DNA from: a virus | DNA length: 31,394 nucleotides | Virus record (IMG/VR): IMGVR_UViG_3300017755_000047 | Coordinates: 1-31,394 of that record | Reading direction: 5' to 3' (one strand) | Shown here: one piece after another, positions 1 to 31,394 of the stretch | Numbering within the stretch: the first letter of the stretch is position 1 | How the letters are laid out: every line of letters begins with the position of its first letter | Notes under the pieces: generated by a model | Database searches by the model: none | What the model was told of the DNA's origin: nothing | The model's input: only the letters and a program-made list of their open reading frames with translations | Translations under genes and position numbers: made by a program

Positions 1-1
1 C

Positions 2-997
2 AATGGTAATCTAAACCTGAAAGTGACGGGTGACTATAATATTGATGTTGGTGGCAACATGAACCTCAATGTCGCGGGTAATAAGGTTGAGGCGATTGAA
101 CACAATCACAAGACCACCGTAACGGGTAACTCAACCTACACCACCAAGAAGACCAAGACAACCAAGACGATTGGTACTCATACGGACATCATGTTAGCAG
201 ACAACAACCAGTTTGTCAAGTTTGATCAGACAAACTATGTTGAGGGTAATATAGAGATAGCATCAGAAGATAATATCTTTGTGTCTGGTAAGGAGTCCTT
301 TGCGGTATCCTCTAAGAACACCAATATCACGGGTGCGAAGTATGTCTCTGTTCTGGGACAGAAGGGTGCAATCGGTGGTAAGAAGGTTGACTTCACTGGT
401 AATGTGTACCAAGGTAATGAAGGTGCATTGGCAGAATCTTCTGGTGCAATCTTCCACGGTACATTCAAGGGTATTGCAGACGAAGCGATTCGTTCCTATA
501 ATGCGAATGTGGCAGATGCAGCCAAGACTGCATTCCAAGCACAGAAGGCCGGAACTGCGGGTTCATTAGGAGCAGCGGGTGCTGCATCTGACCCAACTGT
601 CGCAGAGGCAACTAAGGTACAGGCAGCGATCACAGGTGAAGCCCCACTCACACCTATTCTTGTGGTCTCACATGCAACTTCAGGATCATACGCAATCAAG
701 AATGTCGTGGTGGATGCGGGAGACACTCTGAAGAATAAGATCCTGTTGACCGATGATTACGAACAGGTGTTTGATAAGATTCCGACAACCCAAGAGATTC
801 GATCAGCCTTCCGTAACTCTAGTACACGAGATAAGGTGGGTGGTATTCTTGTTTCCGAAGAAAGACTGAACCCAGACTATCAATCAAAAACACCTCCTGC
901 CATCGGTAGGACAGTAAAGAAATCACCATCATCTAGATTTGGATTTGAACCTATTGGTAATGCGGTAGAGAACAGAGGGAAGAGATTTACACCATGA
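2..997 (+). CDS. 5: Baseplate central spike protein gp5, C-terminal part (5' end outside window)
   Basis: The frame is open to the left edge, so this is the 3' part of a longer gene; the internal GTG at 23 is not taken as the start. The first visible residues form VxGxxxxx octads (VTGDYNID, VGGNMNLN, then VAGNKVEA), the signature of the T4 gp5 C-terminal triple-stranded beta-helix that forms the membrane-piercing needle under the tail tube. The lysozyme domain lies outside the window and cannot be judged. After about 130 residues of beta-helix-like sequence comes an Ala/Gly-rich segment and roughly 150 residues without octads, ending in a basic tail (ENRGKRFTP). In T4 the needle ends soon after the helix and is capped by gp5.4, so this extension is unusual. 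The stop overlaps the next start as ATGA, and gp25 and gp6 follow. Confidence 0.85.
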   Translation, partial: NGNLNLKVTGDYNIDVGGNMNLNVAGNKVEAIEHNHKTTVTGNSTYTTKKTKTTKTIGTHTDIMLADNNQFVKFDQTNYVEGNIEIASEDNIFVSGKESFAVSSKNTNITGAKYVSVLGQKGAIGGKKVDFTGNVYQGNEGALAESSGAIFHGTFKGIADEAIRSYNANVADAAKTAFQAQKAGTAGSLGAAGAASDPTVAEATKVQAAITGEAPLTPILVVSHATSGSYAIKNVVVDAGDTLKNKILLTDDYEQVFDKIPTTQEIRSAFRNSSTRDKVGGILVSEERLNPDYQSKTPPAIGRTVKKSPSSRFGFEPIGNAVENRGKRFTP

Positions 998-1587
998 TAG
1001 TATTAGTTGATCCGGTATACAATCCAGAGTTCCGCAGTGACATAAACTCTTCAACCAGACTTGCGCCTGGGATTACCATTGCCAAGTTCCTTGGTGCGTA
1101 TGGTGACAGAACATCTTTCAATCATGTGGCAAGTAAAGATTCCAGACTACAGATTGCTCGTAACCTGTACATGCAAGCAGAGGCCATGAGGATTAACAAT
1201 GGCAACACCGAGAACTTCAATGATGTCCGACTGATCGTATCGGAAGGTGTCTTTGACCTAAAGACTATTGATCTGTCTGATGATGCGATGGGTAAAAAGG
1301 GTAACGGTAGATTAGTATACTATCAAGTCATTGATAGAGAAGGTAATATTGACCTAGAGAAGACCTTTGATGTTGCTGAGTATTGGAAGGATTACATCAA
1401 CTTTGGTACTCTCTACTTGGACTATGACACATACAATATTGATGGTAGTGTGACAGCACAGATTGGTCTGGAGTTTCCGAATATGCCAGCGACATTTGAT
1501 GTCACCTTTGATCGTAATGTAGAAACTTATTTCAATAATGAGTTGATGAGTGGTGACGAATTAGTAGAAATCAAAGAAAAAGATTAA
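994..1587 (+). CDS. Conserved hypothetical protein between gp5 and gp25 (197 aa)
   Basis: I do not recognise a confident family. The ATG overlaps the gp5 stop by four bases (ATGA), so translation is probably coupled to gp5. The N-terminal third (APGITIAKFLGAYGD, then RLQIARNLYMQAEAM) faintly recalls the leader of M15-type peptidases found in marine phage tail genes. The His and Asp metal ligands of such enzymes are not evident, so no activity is proposed. The C-terminal half looks beta-rich and acidic. No signal peptide or membrane segment is seen. Its position inside the hub/wedge cluster suggests a baseplate protein, perhaps associated with the gp5 spike. The protein ends in a short Lys/Glu tail (VEIKEKD). 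Confidence 0.75.
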   Translation: MIVLVDPVYNPEFRSDINSSTRLAPGITIAKFLGAYGDRTSFNHVASKDSRLQIARNLYMQAEAMRINNGNTENFNDVRLIVSEGVFDLKTIDLSDDAMGKKGNGRLVYYQVIDREGNIDLEKTFDVAEYWKDYINFGTLYLDYDTYNIDGSVTAQIGLEFPNMPATFDVTFDRNVETYFNNELMSGDELVEIKEKD

Positions 1588-1596
1588 ATAAAAGGT

Positions 1597-1604
1597 TATA
1601 AATA
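1597..1604 (+). promoter_or_regulatory. T4-type late promoter box TATAAATA upstream of gp25
   Basis: This is a perfect match to the T4 late promoter -10 octamer recognised by the gp55 sigma factor. It lies in the 22-base gap between the 197-aa gene and gp25. The box ends 5 bases before the gp25 ATG, so the expected transcription start falls on or beside the ATG. Transcripts from here would lack a leader for gp25 but would supply gp6 and downstream genes normally. A weak AAAGG at 1591-1595 could serve as ribosome-binding site on read-through mRNA. Confidence 0.7.
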
Positions 1605-1609
1605 GTACT

Positions 1610-2059
1610 ATGGCAATACGTAGAGCATTCGCACAAGAAGATAGAGATCTCCAGACAGCCTCGATTAGTACTACGAGGGTGCGGGACTATGTCGATATTG
1701 ATTTGACTTTTAAGGCAAAACCTTCTAGTGGAGAGATCTTCAAGAAGAATGGTGCTGCATCAGTCAAACAGGCGATCAAGACACTGGTTATGACCAATCT
1801 CTTGGAGAAACCTTTTCGTCCACGATTTGGTGGTAACATAAGGGCACAACTGTTTGAGTTGGCTGACCGTGGCAAGTCTTCAGTTCTGCGTAGAAATATC
1901 ATACAAAATATTCAGGTGTTTGAACCAAGGGCAGAGATCATAGATGTGATCGTGAATCTGCAACCTGATAGACATAGTTTAGATGTAACTATTAAGTTTA
2001 AGGTAGTAAATACTGATGAGGAAGTCGAGTTTACTACCACACTAGCAAGGTTAAGATAA
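1610..2059 (+). CDS. 25: Baseplate wedge protein gp25 (lysozyme-like fold family)
   Basis: The product belongs to the gp25 family, small sheath-proximal wedge proteins that join gp6 and gp53 in the inner baseplate and help nucleate sheath assembly. The length (149 aa) is close to T4 gp25 (132 aa). The diagnostic core is present: a segment at about residues 58-75 running from TNLLEKPFRPRFGG, followed by LFEL, and the EPR motif (FEPRAEI) near residue 107, typical of gp25 and type VI TssE proteins. It ends in a beta-rich segment. The start at 1610 follows a TATAAATA box by only 5 bases. gp6 begins two bases after the stop, as is common in marine T4-like phages, whereas in T4 itself gene 25 is elsewhere. 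Confidence 0.95.
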   Translation: MAIRRAFAQEDRDLQTASISTTRVRDYVDIDLTFKAKPSSGEIFKKNGAASVKQAIKTLVMTNLLEKPFRPRFGGNIRAQLFELADRGKSSVLRRNIIQNIQVFEPRAEIIDVIVNLQPDRHSLDVTIKFKVVNTDEEVEFTTTLARLR

Positions 2060-2060
2060 C

Positions 2061-3887
2061 ATGGCAACAACAATCAAATCCACATCATTAGACTTTGATG
2101 CGATTAAGAATAACCTCAAGACTTTTCTTGCTCAGAAAGAAGAGTTTCAGGATTATAACTTTGAGGCATCTGGACTGTCTAATATTCTAGATGTTCTGGC
2201 GTACAATACCCATTATAATGGTTTGACCGCCAACTTTGCCTTGAACGAATCTTTCCTTGGGACTGCACAACTGCGTAGTTCTATCATCTCCTTGGCAGAG
2301 GGAATAGGATATATTCCAGACTCAAAGACTTCCTCTCAAGCAATCATTAAGATGTCCATTAATCTTAGTGGTGTGACAGATCGTCCCAACACGGTACAAT
2401 TAAATGATGGTTTCAAGTTCAATGCGACTGTCGATGAAACGGAGTATGTGTTCCAGACCATAGAAGACCTTACTGCCACAGATAACGGTGAAGGTCTGTA
2501 TATATTTACTGACGCCTCTGGGGAAAGTAACATCAAGGTCTACGAGGGAACTCAACGAGTCAAAACCTTCCTTGTGACCCAACAAGAAGAGAACCCAGTC
2601 TATATCATACCCGATACTGAGATGGATATTTCTACTGCGGTTGTGCGTGTATATGAGTCACCATCTTCTTCTCAGTTTACTACATATACCAACCTATTGT
2701 CCGCTACGACAATCAATGCTAACTCTACTCTATTCATATTGAAAGAATCTCCTAATGGATTCTTTGAACTGACCTTTGGTAATGGTACAACATTGGGTCG
2801 TTCACCAGCCGCTGGTAGCAAGGTTACGGTCACCTATCTGGCATCAGGTGGTAGTGCTGGTGATACTGCCAAGACATTTGAACCTCAGAGTCCAATCACT
2901 GTTGCTGGTGTATCGTACAACGCATCAGTAACTACTGTCGCCAATGCTGTTGGTGGCGGTGAAAAAGAATCTATAGAATCTATTCGTCAGAATGCTCCCT
3001 TCCAGTATGCATCTCAAAACCGAATGGTAACAGCCGTAGACTATACCGCACTGGTACTACAAAACTTCTCAACACTGATCAAGGACATCACATCCTTTGG
3101 TGGTGAAGAAGCGATCAACCCAGTCTTTGGTTCCGTCTTCATATCAATACTATTCAACTCCGATGTTGATGACACTACGATACAGGTAACAAAGGACTCT
3201 ATCATTGATCTTGCCGCACAGTTATCTGTCGCATCATTTAATGTACAGTTTGATGATCCAGTCAAGACCTTTGTTGAGACCGAGTTATTTTTCCAGTTCA
3301 ATCAGAACCTCACAACTCTGTCTCGCAACACGATTCAGGACAATGTGACTCAAGCAGTGTTTGATTATTTTGATACGAATACGGGTAACTTTAATCAGTC
3401 ATTCCGACGATCAAATCTATTGACTTTGATTGATGATGTTAGTCCTGCGATTCTATCGTCCCGAGCCACAGTGCGTATGCAGAGACGGTTTACTCCGACA
3501 TTGACACTAGCACAAGATCATGTAATGAGATACGCGACAATTATTGCAATCCCTGACGATATAAACCATGTGATTACATCTACCGCTTTTACATTGCAAA
3601 ATAAAACCTGTGTGTTAAGAAATAAACTCGGAACGAATAAACTAGAGGTATTTGATCAAGATGAACGCGCAGTCATTGTAGATAATGTAGGAGACTACGA
3701 TGGGGATACCGTCAGAATCGTTGGTTTGCGTATCGACAACTTTGTTGGTTCCGATCAGTTCATTAAGGTGTCTGTAACTCCTGCCAACCAGAGTGCCCTG
3801 ACTCCTCTAAGAAATGATGTCTTGGAGTTTGATGGTAGTAGATCATTCTCTCGTATCGTAGACGTAGAGCCTGGGGTTACTAACTAA
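2061..3887 (+). CDS. 6: Baseplate wedge protein gp6
   Basis: This 608-aa protein matches the gp6/J-like wedge family that forms the continuous inner ring of the contractile-tail baseplate (T4 gp6 is 660 aa). The N-terminal region is diagnostic: DFDAIKNNLKTFLA at about residues 12-25, then a segment around residues 38-58 with GLSNILDVLAYNTHYN, and an alpha-helical stretch ending in AEGIGYIP. The middle has an Ig-like or beta-rich section (about 95-300) and a conserved segment near 315-335 (RQNAPFQYASQNRMVTAVDY) like that in gpJ/gp6 proteins. It sits directly after gp25 and its stop codon overlaps the next start as TAATG. The C-terminal 100 residues (about 500-608) form a separate beta-rich part. 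No frameshift is seen. Confidence 0.95.
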   Translation: MATTIKSTSLDFDAIKNNLKTFLAQKEEFQDYNFEASGLSNILDVLAYNTHYNGLTANFALNESFLGTAQLRSSIISLAEGIGYIPDSKTSSQAIIKMSINLSGVTDRPNTVQLNDGFKFNATVDETEYVFQTIEDLTATDNGEGLYIFTDASGESNIKVYEGTQRVKTFLVTQQEENPVYIIPDTEMDISTAVVRVYESPSSSQFTTYTNLLSATTINANSTLFILKESPNGFFELTFGNGTTLGRSPAAGSKVTVTYLASGGSAGDTAKTFEPQSPITVAGVSYNASVTTVANAVGGGEKESIESIRQNAPFQYASQNRMVTAVDYTALVLQNFSTLIKDITSFGGEEAINPVFGSVFISILFNSDVDDTTIQVTKDSIIDLAAQLSVASFNVQFDDPVKTFVETELFFQFNQNLTTLSRNTIQDNVTQAVFDYFDTNTGNFNQSFRRSNLLTLIDDVSPAILSSRATVRMQRRFTPTLTLAQDHVMRYATIIAIPDDINHVITSTAFTLQNKTCVLRNKLGTNKLEVFDQDERAVIVDNVGDYDGDTVRIVGLRIDNFVGSDQFIKVSVTPANQSALTPLRNDVLEFDGSRSFSRIVDVEPGVTN

Positions 3888-4894
3888 TGGGAACCAAGAA
3901 CGATGATACTTTATCGGATCTGAATAGACGAGATATTGCCTTTCCTAAGCACCATGTATCAACGGTGTTACCGGAGTTCTTTGGTTCTACCTATCCTAAA
4001 CTGATCACTCTATTAGACCAGTATTACGAGTTTGAGGATGGGAATGATTCCCCTGCTCGACTTGCAAATGACTTGTTTTACAACCGAGACATTACTCAGG
4101 CAGACCTTGATCTTCTGTCTTATATTGAAGACGAACTCTTACTGGGTCAGTCGTACTTTGAAGGGTTTGCAGACAAACGGGCTGCGGCAAAGTATTCAAA
4201 TACTCTGTATCGTTCTAAGGGTACCAAGTATTCTATTCAACAGTTCTTCCGAACCTTCTTTAGTATTGACCCCGAAGTGATTTATACTAAAGAACAAGTA
4301 TTCAAGGTGGGTGAAACTGGATCTGAGATTGGTTTTAACTCTCAGAAGTTTATCACTGACAACAAATTATACCAGACTTTCGCTATCCTTGTCAGGTCTG
4401 AAATCGCGTTTAATAAGTGGAAAGAACCTTACAAACTGTTTGTACATCCGGCTGGTATGTTTGTTGGTAGTCAGGTTCAGATCGTATCTGCGGTAGAAGA
4501 TGCTCTGACAGCCCCTCAAGTTATTATTGCACCTCCACCACCTATTGTGATAGAGAACAATGCAAGTTTTGGTGAACTAGCAACTCTTGATTTGACCGCA
4601 TTGGTGGATGACCTATATAGTGATTCAGATGGTATGTTATCAAGAATTAACCCAGTACTTACTGATTTGAGAACATTCTCTCTTGATCAGATTCAAACAA
4701 TTGAGAATCAGTATTCTTCATTGCGTGAAGCGCAGACTGCGACATCACCCACATTCGATGATTCGGATCAGTTTGAGACGAATGGTATGGATATGAGTAA
4801 TAACTTCTTCTTTGAGACGATGGATCAAGAGAAACATATTTTCTATAGTGGTGATTCAGATCAGTATGTAAAACAATTGCTAATTGGCACCTAA
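3887..4894 (+). CDS. 7: Short gp7-type baseplate wedge protein (equivalent of the T4 gp7 C-terminal domain)
   Basis: The 335-aa product occupies the gene 7 slot after gp6, with a TAATG overlap. From my recall of T4 gp7, its last ~350 residues carry the same landmarks in order: an acidic helix region (LPEFFGSTYPKLITLLDQYY, about 28-47), ADKRAAAKY, a STKG-like element (YRSKGTKYSIQQFFRTFF, near 104-121), and a KWKEPYKLFVHPAG segment near residue 185. T4 gp7 is about three times longer, so the N-terminal propeller and middle domains are missing here. In T4, gp7 holds together the wedge and contacts gp8, gp10 and gp6. After residue 210 there is a Pro-rich linker (IAPPPP) and an acidic Asp/Ser-rich tail. 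An alternative label is simply virion structural protein. Confidence 0.75.
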   Translation: MGTKNDDTLSDLNRRDIAFPKHHVSTVLPEFFGSTYPKLITLLDQYYEFEDGNDSPARLANDLFYNRDITQADLDLLSYIEDELLLGQSYFEGFADKRAAAKYSNTLYRSKGTKYSIQQFFRTFFSIDPEVIYTKEQVFKVGETGSEIGFNSQKFITDNKLYQTFAILVRSEIAFNKWKEPYKLFVHPAGMFVGSQVQIVSAVEDALTAPQVIIAPPPPIVIENNASFGELATLDLTALVDDLYSDSDGMLSRINPVLTDLRTFSLDQIQTIENQYSSLREAQTATSPTFDDSDQFETNGMDMSNNFFFETMDQEKHIFYSGDSDQYVKQLLIGT

Positions 4895-4900
4895 AACCCT

Positions 4901-4908
4901 TATAAATA
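4901..4908 (+). promoter_or_regulatory. T4-type late promoter box TATAAATA upstream of the gp10-like fibre gene
   Basis: This exact late octamer lies in the 36-base gap after the gp7-type gene. The predicted transcription start near 4914 gives a leader of about 17 bases. The leader contains GGATTAG (4921-4927) as a possible ribosome-binding site before the ATG at 4931. Confidence 0.75.
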
Positions 4909-4930
4909 TATAAAACAAACGGATTAGAAA

Positions 4931-5956
4931 ATGGCACGACAAACTATAAATCGTGGAACAACAGCGAATGATGGTACAGGGGATACCCTGCGTACTGCTG
5001 CCCAGAAGATTAATGAGAATTTCACTGAATTATATTTATCAGTGGGTGGGGATACTGCATCAGTATCCTTGACTGAAGGTGGTGTTCTATTTGAAGGACA
5101 GACTGAAGACGCTTTTGAGACTCTGTTGCAAGTCGTAGAACCGACTGCGGATAGAAACATCTACCTTCCAGATAGCAGTGGTACGATACTCCTAGATTCG
5201 GGTGTACAGACTCTGACGAATAAGACTCTGACAGCTCCTGTTTTGACATTACCACAGATTAATGATACCTCTCTTAATCACCAGTATGTTTTTGGTGTCA
5301 ATGAACTTTCGGCAGACCGCACGATAACTCTACCTGCTCTTGGTGCTAGTGACACATTTGTATTTGCAAATGCGACTCAGACCTTGACCAATAAGACTAT
5401 TGATGCACTTACATTCTCTAATCCAACACTTCACGGTCTGGCCAATGGTGGTTTACTATTGGACAGTTCAGGTAATGAATACACAAAGTTTGCGAATGTT
5501 TCTAATGCAGTGAACTTCCTAACAATCACCAATGCTGCGACTGGTGGTGGTGCTGCACTTGATGTAGATGGAGACGATGCTAACATCAGTCTTAAAATAG
5601 GTGCCAAGGGTACTGGTGCTGTAGAGATTGTAAATAAACTAGTTCTTGAAAAGGGAACAGATGTTGCATCTACCACGGCAATTGATCTGACCGAACCACT
5701 GACTATCTTCAACTCCGGTAGTAAGATTGTTCCTACTATTGCTGATGGCACTATCCAAGGAGAGTCTAAGATATTTTCAAATGTTGGAGCGGGTGAAGTA
5801 AACCTAACTCCTGTGGGTGGCACATCAAATATCTTTGGTATTGACTCTGGTAATGGGTTCATTAAATTTCTTGAAGGTCAGGGATGTCATCTGGTCTGGA
5901 ATAACACAAAAAGTAAATGGTTCTTCGTGGCCAATAACGGCACGGTAACAGGGTAA
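4931..5956 (+). CDS. Fibre-like baseplate protein with gp9/gp10-type N-terminal attachment motif
   Basis: Residues 5-32 contain NRGTTANDGTGDTLRTAAQ followed by KINENFTELY. This TGD-(x)n-KIN-x-NF-x-x-LY pattern is shared by the N-termini of T4 gp10 and gp9, which attach short and long tail fibres to the baseplate. The rest (341 aa in total) is beta-rich with repeated phrases typical of trimeric phage fibres: QTLTNKTLTAP and QTLTNKTIDAL (about 95-105 and 150-160), LPDSSGTILLDSG and LLLDSSGNEYTKF. The C-terminus (LVWNNTKSKWFFVANNGTVTG) resembles a small capping beta-domain. It lies between the gp7-type gene and gp8, whereas in T4 genes 9 and 10 follow gene 8. It probably projects from the wedge as a short fibre or connector. 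Calling it gp9 or gp10 outright is not justified. Confidence 0.8.
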   Translation: MARQTINRGTTANDGTGDTLRTAAQKINENFTELYLSVGGDTASVSLTEGGVLFEGQTEDAFETLLQVVEPTADRNIYLPDSSGTILLDSGVQTLTNKTLTAPVLTLPQINDTSLNHQYVFGVNELSADRTITLPALGASDTFVFANATQTLTNKTIDALTFSNPTLHGLANGGLLLDSSGNEYTKFANVSNAVNFLTITNAATGGGAALDVDGDDANISLKIGAKGTGAVEIVNKLVLEKGTDVASTTAIDLTEPLTIFNSGSKIVPTIADGTIQGESKIFSNVGAGEVNLTPVGGTSNIFGIDSGNGFIKFLEGQGCHLVWNNTKSKWFFVANNGTVTG

Positions 5957-5960
5957 TAAA

Positions 5961-7328
5961 ATGGCGATTGTAACTAATAGACTAAAAAAGCAAGTTATTA
6001 AGAGTCTTCAGGCTGACTTTAATCTTGCGTCTGAAGATTATTATGCGGTAATTGGTCGTTCCGAAGATTGGAACGACTCTGATATTGCACCCACGGCAAT
6101 AAATACTCAGAGAGAAGAGCGAAACTTTAGGTTATCTGCTCAGTCGGGTAAGGCCATTGTTGACCTATCCTTTGTTGTACCACGATATAACTGGTCATCC
6201 GGTGCAATCTATTCAGCATATGATGATGCACAAGTTGGTTATCCAGCACAAACATACTATGTAATGAATGACAATAACCAAGTATACATGTGTATTCAAC
6301 AGTCTATGAATGCTGCTGGAAACGCACAGGTATCAACTGTACAACCTTCCGGTAATACAACGGGTGTTCCGTTTGATACTGCTGATGGTTATATTTGGAA
6401 GTTCTTATACTCTATTAGTGCATTGGATGCAACCAAGTTTGTTTCTGCCAACTATCTTCCCGTGAAGTTACAAGGTGCGACTAACCCAGATTCTCCTGCT
6501 CCTGATGTTGAACAACTTGCTGTACAGACTGCTGCGATTTCTGGTCAGATTGTAGGTTACTATGTAGACTCCGGTGGTGCTGGATATACATCAGATCCCA
6601 CTATCACCGTTGTAGGTAATGGCACGAAGGCAAAGGCTGGTGCGACTACTTCTGGTGGACAGGTTGTAAAGGTAGAACTAATTGATAGTTCTGGTTCTTA
6701 CACATTAGGTTCTGGGTATGACTATGCCAATGTTGTTGTATCAGGTGGTGGATCACCCAGCAAACCCGCAGCGGTAAGAGCAATCTTATCAACTCCTTTA
6801 GGACTTGGAGGTGATCCAAGAGATGACCTTCGTTCCACTGCAATTATGTTCAACGTAAAACCAGAGGGTACTGTTAATGGTGACTTTATTGTAGGAAATG
6901 ACTTCCGTCAAGTTGGTTTGATGAAAGGATTAAAGGATTCTGCTGCTGGTGTTGACTTCACTGAGGCCAACGGTAAATTTCTAAAGCAACTAGACCTCTC
7001 TAGTGTAACGAGTGGATTTACTGCTGATAATACAATCCAAGGTGCTACTTCCAATATTAAGGCACTGATAGATAGAGCAGACTCTGGAGGAAACGGTGGT
7101 ATTTGGTATCACCAAACCGAAGAAACTGGATTCGGTGACTTCGCTGCTGGTGAGAACATTACAGAAATTGATGGTAACGGAGCAGGCGTATTGAATGCTT
7201 CTATTACTCCTTACATAGACCCTGAGATTGATGCGTTTTCCGGTGAACTTTTGTATGTTGATAACCGTGCTGCGGTTACTCGTTCAACAGATCAGACCGA
7301 AGATATCAAAATCGTAATACAAATATAA
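5961..7328 (+). CDS. 8: Baseplate wedge protein gp8 with internal glycine-rich insertion
   Basis: The wedge protein gp8 is recognisable at both ends. Residues 47-80 contain SGKAIVDLSFVVPRYNW, matching the VIPRRDW element of T4 gp8. FDTADGYIWKFLYSIS near residue 140 matches DGYVWEYLFEI. The C-terminus SGELLYVDNRAAVTRSTDQT plus EDIKIVIQI matches the T4 ending SGEMIYMENRPP...DQTEEINI. At 455 aa it is about 120 longer than T4 gp8 (334 aa). The extra length is largely a Gly-rich beta segment at about 198-275 (GGAGYTSDPTITVVGNG, then GSGYDYANVVVSGGG). gp8 dimers clamp the outer wedge against gp7, which fits the short gp7 gene just upstream. The start at 5961 follows CAGGGTAA in the end of the preceding gene. 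Confidence 0.93.
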   Translation: MAIVTNRLKKQVIKSLQADFNLASEDYYAVIGRSEDWNDSDIAPTAINTQREERNFRLSAQSGKAIVDLSFVVPRYNWSSGAIYSAYDDAQVGYPAQTYYVMNDNNQVYMCIQQSMNAAGNAQVSTVQPSGNTTGVPFDTADGYIWKFLYSISALDATKFVSANYLPVKLQGATNPDSPAPDVEQLAVQTAAISGQIVGYYVDSGGAGYTSDPTITVVGNGTKAKAGATTSGGQVVKVELIDSSGSYTLGSGYDYANVVVSGGGSPSKPAAVRAILSTPLGLGGDPRDDLRSTAIMFNVKPEGTVNGDFIVGNDFRQVGLMKGLKDSAAGVDFTEANGKFLKQLDLSSVTSGFTADNTIQGATSNIKALIDRADSGGNGGIWYHQTEETGFGDFAAGENITEIDGNGAGVLNASITPYIDPEIDAFSGELLYVDNRAAVTRSTDQTEDIKIVIQI

Positions 7329-7340
7329 TAAGGTATAGAG

Positions 7341-10300
7341 ATGCCAAATACATTTACATCTAACGTATTCTCCACCACATATAAGGACGATTTTGTTGAT
7401 AGTGACAACTATCATCGAATACTGTTCAATAGTGGTCGTGCACTACAGGCACGAGAACTCACTCAGATGCAGACAATCATCCAAGAAGAGATTGCTCGTT
7501 TTGGTCGAAATATCTTTAATGAAGGTGCTGCGGTAAATCCCGGCGGGCCTAGTATTACCAGTGATTTCGAGTTTATCAAACTAAACACAACTACCAATGT
7601 ATTACCTGCTGATACTACAACACTGTTGGGTACGGAGTTCACTGGACAAACCTCTACGGTAAAAGCACGAGTACTGAAAGTAGTTGCTGCTGAAGGTAGT
7701 GACCCAGATACATTGTATGTGCAGTACACCAACACTAGTGGTGCGACAGCGGGTGAGAATCCAATCCGCATGAGTGCGAGTGAAGATATTTCCAATGGTA
7801 CGGTAACTCTTACGGTACAATCAACAAACACTGTGGCAAACCCTGCGGTTGGTCAAGGGTGTCAGATCTCAAGTTCTGCTGGTGATTTCTTTACTCGTGG
7901 CCACTTTGTATTTGCAGCACCACAGAGTCTTATTCTATCTAAGTACACTCGGTATCCGACTGCTGTTGTTGGTTTCAAATCAACAGAAGATATTGTAACC
8001 GTATCCGATGACCAAGCACTATATGATAATCAAGGTGCAACACCAAACCTATCATCGCCTGGCGCTGACCGATATCGTATCAAACTTACTTTAACAACAC
8101 AAAATGCACTTGCTTCTGATGACAACTTCGTTTACTATTGTGATGTTGTCGAAGGTAATATTGTTGACCAAGTATCATCGATTTCTGATTTGAACAGTCC
8201 GGTCAAGTTACAAGCACAAGGAAGATTTGAAGAATCTGGTAACTATATTATTAATGACTTTACGGTAGATTTCCGAGACTCTGATGCAAATATTCAAGCT
8301 GCTGTATCAGATGGTACTGCCATCGTTAATGGTTATCGTGCGGAGGCAAACAAACCAGAAAATTTAATCATTCCCAAACCAAGAACTACTGTTGATATTG
8401 CCAATGAGGTTGTAGGTATTAGTTATGGACAGTATCTGATTTGCAATACCTTAAAAGGTAAGTTGGATATCAGCACATTTGCTACAGTAAATTTACGTAA
8501 TGCAGCAGATTATGGTGGATCTACTATTGGTACTGCAAGAGTGCGTTATGTTCTACAAAAGGGATCAAACTTCCATGTCTTTCTATTTGACATCAGGATG
8601 AACTCTGCAAAAGCATTCCGTAACGTAGAGTCTTTAGGTACAGGAGCAGCGGACTATGCTAATCCTGTCTTAGAATCTAGTAAGGCCGTCATCAAAGAGG
8701 CTGGCAAGAACAACCTAGTATACCCTTTACCTAGATCAAGACCTCGTACTTTGAGTGATGTAGATTTTGAAGTTCAACGTATTAGAACAGGAACATCGAA
8801 TGGTTCAGGTCAACTAACCCTCTCGTTGTCTACTGCTGGTGAAAGTTTCTCAGCTACAAGTGAGTGGATTGCTACACGTGATGATACTGGTGCAGTGGTT
8901 TCTATTACTGCTAATGGTGCTGGTACACAATCAACTACGATATCTGGTCTTCCTAATAGTACTGCTGTCACGATATACCTGAAGGTCAACAAGGCACAAC
9001 CTTCTGTTCGTCAGAAGACTTTGGTGAATACAACCGCCACTGCGACAGTTTCTACTGATAGTCTGACAGGAGCGAAATATGTAGATCTAGGTAAATCTGA
9101 TATCTACAAGATAGGTTCTATCAAAGCGGGAGATTCAGACGGTGCAGATCTTTCTCACTTCTTTACTCTTGACAATGGTCAACGGCCAGGGTACTATGCC
9201 AATGGTCGTTTGATATTAGACGAAGCAGCATCAACTCCTGCTGGTAATATTTTCAGTCGTTTCGTTCACTTTACTCACGGTGCGGGGGACTACTTCTCAG
9301 TAAACTCTTACACTGGTCAGGTTAAATATGAGAACATTCCAAATTTCTCTACTGGGCCACGAACTTCAGTGAATCTACGTGATGTCATTGACTTCCGTTC
9401 ATCGGTTGACGCGAATGGACTCTTTACTGGTGCTGGTGCACAAGTAAATGAAATTCCGACAAACGGTGATGTATTCCAAGCGGATGCTGAGTACTACCTA
9501 CCTCGTTCAGACAAAATTGTCATAAACACGAGCGGTGAGGTCAAGAACATCTTGGGACAGCCAGGATTCTCTTCTCAGATTCCACCTACACCAGAGAATA
9601 CTTTGGCATTGTTTGAGTTGGAACATAACGCATACGGTCTTAATGACTCTGACGCTGTTATAACTCCAGTTCTTGCAAAGCACTATAGCATGAAAGATAT
9701 TTCTGAACTGGAACAACGTATTGACCGACTAGAGGAAGTCACCTCTTTAAGTCTACTTGAAGTTGAAACATCTTCATTGTTGGTTCTGGATGGCAGTGGT
9801 GCCAACCGCATCAAGTCTGGATTCTTTGTTGATAACTTTAAGGATCGTGGATTCTCGGATGTAATGAATCCCGAATACCGTGCTGGTATTGATCCCACTA
9901 AGGGATTCTTATCCACACCAACACATGAAGATAATGTGGCACTTGTTTATGATAGTGCTGCATCGTCAAACACTATTCTGAAAGGTGATACGGTATTCCT
10001 CAAGTATGACCATAAAGTCGCGATCAAGCAAACCTTGGTTTCTGGTACAGAGAATGTTAATCCATTCGCGGTTATTACGGGTGAAGGTACTATAACACTT
10101 TCCCCTGCTTCGGATGAATGGCAAAGCACCAAATACAAACCTGTTAATATTATTAACCGTAGAAGGACAGAGACTTACGACCTAAACGAAGGTAGTCTGG
10201 CAGACGGTACCGCTCAAGATAGAGGTTTTGAGGAACTAGACAATCAGTGGGTTTGGACAGAAGGTGCGTGGATTCCAGCAACAGGTGGTGGAGATCCTTC

Positions 10301-12710
10301 CTTTGCACAAGCTGGTTTGGCTGGTACTTTTGATGTAAATCCCGGTAACGAGATGGGTCAGGGGGGCGGCACTTTTTATGATGCTGGCAATAACTATTCT
10401 GAGACTTATGAAAGCGAGCTTTACGCTGGCATGAATCCGATGGGTCGCAGCAGTCGAGGTAGTTCCCATCAACAACAGGGTGGTTATAGAGAACAAGGTA
10501 CTTGGAACTGGCATGGTAATGACCAACAGAGAACTTCAAATGGTATCAATCAATCTAATGTCTCTGTATTCAGACAAGGTGATTATACTCATGCCAAACG
10601 TTCATTCTCTCAGAGTATTGTAACTGGTTCTAGAACTGTTCGTAAGAAGGTTGGTGATAAAAGTGTATCACTCACTTTTTTGCCGTTTATTCGTTCAAGA
10701 AAGATCTCCTTCAGAGCAGAGGGTCTAAAACCTAATACTCAATTCTTCCCATTCTTTGATGGTAAGGATGTGAGCAGTTTCTGTCGCGAAGAAGCCTTCG
10801 CTCGTTATGCGACAATTCGTGGTGCTGGAAGTTATCTAGGTAATGAGTTCCGTCATAGTTTTACCCATCCATCAGGGTCAAGCGACCTGATCTCAGACAC
10901 TAATGGTACAATCACGGGTTCATTCTTTATTCCATCATTCGCGGGGATACGATTCCGTGCTGGTACTCGTACATTTAAGTTACTTGATATCAACAAGGAT
11001 AATGATGCTGCGTCATTGTCTCGTGCTTCTACGAACTATACCGCACAGGGTACTCTAGACACCAGACAGAAGACCGTCACATCTACTCGTGTCACAACGA
11101 AGATAACTCGTAGATGGACAGAGACTACTAGGGTTAAGAATCGCGATCCATTGGCACAGACATTTACGGTGACTAAACCAGCGGGTATGTATGTGACTAA
11201 GGTTCAGACTTACTTCAAGAGTAAGGACACATCTGTTCCTATCGAACTACAGATTCGACCTTTGGTTAATGGTGTTCCGTCTGCTATAGATGTTATTGCT
11301 AATGCGAGTAAGTTCCTGAATCCTTCTTCAGTAAATATACCTGCATCTCAGACACAGGCTGCGGTACTTGCTGCTCCTACGACATTTGAGTTTGATGAAC
11401 CAATCTTCTTGAATCCAGATACAGATTACTGTATTGTGTTATTGACAGATTGTGACAACTATGAAGCATATGTTGCAGAGACCTTCGCATTTGAACTGGG
11501 TTCAACCGAGAAGAGAATCTCTCGTCAACCGTCTTTAGGGTCTTTGTTCAAGTCTCAGAATGGTAAGACTTGGGAACCCGATCAAACTAAAGACCTTTCA
11601 TTCCAGATCTTCCAAGCAGACTTTGATACTTCAGGTGGTTATGCAGTATTTGAGAATGGTGAACTTGAGAAGGATGATTGTGATAGACATCCGTTATATG
11701 TTGTGAGTGGTGATGCTACCGTAACATTGTTTATACCTAATCATGGATTTGATGTAGGTGATACAATAAACATCTCTGGTCTGACAGACGGTACATCATA
11801 CAATGGTATACTTGGTAGTAATATAAATGGTAACCGATCTATCACAGCGGTTGACGCATTTGGACTACGATTTGAGGCTGGTAACTCGGACACCGCGACT
11901 TCTTCTGGTCGTGTGGGTGGTGATTCCATTATAGTGGATCGTCAAGTGCAGTTTGATATGTGTATTCCAAACTTCACTACGTTGCAACCCGATGATACTA
12001 CTATATCTTACTCAGCCAAGTTTACCTCAGGCAAATCTCTGGCGGGTACTGGGCAGACTAGATATCAGAAAGATGCAAACTTTGATAACGATATAGTGGT
12101 AGGTTCTACGAACTACTTCTCAGCACCTAGACTGGTTGCTAAAGTAGCAAATGAAACTAGTGAACTAGGATCAGGTGTTAAATCGACTACATTCAAGGTA
12201 GATATGAATACAACACGTGGTGATGTATCTCCTATCATTGATGGTCAACGAGCAACTATAACCACGATGAACAACATAATTGACAATCAAGCATCATCTG
12301 CTGCGAGTGGATTCAATGTCCCACTGACATTCGCCGAGGAGACTAAATCGTTTGGTGGATCATCTCCATCGAAACACATCTCTTCTGTAATCAAACTTGA
12401 AGAAGATGCTATAGGATTGAAGATTATGTTGGCGGCAGTAAGACCTAGTGGATCAGAGTTTGACATGTATTACCGTGTCGCGAATGATGGTGAAGATATC
12501 TTCGATGTAGATTATACTCTACAGGAAGAGGAGACAGATATAGCACCGGATGCTAATAACTTCAGAGAGTATCGATACTTGGTAGGGGGTGATGATGGAT
12601 TTACAACTCAGACATTTACTCAGTATCAAATCAAGATTGTTATGCGATCCAATAACTCTTCAGCCGTACCAGTGTTCAAAGACTTACGTGCAATCGCAAT
12701 GGCAACATAA
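7341..12710 (+). CDS. Giant virion structural protein, DUF4815-type, 1789 aa (baseplate or tail-fibre associated)
   Basis: The N-terminus (residues 17-52: DFVDSDNYHRILFNSGRALQ, then ARELTQMQTIIQEEI and FGRNIF) is the hallmark of the DUF4815 family seen in marine T4-like phages next to baseplate genes. Further along are beta-rich domains with Ig-like repeats (about 430-600), a short coiled coil (ISELEQRIDRLEEVTSLSLL, near 785-805), a Gly/Ser/Gln-rich segment (about 1005-1070), a Thr/Arg-rich strand (about 1245-1270), and a C-terminal region with domain-like repeats to 1789. The function is not established: a structural, probably oligomeric baseplate/fibre component is inferred from position after gp8 and from family. 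The low-complexity segment at nucleotides 10340-10500 uses GGC and AGC codons more than its surroundings. The stop overlaps the next ATG as TAATG. Confidence 0.85.
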   Translation: MPNTFTSNVFSTTYKDDFVDSDNYHRILFNSGRALQARELTQMQTIIQEEIARFGRNIFNEGAAVNPGGPSITSDFEFIKLNTTTNVLPADTTTLLGTEFTGQTSTVKARVLKVVAAEGSDPDTLYVQYTNTSGATAGENPIRMSASEDISNGTVTLTVQSTNTVANPAVGQGCQISSSAGDFFTRGHFVFAAPQSLILSKYTRYPTAVVGFKSTEDIVTVSDDQALYDNQGATPNLSSPGADRYRIKLTLTTQNALASDDNFVYYCDVVEGNIVDQVSSISDLNSPVKLQAQGRFEESGNYIINDFTVDFRDSDANIQAAVSDGTAIVNGYRAEANKPENLIIPKPRTTVDIANEVVGISYGQYLICNTLKGKLDISTFATVNLRNAADYGGSTIGTARVRYVLQKGSNFHVFLFDIRMNSAKAFRNVESLGTGAADYANPVLESSKAVIKEAGKNNLVYPLPRSRPRTLSDVDFEVQRIRTGTSNGSGQLTLSLSTAGESFSATSEWIATRDDTGAVVSITANGAGTQSTTISGLPNSTAVTIYLKVNKAQPSVRQKTLVNTTATATVSTDSLTGAKYVDLGKSDIYKIGSIKAGDSDGADLSHFFTLDNGQRPGYYANGRLILDEAASTPAGNIFSRFVHFTHGAGDYFSVNSYTGQVKYENIPNFSTGPRTSVNLRDVIDFRSSVDANGLFTGAGAQVNEIPTNGDVFQADAEYYLPRSDKIVINTSGEVKNILGQPGFSSQIPPTPENTLALFELEHNAYGLNDSDAVITPVLAKHYSMKDISELEQRIDRLEEVTSLSLLEVETSSLLVLDGSGANRIKSGFFVDNFKDRGFSDVMNPEYRAGIDPTKGFLSTPTHEDNVALVYDSAASSNTILKGDTVFLKYDHKVAIKQTLVSGTENVNPFAVITGEGTITLSPASDEWQSTKYKPVNIINRRRTETYDLNEGSLADGTAQDRGFEELDNQWVWTEGAWIPATGGGDPSFAQAGLAGTFDVNPGNEMGQGGGTFYDAGNNYSETYESELYAGMNPMGRSSRGSSHQQQGGYREQGTWNWHGNDQQRTSNGINQSNVSVFRQGDYTHAKRSFSQSIVTGSRTVRKKVGDKSVSLTFLPFIRSRKISFRAEGLKPNTQFFPFFDGKDVSSFCREEAFARYATIRGAGSYLGNEFRHSFTHPSGSSDLISDTNGTITGSFFIPSFAGIRFRAGTRTFKLLDINKDNDAASLSRASTNYTAQGTLDTRQKTVTSTRVTTKITRRWTETTRVKNRDPLAQTFTVTKPAGMYVTKVQTYFKSKDTSVPIELQIRPLVNGVPSAIDVIANASKFLNPSSVNIPASQTQAAVLAAPTTFEFDEPIFLNPDTDYCIVLLTDCDNYEAYVAETFAFELGSTEKRISRQPSLGSLFKSQNGKTWEPDQTKDLSFQIFQADFDTSGGYAVFENGELEKDDCDRHPLYVVSGDATVTLFIPNHGFDVGDTINISGLTDGTSYNGILGSNINGNRSITAVDAFGLRFEAGNSDTATSSGRVGGDSIIVDRQVQFDMCIPNFTTLQPDDTTISYSAKFTSGKSLAGTGQTRYQKDANFDNDIVVGSTNYFSAPRLVAKVANETSELGSGVKSTTFKVDMNTTRGDVSPIIDGQRATITTMNNIIDNQASSAASGFNVPLTFAEETKSFGGSSPSKHISSVIKLEEDAIGLKIMLAAVRPSGSEFDMYYRVANDGEDIFDVDYTLQEEETDIAPDANNFREYRYLVGGDDGFTTQTFTQYQIKIVMRSNNSSAVPVFKDLRAIAMAT

Positions 12711-12922
12711 TGACAACCGATAAGTTAATAAAGGTTGATGGTAATGCTGGATTAGCAAGAGATCCTAAAACGGGTGCTATTATTAATATAAATAGACAAG
12801 AGATAGTGAACGCTCGTGCTGCAAAGAAACGAAGAAAAGAAAAAGACCAAGAGTTGGAAGATCTAAAAAATGAAGTTGGTGAGATAAAAGAACTCCTCAA
12901 TAAACTAGTAGAGAAACTGTAA
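12710..12922 (+). CDS. Small coiled-coil protein (70 aa)
   Basis: This short gene is bounded by TAATG overlaps at both ends (12710 and 12922), strong evidence that it is real and translated in series. Residues 1-30 (KLIKVDGNAGLARDPKTGAI, then ININ) form a compact N-terminal motif that I associate with small conserved proteins in the same place in marine T4-like phages. Residues 34-70 are a highly charged helix (RAAKKRRKEKDQELEDLKNE, ending ELLNKLVEKL) with leucine spacing typical of a coiled coil. The function is unknown. Possibilities are an assembly factor for the flanking giant protein or fibre, or a minor virion protein. An internal TATAAATA late-promoter box lies within its coding sequence. 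Confidence 0.8.
   Translation: MTTDKLIKVDGNAGLARDPKTGAIININRQEIVNARAAKKRRKEKDQELEDLKNEVGEIKELLNKLVEKL
12787..12794 (+). promoter_or_regulatory. T4-type late promoter box TATAAATA inside the 70-aa gene, reading toward the 440-aa fibre
   Basis: A perfect late octamer occurs inside the coding sequence (codons for Ile-Asn-Ile-Asn). The predicted start near 12800 would give a leader of about 120 bases for the fibre gene at 12922. It may be functional, or may be forced by the ININ codons in an AT-rich gene. Confidence 0.45.
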
Positions 12923-14244
12923 TGGCGACTAATCCTCCTACAATCACATCGATTCTGGATACCTTCACAACGTTGGTAACCAACCAAAATCGTGTATCGT
13001 TAGACTTGGGTGCAACAGGACGTTTGAACACAAACAAAGATTCCGATGCGGTTGCAGCAATCAACGAACTAGAACTAGGTATTCGGGGTACTTCAAACAG
13101 ACTTGTTGAATCAGATTTATCAATTGCAGGTTTTACAGCAAATAATGTTGTGTCTGCACTGGTAGAACATGATGTAGATATACATGGTGCTGGTGGAGGT
13201 ACGGCTTCTTCTGATCTGACTACTGCCGCAAACGACATTGTTTCTGCCATTAATGAGATTGAGGCCGTCTTTGATGCGTCTACTCATGAGATCTCTGCGG
13301 GAACAAATCAGTTTGATGTAACGACAGGTGACCTCAACTTTGCGGTTACTGGTGCGGTCAGTGTAGATGCGAGTGGTGACATCTCTCTTGATGCCGATGG
13401 TGGAGACGTATTCTTCAAAGATGCGGGAACTACCTACGGTTCTTTGACAAACACCAGTGGTAATCTGATTGTTAAATCAGGTACAACCACAAACTTAACA
13501 ATGTCAGGTGCAAACCTTACAACTGCTGGTACATTAACTACTGGTAGTAGTATCACCGTTGGTGGCCCAAAGATTAATAGAACAGGTACATTGACACTTG
13601 ACGTATCTACGAATCTTATCTTAGATGCTGACACCGCTATTCAGTTGAAAGATGATGGAACACTATATGGTCGTTTCATTAAGAGTGGTTCTGACTTACG
13701 TATCCAATCGGGTGCGAGTAATGCTACCGCACTGACGTTCAGTGGTGCAAACGCAACCTTTGCTGGTACAATAACGGGTGGCACATTAAATACTGCTGCA
13801 AGTGATATTGTTGCTGCAATCAACGAACACGAAGCAGACTTGGGTACTATGTCCCTTGACACCAGTGCTTCTAACGTTACCGCTGCTATTAATGAACTAC
13901 ATACTAGTGTTGGTGCTGCAATTGGTTCGACCCATAACACAACAACAAATAATATTGGTGCGTCTCTTAATTCTCTAGACAGTGCAGTAGGTAATTTAGG
14001 AATACTAAATACTGATGGTTCTATCGCAAATAGAACTGACCTTGTAAGAGCTATCAACTCACTTGCAGATGACATCACTAATCTAGATTCAAATAGTACA
14101 GTACAGAACACAAGATTGGGTTCACTGGTAGACTTAAACGCTGCATTTGTGAATGCAGAGAGAAATAACTTTGTTGCTGCACTGAATGCATTAAGGGTAG
14201 ACGTACCACTGATCTATGATGAGAATGGAACACAACTTAACTAG
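12922..14244 (+). CDS. Tail fibre-like structural protein with repeated AINE motifs (440 aa)
   Basis: The protein alternates short helical motifs with beta-rich fibre segments. Seven related helical motifs occur: DAVAAINELE (about 41-50), NVVSALVEHD, NDIVSAINEIE (about 104-114), SDIVAAINEHE (about 294-304), SNVTAAINELH, TDLVRAINSLAD and NNFVAALNALR. Between them lie strands such as GDISLDADGGDVFFKDAGTT and repeated 'GTLTLDVS/ATFAGTITGG' phrases, common in trimeric phage fibres. The C-terminus ends YDENGTQLN, closely like the end of the 1352-aa fibre (YNNSGTLLN). It overlaps the preceding 70-aa gene as TAATG. It lies in the region where T4 has genes 11, 12 and wac. A receptor-binding or whisker-like fibre is the likeliest role; its receptor is unknown. 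Confidence 0.8.
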   Translation: MATNPPTITSILDTFTTLVTNQNRVSLDLGATGRLNTNKDSDAVAAINELELGIRGTSNRLVESDLSIAGFTANNVVSALVEHDVDIHGAGGGTASSDLTTAANDIVSAINEIEAVFDASTHEISAGTNQFDVTTGDLNFAVTGAVSVDASGDISLDADGGDVFFKDAGTTYGSLTNTSGNLIVKSGTTTNLTMSGANLTTAGTLTTGSSITVGGPKINRTGTLTLDVSTNLILDADTAIQLKDDGTLYGRFIKSGSDLRIQSGASNATALTFSGANATFAGTITGGTLNTAASDIVAAINEHEADLGTMSLDTSASNVTAAINELHTSVGAAIGSTHNTTTNNIGASLNSLDSAVGNLGILNTDGSIANRTDLVRAINSLADDITNLDSNSTVQNTRLGSLVDLNAAFVNAERNNFVAALNALRVDVPLIYDENGTQLN

Positions 14245-14255
14245 GTGGAGAGAAC

Positions 14256-16193
14256 GTGACTGTTCCTGTAAAACTAAAAGACAGTGCTGCACCGTCTGAA
14301 CTTCAGACCTTTACCTCTACGGAAGAGAATTATCTTGCGTATCAGGCTGGACTGCAACTAAGTGCAAGTGCCAATAGCGGCCTTCAGCTGACTGATACAG
14401 GTACGAACTATATTATCGGCACCTTTACCGACACATCATATGATGATGCTGTTGGCACGAGCGCGGAAGCGGGTCTGGCAACTACCACAGTAACAACTAC
14501 TGTCCGACAACGTGGGTCAACTGCTACTACAAGTGGTAGTGACTATCGTGTGCCAGTAAAGAATCTGACAGAAAGTGGTCAGCAAGTTATTCGCGAGATG
14601 AATGCCTCGGATCTCAACACGTTACTTGATCGTTTGATTTCTCGTATCTTTACCTCAGACTATCCGGGCTCTTTCCAACTTGCAACGTCTGCCCCTAGTG
14701 CTGATTACCAAGAATATGTATCAAATGTAATGACTGACACCAGATCTGATGGTGCGTCATTACAGTATAACATCTACCGTAGGAATGCGATGACAGCACC
14801 TACGAAAGTACTGCCATTTGCCATCAAACGATCTAGCGGAAGAACTGGTACCTATCAAGGTCTTCAGTTGATGAGTGATGCTCAAGTAAAGTACTCTTTG
14901 GGTCAACTAGCAAAGACTCGTATTGCATCGTCACAGACTGGTGTAGGTAACTACAGAATATTCAGTTCTGCTCAAGGTAACCCAGCGGCAAATAGTTTGT
15001 CCGGTACATGGGTTTCCAAAGGAACGGCTACAGACACTCGACAAGCAATCGTCTCTGCCAACTATACTAGAGGTCGTGTATCAAACTTCAACCGAACACG
15101 TTCATCAAACTATCAACGAACTTCTACTAGAACCTCCAATAGAAACTTCTCGGCTGCTTATACAAGGATTCGATCAAGCGCATATGCCCGAATAAGAACC
15201 AGCAACTACACTGGTAACTTTATAGGCAACTTCTTAGGGGATTATCAACGAACAAGTACACGAACTAGCAACAGAGAGTATCAACGAACAAGCACACGAA
15301 CACGAGCATCCAACTACACTGGAACGGTATCTTATACAGGTGACTACTCTCGAAACTTTGCTGGTAACTTCTCAACGACTTATGTTGGAAACTATTCCCG
15401 TGCTACCAATTTTACCGGAAACTTTGTGGGAAGTGCTATTGGTGGTGGCTCTGGAGGATTTTACTCAGTAACTGCGGGTAATGAATATTATTTTGACGTT
15501 CACGAGGAGTTTGGTGATGCCGGTGAGGGAGCTGCCTTTAATTTTTACCGAACTACGATTGTGTGGAAGGGAACAACTCTTTACGCTCAGAATGCGCCTG
15601 GCAGCGCCGCCGGCTATGTTGGCGAAACGAATACATATCAAGTTATCGGTGGCGCTAGATTCGATAGAGGATCTCTGGTAAGCACAACAACAATCGATGC
15701 TTTTACGACGAGGTACCGTTATGGGATTATTGGTCTGAATCAAAACTCCAACAATGTTAGTTTCACAAGAAGTAGTGTCGGATCAACAAGTTATACACGA
15801 AACAGTATCGTAACTTCTACAAGAACCAGTAATAGAGTCTATCAACGTGTTAGTACGAGGGAGGTTAATTATTCTAGAAACTTTGCTGGTAACTTTATTG
15901 GTAATTATTCTAGAAACTTTGTAGGTGACTTTTTAGGTGATTATCAGAGGTTAAGAATTAATGATTCAACAGCGGACTTCAGTAGAAACTTCGTAGGAAA
16001 CTACTCTAGAAACTTCACAGGCAACTATACTGGTAACTATGCTAGAAACTATGCTGGCAACTTCGTAGGGGATTATGCACGTAACTTTGCGGGTAACTAT
16101 GCTCGAACCTTTACGGGTAACTATGCTGGTAGTCAGATTGGGTCTGGTAATACAAACATTGAGACTTATACTCTCTATGTAAGAACAGCATAA
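14256..16193 (+). CDS. Tetrapeptide-repeat virion protein A (645 aa) with inserted globular module
   Basis: Translation probably starts at the GTG at 14256, preceded by GGTGGAGAG five to ten bases upstream. Residues 1-268 form an N-terminal domain (TEENYLAYQAGLQL, then LLDRLISRIFTSDYPGSF and MTAPTKVLPFAIKRSSGRTG) shared with the next gene. Residues about 270-392 and 503-625 are built from four-residue units, [YF]-x-[GR]-[N/D/T], such as YTGN FIGN FLGD YQRT STRT. Between them, residues about 393-502 are an unrelated globular module with a Gly-rich entry (GGGSGGFY) and aromatic/acidic content. The C-terminus ETYTLYVRTA is also shared with the neighbour. The function is not known; an elongated tail-associated fibre with a host-interaction module is inferred from location, repeats and modular build. 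Confidence 0.8.
   Translation: MTVPVKLKDSAAPSELQTFTSTEENYLAYQAGLQLSASANSGLQLTDTGTNYIIGTFTDTSYDDAVGTSAEAGLATTTVTTTVRQRGSTATTSGSDYRVPVKNLTESGQQVIREMNASDLNTLLDRLISRIFTSDYPGSFQLATSAPSADYQEYVSNVMTDTRSDGASLQYNIYRRNAMTAPTKVLPFAIKRSSGRTGTYQGLQLMSDAQVKYSLGQLAKTRIASSQTGVGNYRIFSSAQGNPAANSLSGTWVSKGTATDTRQAIVSANYTRGRVSNFNRTRSSNYQRTSTRTSNRNFSAAYTRIRSSAYARIRTSNYTGNFIGNFLGDYQRTSTRTSNREYQRTSTRTRASNYTGTVSYTGDYSRNFAGNFSTTYVGNYSRATNFTGNFVGSAIGGGSGGFYSVTAGNEYYFDVHEEFGDAGEGAAFNFYRTTIVWKGTTLYAQNAPGSAAGYVGETNTYQVIGGARFDRGSLVSTTTIDAFTTRYRYGIIGLNQNSNNVSFTRSSVGSTSYTRNSIVTSTRTSNRVYQRVSTREVNYSRNFAGNFIGNYSRNFVGDFLGDYQRLRINDSTADFSRNFVGNYSRNFTGNYTGNYARNYAGNFVGDYARNFAGNYARTFTGNYAGSQIGSGNTNIETYTLYVRTA
15060..15431 (+). repeat. 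Tetrapeptide-coding repeat array, first block of protein A
   Basis: The 12-base units encode [YF]-x-[GR]-[ND/T] tetrads. The Arg-type (YQRT STRT SNRN) dominates early and the Gly-type (YTGN FIGN FLGD) later. DNA copies such as TATCAACGAACAAGYACACG recur at about 15244 and 15286. The register slips once near YTGTVSYTGD. The array ends where the Gly-rich insert begins. Confidence 0.85.
15759..16130 (+). repeat. Tetrapeptide-coding repeat array, second block of protein A
   Basis: The same tetrad repeat resumes after the inserted module, first as Arg/Ser/Thr-rich units (TSTRTSNRVYQRVSTR) and then as [YF]xG[ND] and YSRN/YARN units up to the C-terminal cap. Several units are nearly identical at the DNA level (AATTATTCTAGAAACTTTG occurs twice, around 15866 and 15904). 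Confidence 0.85.
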
Positions 16194-16196
16194 ATA
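16189..16196 (+). promoter_or_regulatory. Late promoter-like box CATAAATA overlapping the end of protein A
   Basis: This matches the NATAAATA form reported for late promoters of marine T4-like phages. It overlaps the stop codon of protein A and ends six bases before the ATG at 16203. The predicted transcript would begin at or one base before the start codon. AGGT at 16196-16199 is a weak alternative ribosome-binding site on read-through mRNA. Confidence 0.5.
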
Positions 16197-16202
16197 GGTT
16201 GT

Positions 16203-18497
16203 ATGGGTAGTACTACACTAAAACTTGAGGGGACAAATGGTGACCTCAAGGAGATAACAACCACAGAAGAGAACTATCTTGCTTATCAAGCGGGACTACA
16301 TCTTGCTGCTTTGGATTCTAGTGACGTTAGTAAGATTACTGCCGTCAGTACTAATAATACACTAGTTGGTCAGTTTGTCAACACCGCCTTTGATGATGGT
16401 GTTGGTACACATGGATTCTCTGGTGGTAATGTACCCGTTATACAAACAACAACCTCTTTGTATCAAAGAGAGGGTGTTGCAGACTTTGCGGGTGACTCGG
16501 ATGCATTCAGATATCCTATTGAGTTTGTTGATAACAGTGGAACCGCTGAGATACATGAGTTAGATTCCTCTGAAACGGATACTTTAGGTGACCGTCTTCT
16601 TTCTCGTATAGCAACATCTGAATACCCAGGCGTATTCAAGATTGGATCATCTGCTCCTGATGGAACATACTCTACCTATAAGGCAGGGGTCTTTGATGAT
16701 ACCGTAGAGACCGGAGCCTCAGGAACAACATATAATGTATATGTGAAATCCTCAATGTCTGCGCCGACAACAATTCGTCCAGTATCAATCAAACGAGCCA
16801 GTGGTCTGACCGGAACCTTCCAAGGTCTCCAAGAGATGACTGATGCTCAAATCCGGTATACCTTTGGGTCGCGTGTTCAGACTCGTATGATGAATGGAAA
16901 TGCTGGTATTGGCACTTACCAGTTGCGTAACAATACACAAGGTGCTCCAACTGACACGGGAACATGGGCAACACGAGGCACTGCTACAGACACTCGCCGT
17001 AATCTAGTAAACACTGATTATTCTTCTGATTATCTAAGAGACTCTACAACAAACTCCACCCAAGATTTCGCACGAAATGTTAATTATGTCGGCAACTACT
17101 CTCGAAACTTTGCGGGTAACTTCATTGGGGATTATACCGGAGATTTTACTGGTAACTTCATAGGTGACTTCACGGGAAACTATTCTAGAAGTTTCCTTGG
17201 TGACTATGTTGGGGACTACTCAAGGAACTTCATTGGTGACTATGTCGGAGACTACTCAAGGAACTTCCTTGGAAACTATGTGGGCAACTATGCCCGTGCT
17301 TACTCGGATACATATTCAAGAACACGAGTAACCACATATACGGGTGACTTCCTTGGAAACTATGTGGGCAACTATGCTCGTAACTTTTCTGCGGTGTACC
17401 AAAGAACTCGGGCCACGAGTTTTATTGGCAACTTTGTAGGTGACTATACTGGTAACTATGCTCGTGCCTTTGCTGCAAACTACCAGAGAACATCAACTCG
17501 AACAAGTATCGCAATATCAACACGAATAAGTCTGGCAAACTTTGCCCGTGCCTTTACTCGTTTACGGATTGCTATATCTAACCGACAGTATACTCGTTTA
17601 CGGATTGCTATATCCAACCGAGCTTACTTGCGGAACTTCACGGGCAACTATACCGGAAACTATACTGGCAACTTTGCTGGGGCAAGAACTTCTACACGAA
17701 TTTCTACTAGATCAAGTAGTGTCTATGGTTATATTGGTAACTTCACGGGCAACTTTGCTGGGTCAAGGATCTCGACACGAATTTCTACTCGTTTACGGAT
17801 TGCTATATCTAACCGACAGTACCTTCGTAACTTTACAGGTAACTATACCGGAAACTATTTAAGAAACTTTACTGGTAACTATACGGGCAACTACGCACGT
17901 AACTACCTTGGAAACTTCACGGGTAACTTCACGGGCAACTATATTGGTAACTTTTTAGGTGACTATACGGGTAACTATGCTCGTAACTATTCTGCGGTGT
18001 ACCAAAGAACTCGTGCGACAGATTTTGTTGGCAACTTTGTAGGGGATTACACAGGCAACTATGCTAGAAACTTTGAGGCTGATTATACTCGTAACAGCAC
18101 TGTAGACTTCATAGGGGACTTTGCGGGAGAATATGTCGGTAACTATACTAGAAACTTTGAGGCTGATTACCAAAGGACTCGTGTATCCAGTTATTCTGCG
18201 ACTTATCAACGAACCCGAACATCAGTATACTCGGCTACATATCAAAGAACACGTATAAGTACTTACACCAGAACCTCTACACGAGACTCTCTTAACAACT
18301 TTACACAAGTGTTTCAACGAGATAGTATTGTGGTTCGTTCTAGTGCTTACAGTAGAACACGTGTAAGTAATACAACTTTCACAGGTGACTTTACAGGTAA
18401 CTTTATCGGTGACTATACAGGCAACTTTATTGGTACAACGATTGACTCTGGCACCTCTACTATAACAACATATACTTTATACCAGAGAACCGCATAA
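16203..18497 (+). CDS. Tetrapeptide-repeat virion protein B (764 aa), paralogue of protein A
   Basis: The N-terminal ~270 residues match protein A in order: TTEENYLAYQAGLHL, DRLLSRIATSEYPGVFKIGS, MSAPTTIRPVSIKRASGLTG and TATDTRRNLVN. Residues about 272-743 are an almost uninterrupted tetrapeptide repeat. About forty units fit [YF]-x-G-[ND] strictly. They are interleaved with [YF]-x-R-[NTA] units and basic tracts (YQRTRTSVYSATYQRTRIST) that keep the same four-residue register. The C-terminus TTYTLYQRTA mirrors protein A. There is no inserted globular module, in contrast to A. No catalytic motif, signal peptide or membrane segment is apparent. It probably arose by tandem duplication with A and forms a rod or sheath-like fibre part; both points are inferred. 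The repeat DNA is prone to length change. Confidence 0.8.
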   Translation: MGSTTLKLEGTNGDLKEITTTEENYLAYQAGLHLAALDSSDVSKITAVSTNNTLVGQFVNTAFDDGVGTHGFSGGNVPVIQTTTSLYQREGVADFAGDSDAFRYPIEFVDNSGTAEIHELDSSETDTLGDRLLSRIATSEYPGVFKIGSSAPDGTYSTYKAGVFDDTVETGASGTTYNVYVKSSMSAPTTIRPVSIKRASGLTGTFQGLQEMTDAQIRYTFGSRVQTRMMNGNAGIGTYQLRNNTQGAPTDTGTWATRGTATDTRRNLVNTDYSSDYLRDSTTNSTQDFARNVNYVGNYSRNFAGNFIGDYTGDFTGNFIGDFTGNYSRSFLGDYVGDYSRNFIGDYVGDYSRNFLGNYVGNYARAYSDTYSRTRVTTYTGDFLGNYVGNYARNFSAVYQRTRATSFIGNFVGDYTGNYARAFAANYQRTSTRTSIAISTRISLANFARAFTRLRIAISNRQYTRLRIAISNRAYLRNFTGNYTGNYTGNFAGARTSTRISTRSSSVYGYIGNFTGNFAGSRISTRISTRLRIAISNRQYLRNFTGNYTGNYLRNFTGNYTGNYARNYLGNFTGNFTGNYIGNFLGDYTGNYARNYSAVYQRTRATDFVGNFVGDYTGNYARNFEADYTRNSTVDFIGDFAGEYVGNYTRNFEADYQRTRVSSYSATYQRTRTSVYSATYQRTRISTYTRTSTRDSLNNFTQVFQRDSIVVRSSAYSRTRVSNTTFTGDFTGNFIGDYTGNFIGTTIDSGTSTITTYTLYQRTA
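17016..18431 (+). repeat. Long tetrapeptide-coding repeat array of protein B
   Basis: About 118 consecutive 12-base units encode four-residue repeats with an aromatic in position 1, a variable residue in 2, Gly or Arg in 3, and Asn/Asp or Thr in 4. Gly-type and Arg-type blocks alternate. Register is broken only a few times (for example around the SSSVYGYIGN segment near 17715). Longer near-identical higher-order copies occur, including LGNYVGNYAR at about 17269 and 17351, and AVYQRTRAT at about 17393 and 17993. Confidence 0.9.
17556..17821 (+). repeat. 35-base exact direct repeat within protein B, with a third near copy
   Basis: The 35 bases at 17556-17590 recur exactly at 17787-17821, 231 bases (77 codons) downstream, and nearly exactly at 17592-17626. 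They encode TRLRIAISNRQY, the only region where the tetrad pattern becomes RLRI AISN. Both the spacing and unit length keep the frame, so recombination between copies would delete or add whole repeats. Confidence 0.9.
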
Positions 18498-18536
18498 CCC
18501 TGATATATATAATATTGAATGTCGATGGAGAATATA

Positions 18537-18989
18537 ATGGCAGATAGAAAATGGTTAAATAATGCATTCTGGGAGACCCCCCAGAAACTAATCTTGAATG
18601 CAATCAGTGAACATACTGAGGGTAACAAGAGTATTCGTCAAGTTCACAAGATCACCAAATTCAACGATGATGAAACAGAAAACGAAATTTTCAATGAGGT
18701 AGTTGAATTTCTTGGTGAAGACCTAATTGATGAATCAAGCAAGAAACGTCTGGAAAAGAAACAGGCCGAAGCTGAGATGGAGAAGGAGAAACAACTAGAA
18801 CAGGAACGAGCAAAGAAACTCGAAAAACTGTTTGAATATAAGTTGGAAACCTTTGAAATCTCAGAGATCAAAGAGTCAAAGAATCGTCTGCTCAAGTCCA
18901 AACTAAGGCGCTCTAAGTCTATTCCTGAAGTGAACCTATATGCCATGATGATTGTGAAGGATGCCATTGACAATGCAGAATCCAAGTAA
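18537..18989 (+). CDS. Coiled-coil conserved protein (150 aa), possibly fibre assembly factor
   Basis: Three in-frame ATGs exist (18519, 18525, 18537). The last is preferred because GGAG at 18527-18530 lies six bases before it, giving MADRKW. Residues 1-60 contain an N-terminal motif (KWLNNAFWETPQKLILNAIS). Residues 60-95 are a highly charged helix (KKRLEKKQAEAEMEKEKQLE), and the C-terminal third has YKLETFEISEIKESKNRLLK followed by SKLRRSKSIPEVNLYAMMIV. I recognise this last part as recurring in marine T4-like phages without assigned function. Its place after two repeat fibres would suit a chaperone or assembly factor (compare T4 gp38 and gp57A), but that is only a guess. It overlaps the downstream glycosyltransferase-like gene. 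Confidence 0.8.
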   Translation: MADRKWLNNAFWETPQKLILNAISEHTEGNKSIRQVHKITKFNDDETENEIFNEVVEFLGEDLIDESSKKRLEKKQAEAEMEKEKQLEQERAKKLEKLFEYKLETFEISEIKESKNRLLKSKLRRSKSIPEVNLYAMMIVKDAIDNAESK

Positions 18990-19719
18990 AGGATTTGTAA
19001 TAGTTGCATCTAATAATGTAAACTTTTATGTCTATGCAGTAAATCTCATAGAGTCCATCAGAGACTGGTATCCAGAAGCACAGATCACTCTCGTAACCGA
19101 AGAACGCTTCATCGATGATCGTGCCGATGAGGCTGATAACATCATCTTCTGTGACAATCACTATCGTGCCAAACTCTGGGGTATGTCACAATCTCCGTAT
19201 GACATTACGATGTATGTTGATGCTGATATGGATTGTGAACACGAAGACATTGCCAAGGTCTGGGATGAACTAGGTGATCATGATATGGTCTTTCATGAGT
19301 TGACACCTGAACGCGAAAAGTTCTATGCTATCCGTAAGTTCCGGTATAAGGGCCGCGACGAAAAATACACCTTGTGTGGTGGTGTCTGTCTGTATCGTAG
19401 TAGTAATCCTCTAGTCATGGAGTTTATGGCAGAGTGGTTTGAGTTATTTAATAAGCAGCAAAACAACATATGGCAACCAGAGGGATTTGATAAACGACAA
19501 TGGAACGATGATCTGAAACACTTTGATCAAACTACATTGTGGTGGTTGACCGAAAGAGTGGACAAGTACAAGGATCTCAAGATTGGAATCTTTCATGATG
19601 ATATTCGGTGGAACTACTTCACTCAATACCAATACGAGAACCTACATTCCATAGAGGGTAAGCCTCCGATCCTTAGACACTACTCTGGTTCATTACACAA
19701 GGATAGACTCCTAGTATGA
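18973..19719 (+). CDS. Glycosyltransferase-like protein, GT-A fold type (248 aa)
   Basis: The start is ambiguous: ATG at 18961 or 18973. The second (MQNPSKGFVIVAS) is preferred because it runs straight into the first beta-strand, with AAGG 12 bases upstream; it overlaps the preceding gene by 17 bases. The fold cues are those of nucleotide-sugar GT-A enzymes: an N-terminal strand GFVIVASN (7-14), a second strand QITLVTEE, and DAD/DMD in MYVDADMD at about 80-87 as the metal-binding DXD motif. CGGVCLYR follows near 135 (equivalent to the acceptor-side NAG/GGV segment of GT8-like enzymes), then FDQTTLWWL near 184 and RHYSGS near 235. The sugar and acceptor are unknown. Targets could be a virion fibre protein, given the neighbours, or host surface or DNA. 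The stop overlaps the next ATG (ATGA). Confidence 0.8.
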   Translation: MQNPSKGFVIVASNNVNFYVYAVNLIESIRDWYPEAQITLVTEERFIDDRADEADNIIFCDNHYRAKLWGMSQSPYDITMYVDADMDCEHEDIAKVWDELGDHDMVFHELTPEREKFYAIRKFRYKGRDEKYTLCGGVCLYRSSNPLVMEFMAEWFELFNKQQNNIWQPEGFDKRQWNDDLKHFDQTTLWWLTERVDKYKDLKIGIFHDDIRWNYFTQYQYENLHSIEGKPPILRHYSGSLHKDRLLV

Positions 19720-20387
19720 AAGATGTCCCGATAGTAAACAAGGATGTCCTTGCTGCACTAGACAACTTTCTTTGGTATTATGATAACAAGGATTTAGTAG
19801 CGAAGACTCTAAGACTCCACGGAGAGGCAAAGGATCGTGAACACTATGTTAGTACGAAACATCGTGATACTATTGTCAAAGAGGATGAAAAACATGAGGG
19901 GTTTCCAGAAGAGTCTCACGCCTATGCATTGAAGGCAGAAAGATTACACTTCAATGATGATCATGACAAGATCGAGGCCGCACAGTTCTATTCAAACTAC
20001 AGTAAGTTCAATCAAGAACTCTGCACCTTGTTATCAACTCGTAACAATGCACTGACGCAATTGTATCCACCCAATGGATACATCTCTTGGCACAACAACG
20101 CAAACGCATCTGCATATAACATCATCTTCTCTTGGTCTGAGACTGGTGAGGGATGTTTTAGATATATTGATGGTCATACAGGTAAGGAAGTGGTCATTCC
20201 CGATAAGAAAGGATGGCAGTGCAAGGCAGGATACTTTGGTGCCTACGGGGAACCTTGGTACAATAGAGTCTATCATGCTGCGGAAACTGACTGCTGGAGG
20301 ATCACTGTATCCTATATGTTTGACCGTAGTGATATGGGACTTGGTCTACAAGATGACATTGTAGAGGAAATAATGTCTGATTTCTAG
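19716..20387 (+). CDS. 2-oxoglutarate/Fe(II) oxygenase-like protein (223 aa)
   Basis: The C-terminal half has the double-stranded beta-helix pattern of phage 2OG-Fe(II) oxygenases: PPNGYISWHNNANASAYNI at about 118-136, ETGEGCFRY, IPDKKGWQCKAGYFG, then VYHAAETDCWRITVSYMF at 185-202. By position the iron ligands would be H126, the residue two beyond it, and H187, with R195 binding the 2-oxoglutarate carboxylate. The usual Asp of H-x-D is Asn (N128), so activity is uncertain or chemically unusual. The N-terminal 100 residues are a charged helical part. The ATG overlaps the glycosyltransferase-like stop by four bases, so the two are translationally coupled. This suggests that they act on the same target, possibly a tail fibre; prolyl, lysyl or asparaginyl hydroxylation is a hypothesis only. 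Confidence 0.75.
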   Translation: MKDVPIVNKDVLAALDNFLWYYDNKDLVAKTLRLHGEAKDREHYVSTKHRDTIVKEDEKHEGFPEESHAYALKAERLHFNDDHDKIEAAQFYSNYSKFNQELCTLLSTRNNALTQLYPPNGYISWHNNANASAYNIIFSWSETGEGCFRYIDGHTGKEVVIPDKKGWQCKAGYFGAYGEPWYNRVYHAAETDCWRITVSYMFDRSDMGLGLQDDIVEEIMSDF

Positions 20388-20408
20388 TTCTTTAGACGGT
20401 TGAATCCT

Positions 20409-20416
20409 TATAAATA
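20409..20416 (+). promoter_or_regulatory. T4-type late promoter box TATAAATA upstream of the 121-aa gene
   Basis: This exact late octamer sits in the 65-base gap after the oxygenase-like gene. The predicted start near 20422 leaves a leader of about 31 bases containing AAAGAG (20447-20452) immediately before the ATG at 20453. It would drive the 121-aa gene and the 1352-aa fibre. Confidence 0.75.
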
Positions 20417-20452
20417 AACAAAGAAAATATTGTTTTTTATACGGGTAAAGAG

Positions 20453-20818
20453 ATGCAACCGAATTACGAAGACATCACTATTCAGCAAGGTACCGATGTA
20501 TCGGTAGAAGTACATCTAATCACTGATAGTGACGGAGCATTCGATCTGACCAATAGGTCTGTCGCTGCGAAGATGAAAAGAAACTACGCTGATTCTGCTG
20601 CCGATCCTGACACAGTGTCATTTAATGCTATAGTAGCAACTCCTCCTACTGATGGTATTATCACCCTCGCTCTGACCAACGCACAAACCGATGTGTTAAA
20701 AACCCGTGGTCGTTATGTTTATGATGTAGAACTATCGTTTACTGATAGTGATGGCAATTCCATCATTCAACGAGTCCTTGAAGGACAGATTGAAGTTTCA
20801 CCGTCTGTCACGAAATAA
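20453..20818 (+). CDS. Small beta-domain structural protein preceding the large fibre (121 aa)
   Basis: This compact protein has strong beta character: DITIQQGTDVSVEVHL, SVAAKMKRNYADSA, GIITLALTNAQTDVLKTRG and RYVYDVELSFTDSDGNSI, followed by RVLEGQIEVSP. The pattern of an initial IxQG strand, xAAKMRx, TNAQT and RYVYDVEL is one I associate with small tail or adhesin-associated domains (BppU-N-like) in phages, often encoded just before fibre genes. I could not confirm a family. It has a dedicated late promoter and ribosome-binding site and lies 12 bases before the large fibre gene. It may adapt that fibre to the tail, an inference from position. Confidence 0.75.
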   Translation: MQPNYEDITIQQGTDVSVEVHLITDSDGAFDLTNRSVAAKMKRNYADSAADPDTVSFNAIVATPPTDGIITLALTNAQTDVLKTRGRYVYDVELSFTDSDGNSIIQRVLEGQIEVSPSVTK

Positions 20819-20830
20819 AGGGAAGATCTA

Positions 20831-23800
20831 ATGGCCGAGAAGATCATTGTAAAAAAAGTATTAGTTGGGACACCCCTAAGACGGGTAACGGCAGGTGCTT
20901 TTGCTATTACAAACTTGGGTGGTGTTGATGTAAGTGCTACGGAATCTGATGGTTCTATACTCGCGTATAATAAAATAACCCAAAAGTACGAAGTAACCAA
21001 TCTAAAAACTGACGCAAACCTCACCTCTTTATTCGATAGTGAACTAAACAAATATACTTTTGGGTTGACAAATACTGCATTTACTGGTAGTATTATTCCC
21101 GACAGCAATGAGGCATATGATCTAGGTAGTTCTACAAAGAAATGGCGTGATCTTTATCTGAGTGGCAATACGATCACTCTAGGAACCCTATCTCTGAAAG
21201 ATAGTGGTGGTAGTTTAACAGTAGTTGATGCCTCTGGTAACAAGATAGACCTAGACCTATCATTAAGCACAAACAATGCTTCGGTATTGTCTCTTGACAG
21301 TGAATCTGGAACATTTATATTTAATGATTCAGACCTTGCAAGAACAAACGTCAATGAGATTTTCCATACTGGGCTCACTGTAAATGGTGGGTTATCTGTA
21401 ACTGGTGGTGCGACTATTGATAGTGCAACCATCGCTAATCTTGCGGGTACCAATTTTACTGGTTCACAGGCAACTCTTGATTCAGCAACTATTGGTGGTA
21501 TTCATTTAACAACTAATGATATTACTACAACTGGAAAGTTATATTACAGTAATGTATTCTCTGCACTATCAGACCTTCCAGACGCATCAACATATCATGG
21601 TATGTTTGCACATGTTCACGCAACAGGTAAAGGTTACTTTGCTCATGGTGGCGCGTGGCATCAATTATTAGATAAGTCTAGTGCAAATGATAGTGCGACT
21701 ATTACCAATCTAGCAACGGCTCAACTGGATGCTGGTCAGGCAACTATCGACTCGGCAAACATCACTAGTATTAGTTTCTCTAGTATCGATGCAACAACAA
21801 CTTCTACGATCAGAAACATATTCAGTGCGGCGGGAGACCTCTCATATAATAGTGGAACTGGTGAATTTACCTTTGATGTAGAGAGTGTCTACACCAAAGC
21901 AAACTTTGATTCTGACCTCGGACTTGCAAACACTGGTCAATTACCAGAAGGCACGAACCTCTACTATACCACTGCACGATTTGATGCTGCACTTGCTACT
22001 AAAACAACAGCGGATCTTGCAGAACACAATACTAATCTATACTATACTACTGCACGAGCAGACAGTGACGCAAAGGCATCATTACTTGTAAATGATACGG
22101 GCGGTGATGGATCTCTGACCTATGACAGTGCATCAGGTGTCTTTACCTATACTGGGCCAAGTGCGGCAGAGGTAAGGGCGCATCTCACTGCAAACAAGGG
22201 TTTATCTGTATCTTCAGGTGAATTCAATATTGACTCTGCTAATGTTAAGGGAATGTTTAGTGCAGGGGGCGATTTACTCTATAACAGTAGTACTGGTGAG
22301 TTTTCTCTAGAAAGACCAGAGATTGATTCTGCTGGAGTAAGAGCATTAGTATCTGTTACCGATGCTGGTGGTGATGGATCACTCTCATACAATAATGGTA
22401 CTGGAGTATTCACATACACAGGCCCATCAGCAAGTGAAGTAAGAGCACACCTGACTGCGAACAAAGGTCTTGCAGTTAGTAACGGTGAGTTCAATATAGA
22501 CTCCGCTAATGTACGTGCGATGGTATCGGTAACTGACGCAGGAGGAGATGGTTCTCTTTCATATAATGCCAGTACAGGTGTTCTAACCTACACAGGGCCT
22601 AGTGCATCTGAAGCACAATCACACTTAACCGCAAATAAAGGTCTGAGTGTATCATCTGGCGAGTTTAACATAGACTCTGATAATGTCAAGGGGATGTTCT
22701 CTGCTACGGATGCAGGGGGAGACGGAAGTTTCTCATATAGTAATGGGGTCTACACATATACGGGCCCGAGTGCAGCGGAAGTAAGAGCACATCTTACCGC
22801 CAACAAAGGACTCTCAGTATCAAGTGGAGTGTTTAACATTGACTCCGCTAATGTTAGAGGTATGTTTAGTGTTAGTGGAGACCTTGCGTACAATAGTGGT
22901 ACAGGTGCATTTTCATTCACAGAAAGAACGGATGCGGAGGTCAGAGGATTAGTATCCGCAACTGACGCTGGTGGTGATGGTTCTTTCTCTTATAACAGCA
23001 GTACGGGTGTATATACCTACACGGGCCCTAGTGCATCTGAGGTAAGAGCACACCTGACTGCAAACAAAGGACTTTCGGTATCAAGTGGTGAGTTCAATAT
23101 TGACTCTTCAAATGTCAGAGGAATGTTCTCTGCTACGGATGCTGGCGGTGACGGTTCATTTGCATATAACAGTTCAAACGGGACATACACTTATACTGGC
23201 CCCAGTGCAACCGAAGTCAGAGCGCATTTAACCGCAAATAAAGGTTTATCTGTATCCAGCGGTGAGTTCAATATTGACTCTGCTAATGTAAAAGCAATGT
23301 TCTCAGGTAGTACTGGTGTAACATACAGTAATGGTGCGATCAGTATTGGTCAGGCAGTTGCGACCTCAGATGATGTAACTTTCGCAGATATCGCCGCAAC
23401 TGGTAATGTAGTCATCAGTGGTAATCTACAGATATTAGGTTCACAGACTGATGTTGCGACAACAACCCTAACAGTGACAGATAAGAACATCACTATTGCT
23501 GATAGTTCAACATCAAGTGCACTAACAGACGGTGCGGGATTGACATTCGGGGCGTGGTCTTCAGGTACTATACCGACATTCACTTGGAATCATGCGAACA
23601 CAAGATTCGCTTCAAACTATCCTATCGCTGCAAATATTGTCGGTAATGTTACGGGTACAACCTCTGACATATCTAACCATACAACCGCAGACTTAACTGA
23701 AAACACTAATCTTTATCATACCACTGCACGTGCAAGAGGTGCCGTATCGGTAACCGATGCGGGTGGAGATGGAAGTGCATCATACAATAGTTCAACAGGT

Positions 23801-24889
23801 GTTATTACCTACACAGGGCCTAGTGCATCTGAAGTAAGAGCACATCTGACTGCGAACAAAGGTCTAAGTGTATCCTCTGGTGAGTTCAATATAGACTCTG
23901 ATAATGTCAAGGGAATGTTTGCCGGTAACAAGGGTCTATCATATTCAGACGGAACCTTTAATATTGACTCTGCCAATGTTAGAGCAATGTTATCGGGTGG
24001 TACTGGTATTACCTATAACAGCGGTACTGGTGCCATCACAACAACTGATGGTGACATTGTCCACGATAACTTGAGTGGATTTGTTGCTAACGAACACATC
24101 GATCACACTTCAGTCTCCGTGACTGCGGGAAGAGGTTTGACTGGCGGAGGTACTATTGCTGCTACAAGAACTGTAGCAATTGACTCGGCTGAACTCTTAG
24201 CATATTTTGAATCTAGTCTAAGACACGATAACCTATCAGGATTTGTTGCTAACGAACATATCGATCACACTGGAGTGACACTTACTGCGGGTGATGGTCT
24301 TACAGGTGGTGGTACTATTGCCGCAAGTAGAACCTTTACTGTGGTTGGTGGTAAGGGTATTATTGCAAACGCAGATGATATCCAAGTTGACTCAGCAAAC
24401 ATCAAAGGTATGTTTAGTGGTGGTACAGGTATTACATATAGTAATGGCGCAATATCAACCACAGACGGAGACATTGTCCACGATAACTTATCAGGATTCG
24501 TTGCGAACGAACACATTGACCATAGTGCGGTATCTGTCCTTGCTGGTACTGGTTTAAGTGGTGGTGGCACGATTGCAGCAGATAGAACTGTAGCAATTGA
24601 CTCAGCTGAACTCTTAGCATATTTTGAACCGAGTCTGAGACATGACAACTTATCAGGATTTGTCGCTAACGAACACATAGATCACTCTGGTGTGAGTATT
24701 ACTGCTGGAACGGGTCTGACAGGCGGTGGTACAATCGCAGCAACAAGAACTGTAGCAATCGACTCTTCTGGCCTTAATTCATATTTTGGTGGAACAGGTA
24801 AGGGTTTTGATGCAGATAAACTTGATGGTCAACACGGGACTCATTACAGAATCAATGTATATAACAATTCAGGCACATTGTTAAACTAA
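20831..24889 (+). CDS. Large repeat tail fibre protein (1352 aa)
   Basis: AAAGGGA lies upstream of the ATG. Residues 1-110 form an N-terminal part with a fibre phrase (IIPDSNEAYDLGSSTKKW, then RDLYLSGNTI) seen at the base of many phage fibres. Residues about 370-400 contain LPEGTNLYYTTARFDAAL and a second NLYYTTARADSD. Residues about 439-1030 carry seven copies of a repeat of about 58 residues (TYTGPSASEVRAHLTANKG, then LSVSSGEFNIDSANV). Residues about 1078-1320 carry four copies of HDNLSGFVANEHIDH with a GLTGGGTIAATRTV segment. The protein ends FDADKLDGQHG...VYNNSGTLLN. It probably forms a trimeric long fibre with a C-terminal receptor-binding tip. No intramolecular chaperone domain is seen. 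gp13 follows, so the fibre cassette ends here. Confidence 0.85.
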   Translation: MAEKIIVKKVLVGTPLRRVTAGAFAITNLGGVDVSATESDGSILAYNKITQKYEVTNLKTDANLTSLFDSELNKYTFGLTNTAFTGSIIPDSNEAYDLGSSTKKWRDLYLSGNTITLGTLSLKDSGGSLTVVDASGNKIDLDLSLSTNNASVLSLDSESGTFIFNDSDLARTNVNEIFHTGLTVNGGLSVTGGATIDSATIANLAGTNFTGSQATLDSATIGGIHLTTNDITTTGKLYYSNVFSALSDLPDASTYHGMFAHVHATGKGYFAHGGAWHQLLDKSSANDSATITNLATAQLDAGQATIDSANITSISFSSIDATTTSTIRNIFSAAGDLSYNSGTGEFTFDVESVYTKANFDSDLGLANTGQLPEGTNLYYTTARFDAALATKTTADLAEHNTNLYYTTARADSDAKASLLVNDTGGDGSLTYDSASGVFTYTGPSAAEVRAHLTANKGLSVSSGEFNIDSANVKGMFSAGGDLLYNSSTGEFSLERPEIDSAGVRALVSVTDAGGDGSLSYNNGTGVFTYTGPSASEVRAHLTANKGLAVSNGEFNIDSANVRAMVSVTDAGGDGSLSYNASTGVLTYTGPSASEAQSHLTANKGLSVSSGEFNIDSDNVKGMFSATDAGGDGSFSYSNGVYTYTGPSAAEVRAHLTANKGLSVSSGVFNIDSANVRGMFSVSGDLAYNSGTGAFSFTERTDAEVRGLVSATDAGGDGSFSYNSSTGVYTYTGPSASEVRAHLTANKGLSVSSGEFNIDSSNVRGMFSATDAGGDGSFAYNSSNGTYTYTGPSATEVRAHLTANKGLSVSSGEFNIDSANVKAMFSGSTGVTYSNGAISIGQAVATSDDVTFADIAATGNVVISGNLQILGSQTDVATTTLTVTDKNITIADSSTSSALTDGAGLTFGAWSSGTIPTFTWNHANTRFASNYPIAANIVGNVTGTTSDISNHTTADLTENTNLYHTTARARGAVSVTDAGGDGSASYNSSTGVITYTGPSASEVRAHLTANKGLSVSSGEFNIDSDNVKGMFAGNKGLSYSDGTFNIDSANVRAMLSGGTGITYNSGTGAITTTDGDIVHDNLSGFVANEHIDHTSVSVTAGRGLTGGGTIAATRTVAIDSAELLAYFESSLRHDNLSGFVANEHIDHTGVTLTAGDGLTGGGTIAASRTFTVVGGKGIIANADDIQVDSANIKGMFSGGTGITYSNGAISTTDGDIVHDNLSGFVANEHIDHSAVSVLAGTGLSGGGTIAADRTVAIDSAELLAYFEPSLRHDNLSGFVANEHIDHSGVSITAGTGLTGGGTIAATRTVAIDSSGLNSYFGGTGKGFDADKLDGQHGTHYRINVYNNSGTLLN
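22145..24010 (+). repeat. Seven protein repeats (~58 aa unit) in the large fibre
   Basis: Unit starts (TYTGPSA) lie at 22145, 22412, 22586, 22754, 23015, 23189 and 23807, residues 439, 528, 586, 642, 729, 787 and 993. Steps are 89, 58, 56, 87, 58 and 206 residues. The 87- and 89-residue steps contain an extra half-unit of about 30 residues (SGDLAYNSGTGAFSFTERTD type). A different fibre segment (TSDDVTFADIAATGNVVISG and following) interrupts units 6 and 7. Copies are nearly identical in protein yet use different synonymous codons. Confidence 0.9.
24062..24780 (+). repeat. Four C-terminal repeats (54-aa unit) in the large fibre
   Basis: HDNLSGFVANEHIDH begins at 24062, 24224, 24479 and 24641 (residues 1078, 1132, 1217 and 1271), with steps of 54, 85 and 54. 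Each is followed by a GLTGGGTIAA or GLSGGGTIAA segment and, in three cases, by VAIDS. The 85 step contains one extra ~31-residue piece (GGKGIIANADDIQVDSANIK and following). Confidence 0.9.
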
Positions 24890-24890
24890 G

Positions 24891-24898
24891 GATAAATA
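24891..24898 (+). promoter_or_regulatory. Late promoter-like box GATAAATA upstream of gp13
   Basis: This fits NATAAATA and lies in the 14-base gap before gp13, ending five bases from the ATG at 24904. The expected start would be at the ATG itself, so gp13 would be leaderless from this promoter. AAGGA at 24888-24892 could bind ribosomes on longer transcripts. It probably feeds gp13-gp17. Confidence 0.5.
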
Positions 24899-24903
24899 GT
24901 TAG

Positions 24904-25701
24904 ATGTCAAGTTATCAAAGAATCACAAGTAGATCCCAGTTTATCGAATATTGTCTCCGTAGACTAGGGGCCCCTGTTATTGAAATTAATGTGGACGATG
25001 AACAGATCGAAGATCGTGTCAACGATGCACTACAACTATTCAATGAGTATGACGGAGAAGGTAGTTCTCGTACATTTGCTATCATAACAATAACTCAGGC
25101 CATCCTTGATCGTGGGTTTATTGACTTTGATTTAGATACCTTACCTAGTGGACTAAATGCTGATGACATACTTAGTGTGGTCAGAGTATATCCAATTGAT
25201 GACCAAACGGGAAGTGTTAATTTCTTTGATATCAAGTATCAGATGCGTCTGAATGATATGTGGGACTTGAATACTGGTATCGGTGATCTGGCATATTATG
25301 AACAGATGCAACAGTATCTGTCTACTATTGATTTGAAACTAACGGGTCATCCACAGATCCAGTACCAGAGAGCCAATAATAAACTACACATCTTTGGTGA
25401 TATAGCAGGGGCGCATGGTGACCTTCAGGTAAATGATAAGGTTCTTATTGAAATGTATGTTACTACTGATCCGAACACCAATGGTAAAGTATATAACAAC
25501 ATATTCGTAAAAGAGTATACTACTGCACTAATCAAAGAACAGTGGGGTTCCAACCTAATTAAGTTTGAGGGGATGGTGTTGCCGGGCGGTGTCCAGTTGA
25601 ATGGTCGCCAGATATACGAAGATGCCAAACAAGAAATCGAAGTAATTCGTCAACGAATATACAACGAGTATGACACACCACCAGACTTCTTCATAGGATG
25701 A
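24904..25701 (+). CDS. 13: Neck protein gp13 (head-to-tail connector)
   Basis: This 265-aa protein is the gp13 neck family (T4 gp13 is 309 aa). It forms the lower neck ring with gp14 between the portal and the tail terminator, and completes filled heads for tail joining. Features include an N-terminal helix-rich segment (SRSQFIEYCLRRLGAPVIEI, then NVDDEQIEDRVNDALQLFNEY) and the signature near 223-241, GMVLPGGVQLNGRQIYEDAK, which is well conserved in T4-like gp13. It ends YNEYDTPPDFFIG. The gene order 13-14-15-16-17-18 is exactly that of T4, supporting all these calls. A NATAAATA box lies directly upstream. Confidence 0.95.
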   Translation: MSSYQRITSRSQFIEYCLRRLGAPVIEINVDDEQIEDRVNDALQLFNEYDGEGSSRTFAIITITQAILDRGFIDFDLDTLPSGLNADDILSVVRVYPIDDQTGSVNFFDIKYQMRLNDMWDLNTGIGDLAYYEQMQQYLSTIDLKLTGHPQIQYQRANNKLHIFGDIAGAHGDLQVNDKVLIEMYVTTDPNTNGKVYNNIFVKEYTTALIKEQWGSNLIKFEGMVLPGGVQLNGRQIYEDAKQEIEVIRQRIYNEYDTPPDFFIG

Positions 25702-25705
25702 TATA

Positions 25706-26578
25706 ATGGCAACGAACCCGTATTTCAAACAGGGTGTTCGTTCTGAACAAAATGTCTATGAGGATATCATCATTGAAGCCCTCAAGATGTATGGTCAGGA
25801 TGTATATTACCTCCCACGCGAAATAGTCAACAAGGACAAGATCTTTGGAGACGATGTGCCATCACGGTTTGGTTCTTCGTATAAGGTGGAGATGTACATT
25901 GAGAACACCGAAGCATTTGATGGAGAGGGTGATCTGTTCACCAAGTTTGGTATCGAACTAAGAGACCAAGCAAACTTTATTGTTTCCAGAAAAAGATGGA
26001 AGCAACTAGTAGGTGCTCGTCTTACCGAAAACAACTTCCGTCCCCGTGAAGGTGACCTAATCTACCTGACCCTGTCCAACTCTATGTTTGAGATACGACG
26101 AGTTGAGACCGAAGCCCCATTCTATCAGTTGAGTCAACTACCCACATTCCGTATGCAGTGTGAACTGTTTGAATACAATGATGAGGACTTTGATACTGGC
26201 ATCGAAACAATACAACTTATAGAGGAAGAGAATGCATTCCAGTATGCCGTAACACTAGACTCTGCCAGTGTTGGTTATACGATAGGTGAAACGGTTGAAC
26301 AAGAACTTTCCACATATACAATGAGAGGTGAGGTTACCGACTGGTCTGATTCGGATAAGATATTACAATTGGCGCATGTAGGTGCATCGGATGGTAAGTT
26401 CCACACTTGGGTTACAAATGCACAAGTCAAGGGTCTGACAAGTCTTGCTGTTGCAACTCCATCTTTAGTTGCACAACTACAGAATATTCAGGCTGATGCC
26501 CAGAACACATTCTTTGATGATTTTGAGAGTGACTTCTTAGATTTCTCTGAGAGTAATCCATTTGGAGATATCCAGTAA
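25706..26578 (+). CDS. 14: Neck protein gp14
   Basis: This matches the gp14 neck family (T4 256 aa; here 290). It works with gp13 in the head-tail neck. Diagnostic N-terminal sequence: NPYFKQGVRSEQNVYEDIII (residues 4-23), YGQDVYYLPREIVNKDKIFG, and DDVPSRFGSSYKVEMYIENT with GIELRDQANFIVSRKRW near 84-100. The C-terminal ~90 residues (after VTLDSASVGYTIGE) are less conserved and end in an acidic tail rich in Phe and Asp (FFDDFESDFLDFSESNPFGD). AGGATGAT just before the ATG is the likely ribosome-binding site. The stop overlaps gp15 as TAATG, indicating coupled synthesis. Confidence 0.95.
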   Translation: MATNPYFKQGVRSEQNVYEDIIIEALKMYGQDVYYLPREIVNKDKIFGDDVPSRFGSSYKVEMYIENTEAFDGEGDLFTKFGIELRDQANFIVSRKRWKQLVGARLTENNFRPREGDLIYLTLSNSMFEIRRVETEAPFYQLSQLPTFRMQCELFEYNDEDFDTGIETIQLIEEENAFQYAVTLDSASVGYTIGETVEQELSTYTMRGEVTDWSDSDKILQLAHVGASDGKFHTWVTNAQVKGLTSLAVATPSLVAQLQNIQADAQNTFFDDFESDFLDFSESNPFGDIQ

Positions 26579-27357
26579 TGTTTGGAACATGGTTTTATCA
26601 TAAGAGAGTGAGGACAGCGGTATCCGTATTCGGATCTATGTTCAACAACCTCTATGTCTTACGGGAGAACTCTGCTGGTGAGATTATCTCACAGGTTAAA
26701 GTACCTCTGTCCTACGCACCCAAAAGAAACTTCATCGCACGATTAGATCAGATGAGTAATGGCGAAGAGTCAGAACGTAGGGTAGCGATCAAGTTGCCTC
26801 GTATGTCGTTTGAGATTACTAACATGCAGTATGATGCAACACGACAGTTACCCAAGACCAATGCAATCTCTAAAGCAGTGGCTAATACTGTAACTAACAG
26901 ACGCAAACTCTATACGTCTACTCCATATACAATCTCGTTTCAGTTGAATGTATATGCCAAGTCACAGGACGATGCACTACAGATCGTAGAACAGATCCTA
27001 CCGTACTTTACTCCACAATATACCTTGACAATCAAACCATTTGCTGATATAAACACTCTGACCGAAGATGTGCCTGTCACATTATCTGGGGTTAGTTTCT
27101 CGGATGACTTTGAGGGTGCACTGGAACAGCGTAGGACAATCATATATACATTAGACTTTGAAATGAAGATTGCTCTGTACGGGCCTGAATCTAATAAGGC
27201 AGTTATTCGCGATGTACGCAACAACTTGTTCTTACAAGAAGCAGGACTCAATGACAGCGATGTGTATATCAAGACACTGAAGATCACTCCTAATCCAAGC
27301 TCAGTGAATGCTGATAGTGATTATGGGTTTATTGATACTGATTTGGATAGTGCATAA
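26578..27357 (+). CDS. 15: Tail completion/sheath stabiliser protein gp15 (tail terminator)
   Basis: This is the gp15 family protein, which caps the tube and sheath as a hexameric terminator and contacts the neck (T4 272 aa; here 259). The opening MFGTWFYHKRVRTAVSVFGS and FNNLYVLRENSAGEIISQVK, then VPLSYAPKRNFIARLDQM, are strongly typical. A central TPYTISFQLNVYAKSQDDAL is followed by QILPYFTPQYTLTIKPF near 140-157, as in known gp15. The start overlaps the gp14 stop (TAATG), and its own stop overlaps gp16 (TAATG). No unusual insertion is seen; the final ~40 residues are acidic. Confidence 0.95.
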   Translation: MFGTWFYHKRVRTAVSVFGSMFNNLYVLRENSAGEIISQVKVPLSYAPKRNFIARLDQMSNGEESERRVAIKLPRMSFEITNMQYDATRQLPKTNAISKAVANTVTNRRKLYTSTPYTISFQLNVYAKSQDDALQIVEQILPYFTPQYTLTIKPFADINTLTEDVPVTLSGVSFSDDFEGALEQRRTIIYTLDFEMKIALYGPESNKAVIRDVRNNLFLQEAGLNDSDVYIKTLKITPNPSSVNADSDYGFIDTDLDSA

Positions 27358-27710
27358 TGAGTGATAAAAGTAACGACAAGAATATAAGAGATGACTATAC
27401 AACCTCCCGTGACACCTATCACGATATAATTGAAAAAGGCAGGGAGAGTATGGATTTGATGATTGAAGTCGCACGAGAGAGTGAACACCCTCGTGCCTTT
27501 GAGGTCTTATCTGGCATGATGAAAAACATGGCAGATGTTACTGATAAGTTGATGGACTTGAATAAGAAACACAAAGAAATCAATAAAGATGATGAAATTA
27601 AACAAGTAGGCAACACGACAAACAACCTTTTCGTAGGAACTACTACAGACTTGCAGCGACTTATAAATAATGAGAAGAATGTCATAGATGTTGAACCCAA
27701 AACAGAATGA
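27357..27710 (+). CDS. 16: Small terminase subunit gp16
   Basis: At 117 aa this is somewhat shorter than T4 gp16 (164 aa). It lies in the conserved position immediately before gp17. It is a mainly alpha-helical, charged protein. The core YHDIIEKGRESMDLMIEVAR and SEHPRAFEVLSGMMKNMADV, then DKLMDLNKKHKEI at residues 20-75, is the conserved oligomerisation helix pair of T4-type small terminases. These form a ring that regulates DNA recognition and stimulates the packaging ATPase. A Thr/Asn-rich stretch and acidic C-terminus follow. The gp17 reading frame begins inside its last 23 bases, and a TATAAATA box lies within its 3' end. Confidence 0.9.
   Translation: MSDKSNDKNIRDDYTTSRDTYHDIIEKGRESMDLMIEVARESEHPRAFEVLSGMMKNMADVTDKLMDLNKKHKEINKDDEIKQVGNTTNNLFVGTTTDLQRLINNEKNVIDVEPKTE
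27662..27669 (+). promoter_or_regulatory. T4-type late promoter box TATAAATA inside the 3' end of gp16, upstream of gp17
   Basis: The exact late octamer falls in gp16 codons (LINNE region), 19 bases before the gp17 ATG at 27688. The predicted start near 27675 leaves about 13 bases of leader. It could give gp17 expression independent of gp16. Confidence 0.55.
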
Positions 27711-29307
27711 GTCTTATCTTGGCAACATTAATGTCAAGAGAGATGGTGTTCAGCATCAGTTCACAGAATCAGAAGTAAAGGAATACATCAAGTGTTCCAA
27801 CAATCCGATATACTTCTGTAAGACCTATCTAAAAGTCATATCCCTTGACTACGGCCTAGTGCCATTTGACCTATACCCATATCAGGAGAAGATGTTTGAT
27901 CACTTCAACAACAACCGATTTAGCATTGTCCTTGCATGTAGACAGTCTGGTAAGTCTATATCTTCTGTCGGGTATCTTATTTGGTTTGCTTGTTTTCATA
28001 GTGAAAAAACTATTGCAATCCTAGCAAACAAGGGTGCGACTGCGAGAGAGATGTTGTCTCGCGTCACCTTGATGTTAGAGAACCTACCCTTCTTCCTACA
28101 ACCCGGCTGCAAGGCACTCAACAAGGGTTCTATTGAGTTCAGTAACAACTCACGCATTATTGCTGCCGCAACCTCTGGTAGTTCTATCCGTGGTATGTCA
28201 GTGAACTTACTGTTCCTAGACGAGTTTGCTTTTGTGGAACGGGCGAATGAGTTCTATACATCTACCTATCCGGTAATCTCTGCGGGTAAAGATACTAAGG
28301 TAATCATCACTTCTACCGCGAATGGTATCGGTAATACTTTTCACAAGATATGGGAAGGCGCAGTCCAAAAAGTGAATGAGTTTGTCCCGTTCACTGTGAA
28401 CTGGTATGATGTGCCTGGCCGTGACTCAGAGTGGAAGAGACAAACAATCTCCAACACTTCTCAGTTACAGTTTGACCAAGAGTTTGGCAATACCTTTTTT
28501 GGTACAGGTGATACTCTGATCAATGCCGAGACACTGCTATCATTTAGGGCAAAACCGCCACAACAAGCGCTTGAAGGGGCGGATCTACTTGTCTACGATA
28601 CCCCACAGAAAGACCATGAATATGTCATGACTGTGGACGTATCAAAAGGAAGAGGACAGGATTATTCTACGTTTAACGTTATCGACATTAGCATGAGACC
28701 CTTTAAGCAGGTTGCTGTTTATCGCAATAATACTATATCTCCAATACTCTTTCCTAATGTTATATATAAGTACGCAAAACTCTGGAATGAAGCATATGTG
28801 GTCATAGAGTCAAATGACCAAGGCACTCTAGTGTGTCAAGGACTATATCAAGATCTAGAGTACGAGAACATCCATATGGAGTCGGCAATCAAGGCAGACC
28901 GTATTGGTATTGAGATGAATCGTAAGGTGAAACGTCTTGGGTGTTCAGCAATCAAAGATATCTTAGAAGAGAATAAACTAGATATCGTAGACGAAAATAC
29001 TATCCTAGAGATATCTACCTTTGTATCCAAGGGACAATCCTTCGAGGCCTCGGACGGTAACCACGATGACTTGATGATGAATCTGGTCATGTTTGGTTAC
29101 TTCGTATCGTCTCAGTTCTTTGCTGATCTGACTGACATCAACCTCAAGGAGATTATGTTTGCCAAGAAGATGAAAGAGATAGAGGACGATGTTCCACCTG
29201 TCGGTTTCATTGATGATGGTCTCCATGATGTTCGCGTAGAAGAAGAACAGAGAGAAATGGGATGGCATACCTTTGAGGGCACTGGTATAGGTGTTGAAGA
29301 ATGGTAA
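27688..29307 (+). CDS. 17: Large terminase subunit gp17 (packaging ATPase-nuclease)
   Basis: This is the DNA-packaging motor and headful nuclease (539 aa; T4 gp17 610). The ATPase domain shows the Walker A variant ACRQSGKS (83-90), Walker B LLFLDEFAF (174-182, D178 and catalytic E179) and the coupling motif TSTANG (208-213). The C-terminal RNase H-like nuclease shows the acidic triad in order: D317 (TVDVSKGRGQDY), E374 (VVIESNDQG) and D460/D461 (GNHDDLMM), corresponding to T4 D401, E458 and D542. The start at 27688 overlaps gp16 by 23 bases with GAGAAG ten bases upstream. All catalytic residues are intact, so it should be active. There is no intron or intein, which sometimes occur in this gene. 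Confidence 0.98.
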   Translation: MLNPKQNESYLGNINVKRDGVQHQFTESEVKEYIKCSNNPIYFCKTYLKVISLDYGLVPFDLYPYQEKMFDHFNNNRFSIVLACRQSGKSISSVGYLIWFACFHSEKTIAILANKGATAREMLSRVTLMLENLPFFLQPGCKALNKGSIEFSNNSRIIAAATSGSSIRGMSVNLLFLDEFAFVERANEFYTSTYPVISAGKDTKVIITSTANGIGNTFHKIWEGAVQKVNEFVPFTVNWYDVPGRDSEWKRQTISNTSQLQFDQEFGNTFFGTGDTLINAETLLSFRAKPPQQALEGADLLVYDTPQKDHEYVMTVDVSKGRGQDYSTFNVIDISMRPFKQVAVYRNNTISPILFPNVIYKYAKLWNEAYVVIESNDQGTLVCQGLYQDLEYENIHMESAIKADRIGIEMNRKVKRLGCSAIKDILEENKLDIVDENTILEISTFVSKGQSFEASDGNHDDLMMNLVMFGYFVSSQFFADLTDINLKEIMFAKKMKEIEDDVPPVGFIDDGLHDVRVEEEQREMGWHTFEGTGIGVEEW

Positions 29308-29310
29308 TTG

Positions 29311-29318
29311 TATAAATA
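29311..29318 (+). promoter_or_regulatory. T4-type late promoter box TATAAATA upstream of gp18
   Basis: This exact octamer starts three bases after the gp17 stop. The predicted start near 29324 gives a leader of about 53 bases, the longest in an intergenic region of this window. The leader contains AAAGGA (29363-29368) as ribosome-binding site before the gp18 ATG at 29377. A dedicated promoter fits the high demand for sheath protein. Confidence 0.8.
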
Positions 29319-29376
29319 AAGGTATTGAATATAACCGTATTATGAAAACTTATAATAGATACAAAGGATAAAAGTT

Positions 29377-31394
29377 ATGGCACTTTTTACACCCTCTGCT
29401 TCTCCTGCTGTAACAGTTAAAGAGATTGATCTTACAGGCGTAGTGCCTAACGTTCAGACTTCAACTGGTGCATTTGTGGGGAACTTTGGTTGGGGGCCTG
29501 TCGGCGTAGCAACTTTAGTCTCAGATGAGACTGGGTTGGTAAGTACGTTCTCAGCACCAACCGACGATACTTCAGTAGATTTCCATTCTGCTGCGTACTT
29601 TCTACGTTACTCGAACTCTATGTTTGTTGTACGCGAACAGGATTCTGACGCAAGAAACTCTGTTGCAAACCACACCGGCCTCGGTAGTTTGACTGCACAA
29701 ACAGTCAACAACTTGGACGCATTTGAGAACCTAACTCTTGATAGTTCCGATGGTGCATTCATTGCAAAATATCCAGGCGAACTGGGTAACTCACTAAAGG
29801 TCTCTATCTTGGGTTCTGACTCCGATAACGGTGGAGTGACGAACTTCAATGCATGGACATACAAAGACCAGTTTGATGGTGCGCCTGGCTCATCACCTTA
29901 TGTTACTGCTCTCGGCGGTAAGAACGATGAGATCCACGTTGCGGTCATTGACGAAGACGGTGAGATTACTGGTACTGCTGGAACAGTTCTTGAAACATTC
30001 CCATTCTTGTCTGTTGCCAAAAACGCAAAGGCAGCTGACGGAACTTCAAACTACTACTACGATGTTCTGAAGATTCGTTCTAACTGGTTGTATGCAACTA
30101 ATGCATGGACTACTGGTACGACTTCAACCACTCCTGCTGTTGCTGGTATTTATAGTGCACCGATGGGAACTGCCAGTGTGACAACTGTATTAACAGTCAC
30201 GGACGGAACTACGACAGTAACTATTGGTAGTGCGGCTTACACCTCTCATGCTGATATGATTACTGCTATTCAAGGTGGGACAAATTATGGTTCCCTACTT
30301 TATACGGTAAGTCTTTCTGGTACAAACATCGTATTTACCTTCAAGAGTGCTGGTGCAGTCGCGGCCGCTCCGACTTTCACTAAAGAATCGTCTTCAGTCA
30401 CAGTAACAGAAACTACGGCTGGTGCTAATGCGATTACTTCAGTCTCCGGTAATAACGATTTTAGTGGAGCACTGTGGGGTAGTAACGCAACAACTGCTGG
30501 ACAAGATTTCAAGGCGGATGTTAAGTGGGGTGCTAGTCAAATTGAAAACGAGTGGTCATTCACTTCTGGTGTAACTTCAAGTTCACTGGGAACTGATGAC
30601 ATGCTACGTGGATTTGACAAGTTTGAGGACAAAGAGAATATCGAAGTAGACTTCTTGATTGCCCCCGAATCACTCGCAGACGCAAGCGCAACTACGATTG
30701 TAAATGACCTTGTATCTATTGCTGGTACTACTCGTAAGGACTGTGTGGCAGTTGCCTCACCTTCTCGTAACGCTGTAGTAGTCACTGGTACTAACACCGC
30801 TATCTTAGCGTGTAACAATACCTACACTAAGTCATCCTACTTAGTACAAGACAACAACTACTTGAAAGTCTTTGATAAGTACAACGACAAATACATCAAG
30901 ATTCCTGCTGCATCATCCACTGCGGGACTCATGGCTGCTACCGACTTAGTCGCTGCACCGTGGTTCTCCCCTGCTGGTTCAAGACGAGGACGATATCAAG
31001 GTATTACCGATATCATCGTGTCTCCGACTAAGGCAGAACGAGATGCATTATATAAAGTAGGCATCAACCCGATTGCTAACATCCCAGGCGAGGGTATCAT
31101 GCTCTTTGGTGATAAGACCAACGAGTCACGACCATCCGCATTCGACAGAATCAATGTTCGTCGTTTGTTCTTGGGTGTTGAGAGAGCAATCGCAATTGCA
31201 GGACGCAACGTAATGTTTGAGTTCAACGACGAGTTTACTCGTGCGGAGTTCGTGAACATCGTTGAACCATTCCTTCGTGAGATTCAGGGACGCCGTGGTA
31301 TCACGGACTTCCGTGTACAATGTGACGAAACGAATAACACCCCTGCTGTTGTTGATCGCAACGAATTCATCGCAAGCATCTTCATCAAACCTGC
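29377..31394 (+). CDS. 18: Tail sheath protein gp18 (3' end outside window)
   Basis: The frame starts at ATG 29377 after AAAGGATAAAAGTT and stays open to the right edge (672 codons seen). The N-terminus MALFTPSASPAVTVKEIDLT with a STGAFVGNFGWGPVG segment is typical of T4-like contractile sheath subunits. The C-terminal part visible, MFEFNDEFTRAEFVNIVEPF followed by LREIQGRRGI and a DRNEFIASIFIKPA segment, is the conserved sheath core, so only a few tens of residues are probably missing. Residues about 256-356 form a Thr/Val/Ser-rich beta region (TTVLTVTDGTTTVTIGSAAY and following) that looks like an inserted surface domain. gp18 polymerises around the tail tube and contracts during infection. 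It follows gp17 as in T4. Confidence 0.97.
   Translation, partial: MALFTPSASPAVTVKEIDLTGVVPNVQTSTGAFVGNFGWGPVGVATLVSDETGLVSTFSAPTDDTSVDFHSAAYFLRYSNSMFVVREQDSDARNSVANHTGLGSLTAQTVNNLDAFENLTLDSSDGAFIAKYPGELGNSLKVSILGSDSDNGGVTNFNAWTYKDQFDGAPGSSPYVTALGGKNDEIHVAVIDEDGEITGTAGTVLETFPFLSVAKNAKAADGTSNYYYDVLKIRSNWLYATNAWTTGTTSTTPAVAGIYSAPMGTASVTTVLTVTDGTTTVTIGSAAYTSHADMITAIQGGTNYGSLLYTVSLSGTNIVFTFKSAGAVAAAPTFTKESSSVTVTETTAGANAITSVSGNNDFSGALWGSNATTAGQDFKADVKWGASQIENEWSFTSGVTSSSLGTDDMLRGFDKFEDKENIEVDFLIAPESLADASATTIVNDLVSIAGTTRKDCVAVASPSRNAVVVTGTNTAILACNNTYTKSSYLVQDNNYLKVFDKYNDKYIKIPAASSTAGLMAATDLVAAPWFSPAGSRRGRYQGITDIIVSPTKAERDALYKVGINPIANIPGEGIMLFGDKTNESRPSAFDRINVRRLFLGVERAIAIAGRNVMFEFNDEFTRAEFVNIVEPFLREIQGRRGITDFRVQCDETNNTPAVVDRNEFIASIFIKP

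Follow-up and report, generated by a model that had tools for sequence, protein, structure and literature searches.

The window analysed is a 31,394-nucleotide stretch of viral DNA (IMG/VR record IMGVR_UViG_3300017755_000047), in which two adjacent genes code for repeat proteins that we refer to as A and B (Table 1). Their N-terminal domains are homologous (44% identity), and neighbouring genes match wedge, DUF4815, tail-fibre and L-shaped-fibre-assembly families, a baseplate/fibre gene setting. The array of A, whose gene adjoins that of B upstream, was overlooked in the preliminary description of this DNA. B is rich in Tyr, Arg, Gly and Asn, and its array is bounded by the last strand of the base domain ('..GTATDTR') and by a conserved C-terminal strand ('..TYTLYxRTA'). 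A gene cassette follows B, and its conservation was scored at 35 loci where the repeat gene is complete and is followed by 3 kb or more of sequence. The 156-aa product may have an accessory or chaperone role. The 252-aa product, which contains a DADMD stretch, reads by eye as a putative GT-A glycosyltransferase, with only sub-threshold matches to Pfam Glycos_transf_2, in two relatives; the 223-aa product reads by eye as a putative 2-oxoglutarate/Fe(II) oxygenase, with no family match.

Table 1. Positions of the repeat genes, their putative parts and the downstream genes in the window (C48C1 is described in the text).
Feature	Position	Strand	Basis and remarks
Repeat protein A, 645 aa	14256..16193	+	ORF, GTG start; paralogue of B with the same plan
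A out-arm, aa 267-392	15054..15431	+	pairs aa 268-372 with 521-625
A tip domain, aa 393-512	15432..15791	+	non-repeat, mid-array
A return arm, aa 513-625	15792..16130	+	tetrad phase map and pairing scan
Repeat protein B, 764 aa	16203..18497	+	ORF; base domain, out-arm, tip, return arm, C-terminal strand
B base domain, aa 1-254	16203..16964	+	beta-hairpin repeats inside; AlphaFold2 model
B out-arm, ~aa 255-503	16965..17711	+	putative antiparallel partner is the return arm, i+j=1015
B tip, ~aa 504-512 (SSSVYGYIG)	17712..17738	+	array centre; tetrad phase break
B return arm, ~aa 513-760	17739..18482	+	covariation pairing; AlphaFold2 end strand
156-aa protein	18519..18989	+	first gene of the cassette after B; 34/35 loci; C48C1 50% identity
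252-aa protein	18961..19719	+	34/35 loci; C48C1 56%
223-aa protein	19716..20387	+	34/35 loci; C48C1 37%

Residues 272-743 of B contain 43 strict [YF]xG[ND] tetrads, in agreement with the roughly forty reported previously, and 2000 shuffles of the same segment gave 1.5 on average and never more than 7. The reported period of four is equally clear, with an aromatic autocorrelation of 0.74 at lag 4 and of at least 0.55 at all multiples of 4 up to 40. The array does not, as had been proposed, keep a single unbroken four-residue register: the tetrad phase shifts near residues 292, 505, 537 and 723 (mapped on L007, whose sequence is identical to the window protein). The preliminary description had also set this regular, aromatic-bearing and rod-like repeat apart from pentapeptide repeats, collagen and the gp5 octad, and the periods and searches bear this out. 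All ten of the best aromatic lags in B are multiples of 4, and B has no Pfam pentapeptide match; Gly autocorrelation is highest at 4, then at 8 and 28, unlike collagen; and the units are tetrads with an aromatic at position 1 rather than VxGxxxxx octads. A PDB sequence search with B returned no match to E<=1, and Pfam, PHROGs and NCBIfam searches gave nothing informative for A or B, with no Pfam or PHROG match for the N-terminal domain of B. A match of B to phrog_30742 (tail fiber; E 6.6e-9) has its best stretch at residues 604-756, within the low-complexity array.

With the first 269 residues of B we retrieved 70 related IMG/VR loci. An L[YW]x[RK] motif lies within the last 9 residues of all 43 complete relatives (32 distinct), a count that leaves out A-type relatives, as these were selected by such a motif. 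B itself has both of the features by which we define the family, the N-terminal base domain and the C-terminal L[YW]x[RK]. Searching with a regular expression for one fixed tip motif located only a few tips and was abandoned. Relative to its counterpart L010_A, protein A is 80% identical in the base and 71-75% in the arms, and 37% in the tip (34 of 91 aligned residues), indicating that the tip domain of A diverges fast compared with base and arms.

Residues at mirror positions of the array (i+j constant) covary. When conditioned on tetrad position, the mutual information of such positions in 18 proteins peaks at c=-2 with a value of 0.247, against a median of 0.063 across 121 mirror offsets. 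The same arms paired in parallel reach a maximum of 0.079 across 121 offsets; when arm 1 is paired with arm 2 of a different protein, the value is 0.016. The best paired stretches of B are residues 296-445 of the out-arm with 570-719 of the return arm. Changes at partner sites coincide with an odds ratio of 3.6 (p=6e-7); the ratio is, however, of similar size or greater four residues off (4.3 at +4 and 2.3 at -4). Register shifts are mirror-matched in 50 of 100 instances (null mean 19.8, maximum 33); this count covers shifts more than 25 residues from the centre, in proteins that have shifts in each of the two arms, and near misses of 6-7 residues (e.g. L011, L014, L029, L031) are scored as unmatched. 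Statistics based on phase only are weak, with 6 of 32 proteins reaching p<=0.05 by permutation and a phase agreement that is higher in parallel than in mirrored pairing in 13 of 31, and we therefore adopted residue-pair statistics.

Scoring matrices built from some proteins recover the same register in others. A matrix from five distant proteins places the peak at offsets -3 to +1 in all 17 chosen proteins, with z scores of 6.4 for B and 5.1 for A relative to tetrad-shuffled return arms, and an 11-protein matrix gives a peak at -2 or -3 in 11 of 12 later-collected proteins, the other peaking at -6 with a negative score. Another held-out run was less uniform, with 8 of 25 scored proteins peaking outside -4 to +1 (L033, L055, L061, L087, L090, L093, L027_A and L028_A) and several in-range peaks (L085, L086, L026_A, L031_A, L033_A and L068) scoring about zero or lower; 13 further proteins had too few in-phase positions to be scored. 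The L033 peak at -20, counted as a miss, arose with the array end set in the C-terminal tail, and arrays with few Arg tetrads (L087, L090, L093, L055) depart from the matrix. Fixed-offset scans are unfit for C48C1 and for many A-type proteins. Overall, the sequence statistics demonstrate mirror covariation and its register, and they give good support to a model in which the first and second halves of the array pair antiparallel in one register.

The rungs join tetrad position 1 with 1, 3 with 3, and 2 with 4, and follow simple preferences. Over-represented rungs are Tyr.Tyr, Phe.Arg and Phe.Ser (observed/expected over 31 proteins 1100/693, 794/264 and 274/123), Gly.Arg (1395/856), Arg.Ser (523/205 at position 3), Gly.Thr and Gly.Ala. 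Nearly absent are Arg.Arg at position 1 (0/80, with Arg.Ser at 0/74 there) and Gly.Ser at position 3 (Gly.Ser 14/221), and Gly.Gly (133/461) and Arg.Thr (9/142) are depleted in the same set. In A, none of the 55 rungs at the mirror offset is a disfavoured one, versus 10 of 51 and 14 of 54 at offsets four residues to either side, and in the long relative L062 disfavoured rungs number 27 of 397 versus 139 of 387 and 142 of 392; for B the figures are 7 of 101 versus 12 of 97 at -4, a modest contrast, and 31 of 101 on the other side. Because of these rules, Gly-type blocks of one arm face Arg-type blocks of the other. Both types had been recognised from the outset; what had been taken for mere alternation along the chain is, by the residue-pair statistics, a complementarity of blocks lying opposite each other.

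Single-chain AlphaFold2 models are consistent with this arrangement at the base. In B the base domain is modelled with pLDDT mostly of 80-96 by blocks of ten residues (two blocks at 67-69), and strands are placed at E255-278 at the base and at E737-762 near the C-terminus, where the latter appears to complete the base domain. For both B and L086 the two ends of the array are predicted with confidence to lie in strands of one domain, the models being of high confidence outside the array and of low confidence in the arms (pLDDT near 30 for B residues 271-742, below 50 for L086 residues 252-287). The inner strand ends match the covariation register (278+737=1015 in B, 252+286=538 in L086); since these inner ends are of low confidence and the outer ends sum to 1017 and 546, the sums are consistent with the register and not proof of it. 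Small hairpin repeats within the base domain can be set side by side, a pattern found in only 7 of 49 cases. Foldseek gave no match at E<=0.001 for the full B model, nor for the L086 model in PDB or BFVD, and a comparison of the L086 model with VIA gave one weak row, T4 gp11 (Z 2.3, rmsd 4.0 over 45 residues).

The pairing extends over very long distances in two relatives. In L062, residues 264-1042 pair with 1111-1889 at a single constant i+j. CDS0201 of phage C48C1 (OQ984149, WJE88074.1), a 3347-aa 'hypothetical protein', has a base domain homologous to that of B (38% identity), tetrad arrays and a C-terminal TYTLYVRVA, and is followed by the same genes in unchanged order. It differs from B in having arms about four times longer and a return side into which several globular domains are inserted, and its function is unannotated. 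This protein lay outside the training set, and scanning gave five nested antiparallel stretches with scores of 14.9 to 102.8, which on the return side are separated by the globular domains; another five stretches, all short (scores 6.1 to 8.1), are off the nesting.

We consider it quite likely that A and B are fibres in which each chain forms one giant antiparallel beta-hairpin. In a compact base domain with small beta-hairpins, the loop of the last hairpin would have grown into two long arms, such that the B chain would run outward for ~230-250 residues, turn at a short tip and return residue for residue, its final strand completing the base. One face of the zipper would be formed by positions 1 and 3 (Tyr.Tyr, Phe.Arg and Phe.Ser; Gly.Arg, Arg.Ser, Gly.Thr and Gly.Ala) and the other by position 2 opposite position 4. 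If the beta conformation continues along the whole arm, B would be ~80 nm long at 0.33 nm per residue; lateral association, for example as trimers of hairpins, is plausible, and the oligomeric state and atomic structure are to be taken as a proposal. A and B are probably baseplate-linked, host-binding fibres, with the base presumably joining the baseplate-fibre assembly and with globular domains, at the tip in A or as side beads in the giant C48C1 version, most likely binding the host surface. More generally, it is reasonably likely that the family forms single-chain complementary duplex fibres with antiparallel strands of up to ~780 residues, a rung code (Y.Y, F.R/F.S, G.R/G.T/G.A, R.S) and binding domains at the tip or as side beads, in which length would evolve through matched changes in both arms.

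Pairing within one chain, rather than between chains, is what we infer, as an antiparallel homodimer or domain-swapped oligomer, in which each array pairs with that of another chain running in the opposite direction, is unlikely. An antiparallel dimer whose twofold axis passed through the middle of the array would show identical i+j covariation, and our models contain one chain each; nevertheless, the predicted monomer already has both array ends as strands of one domain, confidently so outside the array. The array centre, moreover, is either a large inserted domain or a stretch that is rich in glycine and resembles a turn (NYAGGGK.. in 5 of 8 chosen proteins, two of which are near-identical), and some relatives, such as L086, have arms of no more than ~24 aa, all of which argues against pairing between chains. 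Tail gene position and the usual trimeric state of phage fibres, together with a resemblance by eye of the gp5-type VxG[ND] to half of a tetrad pair, would favour a homotrimeric parallel shaft, such as a triple beta-helix of the gp5 kind, in which the period would be 4 rather than 8 and the chain would make a single pass from base to tip. This is quite improbable, as it leaves unexplained the mirror covariation, the completion of the base domain by the C-terminus and the non-repeat domain in mid-chain.

Low arm pLDDT and the Tyr/Arg/Gly/Asn-rich composition could also reflect a disordered, sticky linker or brush with no defined pairing; residue-level mirror covariation and near-forbidden pairs over hundreds of residues would be unexpected in such a structure, which we regard as highly improbable. 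The preliminary description had entertained a solenoid, and a beta-solenoid with four-residue faces would agree with the strict period of 4 and the aromatic at position 1. Such a structure has become barely credible, as a solenoid has a constant number of residues per coil and there is no common superperiod here (the best aromatic lag is 4, 8, 12, 22, 24 or 28 depending on the protein), covariation matches the two array halves in antiparallel orientation, and register shifts come in mirrored pairs.

The giant hairpin proposed for A and B has partial parallels among known proteins. T4 gp5 forms a triple-stranded beta-helix of three interwound chains with a period of 8, each chain passing once. 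A and B differ from its VxGxxxxx octads in having a period of 4 and a chain that would return. T4-type long tail fibre proteins are parallel homotrimers, and we know of no mirror pairing in them. Shared features are, with gp5, a short repeat with a G-[ND] step in a phage tail rod (cf. PMC4576200) and, with gp34 and other long tail fibre proteins, the likely role and genomic position (cf. PMC5537660). Runs of [VL]TG[ND] in structural proteins of cyanophages S-RIM2, P-TIM68, Syn10 and S-P4 have a similar period-4 xTGN look and weak BLAST matches; they differ in being short (~5-16 tetrads), aliphatic and not aromatic, and in lacking the N-terminal domain, and the matrix built for aromatic arrays detected no antiparallel pairing in them (Syn10 and S-P4 in part). 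Sixty-three Synechococcus-phage records with VTGN runs, unpaired under this matrix as judged on four cyanophage proteins, were set aside; in two further records, L081 and L083, no ORF passed the filter of that analysis. An early model of Bordetella filamentous haemagglutinin reportedly envisaged a hairpin, a rod made from an out-and-back chain, and is said to have been replaced later by a beta-helix. The out-and-back idea is alike, and the repeats are different. Within the portion of the open-licence PMC literature covered, we found no description of, or precedent for, a fibre with out-and-back paired arms.

If this interpretation is correct, A and B would exemplify long, thin protein rods with one strand whose sequence is largely determined by that of the other, in the manner of a nucleic acid stem, with pairing rules that can be read from natural sequences, are testable and could perhaps be used in design. 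It would provide a function-level reading for large proteins now labelled 'hypothetical' in uncultured marine T4-like phages, and the fast-changing tip domains would be candidate determinants of host range.

The record carries T4-like tail genes over 31 kb. They include genes for a gp5-like hub end, for wedge subunits and for the small terminase, along with fibre-like genes and neck genes; a DUF4815 tail protein has its best relatives in Phage C48C1 and pelagiphages. The large terminase and sheath were assigned by eye only. The genes for the repeat protein B and its paralogue A, whose N-terminal domains are 44% identical, are flanked by baseplate genes and neck genes. The roughly forty strict [YF]xG[ND] tetrads of the preliminary description were recovered as 43 within residues 272-743 of B, where 2000 shuffles reach a maximum of 7. 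Its single unbroken register did not hold: according to a tetrad profile derived from 48 proteins, the phase in B changes at residues 292, 505, 537 and 723.

Coordinates of the repeat proteins, cassette and paired stretches
Feature	Position	Length	Remarks
B	16203-18497	764 aa	ORF carrying the tetrad array
A	14256-16193	645 aa	upstream ORF, paralogue of B
Three-gene cassette	18519-20387	156, 252, 223 aa	downstream of repeat gene
C48C1 repeat protein	14989-25032	3347 aa	one protein; several different globular domains inserted on return side
L193 repeat protein	5001-6215		contig labelled Gammaproteobacteria MAG
C48C1, paired stretches (aa)	878-1238 with 1426-1786; 580-851 with 2128-2399; 507-564 with 2580-2637
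C48C1, further paired stretches (aa)	346-405 with 2825-2884; 267-330 with 3261-3324

Mutual information between the two arms of the array at constant i+j, conditional on tetrad position, was scanned in 18 proteins at offsets from -60 to +60 and reaches 0.247 at one offset against a median of 0.063, the peak decaying within about 8 residues. Two controls strengthen this signal: parallel pairing of the same proteins' arms gives at most 0.079 over 121 offsets, and pairing across proteins, arm 1 and arm 2 being taken from different ones with positions counted from the base and a larger sample, gives 0.016. At the mirror offset position 1 of the tetrad lies opposite 1, 3 opposite 3, and 2 opposite 4, the same facing scheme as in a two-stranded antiparallel ladder. 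Rung counts, observed (expected), come from 31 related proteins and are thus non-independent. Position 1 favours Y.Y 1100 (693), F.R 794 (264) and F.S 274 (123) over R.Y 152 (470), F.F 83 (219), R.R 0 (80) and R.S 0 (74). Position 3 favours G.R 1395 (856), R.S 523 (205), G.T 362 (153) and A.G 177 (95) over G.G 133 (461), R.R 99 (398), G.S 14 (221) and R.T 9 (142), and between positions 2 and 4 V.T 484 (253) and I.D 127 (56) are enriched and T.T 174 (398) is depleted.

These preferences were tested on held-out proteins. Eleven B-like proteins served to train one matrix. Of the 25 scorable proteins among the other 38, 17 peak at offsets -4 to +1, some of them with scores near or below zero, and eight have no peak there; z relative to other offsets is 8.5 for A, 7.7 for the related locus L050 and 6.9 for L062, a large form. 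A matrix from five distant proteins places all 17 chosen proteins at -3 to +1, with z of 3.7 to 10.7 against tetrad-shuffled return arms (B 6.4, A 5.1). Among proteins gathered later, 11 of 12 peak at -2 or -3, and the remaining one scores negative and peaks at -6. Disfavoured rungs on face I (positions 1 and 3), listed from a set that contained B and not A, number 0/55 in A at the mirror offset versus 10/51 and 14/54 at four residues either side, and 7/101 in B versus 12/97 and 31/101. Face-I partners also change together above expectation (odds ratio 3.6, p=6e-7; ten homologue comparisons with shared proteins). Since nearby offsets are raised too (2.8 at -2, 2.2 at +2, 2.3 at -4, 4.3 at +4), this reflects matching of neighbourhoods and not of single rungs; at 8 or more residues out the ratio is 0.6 to 1.8, save 2.3 at -20 and 2.5 at -24.

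In the phase map, register shifts and inserted domains are placed symmetrically around the array centre. In L062 the shifts lie 723, 732, 747, 778 and 786 residues after the start, and 725, 735, 749 and 781 before the end. L055, another relative, has 11 of its 11 shifts matched, and those of A are mirrored at 89 and 88. Counting only proteins in which both arms have shifts, 50 of 100 match; over 2000 draws the null averages 19.8 and never exceeds 33. A permutation test on phase only is much weaker: 6 of 32 reach p<=0.05, and in 13 of 31 proteins the phases agree better in parallel than in mirrored order. As an inverted DNA repeat would not yield reversed amino-acid order, the mirror symmetry would require a structural cause. 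L055 also has two-residue register shifts every 22-26 residues along both arms in mirrored order, suggesting regular bulges or kinks.

The large forms extend the pattern. In L062, residues 264-1042 pair with 1111-1889 with i+j constant throughout. The paired stretches of C48C1 are nested as in an RNA stem, and on the return side they are separated by globular domains. Five short stretches (scores 6.1-8.1) fall outside the nesting, the tetrad stretch 3061-3136 is without a partner among the listed pairs, and the outer 12-residue repeats are ambiguous in register. One stretch of this protein (about residues 2008-2156) is a tandem duplication.

AlphaFold2 models the N-terminal domain of B confidently (block means mostly 80-96) and the C-terminal strand 737-762 from about residue 750 (93-94), and leaves the array unmodelled (pLDDT about 30). 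In L086, a short relative (mean pLDDT 83.7; below 50 at 252-287), the array is flanked by strands 235-252 and 286-311. Because the N-terminal domain holds earlier strand pairs of similar length (156-166/175-182 in B, 143-154/160-171 in L086), the array seems to lie within the loop of this domain's last hairpin; we infer the pairing itself, the AlphaFold2 output here being a list of strands, not of strand pairs. The strand ends are consistent with the covariation register: in B (i+j=1015) the inner ends, in a low-confidence part, give 278+737=1015 and the outer ends 255+762=1017, and in L086 the inner ends give 252+286=538, its weak covariation optimum, and the outer ends 546.

The first 269 residues of B found 70 IMG/VR loci, an L062-type query 34 and the short L072 type 11, in lists that share members. 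Of 50,697 phage records, Phage C48C1 is the only one in which tblastn found the N-terminal domain. The L193 contig, probably a phage contig, encodes a version that is 29% identical and is accompanied by a tetrad array and similar C-terminus; this distant member has a YTGN/YTGVY-type array and a centre like that of L086/L087. The N-terminal domain is retained in all 43 complete relatives (32 distinct), as is L[YW]x[RK] at the C-terminus, and the array between the two spans about 50 residues (L072 type) to more than 3000 (C48C1, inserted domains counted). Four loci (L042, L045, L046, L049) have the same base with NYAGPT hexads and NYLGEASGAV-type ten-residue units in place of tetrads. In L064_A and L068, short tetrad stretches flank a long run of roughly eight-residue TSDPTxFx-type units, possibly another repeat shaft. 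Cyanophage structural proteins (L078, L079, L080, L082) differ in having short [VL]TG[ND] tetrad runs without aromatic residues.

The AlphaFold2 register is weakened by its low-confidence ends, and single-rung compensation by the raised nearby offsets. We think that the sequence statistics establish antiparallel pairing between the two halves of the array, for which a hairpin formed by one chain is the simplest topology; the structure and fibre role of A and B are putative. A carries a 120-residue non-repeat tip for which tblastn found three identical copies only in the loci searched. Identity between A and its counterpart L010_A is 80% in the base, 71 and 75% in the arms and 37% in the tip, a divergence pattern consistent with a fibre whose tip would bind a receptor. 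Of 35 loci tested, 34 have the cassette after the repeat gene (a second array gene in L061), and it is present in C48C1 at 50, 56 and 37% identity. No name for its proteins has above-threshold backing from family searches; by eye they look like an accessory protein (156 residues), a glycosyltransferase (252) and a 2-oxoglutarate/Fe(II) oxygenase (223), and could assist folding of the fibre or modify it.
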